Shown here: positions 1 to 64,000 of the stretch, piece after piece
Layout: each line of letters begins with the position of its first letter
Position numbering within the stretch: position 1 is the first letter of the stretch
Origin: Mesostigma viride
Lineage: Eukaryota > Streptophyta > Mesostigmatophyceae > Mesostigmatales > Mesostigmataceae
Reading direction: 5' to 3'
Length of the DNA stretch: 64,000 nucleotides
NCBI GenBank assembly: GCA_009746045.1
Contig: RPFO01000065.1
Span: 8,201,241-8,265,240, forward strand
Program-made: the position numbers and the translations under genes
Notes under the pieces: generated by a model
Seen by the model: only the letters and a program-made list of their open reading frames with translations
Database searches by the model: none
Told to the model about the DNA's origin: nothing

Positions 1-670
1 ACGGCAAGTTCAGGTGAAGTTCAGGTGTTCAGGTGAAGCCGTGAAGACGTGAAGCCGTGAAGCCGTGAAGACGTGGTGAAGACAGGTGAAGACGCGGTGA
101 AGACGTGAAGACGTGAAGACGTGAAGACGTGAAGACACGATACGGCAAGTTCAGGTGAAGTTCAGGTGTTCAGGTGAAGCCGTGAAGACGTGAAGACGCG
201 AAGACGTGAAGACGTGGTGAAGACAGGTGAAGACGCGGTGAAGACGTGAAGACGTGAAGACGTGAAGACGTGAAGACGTGAAGACACGATACGGCAAGTT
301 CAGGTGAAGTTCAGGTGTTCAGGTGAAGCCGTGAAGACGTGAAGCCGTGAAGCCGTGAAGACGTGGTGAAGACAGGTGAAGACGCGGTGAAGACGTGAAG
401 ACGTGAAGACGTGAAGACGTGAAGACACGATACGGCAAGTTCAGGTGAAGTTCAGGTGTTCAGGTGAAGCCGTGAAGACGTGAAGACGCGAAGACGTGAA
501 GACGTGGTGAAGACAGGTGAAGACGCGGTGAAGACGTGAAGACGTGAAGACGTGCATGCAAGGTATCAAAGATACGATACGCCGCAAGTTCAGGTGAAGT
601 CGTGAAGACGTGAAGACGTGAAGACGTGAAGACGTGAAGACGTGAAGACGTGAAGACGTGAAGACCAGGA
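1..670. repeat. Satellite of 8-bp monomers (GTGAAGAC) with higher-order period
   Basis: Tandem GTGAAGAC monomers with variants (GTGAAGCC, GTGGTGAA, GCGAAGAC). They are organised into higher-order units that begin ACGGCAAGTTCAGG at 1, 142, 291 and 432, giving alternating spacings of 141 and 149 bp. The open frames across it (FTSSRLHV-like on the minus strand) are by-products of an 8-bp repeat read as 8-residue repeats, not genes. The array is cut by the window edge and reappears at 9,150-10,376. Confidence 0.95.
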
Positions 671-771
671 CTGACACGTGAAGACTGGGACGTGAAGGCA
701 AGTTGCAGCACTCGGCCGCTGCAGTCGCACGCAGGTAGAAACGAGTATTGCTGCTTGAATCTGTCAAGACC

Positions 772-1064
772 CCATCGAATGTAAAACAGGTTTTTCGTAA
801 AGAAATCCGATTTGTGGGCGGGCTTTACATATTGCTTCTGTCCAAGCACTACCGGATGTAAAACAGTATACTTCTTGAAGAAATAAGTTGGGGCTTTGTT
901 GGGCGTCACATTTGACCGGTGGGCGGAGTTTCCTGCTTCTGTGAAGGCGCCATCGAATGTAGATCAGTAGATTTTCTAAAGAAATCTGAGTTGTGGGCGG
1001 GGCCTTTATTGCTTGTGTCCATCCACCACCGGATGTAGAACAGTAGACTTATTGAAGGTGAATC
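772..1064. repeat. Two diverged units of about 178 bp in tandem
   Basis: Both units begin CATCGAATGTA (772 and 950). Each holds an AAAGAAATC segment, TGTGGGCGGGGC, a TTGCTT(C/G)TGTCCA block and ACCGGATGTA(A/G)AACAGTA. They are clearly homologous but diverged by substitutions and indels. The same pair recurs at 10,478-10,770. No coding potential is visible. Confidence 0.8.
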
Positions 1065-2149
1065 ACGATACAACAGCTGTAGTTGACAACATCATGACCG
1101 GCACATCTTTCCCCCACCGCTGCTCAACCCGGTCCCCCCCAAACTCCTCCACACTTGCCCACCTTTCCACCCTCCTCCACGGCCCGTTGTGTTTGCAGGC
1201 GTCGGCACAAAGGGAGGAGGCCGTGCGAGCCGGGAAACTCACGGTATGGTTTGATTTCTAGTTTTGTATTAGGACCCTAGGGTAGCTATGTTATATAGGC
1301 ATGTCTGACAGCATAGCTCACCATTTCATTACCATGGGATGCTGAGCATACCATTTCCAGAGAGGTAAGTCAGTCACTCTTCGCAGTTGACAAGTCAGAG
1401 AAAGCAATCAAGTGCAGCGTTCACAACTCTTGCCGCTCGTAACCTTTTGTCTGCCCTGTTTGGCAGCTCCCTGTCTTTGCTTTCTCTCGTATTTCTTTCT
1501 TTTGTCTCTTTTCTACATCTTTCTTTGCTAATTCTTGAATATATGATGCTATTGTAGCATCCTTCTAGCGCGGATCGCTCTTAATATCCTTCTCGCGCAC
1601 GTTTCCTCGCTTTTTCTCATGTAAGAGCGTCTTCCCTGCCCATGCAGCGTGTACCTGGTGTGTGTGGCTCTGCCTTGCCAATCACAACTGACCGACATGC
1701 TGGTCAGGCACTGCAGGTCGTTGCCCTTGCGTGTGTGAACCTGCTGTTTTGGCTGTTCCCATGGCCGCTGCGTGTGTCCGTGAATGATACCATGGGAGGG
1801 AGACTTCTCCCATGGGTCCCCTTCGCTGACACTCGTGATGTAGGTTCGCGTCGACTTGTTTCTCTCACTGTGCCCATATTGGCCTCGCACGGCTTTGTCT
1901 CTCATTCCTTGTTTGCATGCGGCGGCGTGTAGACCATCATCTTCATCCGAGACCGCAACAGCAAGGGCCAGGAGGTGAGTAATTGCTGAGGGCATGGCTC
2001 CTATCCCTTGATGAGTCTAGCGCCATGTACCACCCTCTATGCCTGCATATAGGTGACGCATTGAAAATGCAAGCATCTTACTAGAAGTAGCACGGGCCTC
2101 CGAGGTGAGATTCTGCGCAGGCCTCATGATCCCAATGGACCTGCGAAGC
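1065..2149. other. Non-coding stretch within the duplicated element
   Basis: I see no supportable gene here. The short ORFs on both strands lack composition or motif support. A small inverted repeat (ATGGGAG...CTCCCAT) lies near 1,792-1,814. The stretch joins the 178-bp repeats to the GC-rich minisatellite and is repeated at 10,771-11,855. Confidence 0.5.
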
Positions 2150-3140
2150 GCATGGCGCGCATGGGCGGCCGGCCGGCGCAGCTGGCATGCGGCGGGGCGG
2201 GGCTGTCGACGGGCGGCGGGGCAGGGCCGTCGGCGCGCGGGGGCCAGCGGCGCTGCCGGTGCGCGCGGGCGGCGGGCCGGCGCACCTGGCATGCGGCGGG
2301 GCAGGGCTGTCGACGGGCGGCGGGGCGGGGCAGTCGACGGGCGGCGGGGCAGGGCCAGCGGCGCTGCCGGCGCGCGTGGGCAGCGGGCCGGCGCAGCTGG
2401 CATGCGGCGGGGCGGGGCTGTCGACGGGCGTCGGGGCAGGGCTGTTGACGGGCGGCGGGGCAGGGCCGTCGGCGCGCGGGGGGCCAGCGGCGCTGCCGGC
2501 GCGCGCGGGCGGCGGGCCGGCGCACCTGGCATGCGGTGGGTCGGGGCTGTCGACGGGCGGCGGGGCGGGGCAGTCGACGGGCGGCGGGGCAGGGCCGTCA
2601 GCGCGCGGGGGGCCAGCGGCGCTGCCGGCGCGCGTGGGCGGCGGGCCGGCGCAGCTGGCATGCGGCGGGGCGGGGCAGTCGACAGGCGGCGGGGCGGGGC
2701 AGCCGGTGCGCGGCGGGGCGGCGCCGTCGGCGGGCGGCGAGGTGGCGCAGCCAGCGCGCAGCGAGGTGGCAGCGGCGGCGCAGCCTGCATGCGGCGGGGC
2801 AGGGCTGTCGACGGGCGGCGGGGCGGGGCAGTCGACGGGCGGCGGGGCAGGGCCGTCGGCGCGCGGGGGGCCAGCGGCGCTGCCGGCGCGCATGGGCGGC
2901 GGGCCGGCGCAGCTGGCATGCGGCGGGGCGGGGCTGTCAACGGGCGGCGGGGCAGGGCCGTCGGCGCGCGGGGGGCCAACGGCGCTGCCGGCGCGCGTGG
3001 GCGGCGGGCCGGCGCAGCTGGCATGCGGCGGGGCGGGGCAGCCTGTCGACGGGCTACGGGGCGGGGCAGCCGGCGCGCGGCGGGCCGGCGGCGCAGCCGG
3101 CGGGCGGCGGAGCGGCGGAGCGGCGGAGCGGCACAGCCGG
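2150..3140. repeat. GC-rich minisatellite (about 100-130 bp units)
   Basis: Imperfect tandem units built from GGCGGGGC(A/G)GGGC, GTCGACGGGCGGCGG, GCCAGCGGCGCTGCCGG and GCGCAGCTGGCATGC. The CTGGCATGC landmark recurs roughly every 100-130 bp. All six frames are open over long distances (Ala/Arg/Pro/Gly-rich), which reflects GC content and the absence of A/T-rich stop codons. I do not call any of these ORFs a gene. Confidence 0.85.
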
Positions 3141-3163
3141 TGCCTGAAAAACGCGGTCGCTCA

Positions 3164-4694
3164 ATGAAGGTGCACCACGCCGTCTTCTTCCAGGTACAGG
3201 GCAACACAGAGACCTGGTTGTCCTACCGGACCACGGAGTCCCAAAAGACGCCGTGGCAGCCCGCGGGGACTCGACAGGAAGGCGCGCCACGGTGCGGGAA
3301 GGCGATGACACAGCCATACAGGTTTGATGCGGAGGGGCGGCCGCTGTTTGGCGTCCGACTTGTGGATCCAGACCGCATTCCGATGTTGCAGGACACCCCA
3401 GCCTTCGCACCATTGAACATGGAGTTTCTGGGGAAGGAGCTGGAGTCGATCAAAACAAGGGTCGAGAAGTTGCCCCATGGCATCTGGCAGTGGTACTTTC
3501 CGCCCGACACCATCAAGCCAAACAAGGCCTTTTTTCGCAAGTCAAGTCCCACATGCCCCTGAGGAGGTGCCTGAGGAGTGGCGCCCTTTGCCGTGGCCAT
3601 CTCGCGCGGACATCTCCGCCCTGCGTGAGCACGATGCAGCGCCTGAACCACCACCGACGCAAGAAGAGCACTTCATGGCGTTGGTCGACGCAGAGGCGGT
3701 GCGCGTCACCCCGCTGGTAGACCGAGTTCGTCATGATGGCCACACACAGCAGGAATGGGCGGCAGAAGACAGGGCCATGGCAGCCAAGGTCGCTTACTTG
3801 AAGCGCATGCAAGGCGTTGAGAAAGGCTCCGCTGTTCTATACTGGCACCCTTCAGCTGGTATTCTCTGCAACTCGAAGCTCACGTGGACTCCAGTCCTCG
3901 TTGGCATCATCAAGGAGGTGGTTGCGAAGGAGGATGGCGGCCAACCTTCTATTGAGCTCTTTGTATACCGCGCTAAGCATTTGCATGACACGTGGCACCC
4001 GTGGAATACAGACATTGCGCAATGGCCCCATCCGCCAACCACTGCGGCGCACACGGTGATCATCACCGCCTCAGACCTCGTCTTGACACAAGTGGTGGGC
4101 AAGCGAGGTCAGCCGCCCCATGGAGTCTCCTTGGGTGCGAACGAAAAGCTCACCAAGGAGTGCCTAAAGGCGCTGAAGGAGGTGCCCTATGACGCGGAAC
4201 ACCCGGTCGTGAAGTGGCAAGATGCTGAATGCTCGAAGGGCATCGTCGGCATGGCGAAGGCATGCTGGGAAGGCGTAACGCTGCAGGTCAAGAGTGGCAG
4301 CCGCAACCTCGTAGGGCAAGTCGTGTGTCATTGGGCGTCGGAGCGTGTGACATCCGCGGACGGTCGCACCGAAAGCCGGGACGGCAGGTACCATGGTCGT
4401 GTCGCTGTTGTCGACACGCAAAACGACATGGTAGCCATGTACTGGGGTGCCCGTTGGGAGGAGGACGCGGTTTCTTGCGTGCCTCTCCACGAGCTGGAGG
4501 CACAGATCTGCGGGTGCCCCGGTGTGGTCGTCCCTGCGTTGCAAGCGCCGGATATCACCCTGGCCGAGGCTCGATTGCGCGAGATGGTTCCACCCAGCGA
4601 CGTTGTGGCGGAGAACAACAACGCAGGCGCCTCCCGGCGTCGGAAGCGAGCGCTCATCCTTGCCGATGACGATGACGACGACGACGACTGCTGA
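3164..4694 (+). pseudogene. Unrecognised element-encoded protein, broken by one frame change (copy 1)
   Basis: I do not recognise the family. The first frame (from ATG 3,164, or from a 3' splice site after TTCTTCCAG near 3,193) encodes about 130 residues with ETWLSYRTTES, GRPLFGVRL and GIWQWYFPPDTIKP. The second frame continues with PEEWRPLPWPSR and runs to TGA 4,692-4,694. It shows a Lys/Glu-rich middle, a C-terminal GRVAVVDTQNDMVAMYWGAR segment, a basic SRRRKRA stretch and a terminal run of nine Asp. The switch lies at a run of six T near 3,536-3,541; five T would keep one frame. An intron is the alternative. Composition (balanced, no low complexity before the tail) and conservation in both copies support real coding origin. 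It is likely a transposon accessory or the C-terminal half of a transposase whose other exons are outside the window. Confidence 0.5.
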
Positions 4695-4699
4695 AGCGC

Positions 4700-5110
4700 A
4701 AGCAGCGTTGTTGTCATTGAGCTGCTCATGTGCTGCTGCTGCTGCTGTGCTGCCATGCTATTGCTGCTGCATTGCTGCCGTACTGCTGCTGTGCTATTGT
4801 GCTGATGTGTTGCTGCATTGCTGCCGTGCCGCTGATGTATTGCTGTCGTGCTGCTGTGTTGATGCACTGCTGCATTGCTGCCGTGCTGCTGAGCTAGTAC
4901 TGCCTATTAGTGAATTTCCTATCAATGGACTATAGTCCACTGATAGGAAATTCAGGAATCGGCATACTAAGTTGCTGCTGCGCTGACTTGTGCTCCTGCT
5001 ATGCGGCCGTGTTGATGTGCTACAGTTGTGCTGCTGCTGTGCTACGGTCATGCTGCTGCTGTGTTGCTGGGCTGATGTGTTGTTGCATTGATGTAGTGGC
5101 TATTGTTCCG
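4700..5110. repeat. Degenerate GCTG/TGCTGC tract
   Basis: Degenerate trinucleotide-like sequence (GCTGCTGTGCT, TGCTGCATTGCTGCCGTG) directly after the stop codon. Its frames encode artefactual Leu/Cys-rich or Gln/Ser-rich peptides. It surrounds the 42-bp palindrome at 4,912-4,953 and recurs at 14,406-14,816. Confidence 0.75.
4912..4953. repeat. 42-bp near-perfect palindrome (copy 1)
   Basis: The left arm GAATTTCCTATCA is followed by an ATGGACTATAGTCCAC centre and the right arm TGATAGGAAATTC. Only the A/C pair flanking the centre fails to match. It sits in the GCTG-rich tract downstream of the element ORF and could form a cruciform or a transcript hairpin. An identical copy is at 14,618-14,659. 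Confidence 0.9.
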
Positions 5111-5996
5111 CTACTACAATTTGCTACTGATGCCGCTGCTGGTGCTTTTTTGCATGTCAGTGCCCGCTATGTTCACACCACTGTTGCCGCGGTTGGTATC
5201 GCGTGATTTCCACCGGTTGTGCGTTGACATGTGTTACTCATGCATTTGCCCCTATATTTGGTAGCACGCGGTTTCGCGTTAGTTAGGTGCAGACAGCTGC
5301 ATGTAGACAAACATCTTGTTTAAGTCGGTCAATTAACTGTTCTTGACGCATCATGGTCCAAGTCGACCGACCTGTAGGGACCAGTAGAGCAATTGTCTAG
5401 GAGAAAGAGCGTGATCGCTGCAGAAGCCGCGTGGCAGCCGTGGCTGTACCTGTAGTACGACCTGCATATATATGGATACTGTATTTGGATACTGGGTTGT
5501 TTATCAATTCTGGTTTTAATTTATTTAGTGTACCTGGTGTTGGCATGCCAACTCAGTGCTAAACTACTTTATGCACAATGATGCAACTTGATGCTATAGT
5601 GACGTGCCACGATGTAACTTTATTAACTTCACCATTAGTCATGGGGTCAATAGGATTGCTCATTATGCCATGTTAACATGAACCATGGGTTACGTAATAG
5701 TGAAAACAGTAATCATGATGCTCCACTTGAAGTCTCCAACATGGTCATGTTTGGAATTTTATTGATCATATTCACAATATATGAAAAGAGACAACAAACG
5801 TGGAAGCATGGCACGCCGAGGCCGATAATATATGTGTGAAATATGAAAAGAGACAACATCTTTGGCAAGCATGATCATATTATGCTTGCCAAACATATTA
5901 ATGATATCGACCATGTCCAGAAACCATGTTTGCCAATGGTGCATTTAGGATACATTTGAAGCCGTGCAAATGTATCCTAATCCGGTAAAACCACCC
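5111..5996. other. 3' terminal region of the duplicated element, ending ...AAAACCACCC
   Basis: A/T-richer non-coding sequence. It includes a stem near 5,850-5,893 (TTGGCAAGCAT...ATGCTTGCCAA) and a terminal hairpin (GGATACATTTG...CAAATGTATCC, 5,948-5,977). It ends with TAATCCGGTAAAACCACCC at 5,996. Identity with the second copy stops exactly here (5,996/15,702), so this looks like an element terminus. Read inward it begins GGGTGGT, the same first seven bases as the 19.7-kb transposon. Confidence 0.6.
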
Positions 5997-6784
5997 TGGG
6001 TGGGTGCGTCACTGCGTGGCTGGCTGGCTCTGTGGCTGCGTGGGCGGCTGGATGGCCGGGTCAGCGTGGCTTCGTGTTCAATGGGATGCTAATATGTTGT
6101 TGCCTTTGGATGCCACAGTTCATGGATTCTTTTGTTCACATGCAGGTGCTGCCGTCTTCCCCATCGACGTCGTCAAGACCGATGTCGCCAAGAAGGATGA
6201 TGCAATCACTCTCGGCCATGTTTAACTCATGTGGGCCTTCATGGCCATACGGGAAATATTATTGAATCAGTTCTTTGACACTGAGTTGGCACTACGCAAC
6301 ACCTTTGATGCACATGAGTGCAGGGCGCATGTGTTGAAACCATGCAACCATGGCGATCCCTCAAAAAGTTTGGTTATGTAATAAGTGACACAATTATTCC
6401 GGACGTATGATGGCCCAACGTCCTGTAAGGTTGAGTTGTCTTGGAGGAGGAGCGTGATGACCGCGGAAGCCGCGTGGGTGTCTGTAGTGCTATATCTTGA
6501 AGATGTACGGTCTTGGAAGAGTTATGGTCTTGGAATCATATAATAATGAACTTGGAATAAAGTTGCGGGCAGCCTTCAATTGGCATATGTTGTCTCATTG
6601 ATGTTGTCTCATTGCGTTAATGGGTCAATTGTCTTAGTTTATATAATGTATATCTTGGGAAACTCATTGCTTCAATAAAATGCATGCTAGGCGCAATCAA
6701 CCCCCACAAACACATCTGAAAACTGCACAGTGCATCAAATGTATCCTAGACAAAAAAATGTATCCTAATCCGGTAAAACCACCC
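5997..6784. mobile_element. Diverged terminus of a related element
   Basis: The interval 6,420-6,784 is a diverged relative of 5,350-5,996. It shares a GAGCGTGATNNCNGCNGAAGCCGCGTGG block and ends in the same TATCCTAATCCGGTAAAACCACCC motif at 6,784. No coding region is supported. The first 60 bases (GGGTGGGTGCG..., CTGGCTGGCTCTGTGGCTGCG) resemble the reverse complement of the satellite that follows at 6,785. Confidence 0.45.
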
Positions 6785-7690
6785 CCAGCCACACATCCAC
6801 GCATCCACGCACCCGGCACCCCCCCCCCCCCAGCCAGCCACGCAGCCACGCAGCCACGCAGCCACGCAGCAGCGCAGCCACGCAGCCACACAGCCACGCA
6901 CCCTCCTTTCCAGCCACGCAGCCACGCAGCCACGCAGCCACGCAGCCACGCAGCAGCGCAGCTACACGCAGCCACACAGCCACGCACCCTCCTTTCCAGC
7001 CAAGCAGCCACGCAGCCACGCAGCCACGCAGCCACGCAGCAGCGCAGCCACGCAGCCACACAGCCACGCACCCTCCTTTCCAGCCACGCAGCCACGCAGC
7101 CACGCAGCAGCGCAGCCACGCAGCCACACAGCCACGCACCCTCCTTTCCAGCCAAGCAGCCACGCAGCCACGCAGCCACGCAGCCACGCAGCAGCGCAGC
7201 CACGCAGCCACACAGCCACGCAGCCACGCAGCCACGCAGCAGCGCAGCCACGCAGCCACGCAGCCACGCAGCAGCGCAGCCACGCAGCCACACAGCCACG
7301 CACCCTCCTTTCCAGCCACGCAGCCACGCAGCCACGCAGCCACGCAGCCACGCAGCCACGCAGCCACGCAGCAGCGCAGCCACGCAGCCACACAGCCACG
7401 CACCCTCCTTTCCAGCCAAGCAGCCACGCAGCCACGCAGCAGCGCAGCCACGCAGCCACACAGCCACGCACCCTCCTTTCCAGCCACGCAGCCACGCAGC
7501 AGCGCAGCCACGCAGCCACGCAGCAGCGCAGCCACGCAGCCACACAGCCACGCAGCCACGCAGCCACGCAGCAGCGCAGCCACGCAGCCACGCAGCCACG
7601 CAGCCACGCAGCCACGCAGCAGCGCAGCCACGCAGCCACACAGCCACGCACCCTCCTTTCCAGCCAAGCAGCCACGCAGTCACACAGTCA
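6785..7690. repeat. Satellite of 8-bp monomers (CAGCCACG)
   Basis: Tandem CAGCCACG monomers interspersed with CAGCAGCG variants and a CACCCTCCTTTC spacer recurring every roughly 60-240 bp. It is open in several frames (HAATQPRS-like on plus, AWLRGCVA-like on minus) because 8 does not contain a factor of 3. These are not genes. Homopolymer C runs flank both ends. Confidence 0.95.
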
Positions 7691-8457
7691 AACCCCCCTA
7701 CACCCCCCCCCCCACACACCCCCCCACCCCACCCACTCAACACTACACGAATGACTCACAAAGAACTGCTGCACCACCGATGATCCCTGCGGGAACTGCT
7801 CTGCTGCCGACGGTCCCTGCGAAAACTGCTGCAGTGCCGACAATGCCTGTGGAAACTGCGACATTGCCGACGCTGCCTGCGGGAACTGAAGCGCTGCTGC
7901 TGCTCACTACATTTCGCCACCGCGGAAACCCAATTTATGCGAGAATGTGGTTCCGTCAATACGGCGGGGGTTACAAATTCAATTTCGAAGTTCGGCACCG
8001 TCGGATACCAGTAAAGCAACACTTGTTATCTAGAATCGCGCCATTTGGCATCAATTGGCCAGTTCTGAAAATTTGATGAAATCTCTAGTCCTTGGTCGAA
8101 GATTTCCCTCCGATTCCGATGACGAAATTTGAGTACGAATTTCTTAGTACAGTCCACCGTTTTGTTCAGTTCAGTATATTCCCACGCCGCTTGCTGACCT
8201 GACGGAGGCCGAATTCGTACTGAACACTAGCGCAAGTGCGCTCGATACTAAAAATTGCTACTTCCGAGATGTCTGACGGAATTTCTGCTAGGTCCATGCT
8301 TTGGTACTGGACGGATGCTGATATTCACTGTGGCTCTGTCCGAACGAGGAAAATTGTCAGAAATCTACTCTCGATACGAACGTAACGAAATTTCCAAGTA
8401 TCTGACGCTCGGAGACCTGCCACCGTTTTCCCCTACTTGACCGACCCACATTCCCCG
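7691..8457. other. Stretch with no supportable gene
   Basis: It begins with a degenerate repeat of about 30 bp (GGAACTGCTCTGCTGCCGACG, 7,780-7,890). The rest is moderate-GC sequence without motifs. The short ORFs on both strands are unsupported. It may belong to an unidentified element. Confidence 0.4.
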
Positions 8458-8491
8458 CTAAAAAAGGTGTCCTAGGCGGCGAAATGTAGTG

Positions 8492-8554
<63 letters not shown>

Positions 8555-8603
8555 AGTTGTTGCTGCAGTTGCTGCTGCAGTTGCTGCTGCAGTTGCTGCT
8601 GCA

Positions 8604-8645
<42 letters not shown>

Positions 8646-8916
8646 GCTGGACCACTTGTTTCTGCACCTCTTGACGCAGCTGCAAACCAAGCTCTTCAAC
8701 CTTCTTGCTTTGGTTCTCCATAGCTCGTTGCATCTCTCTCATCGTCTGTTCCACGCCCACCAGTACGGGGGTCGGCGGCGGCAGCGGCTGGGTACGCTCT
8801 GGCTGGGTGCGCTCTGGCTGCCGTGCAGGACCTTGCCACATCGGCCGGCGCATTGGTGGTTTGCACCGGCCAAAAAATCTACTTTCATGGCACCAGATTT
8901 CTTTCCTAGCACCCAT
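8458..8916 (-). CDS. PolyQ/coiled-coil ORF, hypothetical, possibly gag-like
   Basis: A 152-codon minus-strand ORF. The N-terminal half is Arg/Pro-rich (two PERTQPERTQP-like units). A predicted amphipathic stretch follows (MREMQRAMENQSKKVEEL, LRQEVQKQVVQLEQ), and then about 50 Gln from the (CTG)n tract. Upstream, in a different frame (8,739-8,993), lies MDELIDLCYAGDDCRKWV and GANHQCAGRCGKV, so a frame break near 8,900 may separate two parts of one gene. No family is recognised. A gag-like retroelement fragment is possible; the polyQ alone proves nothing. Confidence 0.3.
8491..8645. repeat. (CTG)n / CAGTTGCTGCTG microsatellite
   Basis: An uninterrupted run of about 20 CTG triplets is followed by several CAGTTGCTGCTG units and another run of about 11 CTG. 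On the minus strand it encodes the polyglutamine of the ORF above. Confidence 0.95.
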
Positions 8917-9149
8917 TTTCTACAATCGTCCCCGGCATAACACAAATCAATCAATTCGTCCATGTCATCGCTTCGGCTATCAGCATCGGGCATAGTTCCC
9001 GTGGCTAGTGCCCATCATTCTTTCCACCTTGAGCGGGGCGAAGTCACGAATTCAAGCGCGAAGTGCATTTGAATCAAGCGGGAACTGGGTGACACTGCTT
9101 GAAGACGTGCAGCTCCAAGGCATGCAAATGATGCAATGTATGAAAGATA

Positions 9150-10376
9150 CGATACGCAAAGTTCAGGTGTTCAGGTGAAGCCGTGAAGACGTGGTGAAGA
9201 CAGGTGAAGACGCGGTGAAGACGTGAAGACGTGAAGACGTGAAGACGTGAAGACACGATACGGCAAGTTCAGGTGAAGTTCAGGTGTTCAGGTGAAGCCG
9301 TGAAGACGTGAAGCCGTGAAGCCGTGAAGACGTGGTGAAGACAGGTGAAGACGCGGTGAAGACGTGAAGACGTGAAGACGTGAAGACGTGAAGACGTGAA
9401 GACACGATACGGCAAGTTCAGGTGAAGTTCAGGTGTTCAGGTGAAGCCGTGAAGACGTGAAGCCGTGAGGCCGTGAAGACGTGGTGAAGACAGGTGAAGA
9501 CGCGGTGAAGACGTGAAGACGTGAAGACGTGAAGACGTGAAGACGTGAAGACACGATACGGCAAGTTCAGGTGAAGTTCAGGTGTTCAGGTGAAGCCGTG
9601 AAGACGTGAAGCCGTGAAGCCGTGAAGACGTGGTGAAGACAGGTGAAGACGCGGTGAAGACGTGAAGACGTGAAGACGTGAAGACGTGAAGACGTGAAGA
9701 CACGATACGGCAAGTTCAGGTGAAGTTCAGGTGTTCAGGTGAAGCCGTGAAGACGTGAAGCCGTGAAGCCGTGAAGACGTGGTGAAGACAGGTGAAGACG
9801 CGGTGAAGACGTGAAGACGTGAAGACGTGAAGACGTGAAGACACGATACGGCAAGTTCAGGTGAAGTTCAGGTGTTCAGGTGAAGCCGTGAAGACGTGAA
9901 GACGCGAAGACGTGAAGACGTGGTGAAGACAGGTGAAGACGCGGTGAAGACGTGAAGACGTGAAGACGTGAAGACGTGAAGACGTGAAGACACGATACGG
10001 CAAGTTCAGGTGAAGTTCAGGTGTTCAGGTGAAGCCGTGAAGACGTGAAGCCGTGAAGCCGTGAAGACGTGGTGAAGACAGGTGAAGACGCGGTGAAGAC
10101 GTGAAGACGTGAAGACGTGAAGACGTGAAGACACGATACGGCAAGTTCAGGTGAAGTTCAGGTGTTCAGGTGAAGCCGTGAAGACGTGAAGACGCGAAGA
10201 CGTGAAGACGTGGTGAAGACAGGTGAAGACGCGGTGAAGACGTGAAGACGTGAAGACGTGCATGCAAGGTATCAAAGATACGATACGCCGCAAGTTCAGG
10301 TGAAGTCGTGAAGACGTGAAGACGTGAAGACGTGAAGACGTGAAGACGTGAAGACGTGAAGACGTGAAGACCAGGA
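9150..10376. repeat. Satellite of GTGAAGAC monomers, second block
   Basis: The same 8-bp monomer array and 141/149-bp higher-order units as at the window start (ACGGCAAGTTCAGG landmarks near 9,258, 9,408, 9,557, 9,707, 9,848, 9,998 and 10,138). From 9,707 onward it matches position 1 onward. The earlier part shows that the array extends leftward of the window start in copy 1. Confidence 0.9.
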
Positions 10377-10477
10377 CTGACACGTGAAGACTGGGACGTG
10401 AAGGCAAGTTGCAGCACTCGGCCGCTGCAGTCGCACGCAGGTAGAAACGAGTATTGCTGCTTGAATCTGTCAAGACC

Positions 10478-10770
10478 CCATCGAATGTAAAACAGGTTTT
10501 TCGTAAAGAAATCCGATTTGTGGGCGGGCTTTACATATTGCTTCTGTCCAAGCACTACCGGATGTAAAACAGTATACTTCTTGAAGAAATAAGTTGGGGC
10601 TTTGTTGGGCGTCACATTTGACCGGTGGGCGGAGTTTCCTGCTTCTGTGAAGGCGCCATCGAATGTAGATCAGTAGATTTTCTAAAGAAATCTGAGTTGT
10701 GGGCGGGGCCTTTATTGCTTGTGTCCATCCACCACCGGATGTAGAACAGTAGACTTATTGAAGGTGAATC
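10478..10770. repeat. Two diverged 178-bp units (copy 2)
   Basis: Same as 772-1,064, offset 9,706. Confidence 0.8.
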
Positions 10771-11855
10771 ACGATACAACAGCTGTAGTTGACAACATCA
10801 TGACCGGCACATCTTTCCCCCACCGCTGCTCAACCCGGTCCCCCCCAAACTCCTCCACACTTGCCCACCTTTCCACCCTCCTCCACGGCCCGTTGTGTTT
10901 GCAGGCGTCGGCACAAAGGGAGGAGGCCGTGCGAGCCGGGAAACTCACGGTATGGTTTGATTTCTAGTTTTGTATTAGGACCCTAGGGTAGCTATGTTAT
11001 ATAGGCATGTCTGACAGCATAGCTCACCATTTCATTACCATGGGATGCTGAGCATACCATTTCCAGAGAGGTAAGTCAGTCACTCTTCGCAGTTGACAAG
11101 TCAGAGAAAGCAATCAAGTGCAGCGTTCACAACTCTTGCCGCTCGTAACCTTTTGTCTGCCCTGTTTGGCAGCTCCCTGTCTTTGCTTTCTCTCGTATTT
11201 CTTTCTTTTGTCTCTTTTCTACATCTTTCTTTGCTAATTCTTGAATATATGATGCTATTGTAGCATCCTTCTAGCGCGGATCGCTCTTAATATCCTTCTC
11301 GCGCACGTTTCCTCGCTTTTTCTCATGTAAGAGCGTCTTCCCTGCCCATGCAGCGTGTACCTGGTGTGTGTGGCTCTGCCTTGCCAATCACAACTGACCG
11401 ACATGCTGGTCAGGCACTGCAGGTCGTTGCCCTTGCGTGTGTGAACCTGCTGTTTTGGCTGTTCCCATGGCCGCTGCGTGTGTCCGTGAATGATACCATG
11501 GGAGGGAGACTTCTCCCATGGGTCCCCTTCGCTGACACTCGTGATGTAGGTTCGCGTCGACTTGTTTCTCTCACTGTGCCCATATTGGCCTCGCACGGCT
11601 TTGTCTCTCATTCCTTGTTTGCATGCGGCGGCGTGTAGACCATCATCTTCATCCGAGACCGCAACAGCAAGGGCCAGGAGGTGAGTAATTGCTGAGGGCA
11701 TGGCTCCTATCCCTTGATGAGTCTAGCGCCATGTACCACCCTCTATGCCTGCATATAGGTGACGCATTGAAAATGCAAGCATCTTACTAGAAGTAGCACG
11801 GGCCTCCGAGGTGAGATTCTGCGCAGGCCTCATGATCCCAATGGACCTGCGAAGC
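10771..11855. other. Non-coding stretch (copy 2)
   Basis: Copy of 1,065-2,149. Nothing supportable as a gene. Confidence 0.5.
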
Positions 11856-12846
11856 GCATGGCGCGCATGGGCGGCCGGCCGGCGCAGCTGGCATGCGGCG
11901 GGGCGGGGCTGTCGACGGGCGGCGGGGCAGGGCCGTCGGCGCGCGGGGGGCCAGCGGCGCTGCCGGTGCGCGCGGGCGGCGGGCCGGCGCACCTGGCATG
12001 CGGCGGGGCAGGGCTGTCGACGGGCGGCGGGGCGGGGCAGTCGACGGGCGGCGGGGCAGGGCCAGCGGCGCTGCCGGCGCGCGTGGGCAGCGGGCCGGCG
12101 CAGCTGGCATGCGGCGGGGCGGGGCTGTCGACGGGCGTCGGGGCAGGGCTGTTGACGGGCGGCGGGGCAGGGCCGTCGGCGCGCGGGGGGCCAGCGGCGC
12201 TGCCGGCGCGCGCGGGCGGCGGGCCGGCGCACCTGGCATGCGGTGGGTCGGGGCTGTCGACGGGCGGCGGGGCGGGGCAGTCGACGGGCGGCGGGGCAGG
12301 GCCGTCAGCGCGCGGGGGGCCAGCGGCGCTGCCGGCGCGCGTGGGCGGCGGGCCGGCGCAGCTGGCATGCGGCGGGGCGGGGCAGTCGACAGGCGGCGGG
12401 GCGGGGCAGCCGGTGCGCGGCGGGGCGGCGCCGTCGGCGGGCGGCGAGGTGGCGCAGCCAGCGCGCAGCGAGGTGGCAGCGGCGGCGCAGCCTGCATGCG
12501 GCGGGGCAGGGCTGTCGACGGGCGGCGGGGCGGGGCAGTCGACGGGCGGCGGGGCAGGGCCGTCGGCGCGCGGGGGCCAGCGGCGCTGCCGGCGCGCATG
12601 GGCGGCGGGCCGGCGCAGCTGGCATGCGGCGGGGCGGGGCTGTCAACGGGCGGCGGGGCAGGGCCGTCGGCGCGCGGGGGGCCAACGGCGCTGCCGGCGC
12701 GCGTGGGCGGCGGGCCGGCGCAGCTGGCATGCGGCGGGGCGGGGCAGCCTGTCGACGGGCTACGGGGCGGGGCAGCCGGCGCGCGGCGGGCCGGCGGCGC
12801 AGCCGGCGGGCGGCGGAGCGGCGGAGCGGCGGAGCGGCACAGCCGG
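11856..12846. repeat. GC-rich minisatellite (copy 2)
   Basis: Copy of 2,150-3,140. It differs by two compensating single-G length changes, which swap which of the overlapping frames are open. That is further evidence that these frames are not coding. Confidence 0.85.
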
Positions 12847-12869
12847 TGCCTGAAAAACGCGGTCGCTCA

Positions 12870-14400
12870 ATGAAGGTGCACCACGCCGTCTTCTTCCAGG
12901 TACAGGGCAACACAGAGACCTGGTTGTCCTACCGGACCACGGAGTCCCAAAAGACGCCGTGGCAGCCCGCGGGGACTCGACAGGAAGGCGCGCCACGGTG
13001 CGGGAAGGCGATGACACAGCCATACAGGTTTGATGCGGAGGGGCGGCCGCTGTTTGGCGTCCGACTTGTGGATCCAGACCGCATTCCGATGTTGCAGGAC
13101 ACCCCAGCCTTCGCACCATTGAACATGGAGTTTCTGGGGAAGGAGCTGGAGTCGATCAAAACAAGGGTCGAGAAGTTGCCCCATGGCATCTGGCAGTGGT
13201 ACTTTCCGCCCGACACCATCAAGCCAAACAAGGCCTTTTTTCGCAAGTCAAGTCCCACATGCCCCTGAGGAGGTGCCTGAGGAGTGGCGCCCTTTGCCGT
13301 GGCCATCTCGCGCGGACATCTCCGCCCTGCGTGAGCACGATGCAGCGCCTGAACCACCACCGACGCAAGAAGAGCACTTCATGGCGTTGGTCGACGCAGA
13401 GGCGGTGCGCGTCACCCCGCTGGTAGACCGAGTTCGTCATGATGGCCACACACAGCAGGAATGGGCGGCAGAAGACAGGGCCATGGCAGCCAAGGTCGCT
13501 TACTTGAAGCGCATGCAAGGCGTTGAGAAAGGCTCCGCTGTTCTATACTGGCACCCTTCAGCTGGTATTCTCTGCAACTCGAAGCTCACGTGGACTCCAG
13601 TCCTCGTTGGCATCATCAAGGAGGTGGTTGCGAAGGAGGATGGCGGCCAACCTTCTATTGAGCTCTTTGTATACCGCGCTAAGCATTTGCATGACACGTG
13701 GCACCCGTGGAATACAGACATTGCGCAATGGCCCCATCCGCCAACCACTGCGGCGCACACGGTGATCATCACCGCCTCAGACCTCGTCTTGACACAAGTG
13801 GTGGGCAAGCGAGGTCAGCCGCCCCATGGAGTCTCCTTGGGTGCGAACGAAAAGCTCACCAAGGAGTGCCTAAAGGCGCTGAAGGAGGTGCCCTATGACG
13901 CGGAACACCCGGTCGTGAAGTGGCAAGATGCTGAATGCTCGAAGGGCATCGTCGGCATGGCGAAGGCATGCTGGGAAGGCGTAACGCTGCAGGTCAAGAG
14001 TGGCAGCCGCAACCTCGTAGGGCAAGTCGTGTGTCATTGGGCGTCGGAGCGTGTGACATCCGCGGACGGTCGCACCGAAAGCCGGGACGGCAGGTACCAT
14101 GGTCGTGTCGCTGTTGTCGACACGCAAAACGACATGGTAGCCATGTACTGGGGTGCCCGTTGGGAGGAGGACGCGGTTTCTTGCGTGCCTCTCCACGAGC
14201 TGGAGGCACAGATCTGCGGGTGCCCCGGTGTGGTCGTCCCTGCGTTGCAAGCGCCGGATATCACCCTGGCCGAGGCTCGATTGCGCGAGATGGTTCCACC
14301 CAGCGACGTTGTGGCGGAGAACAACAACGCAGGCGCCTCCCGGCGTCGGAAGCGAGCGCTCATCCTTGCCGATGACGATGACGACGACGACGACTGCTGA
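12870..14400 (+). pseudogene. Unrecognised element-encoded protein with the same frame change (copy 2)
   Basis: Identical to 3,164-4,694 as far as I can read, including the six-T run at the frame switch (near 13,242-13,247) and the Asp-rich C terminus. The lesion or intron therefore predates the duplication. See copy 1 for the description. Confidence 0.5.
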
Positions 14401-14405
14401 AGCGC

Positions 14406-14816
14406 AAGCAGCGTTGTTGTCATTGAGCTGCTCATGTGCTGCTGCTGCTGCTGTGCTGCCATGCTATTGCTGCTGCATTGCTGCCGTACTGCTGCTGTGC
14501 TATTGTGCTGATGTGTTGCTGCATTGCTGCCGTGCCGCTGATGTATTGCTGTCGTGCTGCTGTGTTGATGCACTGCTGCATTGCTGCCGTGCTGCTGAGC
14601 TAGTACTGCCTATTAGTGAATTTCCTATCAATGGACTATAGTCCACTGATAGGAAATTCAGGAATCGGCATACTAAGTTGCTGCTGCGCTGACTTGTGCT
14701 CCTGCTATGCGGCCGTGTTGATGTGCTACAGTTGTGCTGCTGCTGTGCTACGGTCATGCTGCTGCTGTGTTGCTGGGCTGATGTGTTGTTGCATTGATGT
14801 AGTGGCTATTGTTCCG
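14406..14816. repeat. Degenerate GCTG tract (copy 2)
   Basis: Copy of 4,700-5,110. Confidence 0.7.
14618..14659. repeat. 42-bp palindrome (copy 2)
   Basis: Identical to 4,912-4,953. Confidence 0.9.
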
Positions 14817-15702
14817 CTACTACAATTTGCTACTGATGCCGCTGCTGGTGCTTTTTTGCATGTCAGTGCCCGCTATGTTCACACCACTGTTGCCGCGGTT
14901 GGTATCGCGTGATTTCCACCGGTTGTGCGTTGACATGTGTTACTCATGCATTTGCCCCTATATTTGGTAGCACGCGGTTTCGCGTTAGTTAGGTGCAGAC
15001 AGCTGCATGTAGACAAACATCTTGTTTAAGTCGGTCAATTAACTGTTCTTGACGCATCATGGTCCAAGTCGACCGACCTGTAGGGACCAGTAGAGCAATT
15101 GTCTAGGAGAAAGAGCGTGATCGCTGCAGAAGCCGCGTGGCAGCCGTGGCTGTACCTGTAGTACGACCTGCATATATATGGATACTGTATTTGGATACTG
15201 GGTTGTTTATCAATTCTGGTTTTAATTTATTTAGTGTACCTGGTGTTGGCATGCCAACTCAGTGCTAAACTACTTTATGCACAATGATGCAACTTGATGC
15301 TATAGTGACGTGCCACGATGTAACTTTATTAACTTCACCATTAGTCATGGGGTCAATAGGATTGCTCATTATGCCATGTTAACATGAACCATGGGTTACG
15401 TAATAGTGAAAACAGTAATCATGATGCTCCACTTGAAGTCTCCAACATGGTCATGTTTGGAATTTTATTGATCATATTCACAATATATGAAAAGAGACAA
15501 CAAACGTGGAAGCATGGCACGCCGAGGCCGATAATATATGTGTGAAATATGAAAAGAGACAACATCTTTGGCAAGCATGATCATATTATGCTTGCCAAAC
15601 ATATTAATGATATCGACCATGTCCAGAAACCATGTTTGCCAATGGTGCATTTAGGATACATTTGAAGCCGTGCAAATGTATCCTAATCCGGTAAAACCAC
15701 CC
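14817..15702. other. 3' terminal region of element X (copy 2)
   Basis: Copy of 5,111-5,996. Non-coding, ending at the CCACCC terminus that faces the gypsy sequence. Confidence 0.6.
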
Positions 15703-17244
15703 AGAAGGGATCTGATGGGAACATTTCACGAGGATCTGGATATCTGTGCTGCCATGGTTTCTGTGGTAGAGTGTGGTGCTGTCACAAGGGCACAGGCAGC
15801 TAACCAGCAAACCTCCAAGCTGAGTCCACCCCCTGTAGAGGCTATAGCTTTAGACTGTCACGAGATGCTCATTGACCAGGGCTCTGTCCCAGGGGCCAGG
15901 GTCGACAGGCGTCCAGGGTGGGGATCAGTCACTGCAGGGCAGTCTTAGGGAGGGTCCTGCTGGTAGCCAGTCCACTCTCACAACACAATCAAGCACAGAG
16001 AATCCTAGGAGGGGGAGGGGACGGCCCAGGAAGTGGATACTGGAGCCAGGGATGCTGTCCAAATCTAGAGGATTGGCAGCTGAGATCAAGGGGAAGTCAC
16101 GTACTGACCTGTGGCTGATGTTCTGTCATCCAAGCATCTAGTCACTAGTCACCTGCAGGAGGGTGAGGTGCTGCAGCTGCAGCCTTTAGGACCTGGCAAA
16201 CAGCTAGTCCTGCCTAACCCTATGAGTATTGCCCTGCATGCTGGACGTGATTAAGGCCTTCACTAAAACTGAGGACCTGGCCACTAAGGCCATTCAGGAA
16301 GGAAGCTTTGGTAACAGGCCTGTGGAGTACTGGGAGGGAGTCCTTTATGTCCACACCCAGGATGCAGATCATGTAGTGACCAGGAAGGTCTATGTGCCAG
16401 AAATGGCCATTCCCACTGTGTTGCATTGCTTCCATGACGACGTGACTGCGTGTCATCCTGGGTATGCTAAGCTTCTCCATGAAGTACAAGAGAGGTTTTG
16501 GTGGCCCATGGCATGTTTCGTGATATCAAAGCCTATGTGGCTTCCTGTGACTCATGCCAAAGGAATAATAAGGTTAGGACTCAGGCAGTGCCTATCTTTC
16601 CTATGGCCATGCCTATTCCCCTTCGACCCTGGATCAGTGTGACCATGGACTTCATTTGTGGCTTGCCTGTTTCTGATGCTGGCAATGACAGGATACTGGT
16701 GGTGATGGACAGGCTGTCTAGAATGTGCCATCTCATCCCCTGCAATGCCCATCTCACAGCTGCCCAGTGTGTAGAGTTGTTCATGAAGGAGGTGTACAGA
16801 CTGCATGGCATATGCCACGTGTAATCATCACTGACCAGGATCCCTTGTGGATGTCTGGGTTCTGGAAGTCCTTCTTTGACATCCTGGACACTAAGTTGGC
16901 CTTTGGAGTAGCATACAGGTGTGCCAGCACGGGGGCTGTGGAGAGGCTGAACCGTATTGTACGGGAATGCCAGAAGCACTATTGTACCCATGATAACAAG
17001 GAATGGGACAAGAAACTTCCCTTCATAGAGTTTGCCATCAACAACTCACCCCTGGCTCCTCACCAAATGTCTCCATTTGTCATTTGCCATGGCCAGTGCC
17101 CCTTGACTCCATTTGACCTGGAGTTACCTGACAGGGATGCTGAAGGCCCCTTCAGAAGACGCCTAACCTCTATCCACCAGCTGATAGCATCCTTCCAGGA
17201 AGCTCACAGTATGGTTGCTGCTCAGATGTTGCATGCACAGGACA
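15703..17244 (+). pseudogene. Ty3/gypsy pol fragment: RNase H-integrase linker and integrase core
   Basis: The 5' part of a split chromovirus pol. The linker has an AT-hook-like RRGRGRPRK (about 16,005-16,035). Next come an HHCC-type integrase zinc finger (HDDVTACHPGYAK, then YVASCDSCQRN) and the integrase core. The catalytic triad is visible: Asp in VTMDFICGLP (16,648), Asp in VIITDQDPLW (16,833) and Glu in GAVERLNRIV (16,941), giving D-35-E. The frame changes near 15,900-16,200, near 16,500 (WWPM/CFRDIKAY) and near 16,800 (RLHG/VIITD), so it cannot make one protein as it stands. It is interrupted at 17,241-17,244 by the 19.7-kb transposon and resumes at 36,947. Gag, protease and RT must lie left of element X, outside the window. 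Confidence 0.85.
17241..17244. repeat. Target-site duplication GACA, left
   Basis: GACA directly precedes the left inverted repeat and is repeated at 36,943-36,946 after the right one. Removing the element plus one copy rejoins the integrase codons in frame. Confidence 0.85.
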
Positions 17245-17317
17245 GGGTGGTCCCACGCGGAATGGGGTCATTTTTGGCGCATTTTGCAAGAAAAAAACGC
17301 TAGTTTCAATCGTCCGA
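17245..17317 (+). repeat. Left terminal inverted repeat
   Basis: Starts GGGTGGTCCCACGCGG and contains GCAAGAAAAAAACGCTAG and CAATCGTCCGA. It pairs with 36,879-36,942 read in reverse. Confidence 0.9.
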
Positions 17318-17538
17318 TATCTTTTTTTCGCGCGAATTTGGCGTCCGATCGCGTATTTTCGAGCTAATTTGGTGTCATAATGCTTAATTCATGTCAATTT
17401 GAGCGTACATTCCACATCGAGAGGCTTGAAAGTTAGTAATTCATGTAAATTTTACGTGGAGAGACTCGACATCATCCTAACCTTTGTATTAACCATAGGA
17501 CGAGCATTGCCAGCGCATGTCCAAGTGCTAACTTTCCC

Positions 17539-18135
17539 TCACACTTTCGAGGGCCTCTTCCGTAATTTCGCTTCCGCGATCTGCTGTTCCGTTTTCGAGT
17601 TCCTCCTCTTCTTATCGATCTCCTTTGTAGGCGCCCAGACTTCCACATCCTTCCAGCTCTTGCCATCCGTCAGCTTTACCACCTTCATCGCGTAGTCCAG
17701 CGGCATCCACCACAACTTGTTCTTCAACTTCCCTCCCTTCTCCCCCTCAGCGAAAAACTTAAATGCGACGTCCCTCCACTTGGTGTCGTATCCAGACACC
17801 TGCCCATAAAGCATGACGTCTTCTAGCTTGGCATACATTCGCGTAGCCGTATCCTTGTTCCCTGCTTGCATAATGGCTAAAGTCCACCCATCACACCAAA
17901 AGGCCTCTGGTGCTCCGAACCCCATTTCCCCGTCCATAAGTCTCATTTCCAACGTGGGCTTGTCATCATCCTCATCGCCCGCCTGACTGTCTTCCGCCCC
18001 CTTAGGCTCCTCCCGTCCGGAAGTGTCAGCATGTACAGCCGCTGGTCCGAAGCCCACCGCCACATTAGCCAAGCGAAGTAACTGCTCCACATCCTCATTA
18101 CCTGCGAGCAAACCGATCATGCCATCAACGCATGA
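17539..18135 (-). CDS. Divergent transposon gene, last exon
   Basis: Final exon of the minus-strand gene. It begins after a good 3' splice site (CTAAC branch-point-like sequence, then ATTTTAG at 18,136) and ends at a stop at 17,539. It has an acidic stretch (about 17,975-18,030), then conserved-looking segments FWCDGWTLAIMQAG, EDVMLYGQVSG and DVAFKFFAEGEKGG, and a basic C terminus. The preceding intron (18,136-18,196, 61 nt) has donor GTATGT. I do not recognise the family. The normal composition outside the acidic and basic runs argues for a genuine protein. Confidence 0.6.
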   Translation of the reverse strand, partial: SCVDGMIGLLAGNEDVEQLLRLANVAVGFGPAAVHADTSGREEPKGAEDSQAGDEDDDKPTLEMRLMDGEMGFGAPEAFWCDGWTLAIMQAGNKDTATRMYAKLEDVMLYGQVSGYDTKWRDVAFKFFAEGEKGGKLKNKLWWMPLDYAMKVVKLTDGKSWKDVEVWAPTKEIDKKRRNSKTEQQIAEAKLRKRPSKV

Positions 18136-18196
18136 CTAAAATCGAGTTAGTAGAAATCGGACTGCCAACCGTGAAAAATCAAAACACTCTACATAC

Positions 18197-20724
18197 CAGA
18201 ATTCACTCGCAGATTTTTTCTTACCCTTTTTGGCCTTTTCCTTCGACCTCTGCTCGCAGGTAGACCCCGTCTGGGGGTGGGGGGCAGGCTCCGGGGCGGG
18301 TTTGGCGGGCTCGGCAACCTTGGCAGTCTTCGCGGTCTTGGGTAACTTCTTGGAAGCAACGCGCTCCTTTCCCCCGTCCTCCTCCTCTCCGCCGCCATCC
18401 TCCTCCTCCTTCTCCTCCTCATCGTCCGAATCTGAAAGCACAACTTCTTTTCGACGCCGTTTCTGAGGCAGGGCAGGCTTGGGAGGCTTCCCCACCTTGG
18501 CCGATTTCTTGGAAGCAACGTGCTCCGCAGCCTTCCCACCCTTGGCGGATTTCTTGGTAGCAACGTGCTGCTCCTCCTCCTCCTCCTCCTCCTCCTCCCC
18601 CTCCTCCTCCTCAGCATCGTCGTCCTCCTCCTCCTCCTCCTCCTCAGCATCGTCGTCCGAATCAGCCACTGCCACAACTGGCTTACGAAGCTGCTTCTTC
18701 GGTACCTGAGAAATGGCCAGAGTCGGCGGGGGAACCCGAAGCTGCTTCTTCGGTACCTGAGAACTGGGCAGAGGCGCCGGGGTGGGCAGAGTCGCCGGGG
18801 GAACCCGAAGCTGCTTCTTCGGAACCTGAAAAACGGGCTGCGACGCGGCAGGCTTGGAAGGCCCACCTCCATCATCCTCAACAAGTGACACGACTGCCCG
18901 TCGAGTCACTTGAGAAGCGGGCTTCTTCGCCGCAGGCGGATCCGAATCACCTTCAGGCCCCGTCCTCTGTTCGGCCTGCTGCGTTCTGACCTCGACGGGG
19001 GTCTCTCCGCGGTTAGACCCTCCTGCCGGACCTCCATCCCCTCCATCCCCTCCCTCCAACAACTGTTGGTCATCCCTCTCCACCACGGCGGACGATCCCC
19101 CAGCTTCGTGGGAAGCTTTTCGCTTCTTCGCCCTTCCGAGCCTAGGCCCCCCATCACCTTCCCCCTGTTCAAGCCGCTCCCACAATTCACTCCCTTTCCC
19201 GATCCTTTCCACTATCTCTTGAAACCCCTTAATCTCCGTCTTGGTACCAAACACGATCACCATCGGTTCGAACCTGGAGAAAAAGTCGTGGGCGCAAGCC
19301 TTCAGCACATTATCGTACATCCCGCCCGGTTGGGGAATGGACGAAGCTGTCGGGCAAGGACCGAACGCCCACCACCCTCTCTGAAAGTTACTCCACTTAT
19401 CACCCCAAATGTTCGCCAAGTTCAGCAGGCTCAGGCACGGAAGGGACCTGCCCAAGGGAAAGGGGCGGGCTGAAGCTGAGGCAACCTCGCCTGCCACCTG
19501 CTTGACGAGCGACTTGTCATCATCATCACCGTCTAGTTCCTGACAGCAAAACCAGACCCGGCGACGGCCCCAGTCCACACTCTGCCACTCATACTTCACG
19601 TCCCATTCCTCCTCCTCCTTCGCCTCCTCCTCCTTCTTCGCCTCCGTCTCCTTCCCCTTCCCCTTCCCCTTCCCCTTCTCCAGCCCCTTCACCGGCCCCT
19701 TCATCGCCGCCTCCTTCACCCCCCCTTCGAGTAATCCAACTTTTGGAGCGTACTTCCTGAACGCTTCCGGAGCCAAAAGTGCCAAACCCACCGTCTTGTC
19801 CTCGCTCTCTTTTAGCAGAATCTCCTGAAAGTCGATCTTGCCACTACTGAGATCCTTTCTCGGAATCCTCAGATGTGCGGCGTGTTTTTTGGCTTTAAGA
19901 AGGTAGGCGATGTTCCTCGTTATGATGACGGCCACATCCCAAAATTGCCGGTATCTGGCCACAATCTCCTGCCTGCCGACCGGCCGAAGGAGAGGATGGA
20001 GATTGAAGACGAGTTCGAAAATATGAGACGCCACAAACTCCTTGCCCTTTGCGTCCTTGCATTGCGCTTCCAGCGTCTCATCCTCCTTGAATCTGGCGCA
20101 AATGGTCAGCCGCAGGCACTCCAGCACATCCTTGGCGAACTCCACCAACTTGGTGAGCTTTTCCGGTCCAACCTGGCAGCTCATGATGCAATCGATCACG
20201 GCGTCCATCATAGGAAGGCTGGCCAAGTTCCTGAAAGCGGTCCAAGAGACCTTCTGGCCTTTCTTCTCCCCCTCTGCATTCGCGAATTTGCACCTTTGCA
20301 TCATCACCTCCTCAGGCGCGGGTTTCGTTGAGGCAGGATCATCAGTCTGCTCCTGTGTCAGACGGAGAAACGTGTTGGCCAGCGTGCGACTGTAAGCGGA
20401 ATGCACTGAAGCAATGCTGTGGGCCGGCTTTTTCTTTCCTTCTGCTTCCTCCTCGTGTACATCCACCGCTGCCGGCTCCACATTCCCTTCCCTTCCCCCC
20501 GCTTGCCGCATAGCCGGGAGGATGTACGTGAGCAGATTGGTGTAGTGGCCATCCGCAATATAGTGGCCCTTCCCACGCGTGACTTTGCCGTATAGATATA
20601 GCTTGTTGTAGTTCCACACGTCAAGCAACGCCTGGCCCAGCGTACGATCCGCCACGGCTAAGTCCTCCGAATTCGCCCCCTTGGCGATGTCGAACAGCTT
20701 CTCCAGCTTGCCGGTCAGCACCGC
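18197..20724 (-). CDS. Divergent transposon gene, large exon of unknown function
   Basis: An open exon of about 842 codons, bounded by a 3' splice site (GATGTCGCAG at 20,725) and donor GTATGT (18,196). The N-terminal 320 residues look globular (LGQALLDVWNYNKLYLYGKV, AIASVHSAYSRTLANTF, IFELVFNLHPLLRPVGR). A Lys/Gly/Glu-rich hinge follows (KGKGKGKETEAKKEEE), then a second globular part (WWAFGPCPTASSIPQPGG, DFFSRFEPMVIVFGTKTEI). A long disordered tail closes it, with three VPKKQLR(V/K)P repeats, acidic runs (poly-Glu/Asp) and KKSAKxGK repeats, suggesting nuclear or chromatin association. No enzyme motif is recognised, so I give no function. Confidence 0.6.
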
Positions 20725-20982
20725 CTGCGACATCAATTAACATCGAGCGAGCAACGACAAAACTCAGTCATAAAAGGCGAGGGGTATAGCTGCGGATAGA
20801 CCCTAACAAAATTCGAAAAAGAAACGGCCGACAATACGCAACGAAAATTCCAACAAAAAAAAGGAGAGGGTCTAGCTGCAGCGAGACCCTCGCAAAAAAC
20901 TTGAAGCGCACACAAAAAACAACCACGAAAATTCCGAGGGTCTACCCGCAGCTAGACCCTGCCAAAATAGATAGCTTACATC
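20725..20982 (-). other. Intron with three palindromes
   Basis: Donor GTAAGC follows AAAGAAGAT (exon end near 20,983) and acceptor GTCGCAG is at 20,725. This intron of about 258 nt contains palindrome copies at 20,781-20,804, 20,868-20,890 and 20,938-20,960. Confidence 0.65.
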
Positions 20983-22150
20983 TTCTTTTGCCTTAGGTAG
21001 ATTTCGAAGCTCACTCCACGACGGGAGCAGGTCGCCACCCTTGAGAAGAATGACGTTCGTACCCATGTAACCACCACGGAATTTCCGCAACAGGTCCTGG
21101 AAGGCGTGCTCCGCCTCCTTAGGAGTACTTTGCGAAATTGGACTCCGCCCCACCCTCGCACATCATTGCCCGAACCTCTCCCCACCCGCCATCCGGCCCC
21201 CTGAGAAACGACTTTAACCCCTTAAAGTAGTGGTTCCCATCCACCACCGCGTACCGGAGAACCAGATACGGTACCGGTACCCGTTCCTCAAAAAATTTCG
21301 GATCGTAGGACTTCATCGCAGTATTGCACAGCAGGTTGAAAACTTGCCGACTGCCCTCGATCTCCTGAGGCAAAACTGCGGCCACCTCGTCCACCTGGCG
21401 TAGGTACGCCACTCAAGTCCTCTCGCAGGAAAGAGGTGGTGGACTCCGTGTTAAGCCACACGTCGACTTCAGTATCCGAAAGGGGCCGGAAGTACCTGGA
21501 CCCCACATCCTCCGCGTCAATCTTGGCGCCGTGGTAATGCTTCAGCCACTTGACGAAATCCGGCATGCACAAGATTTGCTTGTCGAACAGGTCAGGTTGA
21601 GATTCGGCAAGCGCCTGGAAAGGGAACTGCCAGACCGGGACAACAACCTTGAAGTGCAAGGCGTTGTCCCGCGCATTGAGGAGAATGCGGGCCGTTCTCC
21701 TTAATGGTTTCAAGGTTTAAACGCCGCTGCCTCAAAGCCTCTGGCAAAATAAGCGCGTTGACCGTCTGGATCCGCATACTGAAACATCCGGTCTGCTGAA
21801 AATCGGCCGGCCGAATCCAACGCGTTTCCCTGAGAGAATTGGCCTTCCGGATGTTCTGGTCCCTGACCTCCTTGTTCGAGTCGACCTTTTTCGAAGGCTT
21901 CCAGCTTTCAATGATAGGGTCGGTGTCCGGGTTCCCACTGCTCGTGAGCACCCCCTCCTTAAAAAGCTTGTTGAGTGACCGGAGCAGCTCAAGAAAGGGG
22001 GAGAACTCGGGCCAGTTTGGCAGGTCATCGACGTCCGCCATCCGCCTACTCGAGCAGTACTTGAGCATATCCTTCACCAGCGCGAACACGGCGTCATGAC
22101 CAGGTAACTTCTTCTCCACCGTGGCGTCTTCGTCCCCCCCGTCATCCTGA
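20983..22150 (-). pseudogene. Divergent transposon gene, middle exons with frame breaks
   Basis: Coding-like sequence in three minus frames: DDLPNWPEFSPFLELLRSLNKLF and RETRWIRPADFQQ; then HFKVVVPVWQFPFQALAES and DFVKWLKHYHGAKIDAEDVG; then GSRQVFNLLCNTAMKSYDPKFF and FRGGYMGTNVILLKGGDLLPSW. Frames change near 21,690, 21,415 and 21,130 without obvious introns. Either this copy is decaying or the assembly has single-base errors here. No family is recognised. Confidence 0.5.
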
Positions 22151-22289
22151 AGTAAAAAATCGAAAAGGACCGCAGGATTTGCTCAAGTCAGTAATCTTTA
22201 GGCCGACCACGACATCCTGTTCAGGGACGAACAAAGTTCTGTTGGAATAGTACCTTACTGACACTAAACACCAAGTCCCGCAGCCGTCA

Positions 22290-22313
22290 GCGTCTACCCG
22301 CAGCGAGAGGTCT
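22290..22313. repeat. Dispersed palindrome, intronic copy
   Basis: Degenerate copy (CGTCTACCCG / CAGCGAGAGG) in the intron 22,151-22,334. Confidence 0.6.
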
Positions 22314-22334
22314 AAATTTTCACAACAATCGTAC

Positions 22335-22880
22335 CTGTCCAGTTTTCTGCTGCTTCTTGGCCTCCTTAGCCTTCTCCTTCTCCGCCTTCTTCGCCTCCTT
22401 CTCCGCCGCCTTCGCCTCCGCGTTCTTCTTACTGTTGGCCTTTGCCACCGCATTCAGCGCCCTTTTTCCCTCAGCGGCCCGACGACGAAAATCAGCCTTC
22501 ATGAATTTCTCGATCTTGTCAACCTTTGCCTCTGAGTACTCCTTAGGCTGCCACTTGAAATTCTTGGTGGCTTTCGACTTCACCAGATTTGCGAATTCAT
22601 ATGCCAATTCACTCTTAAAGGTAGCGTCACCCAACACCTCCGTATCGAAATCGGCATCGACTTCCGCCTCAAGTCGTGTCAGGTACTTGCGAAACTCGGA
22701 CCCCGCAGGTCCCTCCGAATCGACGCCATCGGGCGGAGACTTAAGCATGATCAGGCCAACAGCAATAATATGATCCTTCGCAACCTTCTTGCGGGAATCC
22801 AGCTTTTCCCTTTCATGCTCAGTCAATGGGGCTTCGCCGCCTTCCCCCCCGCAGTACCCCCAGCGACAGCCCCCGCCTGC
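22335..22880 (-). CDS. Divergent transposon gene, Lys/Ala-rich exon
   Basis: An exon of about 180 codons. It has a globular N-terminal part (DHIIAVGLIMLKSPPDG, FRKYLTRLEAEVDADFD, LAYEFANLVKSKATKNFKW) followed by a long charged Ala/Lys/Glu helix (EAKAAEKEAKKAEKEKAK), probably coiled coil. It ends at donor GTACGA (22,334). The next intron (22,151-22,334) carries a palindrome copy at 22,290-22,313. Function unknown. Confidence 0.55.
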
Positions 22881-23392
22881 ATGACAAAAAAAAACGAACA
22901 AGAAGGGACTTGACCTCAGTTCGATTGTTGCACCATCGTCTCTCTGCGGAGATACCCCTCAGCACGAAAAAAATCACACGAACTCGCGGCGGATGAACGT
23001 ACCTGCACAGCCACTTCTCCCTCAGCGTCTCCCCCATCCTCATCTCCTCCAGCGTTTTCATCCCCCCCATCCTCATCTCCTCCAGCGTTTTCTTCCTCTC
23101 CGGCAGCGCCTGCTGAGGCCAAACCCCCCGCCTGTCAACACCGAATACGACAGCTCATTGGAAATCAAAATTAGTCGACATTTGTATATTTCGCATAATG
23201 CGCTCACTAAAACTTCAGGCGAAATGCAGACATCCGGATATCGTTTAATGCTTACCATTTCCATCTCGAGTCCAGACCAAATACCAGCACTGTCAACAGC
23301 CATCGCCGCAGCCGCCCCCTGAAAAAAGACAACAGATTGGTTGGGGGCACCGTTGAAATTAGCCGAACATGTCAGTCTCAATAAAAGGGTGA

Positions 23393-23414
23393 GGGTCTAC
23401 CTGCAGCTAGACCC
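23393..23414. repeat. Dispersed palindrome, intronic copy
   Basis: GGGTCTACCTG followed by CAGCTAGACCCC, in non-coding sequence between minus-strand exons. Confidence 0.8.
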
Positions 23415-23616
23415 CATGTAAGATGCTCGTGGAAACTCGACGGACAAGCACCCACCTTATCAACCAAGTCTGACAAATTAGGTAAATCCTCCGATACGTC
23501 CCCTGGCATGGAGCCCCCCTGCATGATATGACAGGACAAACCATGAAGGTTGGTCAGCATATAGAGCCCTATTCAGGGAATGGAAACAACCCAAATCGAT
23601 AAACGATATCGGCAAG

Positions 23617-24650
23617 TTAACGTACCGAAACGTAGAACTTCCACCTCCTCAAAATCTTCCCCAAAGGCCATATCGGCACTTGATGGGCTCTCTCCTTTTC
23701 CAGTTGCCGCCTCAATTCCGCCTCGAAGAACAACTCGAGGGACTGCCAATGGCCTCCCGCCTCTAAATCAGACCACTCCGTGTCTGTCTTGGTTCGGATA
23801 CTCTGGAGACAATCAACCAACGAGATTTGATCCAACCATTCCTGGACGACTTCCCGGTATGGCTTATATGTCTGAATAACATGGAAGTCCTCCCGGTGCC
23901 GGAAACTTTGGATCACCTGTCCAGCCCAATCCAAAAAGAAAGCGACCGCTTCCCGCGAAAGGCTGGCGTCCGGGCTGACAAGAAAGTCAGTCCGCCACTT
24001 AACAAAAGATTGCAGTAAGTGGTCTCTTGCCATGTCCAAATGCGCGATCACTTCATGTGCGCGGCTCCTCCAATCCTCTACGTCATTCATTTCTTCCGGC
24101 ACAATTACGATATAGTCACTGTTGGACGTGTCAACAAATCCTTGCCTGACAATATCAAACACTTCATCTTCCGACAGTGAAGCCCTCGAATCCGCTCTCA
24201 TATCTCCAGTCATGAGTTTAAAGAGCTGATGCAACGCAGTGTTTTCAAGGTTTCCATATAGGAAGCCTCGATGCATGTGAAGCCAATGTGGACCTCGAAC
24301 TTTTCAACCTCATCAAAGAGCGTCGACCATATTAAAGGACGACGGAAAGTAACGTCCGACATCTCCTTCAGATTAAGGATGCACGACTGCGCGATCTTCA
24401 AACCTCATACATGTCGTCACCAACGACCCTCTTCCCATGAATGGCTCGCTGTGTGGCTTCGAACAATGCAAGACGGCCAGGCGCGTCGTTCTTCCAAATT
24501 ATGTGTGCCGACTCCGGACGGTCCACGACGACACCGGACTTCTCTGCAAACGTATCTCGCCGAAAGAAGCGGATCAAGCCTCTCAAGCCCTTTTCGGTTT
24601 TACGACTCACCCCAGCCTCCAGACTCAGTCTGAGCCAGGTACTGTTTCAG
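23617..24650 (-). CDS. Divergent transposon gene, exons with a conserved-looking globular domain
   Basis: The main open part (23,617-24,276) holds about 219 codons of normal composition: LFKLMTGDMRADSRASLSEDEVFDI, YIVIVPEEMNDVEDWRSRA, WRTDFLVSPDASLSREAV, FFLDWAGQVIQSFRHRED. Upstream in neighbouring frames (24,210-24,401 and 24,398-24,610) lie SAHIIWKNDAPGRLALFEATQRA and FRRPLIWSTLFDEVEKFEV, probably earlier exons. I do not recognise the domain. Introns on either side carry palindromes (23,393-23,414; 24,743-24,764). Confidence 0.55.
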
Positions 24651-24742
24651 AATGGCCACCGTGGAGGGCTGCAGACAACAAGAGTAAAAAAAAGGCCACA
24701 CATCGTCATCGTCGTCGTCAACAACCTTAACTCCTAGGTCAA

Positions 24743-24764
24743 CGTCTCTCCGCAGCTAGACCCT
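24743..24764. repeat. Dispersed palindrome, intronic copy
   Basis: CGTCTCTCCG followed by CAGCTAGACCCT, between the exons ending near 24,650 and starting at 24,859. Confidence 0.75.
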
Positions 24765-24858
24765 TACGATCAATGTATGGCATAAAATCCCACCTTTCTA
24801 CGATACACACACGCCGTTCAAGCCATCTGAAAATGTACGTCTTACATTAAAAACATAC

Positions 24859-25300
24859 CTGATAATCGACTGAAAATCGTTCGTGAAGAAGGGGTGGGCT
24901 CCCGTTCTCGTCCTTCTCCCCCTCAACTGCCTTCGCAGCCTCCCCTCCTTCCTCGCAGCCTCCTCCATCTTCCTCGCGGCCTCTTCCGCCTTCATCCTCT
25001 CCTGTCCATCTGCAAAAAAGAGCGGCCTCCTCCGCAAGAATTCCCTTCGCTGCCGCCTCGTCTTCTTCTTCGCTCCTCCTTCTGCTTCGCCACCAGGTCC
25101 TGTGCTCCTTCTCCTGGGCAGCCTTTTTTCCTTTACTCCCTCTCCTCCTCCTCCCTCTCCGCCTTCTCCAGCCTCTCCTTCTCCTCCTCTCCACCCTCTC
25201 CCTCTCCGCCTTCTCGATGGCCTCCCTCTCCGCCTTCTCCTTCTCCTTGTCCTTTTGTCGAGAGCCGCGTATTCGTCAGCAAAGCTTGCGGCCATTAGCT
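24859..25300 (-). CDS. Divergent transposon gene, Arg/Glu-rich exon
   Basis: About 145 codons of highly charged sequence (RERVERRRRRGWRRRRGR, EEEDEAAAKGILAEEAALF, GREEDGGGCEEGGEAAK). It ends HERFSVDYQ at donor GTATGT (24,858). Composition suggests a nuclear, nucleic-acid-binding or coiled-coil linker. Several frames are open because of the GC-rich bias, so frame choice rests on the splice site. Confidence 0.4.
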
Positions 25301-25415
25301 AACAAATCGGACAACCGCTTCTTGACGCGATCCCGAACCGGCGATTCCGGGTCTTCAGGCCTCCCGTTAGTCTGATCGCGCTCGTCCTCCTCAACAAGCT
25401 CACTGATAGACTTCC

Positions 25416-25982
25416 TCAGCTTCTGAGCTCTTGGTGCGGTCGTCTTCCTCTACCCACTCGCCGCAGGCTTACGCTTAGACTGAATGCTTGGGGGACGGCG
25501 AGCGGGACGCAGCAGCGGGGACTTGCTGGTGGCGGCGAGCGGGACTTGGGGGAAAGCAGAGCGGGACGGCGAGCGGGTCGCAGTTGCGGGGTTCTTTGGT
25601 TGACGGCGAGGGGGACTTGCGAGAAGGAGAGCGGGACGCCAGGTAGCGGGGGAACTTTGGGCGGGAAGGGGGGACTTGCGGTTCGGCGAACGGGTCGCAG
25701 TTGCGGGGACTTTTGGGGACTTGCGGGGCGGCGCGGGACGCAGTAGCCTCCGGCCGACTTGGGGCGGCGATGGAGACTTACGGGGCGGAAACGGGACGGA
25801 GCGCGAGACGCAGCAGCGAGAGAGGTGGGGGGTATAATTCTGTCCAACTCGCTGGGGGCAAGTTGGACTTGGAGGGCGAGGGGGACTCGGTGGGGGGGAC
25901 CTCGCAAGACTTTTACGGGACCGAACTGCAACGAAGGAAACTCCTCCGTTGCGTTCGGCTCCGGCGAGGTGTTCGACGTCAT
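25416..25982 (-). CDS. Divergent transposon gene, probable first exon
   Basis: The first in-frame ATG is at 25,982 (MTSNTSPEPNATEEFPSLQ). A Ser/Pro/Arg-rich region follows with repeated SPQxPQLRPxRR units from a short tandem repeat. The frame reads to 25,416, where an intron or further exon probably begins. The start lies 125 bp from the palindrome cluster at 26,107, which would be its promoter-proximal region. Confidence 0.4.
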   Translation of the reverse strand: MTSNTSPEPNATEEFPSLQFGPVKVLRGPPHRVPLALQVQLAPSELDRIIPPTSLAAASRAPSRFRPVSLHRRPKSAGGYCVPRRPASPQKSPQLRPVRRTASPPFPPKVPPLPGVPLSFSQVPLAVNQRTPQLRPARRPALLSPKSRSPPPASPRCCVPLAVPQAFSLSVSLRRVGRGRRPHQELRS

Positions 25983-26106
25983 CTTGGGTGAAACGGAGTG
26001 GCCTTGACAGAATCGGAATAGGAGGACGACATCTGCAGAACTATCAAAAAAGCAAGTTTTCACAATGTCATTCAGAATCTGAATCGCCGGCAGAAAAACG
26101 ATGGGA

Positions 26107-26570
26107 GGGGTCTCGCTGCAGCTAGACCCTTTCGTGGATTCTAAAAGGACATTTAGTTTAATGCAAAACTTTGGCGTCTCGCTGCAGCGAGACCCTCACT
26201 TCAAGCAAAAACAAATCATTTTTAGGGTGAGCGTTAAACAAGCAACCTCCCATCATGCAAACATAAAAAAGTATACATTCCTTGGGGTCTCGCTTGCAGC
26301 GAGACCCTAACGTCAAACAAAAAACAAATAATTTTAGGGTGAGCGAAGGAAGCCCCTCCCATCTTGCAAAATTAAAAGTCGACATTCGTAGGGGTCTCGC
26401 TGCAGCGAGACCCTAACACCGATACAAAAACAAATCATTTAAGGGTGAGAAAAGAAAGACCCCCCATCATTGAAAAACATAAAAATTGACATTCCTTGGG
26501 GTCTCGACTGCAGCGAGACCCTAACGTCAATACAAAAACAAAATTCCGAGGGTTCTACCGCAGCGGACCC
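26107..26570. repeat. Cluster of six palindromes upstream of the minus-strand gene
   Basis: Copies at 26,107, 26,173, 26,283, 26,391, 26,497 and 26,549. The clearest (26,391-26,414) is GGGTCTCGCTG directly followed by CAGCGAGACCC, a perfect 22-bp palindrome. Four copies are embedded in a tandem repeat of about 106-110 bp (spacers share CAAAAACAAATCATTT, AGGGTGAG, CCCATC and GACATTC). The cluster lies between the two divergent genes, immediately 5' of the minus-strand gene. Confidence 0.9.
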
Positions 26571-27235
26571 TTACGACCACGTATAAATAATGTGGGGGGG
26601 GAAGCTACGTATAAATCATGTGGGGGGGGATGCTATGTATAAATGCATGTGGGGGGTGGCTGGCATTAATAATTAAATGTGGGGGTGTGATGGCATGAAT
26701 AAATAAATGGGGGGGGTGCTGCCATGAATAAAGAATGTGGGGGTGTGATGGCATGAATAATGAATGTTGGGGGTGCTGGCATTAATAATTAAATGTGGGG
26801 GGGTGATGGCATGAATAAATAAATGTGGGGGTGCTGCCAGAATAAAAGATGTGGGGGTGATGGCATGAATAAATAAATGTGGGGGGTGCTGCCATGAATA
26901 AAGAATGTGGGGGTGCTGCCATGATAAAAGAATGTGGGGTGTGATGGCATGAATAAATGAATGTTGGGGGTGCTGGCATTAATATAAATGTGGGGGGTGA
27001 TGGCATGAATAAATAAATGTGGGGGGGTGCTGCCATGAATAAAAGAATGTGGGGGTGTGATGGCATGAATAAATGAATGTTGGGGGGTGCTGGCTTAATA
27101 TTAAATGTGGGGGGTGATGGCATGAATAAATAAATTGTGGGGGTGTGCTGCCATGAATAAAAGATGTGGGGGGGTGATGCATTAATAATTAAATGTGGGG
27201 GGATGATGGCATGATAAATAAATGATACGTGCGAT
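26571..27235. repeat. Minisatellite, ATAAATAAATGTGGGGGG(T)G type
   Basis: Degenerate units of roughly 27-30 bp with AATAAATGTGGGGGGTG(CTGCC/ATGGC)ATG. G-run length and AATA copy number vary from unit to unit. No coding potential. Confidence 0.9.
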
Positions 27236-29705
27236 CACCCCCCCACATGTATTGATAACGTAGGCATCACCCCCCACGTGTATTAATACGTAGCATCCCC
27301 CCCACATGTATTGATACGTAGCAGCACCCCCCACATGTATTGATACGTAGCAGCACCCCCCACATGTATTGATACGTAGCAGCACCCCCCCACATGTATT
27401 GAATACCGTAGATCCCCCAACGACATGTATTTGATACCGTAGCAGGCAACCCCCCCACATGTAATTGATACGTAGCAGCACCCCCCACACTTATTGATAC
27501 GTAGCAGCACCCCCCACATGTTTGATACGTAAGCAGCACCCCCCCACATGTATTGATACGTCAGCAGCACCCCCCCACGCTGTATATACCGTAGCATCCC
27601 CCCAACTGTATTGATACGTAAGCAGACCCCCCCACAATGTATTGATACGTAGCACACCCCCCCACATGTAATTGATACGTAGCGCACCCCCCCACAATGT
27701 ATTGATACGAGCAGCACCCCACATGTATTGATACGTAGCAGCACCCCCCACGTGTATTGATACGTCAGCAGCACCCCCCACCGTGTATTGATACGTAGCA
27801 GCACCCCCCACTGTATTGATACGTAGCGCACCCCCCACATGTATTGATACGTAGCAGCACCCCCCACATGCTATTGATTACGTAGCATCCCCCCCCCACA
27901 TGTATATTGATACGTATGCAGCACCCCCCACATGTATTGATACGTTGCAGCACCCCCACATGTATTGATACGTAGCAGCACCCCCACGTGATTGATCGTG
28001 CAGCACCCCCACATGTATTGATACGTAGCAGCACCCCCACTGTATCTGATACGCAGCACCCCCCCACGTGTATTGAATACGTTGCAGCACCCCCCACATG
28101 TATTGATACGTAGCAGCACCCCCCACATGATTTGATACTCAGCAGCACCCCCCACATGTATTGATACGAGCAGCACCCCCCACATGTAATATACGTATGC
28201 AGCACCCGCCCCCACGTGCTATTGATACGTAGCAGCACCCCCCCGTGTATTGATACGTAGCAGCCCCCCCCACAATGTATTGCTACGTAGCAGCACCCCC
28301 CCACATGTATTGATTTACAGCAGCACCCCCCCCATGTATTGATACGTAGCATCCCCCCCACACATGTATTGTACGTAGCAGCACCCCCCAATGTATTGAC
28401 ACGTAGCAGGCCCCCCACCATGTATTGATACGTAGCAGCCACCCCCCACCTACATGTCATACGTAGCAGCACCCCCCACGTGTATTCGAACTAGCAGCAA
28501 CCCCCCGACATGTATTGATACGTAGCATCCCCCCACACAATGTATGATCGTAGCACACCCCCCCACATCGTATTGACAACGTTAGCCAGCACCCCCACAT
28601 GTTATTGATAGTAGCCAGCCCCCACCACATGTATTGATACGTAGCAGCACCCCCCGTGTATTGATACGTAGCAGCACCCCCCACATGTATTGATACGTTA
28701 GCATCCCCCCCACACTTGTATTGAACGTTAGCCAGCACCCCCCAACATGTAATTGAATACGTAGCAGACCCCCCCACATGTATTGATACGTTTAGCACAG
28801 CACCCCCCCATTGATTTGATAACGTTAGCAGCACCCCCCACGTGTATTGATACGTAGCAGCACACCCCCACGTGTCATTGATACGTAGCAAGCACCCCCA
28901 CATGTATTGATACGTAGCAGCACCCCCCCCATGTATTGATACGTAGCATCCCCCCCATGTATTTGATACGTAGCATCCCCCACCACAGTATTTGATACCG
29001 TAGCAGCACCCCCCCACATTGTTTGATACGTAGCGCACCCCCCAATGTATTGATACGTGCAGCACCCCCCCACATGTATTGATATCGTAGCAGCACCCCC
29101 CCACGTGTATTGTTACGTAGGCGAAGCACCCCCCACGTGTATTGATACGTAGCAGCACCCCCCACGTGTATTGATACGTAGCAGCACCCCCCCTTGTATG
29201 ACCATACGTAGCCAGACCCCCCCAGCACTGTTATTGATAGTAAGCAGCACCCCCCCACATGTATTGATACGTTAGCCAGCACCCCCCCACGTGTGATTGA
29301 TACGTACGCAAGCACCCCCCACTGTATTGATACTAGCAGCACCCCCCCCATGTATTGATACGTAGCAGCCACCCCCCAGTATGATACGTCGCGCCACATG
29401 ATGAATCACGTAGCAGCACCCCCCCACATGTATTGATACGTAGCGCACCCCCCACTGTATTTTACGTCTGCACCTGGCACCCCCCACGTAGTATTGATAC
29501 GTAGCAGCACCACCTGTTACTGATACGTACGGACCCCATTATTGATACAGTAGCAGCACCCCCCCACATGTATTGATACGTAGCAGCACCCCCCCGTGTC
29601 ATTGATACGTAGCAGCACCCCCCACATGTATTGATACGTAAGAGCACCCCCCACATGTATTGATACGTAGCAGCAACCCCCCCACATGTTATTTGATACG
29701 TAGCA
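27236..29705. repeat. 2.5-kb minisatellite, 29-31 bp unit
   Basis: About 80 units of CCCCCCACATGTATTGATACG + TAGCAGCA (given here in two pieces). The C run varies from 5 to 9 and there are many one-base indels. The long minus frames (INTCGGCCYVSIHVGG-like) are the repeat read through. Units abut without unique spacers, so it is not a CRISPR array. Confidence 0.95.
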
Positions 29706-30420
29706 GCACAATTTTTAGTAGCTACCATCCACGTTGCGGCAAAAGATACCATTTTTTTGTTTCGGCAATAATGAAGATTTCTTGCAAACTATCGTCTATG
29801 CAGGAGGTAGCACGTCCGATGTTATAATCGGCAGGTAGCATGCAAACGTCGAAACGATATGAAGGGAAAAAAGCATCAAACAGGAGCACCGATTAGAAAC
29901 GCAGCAATGCGTATGTGCACATCTACACATTAACCTAACCCAGACCAACAGGCATAGCAAACCTGGAAGGGACCCAGAAACGCCAGCACACATGATCGAC
30001 AATGTGCGAGACCAAGAAACGCTCCTGGCAACAGACTTAAAGGATGGATGCCAGTGTGGATTAGGATCGGCTAAGCTGACTCTCCGAGATGCCTGCAGGT
30101 TTAGCTAGCAACGAAAGAGGAAGCAGATTTTTTATCACTCTTGCTGCTAACCATTAGAGTTCTCTGGATCGGCCAGCGGAACCATGTTGTCGCCAGTGGC
30201 TAATGCATGTTCGTCGGTCGTGCATAGCGTTTGTTTAGTTTGCCGGTTTTTTGATAGAACATTTTAGTTCAGCCTACCATCCAGATGCGGAAAGCATCAC
30301 TCTTTTTTTCGTTGTGCGGCTAAAGGCAGGACAGATTCAAACTTCCGGCACCAGGCAGGTATCAACGTAGGATTTTATAATCCAGCAGGTAGCATGCAAA
30401 CGTCGAAACGATATGGCAGC
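29706..30420. repeat. Two diverged copies of a roughly 150-bp segment
   Basis: 29,706-29,865 and 30,262-30,415 share CTACCATCCA, TGCGGC/AAAG, and an almost exact GCAGGTAGCATGCAAACG + TCGAAACGATATG block (29,830 and 30,380). They are separated by about 550 bp with no supportable gene. Confidence 0.7.
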
Positions 30421-30735
30421 TCGTATCAGCTATGGGGTCTCTCTGCGGCTGCGCTTCTTTTTCGATGGGCGATGGGACGGTCGCAATTCGCAAACGGACG
30501 CGGCGTCACAGGGCTGAACGGTATTGAAAAAATTGGAAACGTGGCATCCTCGTTCCTCCCCACGGAACTGAAAACTGGAAGCGCGGCGCTGGTGCAAAAG
30601 CTCGATCCCATCTTTTGGAACCAAGCTAGCGGATTGGACGACATCCAATATGCCGTCACCCGTGCTTGTGGCCGCAGGTATAAAAAGAGACGACCTCCAG
30701 CCCATTTACCTGGGAACATTCGGATGTTTGGCTGA
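30394..30735 (+). CDS. Hypothetical small ORF in the transposon spacer
   Basis: 113 codons of unremarkable composition (GRSQFANGRGVTGLNGIEKI, NVASSFLPTELKTGSAALVQ, LDPIFWNQASGLDDIQYAV) ending in a basic RRYKKRR. Its start lies in the 150-bp repeat and it overlaps a palindrome half-copy at 30,434. No family is recognised. The frame could be an orphan exon or chance; the minus strand is also open here. Confidence 0.25.
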   Translation: MQTSKRYGSSYQLWGLSAAALLFRWAMGRSQFANGRGVTGLNGIEKIGNVASSFLPTELKTGSAALVQKLDPIFWNQASGLDDIQYAVTRACGRRYKKRRPPAHLPGNIRMFG

Positions 30736-30810
30736 CATCGTTACCATGCGTCAATGTACAATGAGGTTCTGGGTTCGATTCCTGGTGTGGTCATGGAAAT
30801 AAATTTTTTT
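30722..30810 (+). ncRNA. tRNA-derived SINE-like sequence
   Basis: A-box-like TGGCTGACATCG (30,729-30,740) and B-box GGTTCGATTCC (30,772-30,782) lie at tRNA-like spacing. The T arm can pair with G-U pairs, and a T7 run follows (30,804-30,810) as a pol III terminator. The acceptor arms pair poorly, so this is not a functional tRNA. It may be a SINE head or a tRNA pseudogene. Confidence 0.35.
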
Positions 30811-30829
30811 CTGCACATCTACTGAAATC

Positions 30830-31140
30830 AGTCATAGCACCAAACAATCACGCTGCAGCGAGACGCTATAGCCCTGGAGCCGCTGATAAACCTGACATCC
30901 GGTACGTCTTACTATCATAGATTGCCGAACTATATAATAATAATAGTCTATACCACTTTTTCTTGTAAATGATTTACTAAATAATGATTCTATATACTTT
31001 AACATACCATATTATTAAAGTATGTGGAATTTAACCATGCTATTCACAATATATTATAAAATCTTTTGCAAAATATACTGTAATTAGTATATATATTTTC
31101 TGATAAACAATTTTATCAATGCTACTGTGTTATTTTTGTT
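30830..31140. other. A/T-rich spacer
   Basis: Very A/T-rich sequence (TATATAATAATAATAG, TATATATATTTTC) without ORFs, in the spacer upstream of the transposase gene. One palindrome half-copy lies at 30,850-30,866. Confidence 0.5.
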
Positions 31141-31234
31141 ATTCTCGCCATGCAGGTATCTGAGTGTTCTGGGAGAACTAATAAGAGAATGAGCCGCGAA
31201 GGTGAGGAAAACCTGAAATCTTTTCGTCCTTATT

Positions 31235-31494
31235 GGGGTCTCTCTGCAGCTAGACCATTTATAACCACAAGCAATAGCTTAAATTCAAGGGTCTCGCTGC
31301 AGCTAGACCCTCTTTATGGTTGCTATAAAATTAATGAATCAGAAGTCTGTGATTTAACAATCGCACGCCGCAATGAAGGGTCTAGCTGCAGCGAGACCCC
31401 AATCTTGGTCGGGGTATGCTAAGTTCACCACATCAGGTAATCTTTTCGTCTAACGGAAAAAGCCCCTCTAAGGGTCTAGCTGCAGCTAGACCCC
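31235..31494. repeat. Cluster of four palindromes upstream of the transposase gene
   Basis: Copies at 31,235-31,256, 31,288-31,311, 31,377-31,400 and 31,471-31,494. Each is a GGGTCT(A/C)(G/T)CTG half followed by CAGC(G/T)AGACC. The last ends 14 bp before the first in-frame ATG (31,509) of the transposase ORF. Confidence 0.9.
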
Positions 31495-31508
31495 AATCGT
31501 GGTAAAAA

Positions 31509-33074
31509 ATGATACACTTTCGAACTTTGTCTGTAATTGTCGCTTTTCCCAACGATACTCGATTTGCATGGATTTCGTTGTGCCGGTCGTCATGGCATGC
31601 AGCACGCGAACGGGTGGGAGTTTTCGCCCTTGCGTCCGGTCGTCCAGGATTCAGTGCAATTAAGTTGAACACCGGGACGAAGCAGTCAACTGGCGCAAAA
31701 AGGGTTTTCGGAGATGAGAACCAGAATCCAGCGCAGCCTGAAGCCAAGGAAGTCAAGCGGCCGGGAGAATACTCGAAATCAAAGAGGGTTATTGGGGAAT
31801 ATTTCGCTGACCAGGCGTTTGAAGCGGCTCAGGCGATGACAAAACCCGAGGGGCGGGGGCCGGCTTTCGACCAGATGATTGCTGGCTTTAACTCTAGGGC
31901 CGCTGAACTAGGTCACGGGAAGTATCATGAGGAGGCGAAAAAGCTTTACAATCAGGAGCGGATGGCAGAACTGAACAGGTTCTGGGTGGCTCGGATTAAC
32001 GGCTTTTTTGATGGTCTGACCAAAAGCGACGCAGACAGAGACGTCAGGATGGTGCTGATGTCCACGCTTTACTGTGGTGACGACTTGGAGAAGGAGTTTT
32101 CGGCCGCGGAGTTGGAGAACCTGACGGGGATGGACGCCAAGAAGATTCGCGGAATTCGCGCGATACGAAGGCAGCAGAAGTTGGACTACCTCAGACACGC
32201 GCAGGCTCGCAAGGGGCGCCCTTTGCCGCAATTCGTGATTGACGCGATAGTGGACGCGTGGATGCACGATGATGAGTCGCGCGCCTCCTCCCAGATGAAG
32301 GATGTCAAGCGCACTTACAGCAGGGAGGGTCGTGGCAATCACGGGGTGCTCGTCGCCGTTGAGGGAGCGCGCTATTACATGACCTCCAAGGAGGACATGT
32401 ACAATCACTTTCTCGAAAAGCATGCGTACTGGAACAAAAGGAGTAACCAGTATGATAAGGACGTGGGCATTCACGTGGGCTACACGACCTTCTGCAAATA
32501 CGCGCCCGATTGCATCAAGGGCAAGTGGAAGGAGAGGAACCTGTGCGCGTGTGAGAAGCACGTCACCATGCAGTCGGCCATGGGGGCGTGGACCAAGCAC
32601 TCCAATGCGAACCACGGCAAGAACTGCAAGTGTGGCGCGGAGTGTGCGGGATGCTCCAAGTACAGAGAGCCGGACGGTACTTGCGGAATGTGGAAAGCCA
32701 TTCACTCGACGGACTGGATCAAGCACTTTCACTGCCCGGTGTCCGCCGAGACTGACGGCAGGGATAACGGGCTGCGTGAAGGGGGCGGAATGGGCGGGGG
32801 GATGGAAGAGGGGGAGGGGGAAGATGAATGGCGGGGACGGGACCTGGAAGACCTCGACATTTCTGAGAGGCTGGTGGAGGACGAAGATGGGGTGCCGAGG
32901 ACGGAGAGGGTTCACCGCATACTGAAGATGGCGTGTGTGGAGGGGTTCTGTCCTGAGGAATCATGCGGCATCCATAATAACTGGGTGCAGTGTGATCGGG
33001 ACAAGAATTCCACGGAGATTCTGAATTGGTTCAAGTTCGAGATGGTGGAGCAGACTGTGACCCGACGGGTGAAT
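31509..33074 (+). CDS. Transposase gene, exon 1 (DNA-binding, Cys-rich region)
   Basis: 522 codons. A basic N terminus leads to a helical region (YFADQAFEAAQAMTKPEG, MDAKKIRGIRAIRRQQKLDYL). A Cys/His-rich region follows at about residues 335-410 (YAPDCIKG, LCACEKH, CKCGAECAGCSKY) with a further CVEGFCPEESCGIHNNW, probably zinc binding. The layout (FCKYAPDCIKGKW, then a Cys-rich segment, then a DDE core) matches a family I know from animal and algal DNA transposons, tentatively Sola. The exon ends at donor GTGAGT (33,075) in phase 0. The start at 31,509 is the first in-frame ATG and is not certain. Confidence 0.7.
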
Positions 33075-33229
33075 GTGAGTTGGTTTCGATTTTATTTCTC
33101 CGTTAATATGTTGTTGACTTTTTTTTTTGTGACCTATAGCTGCAGCGAGACCCTTTGTGAGTTGCAGTTATCTTATCGAAATGCGATTTTATTGCAAATC
33201 GAAACTGTCTGCGGACCTTTGCGAAACAG
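33075..33229 (+). other. Transposase intron 1 with a palindrome
   Basis: Donor GTGAGT at 33,075 and acceptor GCGAAACAG ending at 33,229 keep phase 0 between the two frames. The palindrome copy at 33,131-33,154 (CTATAGCTG/CAGCGAGACCC) lies inside, after a poly-T run. Confidence 0.6.
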
Positions 33230-34006
33230 GGCGAGACCGATGGCAGGGCGGCGAAGAAGGTGAAGCGGCCCGAGCAAGTCCAAATGAGGTCCACCCCAGC
33301 TGAGCTGCGGGACGAGATTCTTAAGATGTGGGACAAGTTCACCGTGCACTGCTTTACGGCCTGGTCGCAGGCGGATACAATCAAGGATCGGGAGAAGAAT
33401 CTGAGAGAGGGGGACGTGCTCGTGCACGGCGACTGGGCCGAGAACTACGAGAACAGCAGCTACGTCCAACTGCAGTCGCAGTACTTCCACAAGCGCAGCC
33501 ACATCCTGATGCCCATGATCGTGCGTTATCGGCTCAACGGCGAGCTGGAAAAGCGCGTCTTCTTTTTCCTGGGGGATTCCAGTATCAAGCGGGGCGAGCG
33601 CGCACTCGTATACGCTCTTCGCAAGATTCTGGAAACCCTGCGGGTAGAAGTAGGGGTAGAGGTGCGAAACCTGTACATGTGCTCGGACAACTGCGCGGTG
33701 CAGTTTAAGTCCAGGTACGTGATTAACCAGATTAACGGTCTGCTCATGGGGGATCCCGACCTGCAGGCCTTTGAGTTCCACTACATGGGGGAGCAGCATG
33801 GGAAGGGGGAGGTGGATGGTCAAGGAGCGAAGTGCAAGTGCGTCTTGAGGGAAATGCAGAGGATTCCCGAAAACCAGCACATACTTGAGACCCACCAGCT
33901 AGTCGCCTACTTGAACCAGAACTGGCAGGGCGGCAAGACATCGAGCAGGGAGTCGGCCCGCGCGCGGGCCGAGAACGTCACTCGCCACTTCTTCCTTTTA
34001 CCCCCG
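33230..34006 (+). CDS. Transposase gene, exon 2 (DDE catalytic core)
   Basis: About 259 codons. Catalytic candidates are Asp in DVLVHGDWAENY (near 33,430), Asp in NLYMCSDNCAVQFKSR (near 33,685) and an acidic residue in QHGKGEVDGQGAK (33,798-33,830). The HGKGxxDG block is a hallmark of this transposase type. Between them is RVFFFLGDSSIKRGERA. All expected acidic positions are present and the frame is intact. The exon closes at a probable donor GTACGG (34,007). The family name Sola is inference; DDE chemistry is well supported by the motif order. Confidence 0.75.
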
Positions 34007-34079
34007 GTACGGAATTGTGTGTTATTTCAGGTTTTAAGACGTCAACTGCCGCTGTTCTATAAAAATTCAAACCCAATAA

Positions 34080-34419
34080 AGGTATCTCTGCAGAGAGACC
34101 CTATATACTGTCAATGGGTTGCTTTTCTTTTAGGTATGAAATTTCGCTTGTTCTATCGGTATGAAGGGGTCTCTCTGCAGCTATACCCTGTGTCGAATTT
34201 CGATCACTTGATATCTTGTCGTACGTTGTTATTATGATTCGAATGGGGTCTCTCTGCAGCTATACCCTGTGTCGAATTTCGATCACTTAATATCTTGTCG
34301 TACGTTGTTATTATGATTCGAATGGGGTCTCTCTGCAGCTATACCCTGTGTCGAATTTTGATCACTTGATGTCTTGTCGTTATTTTTTTTTTTAAGGGGT
34401 CTCTCTGCAGCTATACCCT
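34080..34419. repeat. Five palindromes in transposase intron 2
   Basis: Copies at 34,080, 34,166, 34,245, 34,324 and 34,396. The last four are GGGTCTCTCTG followed by CAGCTATACCC and sit in a tandem repeat of about 78 bp (GTGTCGAATTTCGATCACTT, TCTTGTCGT, TTATGATTCGAAT). Confidence 0.9.
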
Positions 34420-34489
34420 GTTTTATTGATTTTTGGTCAATTTTGCTAACTTGAACGGTATTCTTTTTGCCCTAACTATTTGATGACAG

Positions 34490-35235
34490 GACGTCGAGTC
34501 CGGCCGACGCGCGGAGGTGAGGAGGTGCCTGGCATCAAGAAGGCGCATTGGTGGCGACTGGACAAGTCCGACCCTGGCCTTTTGATGATTAGGCGCTATT
34601 CCTGCTACTGTCCGCCCTGTTTGGCTGGGCGGTTTGAGGGATGTCTAAGCGAGTGGTCGTTTATCATCGAGTTCAATGATGCAGGAAGCTCGATGAAAAC
34701 TGTCCGTTTGCTGCCACCGAGCCAGCCCAACCCTCCGGTTCGCATGGTGACGCGGGGGGAGCAGCTGAAGGACAAGCGGGAGGCGATGGGCCGGCAGATG
34801 AGACTCCACGACTATGTGGCAGTTCCATCGGACAAGGACACGGATCACGATCCCATCCACCCGTTCTGGTTGGCTGAGGTTGTAAGCGAAGCCGGGCCGA
34901 TCGTGTTAGACGAGAACTTCGAGAGGTGGGTCGAGGGCCGGAACGGACGGGAGAAGGAGCTGTTCCTCGCCGGGAACGGCATTCTTCCCGTTCGGATTTG
35001 GAAGCGGGATAAGCATGACCCCCTGCATTTCACGCTCAACGTTGAGGATTGGCCACCGTCACGCCAGCCCGAGCTTGTGAATTGCTATCTCTGCGTCGCT
35101 CCGGCTCTCCGGCTAGAAGCACGCGTGCGCAGCGACGGAATGTGTGCCGACATCAGGATGAGCAAGGAGCTCGACAAGTGGCTTACTGCGCTGGTGATCA
35201 AGGATGAAGCCCCGGAGGGGCCGGCACCGACTTAA
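34490..35235 (+). CDS. Transposase gene, exon 3 (C-terminal module)
   Basis: About 248 codons to TAA at 35,233-35,235. It contains a Cys pair (YSCYCPPCLAGRFEGCLSEW) and HDYVAVPSDKDTDHDPIHPFWLAEVV, which reads like the beta-rich readout module common at the C terminus of such transposases. LPVRIWKRDKHDPLHFTL follows. A probable acceptor TGATGACAG lies at 34,489, but the exact junction with exon 2 is not resolved: the phase does not close with the obvious donor at 34,007. A palindrome half-copy lies 10 bp after the stop. Confidence 0.6.
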
Positions 35236-35245
35236 ACAAGAAATT

Positions 35246-35265
35246 GGGGTCTCGCTGCGGGTAGA
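35246..35265. repeat. Dispersed palindrome, degenerate copy after transposase stop
   Basis: GGGTCTCGCTG followed by CGGGTAGAC, a partial second arm. Confidence 0.55.
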
Positions 35266-35522
35266 CGACGCCCTAGTTTCGGCTCGTATTATATCTTTAG
35301 AGTGGGGCTTCAGTAGGGTGTAAAAAGGTGGCCGCATATATTGTATATATTTTTCGAGATCTTTCTGAGGTCAAGTTTAAGGGTAGTTGATAATTTTTTG
35401 CGGCCTTCAATTAACAGTTATTTTTTACTGCAACATAATTTTATGCTGTATATTTAAATAATGATAAGGATTTCGATATTTTTTTGCACAATCTATTCGA
35501 CATTTGTTTCTGCATGTCGAGA

Positions 35523-35736
35523 ATTTATTGCTCCACCCCCACAAAAAAAATCGTTCCGGAACTGTTCGAAGCGAATAGCACTGACAGGATTCGAACCCGG
35601 GTCCACCTTAATGTTCGGAGTGAGGTAGGCCAGCCATCATGTTCCGCACTCAAATCTGGCTCGGGTCCGATCCCTCCATTGCTCTTCGCTTCGAACAGCT
35701 CCGGAACAAGTTAGGTGTGGGGTTGGAGCAATAAAT
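35523..35736. mobile_element. 214-bp MITE with an internal tRNA-like B box
   Basis: Ends ATTTATTGCTCCA...TGGAGCAATAAAT. The inverted arms extend about 55 bp through GTTCCGGAACTGTTCGAAGCG with small indels. Inside, on the minus strand, GGTTCGAATCC (35,587-35,597) is a perfect pol III B box within a T-arm-like CCCGGGTTCGAATCCTG. No clear target duplication is visible. It lies in the spacer between the transposase gene and the right-end ORF. Confidence 0.65.
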
Positions 35737-35952
35737 ACTTATTTGCCGGGCGCAGTTGTCATTCCGCCTAGTACAATTGCGTCACTAGTACAATTTTTGT
35801 CTGGGTACGGTACGAACCAATAACGCAATATTTAGTATCTAATCGCCGCTGCTCTTGCTGAATTTTATCCGGAAGCTGAAAAAGGTGTCCGGTGAAGCGA
35901 ATACTAGTGACTGGTGGTCGTGCCCTTCCATTACTCCTTATCGACAAATTTT

Positions 35953-35977
35953 GGGTTCTACCTGCAGTTATAACCCT
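35953..35977. repeat. Dispersed palindrome, most distal copy
   Basis: GGGTTCTACCTG followed by CAGTTATAACCC, a degenerate arm pair. It is the last copy before the right end. Confidence 0.65.
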
Positions 35978-36056
35978 TGCGCGTCTGGCTGTCGGGGTCA
36001 CCAATTTCCTGTCGATTGCAAGCAGCCAACCTTGCCGAAATTTAACACTGTCACAA

Positions 36057-36494
36057 ATGGAGCAGAGCAATATTTTCGGTTCTCAGCATACCTATGTGAT
36101 GGTCGACAAAAATGAGCACGCTGCAAACATCAGAATTGATGTAGAGTTGCTCGGACCTTCTGCACAGTGGGGTGCAGGTGTCATTGCGTTCGGCAATGGC
36201 ATGATCGATCTGGTGCCACCCGATTCAGATTTGAACCCTGCTTACCAATGCGTGCCTGACAATCAGGCGAGAGTGGTGGTGGAGAGCACGGAAATTCCGG
36301 GCTCTCCCAATGTATCAATGATGCGCCTGAGGGCCGAGGCCCAGCAGGAGTTCCTGGCTGCTGCGGAGAACGGCGGGGCCAAGTGGAACACCAAAATGTA
36401 TACAGGCGAGCCTCCCAACTACAGGGGAGACCAGTACCAGGGAGTGTACTCCTTCGGCGATTTTGACATCGACGGATGGGGCACCTTTTTCTAG
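36057..36494 (+). CDS. Small hypothetical protein near the right end of the transposon
   Basis: 145 codons from ATG 36,057 (MEQSNIFGSQHTYVMVDKN) to TAG. A longer frame is open upstream to 35,892 but overlaps a palindrome copy, so I prefer this start. Composition is globular: NIRIDVELLGPSAQWGAGVI, NQARVVVESTEIPGSPNV, GVYSFGDFDIDGWGTFF. No family is recognised. It is transcribed with the transposase gene and might be an accessory factor. Confidence 0.5.
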   Translation: MEQSNIFGSQHTYVMVDKNEHAANIRIDVELLGPSAQWGAGVIAFGNGMIDLVPPDSDLNPAYQCVPDNQARVVVESTEIPGSPNVSMMRLRAEAQQEFLAAAENGGAKWNTKMYTGEPPNYRGDQYQGVYSFGDFDIDGWGTFF

Positions 36495-36878
36495 GCGCAA
36501 TGCCTAAGTTGTCAAATACTCCGACAATGTCAAAATTGCGAATGATAAAATTACGGACATGTGCACATATATGTACTGATTCAATAAAAACTTTCGGCAA
36601 TTTTGTTCCCGGCATTGATAATCAATAGCTGCTAGCAAGCCAAGGACTTCAAAAGTGGCAATAGATCGATGTAGGTCGTCGATAAACTTGTCTAGTCGTC
36701 ATATTTCGGTCGCAAAATTCGTGCGTGGCCTGCAGGCATCGGACAAAGTGCACGCAACAGCAGGAGTCGGTTGAGTTCGAAGCACGGCAGACACAAAATT
36801 TCGGCGCAAAGTCCGTCGGGCGAAAAATTCGCTCGGCTGCCAAATTTTCGGCAAGAATTTCGGCGCAATGTCCGGTTT

Positions 36879-36942
36879 TCGGACGATTGAAATTAGCGTT
36901 TTTTTCTTGCAAAAATCTACCCCATTCCGCGTGGGACCACCC
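36879..36942 (-). repeat. Right terminal inverted repeat
   Basis: The reverse complement begins GGGTGGTCCCACGCGG. It is 64 bp, lacking about 9 bp present in the left repeat (GGCGCATTT segment). Two direct subterminal repeats TTTCGGCGCAA(A/T)GTCCG lie just inside (36,822-36,875). Confidence 0.9.
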
Positions 36943-36946
36943 GACA
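36943..36946. repeat. Target-site duplication GACA, right
   Basis: Second GACA, immediately after the terminal CCACCC. The gypsy reading frame resumes from here. Confidence 0.85.
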
Positions 36947-37496
36947 AGTATTTAAACAATGCTTGGCAACAGATGTTGGCTACACACACCTTTGTGGCTC
37001 CTGGTGACCTGGTGCTCTTGGAGGCTAATCGTGTGCTACCTGAAAAGGAGCAATGCAGGAAACTGCAACCCTTGTGGAATTGGGACCTTACCCTGTCCTG
37101 GACACCTTCCACTATGGGACTGTAGTTCAAGTCCAGGTGCCTTCCCACTGGAGGCTTAAGACTAATGTGTTTCACCTGGCCCAGCTCAAGCTGTATAAAC
37201 GCAACACCTTGCAGGGACGCCTTTCTGCTCCATTACCATTTGAGCTGGATACTGAGGGGGAGAGGATATATGAAGTGGAGCAGCTGGTGGCTCACAGAGT
37301 CAAAGGAAAGGGTAGGACCAAGCAGCTGCACTGGAAAGGAGAGTTAGAGTCTACTGCCACATGGCTGTGGTTGTCTGACTTGACTCACTGCCATGAGGTG
37401 GTCCAGGAGTATTGCCAAAAGAAGGGGCTCACTCTTCCTTCTTGGTATACTGAGTTGGTGAAAACCACTGCTCCCCTTCCTATATCCCAGGACTAA
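36947..37496 (+). pseudogene. Gypsy integrase C terminus with chromodomain
   Basis: Continuation of the pol gene split at 17,244. It begins with the integrase C-terminal module (HTFVAPGDLVLLEA, GPYPVLDTFHYG, FHLAQLKLYKR; one frame change near 37,080). A chromodomain follows: YEVEQLVAHRVKGKGRTKQL, HWKGELESTATWLWLSDLT, CHEVVQEYC, at about 37,267-37,420. The stop is at 37,494. The chromodomain places the element among the chromoviruses, whose chromodomain directs integration to marked chromatin. Confidence 0.8.
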
Positions 37497-37510
37497 CGAA
37501 TGGTTTCTTC

Positions 37511-38712
37511 GTGCATGCTGTGTGGTCCCAGATGGAGGAGGAGTTCACGTACCCCAACTTGGGCCTGGGCGCCACCACGGAGGAAGGGGTCACGGGTATG
37601 CATCCAGAGACCCCCAACCCCATGAGTTATGTGGAATCCCTGTTTGACTCTATTGTCAGGCGTGACCTTAGGAGGGGTCAGCAGATGGATACCATTAACA
37701 AGCTCTTGCATTCAGTGATCTCCAAGCAGGATAAGCTACAGGAGCTTCTTCAGGGGTTGTCCTTGTCCCAGCCCCAGATGGGGAGTGGTGTTAACATAGC
37801 TCTCAGCTCCAGCAGCACTCCCATCATTCAGATTCCTCGTCATGTGGTACCTGTCAAGAATGTGGTGGCCTATGTGGATCACAGGAAGTGCACGGGACCT
37901 TGTGAGCATTGTGAGACGCTGGCCAAGGCAGTGGCTGCCCTGCAGGGAGGAGGGGGAAGTGAGCCCTGAGGGTTATGTGGAGGAGGTCTTGTCTCAGTTG
38001 CACACCAGCCTGTATGAGATTGGCTCTCCTTTTATGGGCCACCTGTTGCACAGGATGTTTGCCTTGACTCCAGGACCTGAGATTGACATGAGACCTGCAG
38101 AGGGGCAGGATATGTTGACCACCTTGCCTGAGGCTTTGAAAGGAGCCTTCATGCAGTTCCAGCCAGCCAGTGAGCATGGGTGAGGCCTCCTACATGGAGT
38201 TGTTGGAGTTTTCAGTTCAGCAGGGAGACTTTGACTTGGCTCCTTCTTCTTCCAGCTCGGTCAAGGGGTGCTTCCCTTTGGAGACATCCAACCTTTTCTG
38301 CAGCCCAGGGTTGCCTAAGTACACCATGGAGCTCAAGGTTCGTCTGACCCCATTGAGGGCCCCTCAATGGGGTCACGGTGTTGGCAACACGGTGTTGGTG
38401 CCTTTGATAGGTGCTAAGTGGTCAGTGGTCAAGACCTTTCTCCAGTTCTGGTGGGCGTACAGGTCATGGGTGAGCAGGCACAAGACGTCTTCTACTTGGG
38501 TGATGGATCCTGAAAGCCAGTCTGTGGTGCTTCTCTCCTACCCAGGGACATGCCTGCGTTATGTTGCCCAGATGGCAGCAGGGGCTGCAGAGACGTGCAT
38601 GGTGCTGCAGGTCAGCAGGAACTTGCCAGACTTGGTTCACATGGTGGAGCAGTTTCCCTTGTTTGGGACCAAGGGCAAGGATGGCGTGAATGGGGATTGG
38701 TATAGCCTGTGA
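37511..38712 (+). pseudogene. Extra ORF between gypsy pol and 3' LTR
   Basis: Coding-like sequence in three consecutive frames (37,511-37,969, 37,842-38,183, 38,170-38,712) that look like one ORF of about 400 codons broken by two frame changes. Segments: SYVESLFDSIVRRDLRRGQQ, LHSVISKQDKLQELLQGL, YVDHRKCTGPCEHCETLAKA (CxxC..CxxC-like), SLYEIGSPFMGHLLHRMF, and a late KTFLQFWWAYRSWVSRHK. No signal peptide or clear membrane anchor argues for an envelope. I do not recognise the product. Such additional ORFs are known in some plant retrotransposons. Confidence 0.55.
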
Positions 38713-39088
38713 AGAACAGAGCTGAGCAGGAAGAGGATGGGGAAGGATGAGGGAAGAGCATGGAAGGTGCTTTGGATTGTGGTGTGAGGGGGGATTCCAG
38801 GATGGATGATGGGGGGGGGCTCCAGTCCAGTTCTGATGTTCCAGTCCAGAGTTCCAGGTTCCAGGATGCTGAATGGAAGACCTTGTATTATGAGATGTGT
38901 TTATCTGGATTTATAGTAGATAAGGTAGAGACTTGTCTGCTGTAGAAACCTGTGACTAGATGTTTATGAGATAGGAGGCCCTGTTTCCAGGGATGTAAAA
39001 ACCCATCTGCTTTTCCCAAGAGATGGTGGATTTCTGTTCAATGTTCCTCTGCCTTCAAGAGTTGGCTATTGGACCTGGGAGGTCCAGT

Positions 39089-39103
39089 TTTGAGGGGGAG
39101 ATA
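39089..39103 (+). promoter_or_regulatory. Polypurine tract of the gypsy element
   Basis: TTGAGGGGGAGATA lies directly before the LTR start TGTAACA, the normal position and composition for a plus-strand primer. Confidence 0.8.
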
Positions 39104-39882
39104 TGTAACAAGCAAAAATGACTTTGTTGTTACATCCTTTGTTTTGTGAATGTTTGGCTTTTATTCGAGGACTTTTGGATCAGTATTGAGAAAGTTATGA
39201 GGTTTCTAAGACGACGGTACTTGGAGCTGATACTTTGTCAACCAACTGATAGGAACCCTCATTGGTCGTGGCCTGATCCACGTAGGGTTGTAGTTTGTTG
39301 GCTGATACTACTGATAGGAGCCCTCATTGGTCGTGGCCTGATCCACGTGGGGTTGTAGTTTGTTAGTTGGTACTATTGAGTCTTAAATGCTCCTTTGGGA
39401 CTTCAGTGCTTACGACAGATTTAGGATCTCATGGAAAGATTCTGCCAGGCTGTGTGTGGTGTTGTTCTGTTTTGTGTGACTAGGATGGATACGAAGATCT
39501 TGTATAGAATTCCATGGTTCTGATTGGTTCTCTTCAGGCTAAGGTTGGAGCAAGTTCGACAAGCACGTCGATATCAAGGACGTGGGGTCGCCATTGTTGC
39601 TACGTTGGTTTTGATTCACCATGGTATAATAAAGCTTGTCTTTGTTGTCCATTCATAAGAGCCCCTTGGCTATAGACGTCCTTCAGTTCCACAGAGGTCG
39701 TCTATACACGAGCTTGTCTTTGTGTCTACAAGGGGTTGTGATTCCCTAAATCACGTGTTGTGGAATTTCCATCTCAACGTTGCTCGGATACTTGAAGTTC
39801 TGCAACTCAAGAAAGCAACCCAGGTAAAAGATCTTTCATATTGGACTGTAGATGATGCTGATGATCATTTTTAGTCGTTACA
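39104..39882 (+). mobile_element. 3' LTR of the chromovirus (779 bp)
   Basis: It starts TGTAACAAGCAAAAATGA and ends TCATTTTTAGTCGTTACA, so the ends are TG..CA with an inverted TGTAAC/GTTACA. Inside are a 60-bp tandem duplication (39,245-39,365, units sharing CCTCATTGGTCGTGGCCTGA) and TATAATAAAG at 39,625-39,634, a candidate TATA or AATAAA signal. The 5' LTR is outside the window, so insertion age cannot be read. Confidence 0.85.
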
Positions 39883-40650
39883 GATAAACAACTTGCCACG
39901 AGCCATGAGGTAGCCATGGCTGACGGCGGAGCTCATAAAGTTTTGGCACCAAAAGGGGGGGGGGGGCGGGGGGGGGGGACCTCCAGGTGGCGGGGGGGGG
40001 GGGCGCGGGGGCCTTGCGACCTCCGACGCCGTCTCACTCAGACGGGGAGGCATCCTGTGGCGGATCTTCGTACTTTTCCGGTCTTTTTCGGGGGTCCTCA
40101 TGGTCGACGCCTGTCCTTCGCGCCACGCCTTTTCGCGGGGGGGCGGGGGGCTGCATCATGGCCGGCTGAGGGGGGACGGAGGGGGGGGGGGGGGGGGAAC
40201 CTCCGGGTGGGTGGGGGAGCGGGGGGCCGGGGGCGGGGGATCCCGCAGACCCTGGCGTCTCGCTGAGGCGGGGGCCGGGGAGCCTTGCGACCTCCCCGTC
40301 TCACTCAGGCGGGGAGGCATCCTGTGTCGGATCTTCTTACTTTTCCGGTCGGCGGGGGGGCGCCGGCATTGCCGGCTGAGGGGGGGGGGGGGGGGGAACC
40401 TCCGGGTGGGTGGGGGGGCGGGGGGGGCGGGGGATCCCGCAGACTCTGGCGTCTCGCTGAGGGGGGAGGGGGTTGCGACCTCGCCTGGGGCGGGGCGTCT
40501 CATTGAGGCGGCGAATGCCCTCCGGGTGGGTGGGAACCGACTGGTAAGGGCGGACGGACTGCGGTGTTTCATGCCCACACAGCTTGTCGTCATTTGTCTC
40601 CCGACTTTTTCCTTTTTTCAGCCCCCTTCATAAGCTTCAGTTGACCTTAA
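39883..40650. repeat. G-run-rich repeats, about three 200-bp units
   Basis: Units combine a G run of 8-14, AACCTCC(G/A)GGTGG(G/C), GATCCCGCAGAC, TGGCGTCTCGCTGAG and TCTCACTCAGGCGGGGAGGCA + TCCTGTG...TTTTCCGGTC, beginning near 39,955, 40,185 and 40,385. There is strong quadruplex potential on the plus strand. The many open frames are compositional. Confidence 0.75.
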
Positions 40651-42148
40651 TCGAGTTGCCATCTGTCGGCGGACAGATCGAATCTCGACTACTAGAGTTA
40701 CGGTCGGCTTTGCGCCTTCTTTTTGGGGGGGATGCGAAGCTTGTTTATCCTAACAAACTGGCGATCGTACCACACATACGTAACGTACACGTGTAGAATC
40801 TGGTAAACTGGGAATCAACAACAACAATAATTACTGCTTATTTACTACTGCTGACCATACATCTCAATGATTCTGCGGCGTGGGACACCCCCCCCCCAAC
40901 AACATTATTATTAACACAATAAAGAAATTGCTCATGATGTACTTTTGTTCCACCGCGCCACAGGCACTAAGCCGCCCCCGCCCACCTCCGGTGGCTTGCG
41001 CCACCTTTACCCCAGTCAACCCGTCGCCCCTCGGGTTGGGGACAACGCCTCCACCATCCGACGGCCCCAATCCCTCGCGTCGCGTCTATGTGGTTTTTCG
41101 GATACATCTTTGCGGTTTTCGGATACATCTTTGCGGTTTTCGGTTGTACCTGTCCGTCGGTCCGTTGGATTCACACATCTGACGGTCGTACATCGGTGGG
41201 AGAGTAATCGGTCGGGAGAGAAGAGCATTCTCATACTAAGAAGAAGTTCCACTTCGAGTCTCGAGTTGTCGAGTTGACTTGCAATATTATTAATTAATTC
41301 CATAATTAATACTGTTTTGCCAACAGAGTTTATTCCCGCGCCGGTGGTCCGACAGCGTGTCTGGAGGTGGCATAGGATCCGGGATCTAACGTCTGGTCGA
41401 GGAGGGGTGACATTGAGCCAAGCTAAATAGGGGCCGGATCCTGCAGCCGCCGGTCCAGAATGTCCGCCCCTATTCCCATACTAGGGGCCCGTGCAGCTAC
41501 CGGCACCAATTCTAGCTAGCCCCCATCTTTTCGGCCCCTATAGGGGAGATTCCAGGGGCCGAATTTTTATGCAGCCGCCAGCCCTAGATTTCGGGCCCCC
41601 ATATTGTACAGCAGGCGCGGCATGCCGCATCATGCCACGTGGCGTCCCATCTTGCCATGCCCCGGATGCCAGCTATGTACGGGCCTACGGATGCCTACAC
41701 AAAAAAACTGTGTCGGCATCCGTCCTCACGCCGCGCCGCGCTATACTGTCATGCAGTCTGCAGATGTCTTGCCCAGTTCAGTTCAGTTCAGTTTAGTTGG
41801 AATCCCACGCCGGTCATATCCAACAGAGATAGTTTGGCGACGTAAGTAGCTCGGATGGTAACCTTACTAGGGTACTGTGATATGTCTTGCCCAGTAATTG
41901 CCTGTCGCCTCCTTCTGGTCGTCTGGTATGGCCGGCTGGCCTGGTTACAGGTCAACGTGATTTCGTAAAGGTCATTTAGGCAAAACTAGGCATTTCAGGC
42001 TATTTTTGGCATACCTGGGTCACCTTAACTGTTATATGGAAATAAACTAACACCCATTTCACCGGAAAATTTCGTAAAGGTCAAAACTAGGCAAAACTAG
42101 GCATTTCAGGCTATTTTTGGCATACCTGGGTCACCGTAACTGTTATCT
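40651..42148. other. Intergenic stretch with small repeats
   Basis: No supported gene. It contains a 21-bp direct repeat (TCGGATACATCTTTGCGG core, 41,095-41,143) and an imperfect 100-bp tandem duplication at about 41,975-42,148 (GGCAAAACTAGGCATTTCAG, TTTTTGGCATACCTGGGTCACC in each). Confidence 0.55.
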
Positions 42149-42341
42149 GGCGGAGCCAATTTTCGGAAGAACCGTTAGGTTCGCCAGAATTGGCGAAGCT
42201 TATAAGGCCGTACACGTGAGAAAACATAGGAATAGGGGATGAAAATCCGTCAATCCATCCATCCATACATACATACATCCACCGAATTTGTCCCGAATTT
42301 GCAAGCATAAGGGTGAGGTTCTTCCGAAAATTGGCTCCGCC
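42149..42341. mobile_element. 193-bp MITE-like inverted-repeat element
   Basis: Perfect 25-bp terminal inverted repeats: GGCGGAGCCAATTTTCGG + AAGAACC at 42,149-42,173 and its reverse complement at 42,317-42,341. The interior holds a CATCCATCCATACATACATA simple repeat. No clear target duplication is seen. Sequence resembling the flanking duplication (GATATGGAAATAAACTAA) resumes at 42,382. Confidence 0.7.
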
Positions 42342-42631
42342 GTAGAGTTTCAACGGGCAAGTTGCAAACACGCACGTTACTTGATATGGAAATAAACTAA
42401 TAACACCCATTTCACCGGAAATTTCGTAAAGGTCACGTGATTTATAAGTAATATTTCCCCGTCGAGGTGCTGATTATGCCGCTTGCGATGGGGGCCCGTC
42501 GATGGGGGGGTCAACGCACTTTATTACCTGCTAATGCTATCTAGGGTAAGCCATTGACAGGGCTGGTCCTCTGCAGGAATATTTACTTTGGGACATTGCA
42601 AAGTCTATTACTTTTGGCTCTACGGAGTTGA

Positions 42632-45600
42632 ATGGCTGCCGAAAAGCCGCGAACTCTGAAAAGTCTAGTTGCGAGTGGTCCTAATCGCCCCATACCAGCT
42701 GCTGGCCTGAGTAAACGTGCCGAGAAAGTGACTTGCGCAGATGGTTCCCTCGGCGGTGCCCGTCGCGGCAATTCCGAGCCTGGTGGACAACCTGTACTCG
42801 GCTCGCCTCCTTCTGGCGTAGAAAACTACGGGCTATGTGACGAGCGGCCGCTGCTGTTAGCGTATTCCAGCCGTGCATATTATCGGGCCTTCGGTGACAA
42901 TCCTGCGCGCGAGCATGGAACTCACAACGATAAGTCGTTAAGAGGTGCTTCTGAGGGGGTCGGGGACAACTTGGTGCCAGTCAGCTTGTGTCGGCTGGAC
43001 CTGCTGGAGCTTGGGAACCAGTTCGCTCGGCGCCTGCGCGCCATGGGCATCAACCGCGGCAACTTTGTCACCGTCGTCATGGGCAGCGTGCTGGAGACCC
43101 TGCCCGTGTTGTTTGGGACAACGTTTGCGTGCGCCGCTGCGTCCCCCTTGGACCCCTCCCTCACCTCCACCGAAATCAAGCGATATTTAAAGGACAGCGG
43201 CTCCCGATTGGCGGTTGTCTCGGAAGAACCGGGCTACGAGCACGCCAGGATGGCAGTCCTGGACGCCTGCAGGGAGGTCGGTGTCTCGGTCTGGTGCGTT
43301 TCCATCCGCAATACCGACCAGGGGCAGCACAAGGACGCTCCTCGTGATGCGGCACATCCGGAGTCGTCGTATAACGATGAGTCGTCCTACAACGATGACA
43401 TTTTGTTCTCTGGGTGCGCAACAGTACCAAACACCAACCTGTTTCTAGGCGTGGTTGCCTCACAAACCCCTATCGGCGGCCATGACTCCCAGTGTACGTC
43501 ACGGTCCCGTTTCGGTTGGGTTATCCAGCCCTTACTCAGCAGCTGTGGAGATGCGATCAGCCTCCCGGATGGCGACAATCCCCAAGTCTTTAATGCTGGT
43601 CACCCGTGCGGCGATCGGACCACCCGCGGTGAGGACATCATCGATGATGATGTCACCGCCCTGGGGGATGACCCCTCCCCCGATGACATCGCCGTCATAG
43701 TCTACACATCAGGCACTACAGGGAGCGACCCAAAGGGCGTCCCGATGCGCCACCACCAGATGTGCGCGTATGCCACCTCCATGACTCGCTTCTTGTCTCT
43801 GTCACCCTCAGATGCCATCGTGATGACCATGCCGCTGTTCCACGCTCACGGTCTCCACTCCGCCATGATGTCACTCTGTTCCGGCGGGCGGCTCATCTTG
43901 CTGCCCATGAGTCCCGCCGATCCCCACGCCGTGTTCGCGGCCGCGCGACGGCACGGCACCACCTGGCACACGGGCTCCCCCACGCAGTACTCCCTCCTGG
44001 TCGACCTGGCCGAGGCCGACCCGGGGGCTGTGTGGCCTGTGGGTCAGCTGCGGTTCCTCCGCGTGGGCAGCCAGCTGCTACAGGAGGCGTTTGCAAGGAA
44101 GATCGAAGGGTTGTTGCGGGCGCCAGTGGTTAATGGGTATGCTCAGACGGAGACAGCATATATCTCCGTGAATCCACCGTCGTTGAGTCGCCGACGGCTG
44201 GACACGGTGGGCATTCCTGTGGGCATCTCAGACGTTGCGATCCTGGTGGAGAAGCCCCGGGCCATGTTTCCTTCCCTTTCCTCTGCTGCTGCTGTTGGCC
44301 ATGGTGGTGGCAGTGGCAGCAGTAATAGTGGTGGTGGTGGTGGTGGTGGTGGTGGTGGTGGTGGTGGTGGTGGTGGTGGTGGTGGTGGTGGTGGTGGTGG
44401 TGGTGGTGGTGGTGGTGGTGGTGGTGGTGGTGGTGGTGGTGGTGGTGGTGGTGGTGGTGGTGGTGGTGGTGGTGGTGGTGGTGGTGGTGGTGGTGGTGGT
44501 GGTGGTGGTGGTGGTGGTGGTGGTGGTGGTGGTGGTGGTGGTGGTGGTGGTGGTGGTGGTGGTGGTGGTGGTGGTGGTGGTGGTGGTGGTGGTGGTGGTG
44601 GTGGTGGTGGTGGTGGCGGGGGCGGGGGCGGGGGCGGGGCCAGCATGTGGGAGATCACGGGAAAGGCCGGCGTGGAGGGTGAGGTCATCGTGTCGGGGCC
44701 CGAGGTCATGGTCTCATATTGGAACAAGCCAGCAGCAACGGACGCGTTGTTTTTTTATCCGACGGATGAGACTGTCATAACTGGCACGATGGAGGCCAAG
44801 GAAAGGGCGATCGAAACAGACAAGGCAGTCGGAGGCGATGGTCATTGGGAGGAGGAGGACGGGCGACAGTGCGGGGGTCAGACCCTTATCCTTGCAACGG
44901 GGGACATGGGCCGGCAGAGCGGGGGTCAAGTTCATGAACAGGGGGAGGAGGGTGAGAAACGGCAAGCTGGGGGTCAGGTTTGTTACAAGGGGGGCGAGGA
45001 GGGGATGAAGGAGGAAGACGTGGGGGCGGAGAAGGAGAAGAACCAGGAGCAGGTGGCAGTGCGGGAACTGGAGAGTTTGGCAGCCGCATGGCGCAGTCGC
45101 CGCTGGCTGCGCACGGGCGACCTGGGCTCCTTCTCCCCCGACGGCCACCTGTCGCTCTCGGGCCGCCTCAAGGACGTGATCCACCGCGGCGGCGACAAGG
45201 TGCTCCCCGCCGAGGTGGAGGCGGCGCTCGAGGCGCACCCGCGCGTGGCGCGCGCCGCCGTGGTGGGCGGGGCGGACGCCATATACAACGAGCGAGTGCT
45301 CGCGGCGCTGGTGCTGCGGCCGGGCGGGGGTAGGAAGGGACAGCCGAACGGGAATAGGGGCCAGGCAAGCGCCGTAAAGGGGGCACGAGAGATGGTGAAC
45401 GAGAGTGGTGGAGGGCAGTCAAGAACCGCAGAGGGGCAGCGAGAGGATGGGAAAGGGCAGAACCCGATGGCGACAGCGGCTCATGGGAGGGAAGGGGAAG
45501 GGGCCTCAGGGGAGGGTGTAATGATCACCGATGGACAGGGAAAGGGAAAGGGAGAGGGAGAGAAAGCGGACGGAGAGACAATAATTAACGGGGTTGATGG

Positions 45601-48600
45601 CGCCGCGTCATCATGTGAGGCGGATGGCGGTGATGCCGGTGACCTCCCCCTGACCCACGAGGCGCTGGTCGCGTGGTGCCTCTCTTACCTGGCCCCCCAC
45701 AAGGTGCCCTCCGCCTTCTACCTGCTTGACATGCTGCCTACCACCGCCATCGGCAAGACGCAGCGGCACCAGCTGGCCACCTTGCTGGAGGCGTGCGCCC
45801 CACTGCCGCGGCGGCACGCGCGCGCGGGCGCTGACCATCAGTTGGTGGGGGGCGTGGAGGCGGCGGTCGAGCGTGTGTGGAGGCAGGAGCTGGCGACGTC
45901 ACAACACCAAGGGGGGGTGGGGGTGGCGCTGCCTACCATGGGGGGGGTTCAACCAGCGTTTTCTGACAACGTGCAAGGCAGCCTCCAAGGCACTGACCTT
46001 CCACCACATGCTGCGCAGAGTGGCATTGCGCCTGGGGCTGCCATGGCAAGCGAAAGGGCAAACGAAAGGGCAAGTCTAGGCATCCATCAAAGAATGGAGC
46101 GAAACGGGGTTATGACGGGTGCGGGCGCTGCTGCCTGCGGTGGTGGCGGCGGTCAGGATAACCCGGTGTTCTCACGGGACGACAACTTTTTGGCGGTGGG
46201 CGGCACCTCGCTGAGTGCCATTGCAGTCACACGCGGGCTGAATCAGCTCTTCCCCCGCGCGGGCGTGTCGGTGGCGGACGTGTTGATGGCGGGCAGTTTG
46301 AAGGAACTGGCCGCGCTGATAGAATCGCGGGGAGGCAGCGGTGGGGGCGGTGACAGTGGTAGTTTCAATGGCTCATTGCCTCTGGGCCCAAACTGCTCAG
46401 ACCCCGTGGGTTCAATACCCAGCAGTGTGCCCTCTGCAGGTCTGCCCCAGGCCACAGGCACCGTCCACGCTGCACCCATCATGGCTGGGGAAGTGGCTGC
46501 GGTGCCGGATCGGCAGTCCCTGCCGCCCTACGTTACTGCCGGCAGATCCTCAGCCACACCTCCTTTTGCTTCAGGGGAGGGAAAGGCTATTGGGTGGATA
46601 CCGGCAAATGCGAGCCCCGCCGGCATGCCTGCATCCGGTACTGACACATCTTCGGGTTTGGCCTCTCATGAGGGTGCGGCTGCCGGCATTACCCGCGGGG
46701 AGTTGGTGGGTCCTGCCTCGTTCGGCCAGGAAGGCCTGCTGGCGATTGCGGGCCTGGCGCCGACCAGCCCCGTGTATCACCTTCCCTTGCTGTGGGAGCT
46801 GGCGGGCCCCTTGGATGCAGCGTGCCTGCGGGCCAGCGTGGCTATGCTGGCGGCACGCCATGATGTGCTGCGCAGCCACTTTCGGTTGGCGGCTGGGGAA
46901 GGAAGGGGAAAAGGGGGGGTAGGGGCGGGCAAGGGCGTTGATAGAGGGGAGTTGCCGCTGGCATACTCCGTGGCGGTTCCGTTGGAGGAGTTTGAGTTTG
47001 ATTTTACGGTGGTGGACTTGGAGGGGTTTGGGGCCGGGGACGGCTCTGGTGGGGATGTGGGTGGACGAGATCAGCATGGCCATGGTCATAGTAGAAGAAG
47101 GGAGAGGCAGACGGCGTTGGGGACTTGGAAATTTGATGATGGGCAGGGGGCCGTTGTCGTGGGTTGCAATGGTGGCCGTGAGAAGGAATGGGAAGGCGTG
47201 CCGGACGTGGTTGCTGATGAATGCCGGCGACTGCTGCGTGCCACAGCAGATGCTCCCTTTGACCTGTACCGCGGCCCACTCATGCGCGCACTGGTAGTGA
47301 CGCTGAGCCGCAACCGCCACCTTTTCCTGCTCACCCGCCACCATGCCATCAGTGACGCGACGTCGGTGGGCATCCTGCAGCGAGAGCTGTGCATGTGCTA
47401 CGATGCGTGCCGGGGAGCAGCACGGGATGCTGATGACGCTGGGCAGATTGGCGGGGAGTCAGCAGGCAGTGAGGGTCATGCTGGGCACTGGTGGGGAAGC
47501 CGCGTGAGTGCATCCGAGGCGTCTCGCCTGCGCATGCTAGTGTCGTCGCTGCTGCCGCCTCTGCCCCTCACGTACCAGGACTACGCGGCCTGGCAGCGGA
47601 GCTGGCTGGCCAAGAGCGGGGAAGCCGAGCGGCAACTCAAATACTGGCGAACGGCACTCGCCGGCGCGCCCCCTCTGCTGACCCTGCCCACCGATCGCCC
47701 ACGCCCCGTGCTGCAGAGCTTCCGAGGCGAGGCCGTCCCCCTCGACGTGCCCGCACACGTTATGTCCGGCCTGCAGCGCCTGGCGCGGTCGTGCGGGTGC
47801 ACGCTGGTCACCGTCCTGCTGGCGTGCTGGGCGCTCACACTGGCGCGGTACAGCGGCCAGCGCAAGGTCGTCCTGGGCACACCCTGGAGCGGCCGGGGCC
47901 GCGGGCAGCTGCAGGGCGTGGTCGGGTACTTTGTTAACCCGCTCGCCATTTGTGTGGAGGTGGACCCTGACAATGTTGACAATTTCACGAGCAGCAGCAG
48001 CAGCGGGGGAAAGGTCACCAGTGGTGGTGGCCCTATGGATGGCCATGATAGCGGCAAGAGTGGCGGCGGCCCTAACGGTGGCGATCATGGTGGTGGGGGC
48101 AACAGCGGCGCCCCCTCTCCTGCTGTTGCCCGCAACACGTTCCGCGACCTGGTCTCCCGCGTGCGCGCGTCCCTGCTGGGTGCGATCGACCACGCCGACG
48201 TGCCCTTCCACCATGTGGTGGCCGCGGTGGGCACGGCGCCCTGCCCGGGCGCCAACCCGCTCTTTCAGTTGCTGCTCATGTGGGGGGAAGGGGCCGAGAT
48301 GGTGGGCCAACTTGGGCCGGATGGCGCGCGGTTGACCCGCGAGGGGGACCTGTCGCTCCGCACCGCGTCGCCCGCATGGCTGCCCCCCACCACGTCCAAA
48401 GTGGACCTGGAGGTGTACATGGACAAGGGGGAAGGTGGCGGCATACAGGGCACCGTGCAGTACGCACGCGATCTGTGGGAGAGGGAGAGCGTGGCCGCGA
48501 TCGTGCGCGCGCTGGGGGTGGTCATGGCGCACGCGGCGGCGGCAGCTAGTGCGGGTGGTCTGGCGGAGGAGGGGGAAACGGGGGAGCGTGGCAAGGTGGG

Positions 48601-51600
48601 TTTGGCCGCGAGTCAACGTCCAGACCAGGTGGAAAGAAGCGGGGAGGAGGGCAGTCATTCAGCAGGAAAGCATGATAACGTGGGTGATGGGAAGGTGGGA
48701 ATGGCGAAGGGAGCGGACGACCGGGATCGCGGGGGCAGTGGAGGTGGGGAAGGTAAGGACAAGGGGAATCATGGAATCTGCCGCCCATCAGGTATGCATG
48801 CTATCCCGTCGCCCCTTTCCCCCCGCTCAGCTGCCACCGCTGATGTGATGTCGCTTCCGCTGATGAGCGACGCGCAGCAGCGAGCGATGCTGCGCCGCGT
48901 CTGCCACGGGCCACAGGGATCGTTCGACCCGCCAGCGCACCCCACACTGGCTGCCATGTGGCGCGCAGCCCTGGCGCGCCTGGACGAGGGCCCTTACCCG
49001 GGTCGGCGCGCGGTGGCAGTGCGTTGCGGGCGCCAGGCGGTGACGTTTGATCAGCTGGATGCCTACGCGCGATCGCTGGCAGCCGAGTTCCGGCGCCTGG
49101 GCGTGGGCGCGGGCGTCCCGGTGGCCCTCGCGCTGCCCCGCTCCCCCGCGGCGCTCGTTGCCATGCTGGCGTGCGTCACTGCGGGGGCGGCGTATGTGCC
49201 CGTGGACCCGCGGCAACCGCCCGGCTGGTCGCTACCGCTGCTGGCGCAGGTGGCCCCGCGCCTCGTGGTGGTGGGCGCGGGGGCGGCAGGTGATGCGGTC
49301 GCGCGAGGGTGCGCGGACATGGGCGCGGGCGTGGTGGTGGCGGAGGGCATGCGTGGCGCTCGGTTCCGGCTGGCGGTGGCGCCGAGAGAGGGGGCTGCAA
49401 CGCCGCTGGCCTTTCCTGCCAGCGGCGCTGAGAGGGACAGTGCATGGGGGGCAAGGGATGGCCAAACTGCTGCTGCAGGTGCGGTGGACGCCCATGCCTC
49501 GCCTTCAGATCCGGACACAAGCAATCCGTGTGAGCCGTGCCCCCCACACCCGGCACTGCTCATCTTCACGTCCGGCAGCTCAGGGCCGCCCAAGCCGGTG
49601 GTGCTGTCGAATGCGGCGCTGGCGTGGAAGCTGCTCATCTATTGGGACGCCTTCCCGCTGGCAAGGGGGAAGGAGGGGGAGGGGGAGGGTCAGCGGGGGA
49701 GTGATGACGATGGGGATGATGAAGGCAGTGAAGATGTTAGCGAGAATGAGGATGAAGAGCAGGATCGAGAGGACGAAGAGGAAGGTGTTGGTGATGGCAA
49801 GGGGCGTTCTTTTTCGGGTGGTGGTCAGCCTGGTTTCCCTTTTGGTCAAAAAATGAGTCCTAAAATGAGCCAACTTCGTAATGGCGGTGGTAGTGAGAAC
49901 CTTTGCTTTCAGAATGGCAGAGATAGGGGTCACGAGCTGTTCCTGGCGCGCACCACGTTCACGTTCATCGACCACGTGCTGGAGGTTTGGGGCGCGCTGC
50001 TGGCCCCAGCGCCGCTGCTGCTGGCCACGCGCGCGCAGGAGGCGGCCCCCGGGCTGCTCCTGCGCGCGCTCACGCGGTTTCCCGTCACGCGGCTCGTGGC
50101 GGTGCCCGCGCTCCTCAACGCGATGCTGGCGCACGCACACGAGGGGGGGGAGGATGAGGAGGGCGAGGAGGAGGAAGAGGAAGAGGAAGAGGAGGAAGAA
50201 GAAGGGGATGAGGCGGCAGTGGAGGAAGGAGGGAAAGAGGAAGGTTGTTGGACATATGATGGGGAAAGGGAGGGGAGAGGTGGCGTTGTAAACGGCACCA
50301 TGCCTGCGTGGTTGCCAGCAAAGAACGCCAGTGGTTATGTAAATAATGCACCCTCTTCGTCGCCAGCCCCCGCTCTCAACTGGGGCTCCCCCTACCCCAG
50401 GGTGCGGCCGCGCGACTGGCTGACGCGCCGCTCGTCCCTGCGCGTGTGCATCTGCAGCGGGGAGCCCTTGCCGCTGGCCCTCGCCACGCGCTTCCTGGCC
50501 GCCGCGGGCCGCCGTGGGTGCCAGCTGTACAACCTGTTTGGGGCGAGCGAGACGGGAGGGGACGGTGTGCTGGCGAGGGTCACCGCCCGCGTCCTCTCCC
50601 GCGCACGCGCCGCCTCCTGCCGCGTCCCCATCGGCACGCCCCTGGCGCGCATGGCCGCCTACGTGGTCGGGCCGCCGCCGGTGCACGCGCTCCTGCCACC
50701 TGGCGCGCAGGGGGAGCTGTGGGTGGGCGGGCCCGCGCTCGCGGACGGTTACGTGGGCCAGCCGCAACTCAGCGCGGCACGATTCGCGCCCAACCCGTTT
50801 CGCGACCTGTTCGGGGACGCGGCAGGGGTTTCAGACCCCCCTCCCCCCCCCCGGGTGTACTGCACGGGGGATATCGCGCGGGTGGTCCCGTCGACAGGGC
50901 AGGTGGAGGTGGTCGGGCGCGCGGACGCGCAGGCCAAGGTCCGGGGGTTCCGCGTCTCGCTCGGGTTTGTGGAGGAGGCGCTCGCGTCGCTGCCCGGCGT
51001 GAAGGAGTGCGGCGTGGCCGTGGCCATGGACCGGGGCCCTGTATCTAGCAATACTAACAACAATAATACTGGTATTGAAGACAGTGCTAATAATGCTACT
51101 CCCGGTGCCCCCGTGGAGCTGTCCTCCCACTTGGTGGCGGTGGTGGCACCTGCCCACCTGGACGTGCCCCTCCTGCGGCGGCAGCTGGTCGAATGCCTCC
51201 CCCACTATGCACTGCCCGCGGTGCTCCTCCCCGCGGCGTTTGTCCCGCGCCTCAGCAACGGCAAGGTGGACCGCGCCGCCGTGCTGGCGATGGGCACGCA
51301 CGAGGGGGGTGGGGAGGCACGAGGTAATTGTGGCGGTGGAGGAGCAGGGCGTGGAGGGGTACATGGGGGTGATGGGGTAAGCCAGCGAGGAGAGGCTGGT
51401 ACGTTAAATGTAGAGAAGAATAAAGCGGGCGCAGGCGTAGAGAATATGAGTGATGCGGGCAAAGGGCAGGGGTTGACAGCGCCCCAGGCCCCCCGCGGCG
51501 CGCTCGAGGCCCGCCTTGCCGCCATCTGGCGCGACGCGCTGGGCCTGGCGTCCGTCTCAGTGCTGGACGACTTCTTTGCGCTCGGGGGGCACTCGCTCAA

Positions 51601-51895
51601 CGCGATGCGCCTGCAGAGGGGGCTGACGGCGGCGGCGGCCGAGGCGGGAGCGGCGCCCGAGGTGGCAGCGCTGGGCCGGTTGGGGGCGGCATCGCTCGCG
51701 CGTTTCCGAACCATTGAGGAGATGGCACAGGCGGCAAGGAAGGTGGCCGCGGTGGAGGCAGGCAAGGGGGGCGGGGGGTGGGGGCGGGGACGGGGGCGAA
51801 GACAGGGACAGGAGGGGGGAAAGGAAAGAAGAAGGGATCTGCGAAGCTTGCTTCGTGGGATGCTGGACATGTGGTTACGGATGAGAGCAGAGTGA
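42632..51895 (+). CDS. Nonribosomal peptide synthetase, A-T-C-A-T
   Basis: A 3,087-codon ORF without introns, from ATG 42,632. A1 (about 60-1,050): A3 VYTSGTTGSDPKGVP (about 357), A5 NGYAQTETAYIS (500), A7 RTGDLG, A8 GRLKDVIHRGGDKVLP (about 840), A10 AIGKTQR (1,040). Its wording (MPLFHAHGLHSAMM, VGIPVG) is closest to the AAE3/oxalyl-CoA-synthetase type, so it may load a carboxylic acid. T1: DNFLAVGGTSLSAI (Ser about 1,193). C (1,365-1,970): RHDVLRSHF, HHAISDATS (1,569), YQDYAAWQR, GYFVNPLAI. A2 (2,030-2,890): TSGSSGPPKPVV, NLFGASETGGD, YCTGDI, NGKVDR. T2: DDFFALGGHSLNAM (Ser about 2,987). Acceptor Ser, His and Lys residues are present. No thioesterase, reductase or epimerase domain. Long Gly/Glu/charged insertions separate motifs. 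The stop overlaps the next ORF, which may be its last domain. Confidence 0.9.
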   Translation: MAAEKPRTLKSLVASGPNRPIPAAGLSKRAEKVTCADGSLGGARRGNSEPGGQPVLGSPPSGVENYGLCDERPLLLAYSSRAYYRAFGDNPAREHGTHNDKSLRGASEGVGDNLVPVSLCRLDLLELGNQFARRLRAMGINRGNFVTVVMGSVLETLPVLFGTTFACAAASPLDPSLTSTEIKRYLKDSGSRLAVVSEEPGYEHARMAVLDACREVGVSVWCVSIRNTDQGQHKDAPRDAAHPESSYNDESSYNDDILFSGCATVPNTNLFLGVVASQTPIGGHDSQCTSRSRFGWVIQPLLSSCGDAISLPDGDNPQVFNAGHPCGDRTTRGEDIIDDDVTALGDDPSPDDIAVIVYTSGTTGSDPKGVPMRHHQMCAYATSMTRFLSLSPSDAIVMTMPLFHAHGLHSAMMSLCSGGRLILLPMSPADPHAVFAAARRHGTTWHTGSPTQYSLLVDLAEADPGAVWPVGQLRFLRVGSQLLQEAFARKIEGLLRAPVVNGYAQTETAYISVNPPSLSRRRLDTVGIPVGISDVAILVEKPRAMFPSLSSAAAVGHGGGSGSSNSGGGGGGGGGGGGGGGGGGGGGGGGGGGGGGGGGGGGGGGGGGGGGGGGGGGGGGGGGGGGGGGGGGGGGGGGGGGGGGGGGGGGGGGGGGGGGGGGGGGGGGGASMWEITGKAGVEGEVIVSGPEVMVSYWNKPAATDALFFYPTDETVITGTMEAKERAIETDKAVGGDGHWEEEDGRQCGGQTLILATGDMGRQSGGQVHEQGEEGEKRQAGGQVCYKGGEEGMKEEDVGAEKEKNQEQVAVRELESLAAAWRSRRWLRTGDLGSFSPDGHLSLSGRLKDVIHRGGDKVLPAEVEAALEAHPRVARAAVVGGADAIYNERVLAALVLRPGGGRKGQPNGNRGQASAVKGAREMVNESGGGQSRTAEGQREDGKGQNPMATAAHGREGEGASGEGVMITDGQGKGKGEGEKADGETIINGVDGAASSCEADGGDAGDLPLTHEALVAWCLSYLAPHKVPSAFYLLDMLPTTAIGKTQRHQLATLLEACAPLPRRHARAGADHQLVGGVEAAVERVWRQELATSQHQGGVGVALPTMGGVQPAFSDNVQGSLQGTDLPPHAAQSGIAPGAAMASERANERASLGIHQRMERNGVMTGAGAAACGGGGGQDNPVFSRDDNFLAVGGTSLSAIAVTRGLNQLFPRAGVSVADVLMAGSLKELAALIESRGGSGGGGDSGSFNGSLPLGPNCSDPVGSIPSSVPSAGLPQATGTVHAAPIMAGEVAAVPDRQSLPPYVTAGRSSATPPFASGEGKAIGWIPANASPAGMPASGTDTSSGLASHEGAAAGITRGELVGPASFGQEGLLAIAGLAPTSPVYHLPLLWELAGPLDAACLRASVAMLAARHDVLRSHFRLAAGEGRGKGGVGAGKGVDRGELPLAYSVAVPLEEFEFDFTVVDLEGFGAGDGSGGDVGGRDQHGHGHSRRRERQTALGTWKFDDGQGAVVVGCNGGREKEWEGVPDVVADECRRLLRATADAPFDLYRGPLMRALVVTLSRNRHLFLLTRHHAISDATSVGILQRELCMCYDACRGAARDADDAGQIGGESAGSEGHAGHWWGSRVSASEASRLRMLVSSLLPPLPLTYQDYAAWQRSWLAKSGEAERQLKYWRTALAGAPPLLTLPTDRPRPVLQSFRGEAVPLDVPAHVMSGLQRLARSCGCTLVTVLLACWALTLARYSGQRKVVLGTPWSGRGRGQLQGVVGYFVNPLAICVEVDPDNVDNFTSSSSSGGKVTSGGGPMDGHDSGKSGGGPNGGDHGGGGNSGAPSPAVARNTFRDLVSRVRASLLGAIDHADVPFHHVVAAVGTAPCPGANPLFQLLLMWGEGAEMVGQLGPDGARLTREGDLSLRTASPAWLPPTTSKVDLEVYMDKGEGGGIQGTVQYARDLWERESVAAIVRALGVVMAHAAAAASAGGLAEEGETGERGKVGLAASQRPDQVERSGEEGSHSAGKHDNVGDGKVGMAKGADDRDRGGSGGGEGKDKGNHGICRPSGMHAIPSPLSPRSAATADVMSLPLMSDAQQRAMLRRVCHGPQGSFDPPAHPTLAAMWRAALARLDEGPYPGRRAVAVRCGRQAVTFDQLDAYARSLAAEFRRLGVGAGVPVALALPRSPAALVAMLACVTAGAAYVPVDPRQPPGWSLPLLAQVAPRLVVVGAGAAGDAVARGCADMGAGVVVAEGMRGARFRLAVAPREGAATPLAFPASGAERDSAWGARDGQTAAAGAVDAHASPSDPDTSNPCEPCPPHPALLIFTSGSSGPPKPVVLSNAALAWKLLIYWDAFPLARGKEGEGEGQRGSDDDGDDEGSEDVSENEDEEQDREDEEEGVGDGKGRSFSGGGQPGFPFGQKMSPKMSQLRNGGGSENLCFQNGRDRGHELFLARTTFTFIDHVLEVWGALLAPAPLLLATRAQEAAPGLLLRALTRFPVTRLVAVPALLNAMLAHAHEGGEDEEGEEEEEEEEEEEEEGDEAAVEEGGKEEGCWTYDGEREGRGGVVNGTMPAWLPAKNASGYVNNAPSSSPAPALNWGSPYPRVRPRDWLTRRSSLRVCICSGEPLPLALATRFLAAAGRRGCQLYNLFGASETGGDGVLARVTARVLSRARAASCRVPIGTPLARMAAYVVGPPPVHALLPPGAQGELWVGGPALADGYVGQPQLSAARFAPNPFRDLFGDAAGVSDPPPPPRVYCTGDIARVVPSTGQVEVVGRADAQAKVRGFRVSLGFVEEALASLPGVKECGVAVAMDRGPVSSNTNNNNTGIEDSANNATPGAPVELSSHLVAVVAPAHLDVPLLRRQLVECLPHYALPAVLLPAAFVPRLSNGKVDRAAVLAMGTHEGGGEARGNCGGGGAGRGGVHGGDGVSQRGEAGTLNVEKNKAGAGVENMSDAGKGQGLTAPQAPRGALEARLAAIWRDALGLASVSVLDDFFALGGHSLNAMRLQRGLTAAAAEAGAAPEVAALGRLGAASLARFRTIEEMAQAARKVAAVEAGKGGGGWGRGRGRRQGQEGGKERRRDLRSLLRGMLDMWLRMRAE
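44331..44640. repeat. (GGT)n microsatellite encoding about 100 glycines
   Basis: Nearly pure GGT for about 285 bp, then GGC/GGG codons, in frame within the first adenylation domain. It lies between the A5 region (VGIPVGISDVAILVE) and A6 (GEVIVSGPEVMVSYW), where relatives have a short beta-hairpin loop, so the domain may still fold. Confidence 0.95.
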
Positions 51896-53724
51896 GGGGA
51901 GAGAGCGTGCTGGATGGGGTAGCATTTACAAGTGGGCAGGCAGACAAGAAGGACGACGATGACTGGGGGAACCATGCTCATGCGCCCACGGGGCTGCATG
52001 GCAGGAGAGCGCAAGGGGCAGCCGTCAGCACTCCGCATCCCTCATACCCTAGCGCACCCGAAGCCAGCGAGGGTACCTACCAACTCAGGTCGGCCCGACC
52101 CCACACGTCGCAGGCCCACCCCTTTGGCACCACCAGGAACCCGGGCGGAGGCAAAGGGAAGGAAACCGGTACCACCCAGCTGCACGATCAGGCCGGCAGC
52201 AAGCCCCAGGATCCCCTTCCGCGCACCTGGGACATCACGGTGGACTCTCCGGGGCCAGCCGTAGGAGCGGGTGATGAGGGCGACATGGGGGTACAGGAAG
52301 CGGAACTCCTTCACGCCTTCAACGTCTCCCGCTTCCTCTGGTCCTACTACGTCGTGGCCGTCCACTTTGGCCACTGCGCGGGGCAGAACCTGCGCTGCTT
52401 CCAGAGCACGTCTCTGTCCGGTCTGTGGCCGCCCCACGACAACACGTCCCTGCTCAACTTCCTGCCCAAGATGGCCGGACGGGGGGGCCTCTCAGGGCTC
52501 GGGCTGAGCACCGGGATCGGCCTCGCGCAGTCGGCGGGGGGGGCGCAGCTGCGCCACGTCACGCTGCTGGTCCTGCTGGCGGTCGTCATGGGCCAGATTT
52601 CCCACCTGTTTGATTCCCTCATGATGCCGCCGGACGTCACCCTCCCAGCGCCCATGAATCTGCCCGTCGGCGCCTCTGCATTAGAACCCCTATCCGAGGC
52701 GTCGAGTTCTGCCTTCTCAACCCCAAGCCTGGGGGGCATATTGACCACCGTCACGGGTTCCAACGTGGGAAGCTCTGCACACGCACGGCCCCACATCGTC
52801 TCCACGACCTCCCACCTGTGGGGCCTCTACTCCATCGCGCTCAACTACGCGCTCGCCTACCTGTGCGTGGGCGCGGGGCAGGGACACCTGTCGCGCGCGC
52901 GGCGGCTCCGCTGGCCCTTGCTCGCGTGCGCGGTGGCCGCCCACTTTCTCCTCCCCGTGGCGCTCGCGTACATCGACCCGCCCGAGCCCGCCGCGCGCGC
53001 CCACGGGACCTGGTTCTGGGGCCCCTGGGGCCTCCACCAGCCGGGGTGGGCCCCGTTCGGCCCCCGCCTGCTCATCCTCCTGCTCCCCTTTGCGGCCGGG
53101 TACCTCTTCTCGCGCCAAGTCCTGGCCGCGCTGGGCGCCGCGCGGCGCGTCCCGTGGCTGGCGCGGGCCTGCGGGGCCGCGTACGTGGCCGCGTGCGTCG
53201 TCGGCGCGCTCTACGTGGTCGCCCCCGACGGAACCCTGATCGACCTGCGCAGCCACGACACGGCGCCACACGTGCGCACCGTGGCGGACCTCATGGTTGG
53301 GTGGGTGCGCGGCGAGCTGTGGGCGCAGTGGCCCGCCCGCTTGGGGGAGCAGCTGCGCGAGCTGGCCGTCTCCGCGGCGATGATTATGCTGCCGCTCGTG
53401 GCGGCCCCCGCGCGGGGATGTCGGCTGCTGGCGCGCGTGGGGGAGGCCAGCCTACCCACCTACCTCTTCCACCCCTACGTGCTGCGGCTGGCCGAGCCGC
53501 TCACCTATGGCGCGTTGCGGGCGGCAGCGCCGTCGCCGCTCCTGAGTGGTCTGCTCACGCTGTGCCTGCCGCTGTGCTGCCAGCTTGCCATCTTTGCGGC
53601 GTTTGAGGTGCTGCGCGGGCGGCGCGTGAGCGTGGGCAAGGCCATCGTGTCGCTGTGGGTCGCGTTGCTGCTGCTGGTCGGCACGCGCTCGATGCTGGCC
53701 AGGATCGGCGATGCAGCCACGTGA
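51778..53724 (+). CDS. Membrane acyltransferase-3-like protein, probable C-terminal part or partner of the synthetase
   Basis: The frame is open from GTG 51,778, overlapping the end of the synthetase ORF by 118 bp in another frame. The first ATG is 52,285, giving 479 residues if independent. The C-terminal part is a multi-pass membrane protein: FNVSRFLWSYYVVAVHFGHC, LRHVTLLVLLAVVMGQISH, WGLYSIALNYALAYLCVG, LLILLLPFAAGYLFSR, AAYVAACVVGALYVV, AAMIMLPLVAA, GEASLPTYLFHPYVLRLAEP, IVSLWVALLLLVGT. The GxxSLPTYLFHPYV segment and helix pattern resemble acyltransferase-3/O-acetylase proteins; this is family recognition, not proof. The upstream 165 codons are disordered Gly/Pro/Thr linker, consistent with a fusion through a short intron or a +1 shift in the G runs near 51,770. 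Confidence 0.6.
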   Translation: MGAGTGAKTGTGGGKGKKKGSAKLASWDAGHVVTDESRVRGESVLDGVAFTSGQADKKDDDDWGNHAHAPTGLHGRRAQGAAVSTPHPSYPSAPEASEGTYQLRSARPHTSQAHPFGTTRNPGGGKGKETGTTQLHDQAGSKPQDPLPRTWDITVDSPGPAVGAGDEGDMGVQEAELLHAFNVSRFLWSYYVVAVHFGHCAGQNLRCFQSTSLSGLWPPHDNTSLLNFLPKMAGRGGLSGLGLSTGIGLAQSAGGAQLRHVTLLVLLAVVMGQISHLFDSLMMPPDVTLPAPMNLPVGASALEPLSEASSSAFSTPSLGGILTTVTGSNVGSSAHARPHIVSTTSHLWGLYSIALNYALAYLCVGAGQGHLSRARRLRWPLLACAVAAHFLLPVALAYIDPPEPAARAHGTWFWGPWGLHQPGWAPFGPRLLILLLPFAAGYLFSRQVLAALGAARRVPWLARACGAAYVAACVVGALYVVAPDGTLIDLRSHDTAPHVRTVADLMVGWVRGELWAQWPARLGEQLRELAVSAAMIMLPLVAAPARGCRLLARVGEASLPTYLFHPYVLRLAEPLTYGALRAAAPSPLLSGLLTLCLPLCCQLAIFAAFEVLRGRRVSVGKAIVSLWVALLLLVGTRSMLARIGDAAT

Positions 53725-54698
53725 GGAGGCAATGCTCAACGGCTACTATCAGCAGTGCGACCGTGTGAGGCGGCGTGTTGAACGGCTCATTTATCGGCGA
53801 TGTGAGCGCTTGAAGCCGTGACGCTTCACGCCTTGAGCAGCAAAACTCAACGGCTCTAGCGGCAACACATAATTGCTTGAACCCGCACATGCTTTACAGC
53901 TTGATTACTCCCGGTGATTGCCAGGGGCAAGCAACTGGTTGATGGCCAGGCCCTCATGATCGCAGGATGCTGACAGTGGGCGAGGGATTGGATGGCCAGT
54001 CTGACCCTCTTGCATGCACCCATTGATATCTTTGATATCGTGCATGCAGGTTTTCCCCCAATTTTTTGAAATTGGCATCCAAGTTTATGTTTTTTTCAAA
54101 CTGCATGGTATAACCCATTGCCGGCCTTGTCGGGTGTTTTTTTGCTCGCACTTGGAATATATGAGGAATTCAGTTGCACCCCACGAAGGGGCGCTACACC
54201 CTTCATGGAGGGGCGTCACAGACGTGACCTTCTATATGCAGTTTTACAGTAGCTGTGACCCTCAGTCACACAGCTATCTGCCAGTCTGGATGTCAGACCC
54301 ATTTGCGTTACAAATATGTATTTGTGTATGAACGCGATGGGAGAAACCCAGTCGAAATCGTGAAACCATTTGTTGACCACATCAAATATTTTTTAGGCCA
54401 GCGATGGGTTGGGTGGCTGGCAGATTTTCACGAGCAAAGTTTGCTACCTGTTCTTGAGACAGATTTAGGGAAACCTGTGACCAGGCAGTTTTTCTCTCCG
54501 CATTTTGCGCGTTAGTAACTAGGAACTAGATAGCTAGCATCATCCATGCATTCCATCGATCCCATGTTCCCCTACGTAAGTAAGTAAGTACTTGCGTGTC
54601 ATGCGCAAAAGGCATGCCACGGAGTACTATGCTAATCTCATTTAATTACACAAAAGTTTAAACAAATATGGTCTGCATCATCCCCCAACCGTTAAGCA
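53725..54698. other. Intergenic stretch, nothing identified
   Basis: No gene, RNA or clear element is visible. There is a short palindrome GATATCTTTGATATC near 54,026 and a few unsupported ORFs. Confidence 0.5.
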
Positions 54699-54968
54699 CT
54701 AGATGGGGATGTAATCCTCATCCGAGCTGTCCTCTACTGTAATGGCAGACGAGGCGGTAGTGTAGCGGCTATCCTCAGGACCAATAACCTCCACCTGCGG
54801 ACTTCTACCCTGGCTAGCAACGGGCCGCGGGGCCCGTGGGGAGAAAACAGGAGCATACCCCTCGGGAAGGTGCTTATCGCAGATGGCAGCCCATTTCTCC
54901 TTGTCAATCATGCGGGCGCGGAGTACGGATAGTCCCAGAAGCCCTGCATCTTCAAGCAGTTGTGTCAC
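54699..54968 (-). CDS. Hypothetical C-terminal exon or fragment
   Basis: An open minus frame of up to 89 codons. The first ATG is inside (MIDKEKWAAICDKHLPEGYA). It ends AITVEDSSDEDYIPI, a hydrophobic core next to acidic Ser residues that resembles a SUMO-interacting motif. The lack of an upstream start and the A/T-rich neighbourhood suggest a terminal exon or a pseudogene piece. Function unknown. Confidence 0.3.
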   Translation of the reverse strand: MTQLLEDAGLLGLSVLRARMIDKEKWAAICDKHLPEGYAPVFSPRAPRPVASQGRSPQVEVIGPEDSRYTTASSAITVEDSSDEDYIPI

Positions 54969-55620
54969 ATAGGTCCCCTACGTGCTCCGTGACTCCCCAA
55001 CGTTCATTAATTAATTAATCCCATGTTCCCCTCCCACTGAGGACTTATGCTCACGTGTACATAAACATTAATTTATTAATCAATTTTGCACGTTGTTCTA
55101 ATTTTTTTTTTCTCAGGGATAATGTAATGTGCCAAGTTTATCGATCAGCCAGGCACGTGCGAAAGATTGTCTCCTAATTAATTAATATCTGCGACACGCG
55201 GGTACCGATATAAAGGAACCTTCAACCCCGGCCTATTATACACAACGAGAAGGAGGGAGGGCGCCCAAGCTTCTCTCGCTGAGCCTCAAATGGGCAGGCC
55301 ACATGCAGAGGGCTCTTTTCTGCATCAAGGCGCACTAGGCCCAACTGTGGGTGCAATAAAAGCTTTGACATAGCAAAAGCATAGCAGACAGCCATGTTAC
55401 GTCCTTGCTACTATACTTCACAAGCTTGTCCACGCTATTTGGCCATAGCCTCACCCTGTTTCAAACTCACCTGTAGAACAGCCACAGCTTGCCGTCCTCG
55501 TCGCAGTGGAGCACAGGGCCCCATATCGGAAGCAGCCCCCACTGTGATATGTCATGGTGGGCAACCGGGCGAAGACATTGATATTGATGTTGATATTGAT
55601 TGACTGAGTAATCATGGCTT
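54969..55620. other. Intergenic, A/T-rich, nothing identified
   Basis: Contains ATTAATTAATTAAT runs and a TATAAA-like element (55,210) without a supportable downstream gene. Confidence 0.4.
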
Positions 55621-55624
55621 GCTG

Positions 55625-55975
55625 TGGTTTAGGTGCTGGTGCTAATTGATGCCCTCAACCCTAGTGCAATCAGGTGGCATAAAACTTTGTGCTATGAGAT
55701 GCCCTGGACCCTCTGGCTATGGAATGTCCCTTATTTCTATTTGTGCTATGTTGAACCCGTGGCATCAACCCTCTTGCTGTCCAATGGACGCTTACGCTAT
55801 CCGATGTCCCAAGCCCTTGTGCTGATAATTCGATGTCCCCAACCCTCGGTACTTTATCAGACATCCTGAACCCTTGTGTAATAAAATGTGCTGAGCCCTT
55901 TCCGATTCCTGCATGGCATGAACACTCGGGCTGTCGGATGCCACGAACCCTTGCTACTTGCTGCCATCCTAGGGA
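55625..55975. repeat. Degenerate minisatellite, about 30-35 bp
   Basis: Diverged units of the form (C)TATG(A)GATG(T/C)CC(A/T)AACCCTTGTG. The motif ACCCT(T/C)(G/T)TG recurs about ten times with GATGTCC or GATGCC spacers. Not coding. Confidence 0.6.
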
Positions 55976-56536
55976 GCCTCAACTCCACCAGGGTGACAAT
56001 GGTACACCAGGGAGGGACCAAACTCGGCCGTGAATATCACAATCGCTTCGTCTTTCAAAGACGCACACGCGGATATACTTCCCCGAAGCTATCACGCAAT
56101 ATTATGACGACCAAACGCCCCTCGTCGCATTGAACGCAGCCTGGCGCCCGGCTGCGCTAAGCCCTGAAAATCCGTCTGCAGCTCCGTCTGCAGCTCAGCC
56201 CTCCGGCATTGACGGCAACGTTCGGCGTCGATCACTAGTACGTCAAGAACTAACTAGTGGCCGCCTCGGCTCTCCCGGCCTGCCGGGCCGGCTCGCCTCG
56301 CCATCGGCCTCATGCACCCGAGCCCAAATTACGCAGTCGCCCTGCATGATTAACCCCGATGGATGGACACATGGATGGGTGCACACAATCAGGACTACCC
56401 GCCGGGTCTATTCTATCTATATAGGGTGAGCCATCTGGCCCCTAGGTACTAGAGGTCTTGCCTAGCATGCTTCGCGCGCTTGCAAACACGCAGCTGATCC
56501 CTATTGCATGCCATGCAGAGACGGCTATGTTGATGC
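55976..56536. other. Intergenic, nothing identified
   Basis: A small direct repeat TCTGCAGCTCCG/TCTGCAGCTCAG at 56,172-56,200. No gene is supported. Confidence 0.4.
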
Positions 56537-56610
56537 ACATTAAATTAAATGTAATTAATTAAATTATAGCATGACTCAATTGGGAGTTTATGTAGCCGAC
56601 GTATTCCCTT
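56537..56610 (-). mobile_element. Severely truncated LINE 3' end
   Basis: The reverse complement reads ...GGGAATACG, CATAAACTCCC, GAGTCATGCTATAATTTAATT and an A/T tail, matching the 3' UTR and tail of the copy at 57,130-57,217. Confidence 0.5.
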
Positions 56611-56630
56611 GCTCGGCCAGCGCCAGGGCG

Positions 56631-57217
56631 GCATATTCTGACCTGGCCTGGCCCCAAGGACATTCCTTAAAGGGTAGGGAAACACGCCACGAACTACACC
56701 CAGATGTTGCTGGCCGACCTAGTGGTCCCAGCTAGCCCAGTTTGAACACCGCATCCACTCTCTCTCCCTTCTTGGGACTGCCATGCAGAACCAGCCAGGG
56801 CGGCATATCCTGACCTGGCCTGGCCCCAAGGACATTCCTAAGAAGGTAGGCAAACATGTCATGACCTACTCACAGCAGTTGCTGGCTGACCTAGTGGTCC
56901 CAGCTCAGTTTGAACATCGCATTCACTCCCTCTCTCTTGCTTGGACTGCTATGCAGCACAAGAAGAGGTGGAAGACCATTTAATTCCAGGGCTCATACGC
57001 CCGCCCCTGTGGGCAAGCCCCCTCCCCCCAAGCGGAAGAGGCGCTTTGCTGAGTAGAATAGGTAGGGTTTTCTAGATTAGATTAGCTTAGAGTTAGAGTA
57101 TTTCGGTTTCGCAGCTTTGTCCCCCCCCCATCCATCCACGGGAATATGTGCTACATGATCTCCCAAGTTACGGAGTCATGTTATAATTTAATTTAATTTA
57201 ATTTAATTTAATTTAAT
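56631..57217 (+). mobile_element. LINE 3' end with C-terminal ORF2-like segment and (AATTT)n tail
   Basis: Two tandem units of about 164 bp (56,631 and 56,795). The second reads GPKDIPKKVGKHVMTYSQQL, LADLVVPAQFEHRIHSL, SLAWTAMQHKKRWKTI, followed by a Pro/Lys/Arg tail (KPPPPKRKRRFAE after one frame change) and a UTR ending in (AATTT)n at 57,184-57,217. The W..A.Q.(K/R)(K/R)RWK pattern is typical of the extreme C terminus of LINE ORF2 proteins. No reverse transcriptase remains. Confidence 0.6.
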
Positions 57218-57470
57218 GCAGAACAAGACGCGGTGGCAGAAGATATTGTCAAGGCTCACACGCCAGCCCCTGTGGGCAAGCCACCTGATCCCCCCAAGAG
57301 GAGGAGGCGTTTTGATGAGTAGTGTAGTTAGGATTTTCTAGACTAGATAGCTTAGAGTTAGGTTAGTTGGATTACGCGGCTTCCTCCACTCCACCCATCC
57401 ATCAAGGAACATGTGCTACATGATCTCCCAACGGAGGCATGTTATCATTTTATTTAATTTTTAAAGTCCC
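57218..57470 (+). mobile_element. Second truncated LINE 3' end
   Basis: Starts in the same C-terminal segment (KTRWQKILSRLTRQPLWAS region; Pro-rich tail KPPDPPKRRRRFDE), repeats the 3' UTR (AGGATTTTCTAGACTAGATAG, GTGCTACATGATCTCCCAA) and ends in a T/A-rich tail at 57,441-57,465. Confidence 0.55.
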
Positions 57471-58188
57471 TTGCTGGGTGGATGGCTGGATGCAGGTGGG
57501 CGAATTAAGCCGCGAAAACCGAACTAAGCTAACTCTAACTAAGCTAATATAGAGAACCCTAATGTTACGAGCCGCACCAGCGACTTCGAAAGATCCTAGT
57601 CTAGCGTGAGTCAGTTACGCCTGAGTGGACCTGGAATCTGCATAGTTCTAGATAATTATGCCATTGCATGGAATGCACAAAGGGCGTTAGTGCAGCCCAG
57701 ATGTGACCCCTGCTTAATTTGGCAGAGTCACGAGTTTTACTCAAGTCGATTTCATTCCAAAGGTCAAAGATGCGGAAGCCAATGATTGCCACCTACAACT
57801 ATTTGTCCTATAGGCTGTGCGACGCCAGCGGGCCAGCTGTGGGCCGGACCTCTAGCTAGCGCCGCAATCCCGCCTACACAATATTAGCCGTAGATTTACA
57901 GATGCATCCATGGCATTCTCCAGTCTGGCATTCCGGTACCTGGTAGTCCCGGGTACATGCAGACCAGTAACACACCAAACCGAAAGCAAAGCCACGGGTA
58001 CATGATGGGCCGACTGTTGGAATAACTCGGCCAAGTCCCCGAGGCCCGAATCTAACATAATAATTATCAAAAGTCTCAAACAACAATATCAAAATGACTT
58101 TCGACTGACCAAACTAATTCAGTATTTTAGAAATATTTCTACGCCCAAACACGGGTTAGGGGGCCGTAACGCCTATATAACTAGTACT
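57471..58188. other. Intergenic, nothing identified
   Basis: Moderate-GC sequence with no supportable ORF or repeat. Confidence 0.4.
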
Positions 58189-59290
58189 CTACTCAGCAAA
58201 GCGCCTCTTCCTCCTTGGGGGAGGGGGCTTGCCCGCAGGGGCCGGCGTGTGAGCCTGGACAATCGTCTTCCACCTCTTCTTGTCCTGCATAATAGCAGTC
58301 CAAGCAAGAGAGAGGCAGTGAATGCAGTGCTCAAGCTGAGCTGAGACCACTAGGTCGGCCAGCAACTGCTGTGTGTAGTTCATGGCAGGTTTACCCAGCT
58401 TTCTAGGAATGTCCCGCTGGGGGGCGCCCAGACCGAGGGCGGTGTCCATGCACCTGGCTGGTGCGAGCAAGATGTCCTACGAATGCTATCCTGCGCTGCC
58501 TAATCTCGTCCGAAATGCGAGGTGCATGCATACCCTGATACAAAGACTCTAATGGCCTATGTGTGGAAAACCGTAGGACCTGTCGAAGCATCCTGTAAAC
58601 CGTGCCGTCCAGCCGGGCGGCCATGGCGAGCAAGGGCGCCGTCCAGTTCCTCCAAAGTGAAGGGGTGGACTACGTCGTTGGTGGCAAGGCAGCCCTCCTT
58701 CAAGGCGGGGACTTGGTAGTCCGCAGCCGAGGAGGGCGGCGCAAGCGGCGGGGGGCTTCCGGCAACAACGAGACGGGCGGCCGTCTCGGGGTGAAGCGGC
58801 GGGGGGGGGGCGCGAGCCCCACCTGTCAAGCTAGGAAACATTGTGGGCCAACCAGCGGTCAAGGCTGACCGGCGCTGCGCCATCCCCCGTGTGCTCCACC
58901 GGGGTGCGCTGCCGCCGGCCGGCCGCCGAGCCGGTCGAGGTGGTACCACATTTCCTTTCCGTCGCGAGCTTGGCAGGCCTTGGCATCCGCGATTCACTGG
59001 GCCGCCTCTGCGTCCTGAGCATGTGCGTTGGCCTCCACAAGGGCGGCCTTGAGCACCGGTTTCAGCAACGGGTTCCGGTTAATTACGCTTGAGGCGGTGC
59101 CGGGCGGCCAAGTCCTTGGGGTCCTGGCGGTAGAGCGAGCCGGGGCGTCGGCGCCCGGGGCATGGCCGGCAGGTGCCGGGCCGCCAGCAACGGGGTGCGG
59201 GCCGCAAAGCCCGCAAAAATGGCAGCGTTGGGAGCACCCTAGGCCAGCGCGTCGACGTCCACCTGGGCGTCCAGGGCTGATGCACACTTA
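58189..59290 (-). pseudogene. LINE ORF2 remnant with the reverse transcriptase deleted
   Basis: Read on the minus strand: a linker (LLKPVLKAALVEANAHAQDA, AKACQARDGKEMWYHLDRLG), then HPFTLEELDGALARHGRPAG (the segment just before RT in LINEs), then directly a post-RT segment (LRQVLRFSTHRPLESLYQG, RISDEIRQRRIAFVGHLAR) and the C-terminal RDIPRKLGKPAMNYTQQLL ... KRWKTI, ending RKRRFAE and stop at 58,189. The R(I/L)xDxIRxRR(L/I)xxxGHxxR motif is a LINE hallmark. The catalytic RT domain is missing at the junction near 58,590. Confidence 0.65.
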
Positions 59291-59380
59291 AGCTGTTAAA
59301 TTAAATTGAATTAAATTATAACATTCATGACTCCGTGGAGAGATCATGTAGCACATGTTCCCTTGCTGGATGGATGGAGA
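59291..59380 (-). mobile_element. Truncated LINE 3' tail
   Basis: TTAAATTAAATTGAATTAAAT, then ATGACTCCGTGGAGAGATCA and GTAGCACATGTTCCC: the inverse of the 3' UTR of the plus-strand copies. It abuts the 5' side of the LINE remnant. Confidence 0.55.
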
Positions 59381-62077
59381 TGTAAGCTATGGGATTGGAT
59401 GGATGGATCGATGGATGGATGGAGATGTAAGCTATGGATCGATGCATACCTTATTGGCTGGATCATCATAATCATACAGCACATGTGCACAGGTTCTACA
59501 AAGTTTCCACATTCAATATGATGATTCATTCAATTTAATAATACTTAACCACAAACTACTATGATAACATGTGTCCTATGTACATCTGATCCAGAAGATG
59601 CTTGGCTTCCTTTCACATGCATGTTGATATCACAGGGCACAAAAAAAGTAGTGTCGGTGCCATCTAGTGACAAACTATGAACACCAGTGGCGACCCAACT
59701 ATTACGCCGTCGCCAATCCTGTCTTGTCTCCACCTGTGATATCACACGCTAAAATGAAGACATGACGTTCCCAGGCCCACGTCTGTGTATTGACCACAGT
59801 TGTCTCAGTTGATAGTCAAGCAATGATCACGACCCATGAAATCACCTCCATGGCCGCGTCGAGACATTGTCATAACGATCAGCTTCACTATGAACATGCT
59901 CTCGCAGGCAGCAGGGGGATCCACAGAGCCGCCAAACAGATAGACACGCGTGATGACTAGACTGCTGCAATGGGAGCTCGTGAACCAATGGCAAAGCATG
60001 CATCAGCAGCACATACTGCTTGTCCTGAAAGACATGGTTGCACATGCGCCGCCCGTATAAGCGCACCCCGTAAAAACAACCTAGGCATAACATCAGTAAA
60101 CATTTGGCATCCTCACGAACCATAAGGCTCCAAGCAGGCCAGGTCCTATCCGCCACTGCTGCATGTACCGCCACATGCCATACCCTGGGTGCCCCTGCAG
60201 GCTCACCCCAGATGTGTTGGTGGGCAGGTGCCCCTCACCGCTGGACATGTGCAGTGCGGTGAGGGGGGCACCGCCCGCCCCACCACCAACATCTAGAGTG
60301 TAGCGATACAATTGCATGGCAGCATCTTTGGTACACTGGCACGCTGACGTCCATCACGCAGGCCATCACCCACGGCACCTGTCGAGCACGATGCGCACGA
60401 GCACCAGCCGCCTCCGGTCATAAGCAAGGAGCGAATCGAGGCACTTGGGAGGAATATTTTGGGGGGTTCCACCATAAGCAGTAAGACCTGGCACCTCGCA
60501 CGTGGTGCGGTGAGGGCAGCCAATCACCGCGCCTGGCGTACCCTTGCAAAACAGGCAGCCGTGCAGCCAGCTTGTTCGTCAGATAGGTCTAACCGACGCC
60601 CCCGCGTCACAAGGTCGCCAGCACTACGCTCCCCCCTGCTTTGAACCACGGGGCATCCTTGCCCAGCACCAGGCAACCATCGCAAGAGCCTCCGGTCGGC
60701 TGCACTGACTGAAAGCGTGACGTGAAGACATGGGCCGGGGGGACGGGCATGCCCATCAGCACAGGTGTTGGCTGGCAGGAGGGCGTGCGGCACGTTACCT
60801 GCATGACCTTTCTTTCCCTGTCCTCATGCCACAGCCAGCTACCCCTCAAACAAGGTAGAAAGCCTCCCCCCGTCACATCCAACAGGACGAACACACCCCA
60901 AACACACGCACTTCCTGGGGTTTAGAGGCCAAGAGCCAGCAGACCGTGGCGGCTGAAAGATATAACCAAGTTGCCTCTCAGGGCCCACATGGTGGCTGTC
61001 CCAGTGCATAACCCTGCCATCCCTAGGCATGCCCCCCAAGTCAGTGAGACAAACCCCAAGATCCATGCGACAACAACCAGACCGACTGCCCCCATGGGAA
61101 CATGCCCGTTGGAACATGCCACATCGGATGGACCCCGACCAGAGCAGCGGCCTCCCATCCCAGACAGGGCACCTGCGAAAGGGCACCTACAGTCCACCAG
61201 GTGTACGACCCACACCTCCTATCTGCGGGGAGCCAACACCTGCTTGGCCATAAGTGCCTTTTGTCCCCCCTCTCCCATCGCCCCCTCCCTTGCTGCAGGG
61301 CAGCAGCGTGCGCGTCTCGATGCGCATTCCTCCCACTCCTGACCCCCTCTTCCTCTGCAGGGCTGCGGCTGGTGTTCCGTGCCCCTGCCGCTGGCCCCCG
61401 GATCACCGGCGCTGCGACTCCACGCCCTTCCATGCCACCGCGGCGCGTGAGCACCTGCTGCGAGTTTTTTCCCCCCTGCGCACGTGCCTTCCCCCGTATG
61501 TATAATACCATACATAGGGAAAATACACGAATTGCCGTGTATTCCCCGGTGTACAGTTTGAACCCCCCTCACCCTTGCTGCCACTTAGGCGGCGCGCCTT
61601 TTCCCTTTTGTGCCCCCCTCACGCACGTGTGCGCCTTGCACGCTCCAAGACACAGGGAGACGCACGCGCACCGTCCCAAACCTCCCTTCCCTCCCCTCCC
61701 TTCCCTCCTTTCCCTCCCTTCCCTCCCTGCTTGTGCTTGGAGCGCACCCAGTCCCTGTTTCGCCCCCTGCCTGGCCCGCTACATTTAGGGGGTTGCCTTG
61801 CTAAGCCATAGCCCCCTAACAAGCGCAGCCTCGTTCAACAACCCCCACCCACCCCACCCCACCCCACCCTACCCCCACCCCACCACCACCAAATCCTCAT
61901 GCATGAGGGCTTGCAGAGATCTTCTCCTGTAGCCCTCCATCACGATCGTCAACCAAGGAACAACAACTGTCACGTGCACTTGTCCGTGCCCCGAGGCATT
62001 CCCTCATCCCCCCGTCCCATGCACTCATGTCTCAGGTGTCCTGCCTCCCCCCCCCCCCCCCCCCCCCGCCCCTTCCT
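59381..62077. other. Gene-poor stretch upstream of the NFKBIL1-like 3' end
   Basis: Tetranucleotide GGAT repeats (59,380-59,430), a hairpin at 60,227-60,272, CCCTCCCTT tracts (61,680-61,735) and CCCCACCCCA tracts (61,838-61,890). No ORF has family support. The part next to 62,077 may be the 3' UTR of the minus-strand gene. Confidence 0.45.
60227..60272. repeat. GC-rich hairpin
   Basis: GGTGCCCCTCACCGC and, after 14 bases, GCGGTGAGGGGGGCACC, pairing over 15 bp with a two-base bulge. No gene end is recognised beside it, so I assign no terminator role. Confidence 0.7.
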
Positions 62078-64000
62078 TCAAGTGCGCGGGCTAGCGTTGA
62101 TCTTCTCGCGCAGCTTGTCATTATCCGCCCGGATCTTCATGAACACGTCCCCCACGCGCCGCATGATGCGCTTACGCTCGTCCGCCACCACCAGCCGACC
62201 AAAGCGCTGCTGGAACTTGTCCGGGTGCCACCGCAACAGGCTCGCCTTGATACGGTCCAGGACCACCGACAGCTCCTCCCGCCCTGTGATGCTCATCGGG
62301 TTATTCACGCTGACCGGCCAGGGGACGTTCGCGTACGTGACCTCCGCGGGCGGGTTGGCGAGGAACGCGTTCCACCGCTTCTCAAAGCTCGAGTACTCCT
62401 CCCACCGGAACTTGGCCTTTTGCTTCTTCATCTTCTCTGCCTCTGCCTTGCCCGGGCTGACCCCCCGCGCCTTCTCTCTCTTCTCGTCGGCCATCCGCTT
62501 CTTCCGCTCCTCGTTCCGATGCTTGCGCTCGTACGCCTCCCGCTTGGCCTCCTCCTTTCTCCTGGCGGCCGCCGCCTCCATCTCGCGGCGGATCTCGTCA
62601 CGCCGCGCCGCCAGCCGCTCCGCCAGCTTGGCCACCTTGGCCTGCATCTCCGCCTTGATCGCCTCGGCGCGCTTGGCCTTGTTACTCTCCCGGTCGGCGC
62701 CCTGCTGCGCCATGTCCCGCAGCTTGGAGCGCAGCAGCTCGTTCACACGCGCCTCGGACGCCATGCGGGACTTGCGGCGCGCCTCCGACAGCGCCTCCTT
62801 GCGCGCCGCCAGATCTGCTTGCATCTGCGCGAAACGGGCCTTGGTGGCCTCGGCGGACACGGACCCGCCAGGTGGTGCCGACGTGTGATGCCCATGATGG
62901 TGATGCCCCCGCCCGGCATGATGGCCCCCCCAATTGCTGGTAGCCCCCGCCGAGACGCTCGCCCGGCGCCCGTCGGTTGGCCGGGGGGCTGATTCCGACC
63001 GCAGCGGGACCTCAGCCACCGGCGGGGCGCGCCGCCTGGGCACGCTGGGCCCCCGTGGGGGTTCATACGATGAAGCCTCTGCCGCCCCCGGCTTGTGGTC
63101 CGGTTCCGCCCCATTTGCCCACGCGGCCTTGCGCAGGTTGCTCAGCCCGCTGGCTCCCCTGCTCGCACGGGGCGTACCCTGGGGGGACACGGCCGTGGCG
63201 GGCCGCGCGCGGCTCACGGAGCGCAGCACCGCCTCGCGCTTCTGGCGGAACTCCTCCAGTAGCTTGTCCGCCTTGAGCTTCTTGAGGTCCGCCTCGCGCT
63301 CTTGGATGGCCGCCTTAGTGCGCTCGGCGGCCTCCTCGGCCGAAGGGTCTCCCGACTGGGCCTCGGCGGCGGCACGGGCCTCGGCGGCCAGCCGCTTCTT
63401 CATGTCCTTGACCTCCTGCTTGAGCCGCTCCGCCTCCTCCTCCATGCGCCGGATCTCCTCCTTGTCCCGCTTCTCCTGCGCGAGGATCTCCTCCAGATCC
63501 TCGTCCTCCTTGGGGTCGAGACCGCCGTCAGCGCAAGTGCGGAGGCGAGAGAACGGCCGGCTCCCAGGCTGCGGCTTCTTCCGCGGCTCCGCCTTGGGGC
63601 TCTTGGGCGCCTTGGCGTTCTTTTTAGGAGAGCCTGCGTCGTCATCTCCCCATGCGTGCCACGACTTGCCCCAGGCCTTCCACTGCGTCCGCTGCGCCGG
63701 CGATGGCAGGGTCATCGGGGACGCAATGTCCACCTCGTCCTCGCCATCCCCAAACTTTATGGTAAGCCTGGGGTATTTAGAGAACATCGGGTTGTCGTGA
63801 CCTTCAGTGAAGCCACTTTTCTCTAAGACGGTGTCGATCGACGTCATGGAGGACCTGTCGTCATCGTCGTCTTCAGTACCGTCTTCAGTACCGTGGCTAC
63901 CGTATTCCTCGTCTTCCTCCACGCCACGCCTTGGCAGCAATGCCTGTAACTTTGCGAGCAAACTCCGTCGCAGATCCGGGTTCGTCGTCAGCGTGGCCAC
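62078..64000 (-). CDS. NFKBIL1-like protein with J-like C-terminal domain (5' end outside window)
   Basis: 640 codons, uninterrupted, entering from the window edge. The first codon here is GTG, not a start. The N-terminal visible part is acidic (EEDEEYGSHGTEDGTEDDDD). A long Glu/Lys/Arg/Ala coiled coil follows (about residues 165-260), then a Ser/Pro-rich region, a His-rich stretch (GRGHHHHGHH), a second Ala/Arg/Glu coiled coil (about 385-530), and the C-terminal domain: WEEYSSFEKRWNAFL, YANVPWPV, LLRWHPDKFQQRFGRLV. The (L)RWHPDKFxQRFG segment is the signature of the NFKBIL1/IkBL C-terminal region, a J-domain-like fold without a full HPD-flanked J domain. In animals NFKBIL1 is nuclear and has been linked to splicing; transfer of that role is inference. 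Confidence 0.75.
   Translation of the reverse strand: MATLTTNPDLRRSLLAKLQALLPRRGVEEDEEYGSHGTEDGTEDDDDDRSSMTSIDTVLEKSGFTEGHDNPMFSKYPRLTIKFGDGEDEVDIASPMTLPSPAQRTQWKAWGKSWHAWGDDDAGSPKKNAKAPKSPKAEPRKKPQPGSRPFSRLRTCADGGLDPKEDEDLEEILAQEKRDKEEIRRMEEEAERLKQEVKDMKKRLAAEARAAAEAQSGDPSAEEAAERTKAAIQEREADLKKLKADKLLEEFRQKREAVLRSVSRARPATAVSPQGTPRASRGASGLSNLRKAAWANGAEPDHKPGAAEASSYEPPRGPSVPRRRAPPVAEVPLRSESAPRPTDGRRASVSAGATSNWGGHHAGRGHHHHGHHTSAPPGGSVSAEATKARFAQMQADLAARKEALSEARRKSRMASEARVNELLRSKLRDMAQQGADRESNKAKRAEAIKAEMQAKVAKLAERLAARRDEIRREMEAAAARRKEEAKREAYERKHRNEERKKRMADEKREKARGVSPGKAEAEKMKKQKAKFRWEEYSSFEKRWNAFLANPPAEVTYANVPWPVSVNNPMSITGREELSVVLDRIKASLLRWHPDKFQQRFGRLVVADERKRIMRRVGDVFMKIRADNDKLREKINASPRT

Follow-up and report, generated by a model that had tools for sequence, protein, structure and literature searches.

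Some two dozen copies of a 22-bp palindrome are spread through the introns, spacers and 3' UTR of a giant transposon in the genome of the streptophyte Mesostigma viride, and these palindromes are under purifying selection. Judging from its sequence anatomy, the palindrome is probably a two-fold symmetric site for a dimeric DNA-binding protein that serves the transposon, which most likely encodes it. The transposon occupies positions 17245..36942 (19,698 bp) of the window, by which we mean the whole 64,000-nucleotide stretch of DNA that was analysed. It is delimited by a pair of terminal inverted repeats (TIRs), whose outer 24 bp, GGGTGGTCCCACGCGGAATGGGGT, form a perfect inverted repeat at both ends, and by a target site duplication (TSD), GACA, at 17241..17244 and 36943..36946. 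The sequence into which the element is inserted resembles that of a retrotransposon. Ends matching the TIR with up to 3 mismatches occur 477 times in the M. viride genome, and 0 times for the control; by eye, the similarity between TIR and palindrome is limited to the first GGGT. A 4-bp TSD, which is a Sola-type feature, is present in the window element and in six of the seven MITE-type elements described below, but the TSDs of Sola2, 4 bp long and AT-rich in the excerpted description (PMC3627910), are unlike those of the M. viride element.

Each palindrome consists of two RGGGTMTMNCYG half-sites, which meet where CYG abuts CRG. A pattern search of the window allowing up to 3 mismatches returned 20 matches where 0.03 were expected, and none of 100 shuffles reached 20, in keeping with the prediction of the initial annotation that the count would exceed chance after shuffling. 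Scored with a weight matrix derived from 16 seed copies, 24 places in the window reach 8 or more; shuffling within 2-kb blocks gives 0.4 on average (60 shuffles). The half-site is confined to the element (39 of 39 window matches inside, 0 outside), and it stands alone, away from any palindrome, only at 18257..18268 and 30434..30445. Positions T4, T6, C9 and G11 are the same in 40/40 family A arms, an invariance that is partly built in, since the pattern used to retrieve the family A copies already contains these letters. Two palindromes are perfect, at 26392-26413 and 31472-31493. The first of these had been described as perfect over 26,391-26,414; a perfect palindrome is indeed there, but the perfect unit is 22 bp long and the surrounding 24-mer ends in G/T.

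All 26 places originally listed hold a palindrome or the half assigned to them, within 1-2 nt of the start given. The list was nevertheless incomplete, lacking 18999, which is one of the 20 pattern matches, and the weaker 22936, and the half recorded at 30850 is present but belongs to a degenerate palindrome at 30845..30866 with two window-specific changes. It had also been stated that no copy lies in exons or elsewhere in the window. None was found outside the element, but the large gene on the minus strand contains, within its 866-aa ORF (18136..20736), both the solo half-site at 18257 and a full palindrome, GGGTCTCTCCGCGGTTAGACCC, at 18999..19020, which is in frame and has the centre CCGCGG. 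The remaining palindromes of this gene fall in introns, which were inferred from ORFs and GT/AG: 20782..20803, 20868..20889 and 20938..20959 in the intron at 20725-20979, 22290..22311 in that at 22147-22334, the weaker 22936..22957 in that at 22877-23002, 23393..23414 in that at 23319-23455, and 24742..24763 in that at 24669-24858. Upstream of the gene, at 26108..26570, is a cluster of six (starting at 26108, 26174, 26285, 26392, 26499 and 26550), four of which, 26174-26499, lie in a 106-bp tandem array.

The transposase gene, on the plus strand, is similarly arranged. Its first intron (31202..31602), which protein P0001 spans by joining MSREA to RERV, holds palindromes at 31236, 31289, 31378 and 31472, and is followed by an exon (31603..33074; protein P0001), a second intron with one palindrome (33075..33229; palindrome 33132), a further exon (33230..34006), and a third intron with five (34007..34489; palindromes 34080, 34167, 34246, 34325 and 34397). 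The last exon, 34490..35235, has a long open frame that is out of frame with the preceding exon at that junction. One palindrome (35247..35268) starts 12 nt past the transposase stop codon, and another (35954..35975) lies 967 bp from the right end. Four of the intron 3 palindromes, 34167-34397, are held in a 79-bp tandem array, and because these and the 106-bp repeats were multiplied in arrays, their palindromes are not independent copies. One-base insertions peculiar to the window copy account for the odd centres of 26285 and 26499 as well as for the extra T of 26550; the six other copies are without them.

Across seven copies of the element, 4 of 3880 site bases are changed, compared with 134 of 13227 non-coding bases within 60 bp (Fisher P 6e-11), so that the rate of change in the sites is about 10x below that of the adjacent non-coding DNA; the copies share ancestry, and the counts are therefore not independent events. 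Counted by column, 3/570 positions vary in the sites and 101/1953 in the flanks (P 1e-8). The transposase exons, counted against the window, have 83 changes in 16784 bases, and among the C-to-T changes between copies any excess at CG is slight. A 34-mer around the site at 33132 has 136 matches in the genome, at least 100 of which are unchanged. Gene conversion could be an alternative keeper of this likeness.

If the palindromes acted in RNA, as intronic hairpins, splicing signals or a source of small RNAs, their arms might be expected to compensate each other's changes. They do not: the two arms of a copy agree at 180/240 positions, compared with 180.6 after shuffling across copies (P 0.59), and CGG is tolerated in place of CAG in the 3' arm of 4/20 copies. 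This reading, which includes the earlier suggestion of a splicing or transcript-pairing element, draws on the presence of copies in all three transposase introns and in five inferred introns of the minus-strand gene, and on a resemblance, by eye, of T-C-T...CTGCAG to a 3' splice site; but the sites are also found in spacers, in the 3' UTR and in one ORF, and we consider an RNA-level role very unlikely. A hairpin or splicing element as such was rejected for the absent co-variation of the arms.

The palindrome is found far beyond the window, with 5683 matches to the pattern in the M. viride genome and 389 to a reversed-pattern control. Among the matches listed on contig C1 and part of C2 there are 56 distinct exact sites, and 55 of these fall within or next to members of the same TIR group, copies and MITEs alike, the one unplaced site being C1:7391307; sites were placed by alignment, by a TIR close by or by the distance between sites that is typical of the MITE, and not every site was fetched. 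The three architectures that were read, with largely unrelated interiors, share the TIR and the palindrome: the elements of ~20 kb, elements of 10.3 kb (22 sites in each of six; TSD CGTG, 4 bp, in the one checked), and MITEs of ~586 bp. The last are short and non-coding, with TIR and TSD length as in the larger element, and comprise L002, L003, L016, L017, L018 and one beside C1a, at 585-588 bp, together with a 1340-bp variant, L001. All seven have 2 sites, and six of the seven have a 4-bp TSD, that of L016 being imperfect. Counted from one end of the MITE, the first site starts at base 134; the other site ends ~205 bp short of the opposite end. Variable columns in the MITEs number 0/44 in sites and 29/541 outside (P 0.16), a difference that is weak alone, and the two sites in the 586-bp MITE could be carry-over.

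One related family carries a diverged form of the motif. The transposase of family B is 51-67% identical to that of family A, and the one family B stretch that was read has diverged palindromes in the corresponding introns 1, 2 and 3 and after the stop codon, where the site starts 8 nt past the stop compared with 12 nt in the window. The family B half-site differs from that of family A at positions 6-7; position 6 is G or A in 12/14 family B arms and T in 40/40 of family A. The family B site in intron 2 is weak: it departs from the A pattern at 6 positions, and with that many mismatches allowed an exonic stretch is matched too. In a third family, C, no palindrome was found with up to 6 mismatches in the 3501 bp read. 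These data bear on the idea that the transposon has borrowed the site of a dimeric host transcription factor as an enhancer, for which the dimer-like anatomy and the positions near gene starts and in introns might speak. We regard this as highly improbable, given that the motif shifts between transposon families and that the exact matches placed, among those listed, are in elements and not in host genes, one being unplaced. Among the genome matches that were placed there is no sign of a host-wide motif or of an equal density across the host genome, the latter being the outcome named beforehand as a refutation of the initial annotation.

Alternatively, the palindrome could be selfish, a unit of ~24 bp that multiplies inside these transposons in the way organelle palindromes do; this is the proliferating mini-palindrome proposed at the outset. 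Certain observations fit such movement. The six bases flanking each side of the non-array copies show no obvious likeness by eye, and some sites of the 10.3-kb element match those of the window over 30-35 bp, with little similarity beyond the palindrome. Moreover, two copies lie in the MITE interior, which is unrelated to the ends of the large elements, and the first of them begins 2 nt beyond the point where the similarity stops, and a 1.7-kb insert in intron 1 of copy C2a holds one extra weak site (3 mismatches); such units thus once reached new DNA. Yet among the 151 of 156 site-by-copy comparisons that aligned (5 did not), 0 sites were missing, imperfect sites are conserved as strongly as the perfect ones, family B has its diverged sites at corresponding places, and inspection by eye showed no direct repeats at the flanks. 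Taken together, arms that do not co-vary, the rarity of solo halves and the lack of any missing aligned site argue against both hairpins and a spreading mini-palindrome, and we think the latter improbable.

Neurospora mitochondria have GC-rich PstI palindromes around CTGCAG, outside exons; as generally described these are alike in their CTGCAG centre, but they are mitochondrial and of other sequence. Among the mobile GC clusters of yeast mitochondria, GC42 is described in excerpts of one study as occurring sporadically and being under constraint to form a hairpin (PMC4478555), and the HyLIMP arms of the Lobosphaera mitochondrial LIMP palindromes usually have complementary changes, according to the part of the report that deals with them (PMC4524435). 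The M. viride sites resemble both in being short palindromes dispersed mostly outside coding sequence, but they are nuclear, fixed in place and uncompensated in their arms, with no presence/absence polymorphism among the aligned comparisons.

We return to the palindrome as a protein-binding site. A dimeric protein would dock on the two half-sites of each palindrome, and this protein may be the transposase or the product of the large minus-strand gene. The transposase has no Pfam family above cut-off (DUF7869 at E 0.12) and no PDB sequence match, and the structure prediction for P0002 had a mean pLDDT of 37 and was not used. A profile search found no transposase relatives in viral contigs, a megablast of 31506-35235 against phages gave no match, and the exact palindrome pattern has no match in the viral or the prokaryote collection. 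Of the three readings first offered, a transposase-binding site comes nearest, supported by the sites in three same-TIR element types, the purifying selection and the two-half-site anatomy. One version is that the sites belong to the transposition machinery, as internal transposase-binding or enhancer sites helping end assembly. Their presence in all three architectures, including the MITEs, would suit this version. However, sites of that kind usually cluster near element ends, whereas the outermost full sites of the window element are ~1.75 kb and 0.97 kb from its ends, site position varies between architectures, and most sites lie deep in introns and spacers. Similarly, the TnpA sites of En/Spm, which are many short subterminal protein-binding repeats, crowd the ends, whereas the M. 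viride palindromes run through most of the element. A role in transposition is thus possible but unlikely. Because of the spread of the sites, element-wide control is likelier than end pairing, and binding may control chromatin or transcription across the element, for example by VANC-like anti-silencing.

The closest known analogue appears to be the set of VANC anti-silencing motifs of VANDAL elements. The likeness is not one of transposon class, as MULE transposons have a TSD of ~9 bp and the M. viride element one of 4 bp. In the passages available, the VANC target motifs of the Arabidopsis VANDAL (MULE) elements are short, with many in introns, intergenic and terminal non-coding parts, confined to an element family, different between related families and partly in tandem arrays (Hosaka 2017, PMC5735166; PMC10398659). 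The M. viride palindrome is likewise a short motif repeated in the non-coding parts of one family, with one full site and one half in an ORF, and it too differs between related families, as seen in the half-site of the one family B stretch. In contrast to the VANC21 motif, which is given there as 9 bp, YAGTATTAY (PMC5735166), the M. viride site is 22 bp long and two-fold symmetric, and the main text of Hosaka 2017 nowhere uses the word 'palindrome' (PMC5735166). VANDAL also encodes VANC itself, whose binding strips methylation from the DNA. The minus-strand ORF 18136-20736, taken at 847 aa, has no Pfam family or outside protein match above cut-off, and no VANC homologue was seen in these searches. 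By analogy, we tentatively suggest that the palindromes might belong to a VANC-like system of anti-silencing or self-activation that arose separately in a giant transposon outside the MULEs, in which 22-bp dimer sites are distributed along most of the transposon. Site and binding protein would evolve in step from family to family, each family opening no chromatin but its own, and MITEs would retain sites so as to profit from the same activity.

Should the sites prove to recruit an anti-silencing or activator protein that the element encodes, systems of this kind would have arisen outside Mutator-like elements as well. They would then exist close to the root of the streptophytes, at a great distance from the flowering plants, and would use another design of site. 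Such systems would thus be a more widespread means by which large transposons respond to silencing. Since they are short, present in many copies, conserved and specific to a family, the sites should allow their binding protein to be found directly by pull-down.

Within the window, the palindrome GGGTCTNNCTGCAGNNAGACCC is confined to a single transposon, which runs from 17245 to 36942 between inverted ends GGGTGGTCCCACGCGGAATGGGGT with GACA flanking each side, at an insertion site that, from reading the sequence, resembles a Ty3/gypsy-type retrotransposon. The transposase gene on the plus strand is interrupted by three introns, at junctions consistent with a public Mesostigma viride protein, P0001 (100% identity across 73% of the query); introns of the minus-strand gene were predicted from open reading frames and GT/AG boundaries. 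A pattern search allowing up to 3 mismatches returned 20 matches in the window, compared with 0.03 expected, and a weight matrix built from 16 seed copies found 24 places, compared with 0.4 in block shuffles. The half-site RGGGTMTMNCYG matched 39 times, 39/39 within the element, and neither palindrome nor half-site was found in the rest of the window, as the initial annotation had proposed. The 26 places it gave are all present, with starts within 1-2 bases, and two more palindromes lie at 18999 and 22936. What was given as a half at 30850 sits within a degenerate palindrome whose first base is 30845. Four palindromes lie in transposase intron 1, one in intron 2 and five in intron 3; seven are spread across five inferred introns of the minus-strand gene and six lie upstream of that gene. 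One more begins 12 nt downstream of the transposase stop codon, and another is 967 bp from the right end. Restriction to introns and spacers therefore nearly holds, failing for palindrome 18999 and solo half 18257, both within the minus-strand ORF at 18136-20736.

Several other features were observed along the way. The last transposase exon (34007-34490 region) has a long open frame that, at the annotated junction, does not continue the reading frame of the exon before it; there P0001 finishes with a short shifted tail and P0002, the transposase of a related family (family B), carries on. A stretch of ~293 bp at 35466-35758, tRNA-like by eye, is absent at the equivalent place in another ~20-kb copy, C1a, whose alignment to the window breaks at 35465|35759. 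Tandem arrays lie upstream of the transposase in the window (26579-29709) and in a family B stretch (L038:1-521), with 29-bp and 37-bp units, respectively; the former has many one-base indels, perhaps reflecting assembly error. In decayed genomic copies of the ORF at 18136-20736, stops are mostly TGA (often four) and rarely TAG or TAA, the pattern expected if CGA had decayed to TGA within a single lineage. Outside the element, ~40-6000 and ~9740-15700 form a direct duplication (offset ~9706; 89% identity, ungapped, over 2017-6000) with the same ORFs at 2017 and 11771. In an uninterrupted 3087-aa ORF at 42632-53724, a scan of the first 1000 aa found an AMP-binding domain; the ORF also contains a long poly-glycine tract, and its end is overlapped by a 668-aa ORF that by eye looks like a membrane protein.

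Across the 440-Mb genome, with up to 3 mismatches allowed, the palindrome matched 5683 times and the reversed pattern 389 times, and the TIR ends had 477 matches, compared with 0 in the control. Among the matches listed are 56 different exact sites, located on contigs C1 and C2. Of these, 55 could be assigned to elements of the TIR group, lying inside them or next to them; assignment used alignment where DNA had been fetched (part of the sites), a TIR close by, or the site spacing characteristic of the MITE. C1:7391307 was left without placement. A 34-mer around the intron-2 site at 33132 had 136 genomic matches, at least 100 of them exact (100/100 among the matches listed).

The TIR and palindrome are common to three architectures. 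We examined seven ~20-kb elements: the window copy, C1a, C323, C446, the shorter C224, and C2a and C2b (both part-fetched). Six 10.3-kb elements carry an identical set of 22 palindromes, arranged as two arrays with one further site set apart, and had no transposase matches; the one checked has the TSD CGTG. The 10.3-kb element has in common with the window element the ends and ~0.4 kb of the minus-gene region, and single palindrome sites are alike over 30-35 bp. The two arrays have alternating spacing of ~57-63 bp and flank long tandem repeats. Seven MITE-type elements contain two palindromes each and measure 585-588 bp, except L001 (1340 bp); 4-bp TSDs occur at 6/7, that of L016 being imperfect. 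The MITE interior showed no similarity above the shuffled level to the 2-kb end regions of either large element.

The sites are strongly conserved. In six other copies compared with the window, the 24-mers around 27 sites had 21 changes in 3720 bases (8 of the 21 at degenerate site 30845), compared with 86/4484 in transposase introns outside sites, 726/43489 in other non-coding or unassigned DNA and 83/16784 in transposase exons. When changes were instead counted against the majority base of each column, after correcting the site bounds and dropping 30845 (26 sites), 4/3880 site bases had changed versus 134/13227 in non-coding DNA up to 60 bp away (P 6e-11), and variable columns numbered 3/570 versus 101/1953 in flanking non-coding DNA (P 1e-8), P values that are a guide only because the copies are related by descent. 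For the MITE alone, the difference between site and outside was not significant (P 0.16). A comparison of filled and empty sites, suggested earlier, yielded no empty site: 151 of 156 site-by-copy comparisons aligned, with the site missing in none. C2a has one extra weak palindrome, GGGTGTAACTGCTGGTATACCC (3 mismatches), carried by an insert of ~1.7 kb. The insert interrupts the first transposase intron between the equivalents of window 31279 and 31282, and it showed no match to the MITE or to the 10.3-kb element.

What, then, is being conserved? Arm co-variation, another proposed check, was absent: in 20 copies (23 minus three tandem duplicates, with indel-bearing copies and halves left out), agreement between arms was 180/240, compared with 180.6 after re-pairing, so pairing between arms is not what has been maintained. 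Rather, the arms conform individually to a consensus, and four letters are present in 40/40 arms, an invariance partly built in because the search pattern contains them. Solo halves are rare, with two in the element by half-site search. From sequence, this anatomy looks like that expected of a symmetric protein dimer site.

A related family has a diverged motif. The family B transposase is 51-67% identical to that of family A, by exon, and the family has at least several dozen copies. One 8-kb family B stretch, L038, has eight palindrome places with seven distinct sequences: three in intron 1, one in intron 2 (weak, 6 mismatches), two in intron 3 and two downstream, the first beginning 8 nt past the stop. 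An exonic stretch gave one more match at 6 mismatches, and the reversed pattern gave none in L038 with up to 6. Position 6 of the half-site is T in 40/40 family A arms versus 2/14 in family B. A second dispersed palindrome, ~ACTCAGTCCTC-NNNN-GAGGACTGAGT, was seen in the spacer upstream of the family B transposase (L038:1732-1788, 3051-3078 and 3398-3425). In the one copy read of family C (transposase P0003), no palindrome with up to 6 mismatches was found in 3501 bp spanning introns 2 and 3 and ~470 bp of 3'UTR.

Such palindromes were not described in the titles and abstract openings listed for open-licence papers on palindromes in Mesostigma, palindromes in nuclear transposons and introns, or dispersed palindromic transposase sites. 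Passages of the Mesostigma genome paper report abundant repeats and make no mention of this motif (PMC6947507). In VANDAL elements, VANC21 motifs are located in introns, between genes and in non-coding terminal regions, and related families have motifs of their own (PMC5735166, PMC10398659); the Mesostigma palindrome is similarly spread over introns, spacers and 3'UTR. However, the VANDAL TSD is unlike the 4-bp TSD of the Mesostigma element, which is of the length described for Sola2 (PMC3627910). Pfam and one protein search found no VANC-like protein in the element. The palindrome resembles the VANC motifs in its distribution and is no more than a candidate VANC-type system. Taken together, the facts favour the palindrome being a putative binding site of a dimeric protein that would serve the transposon.
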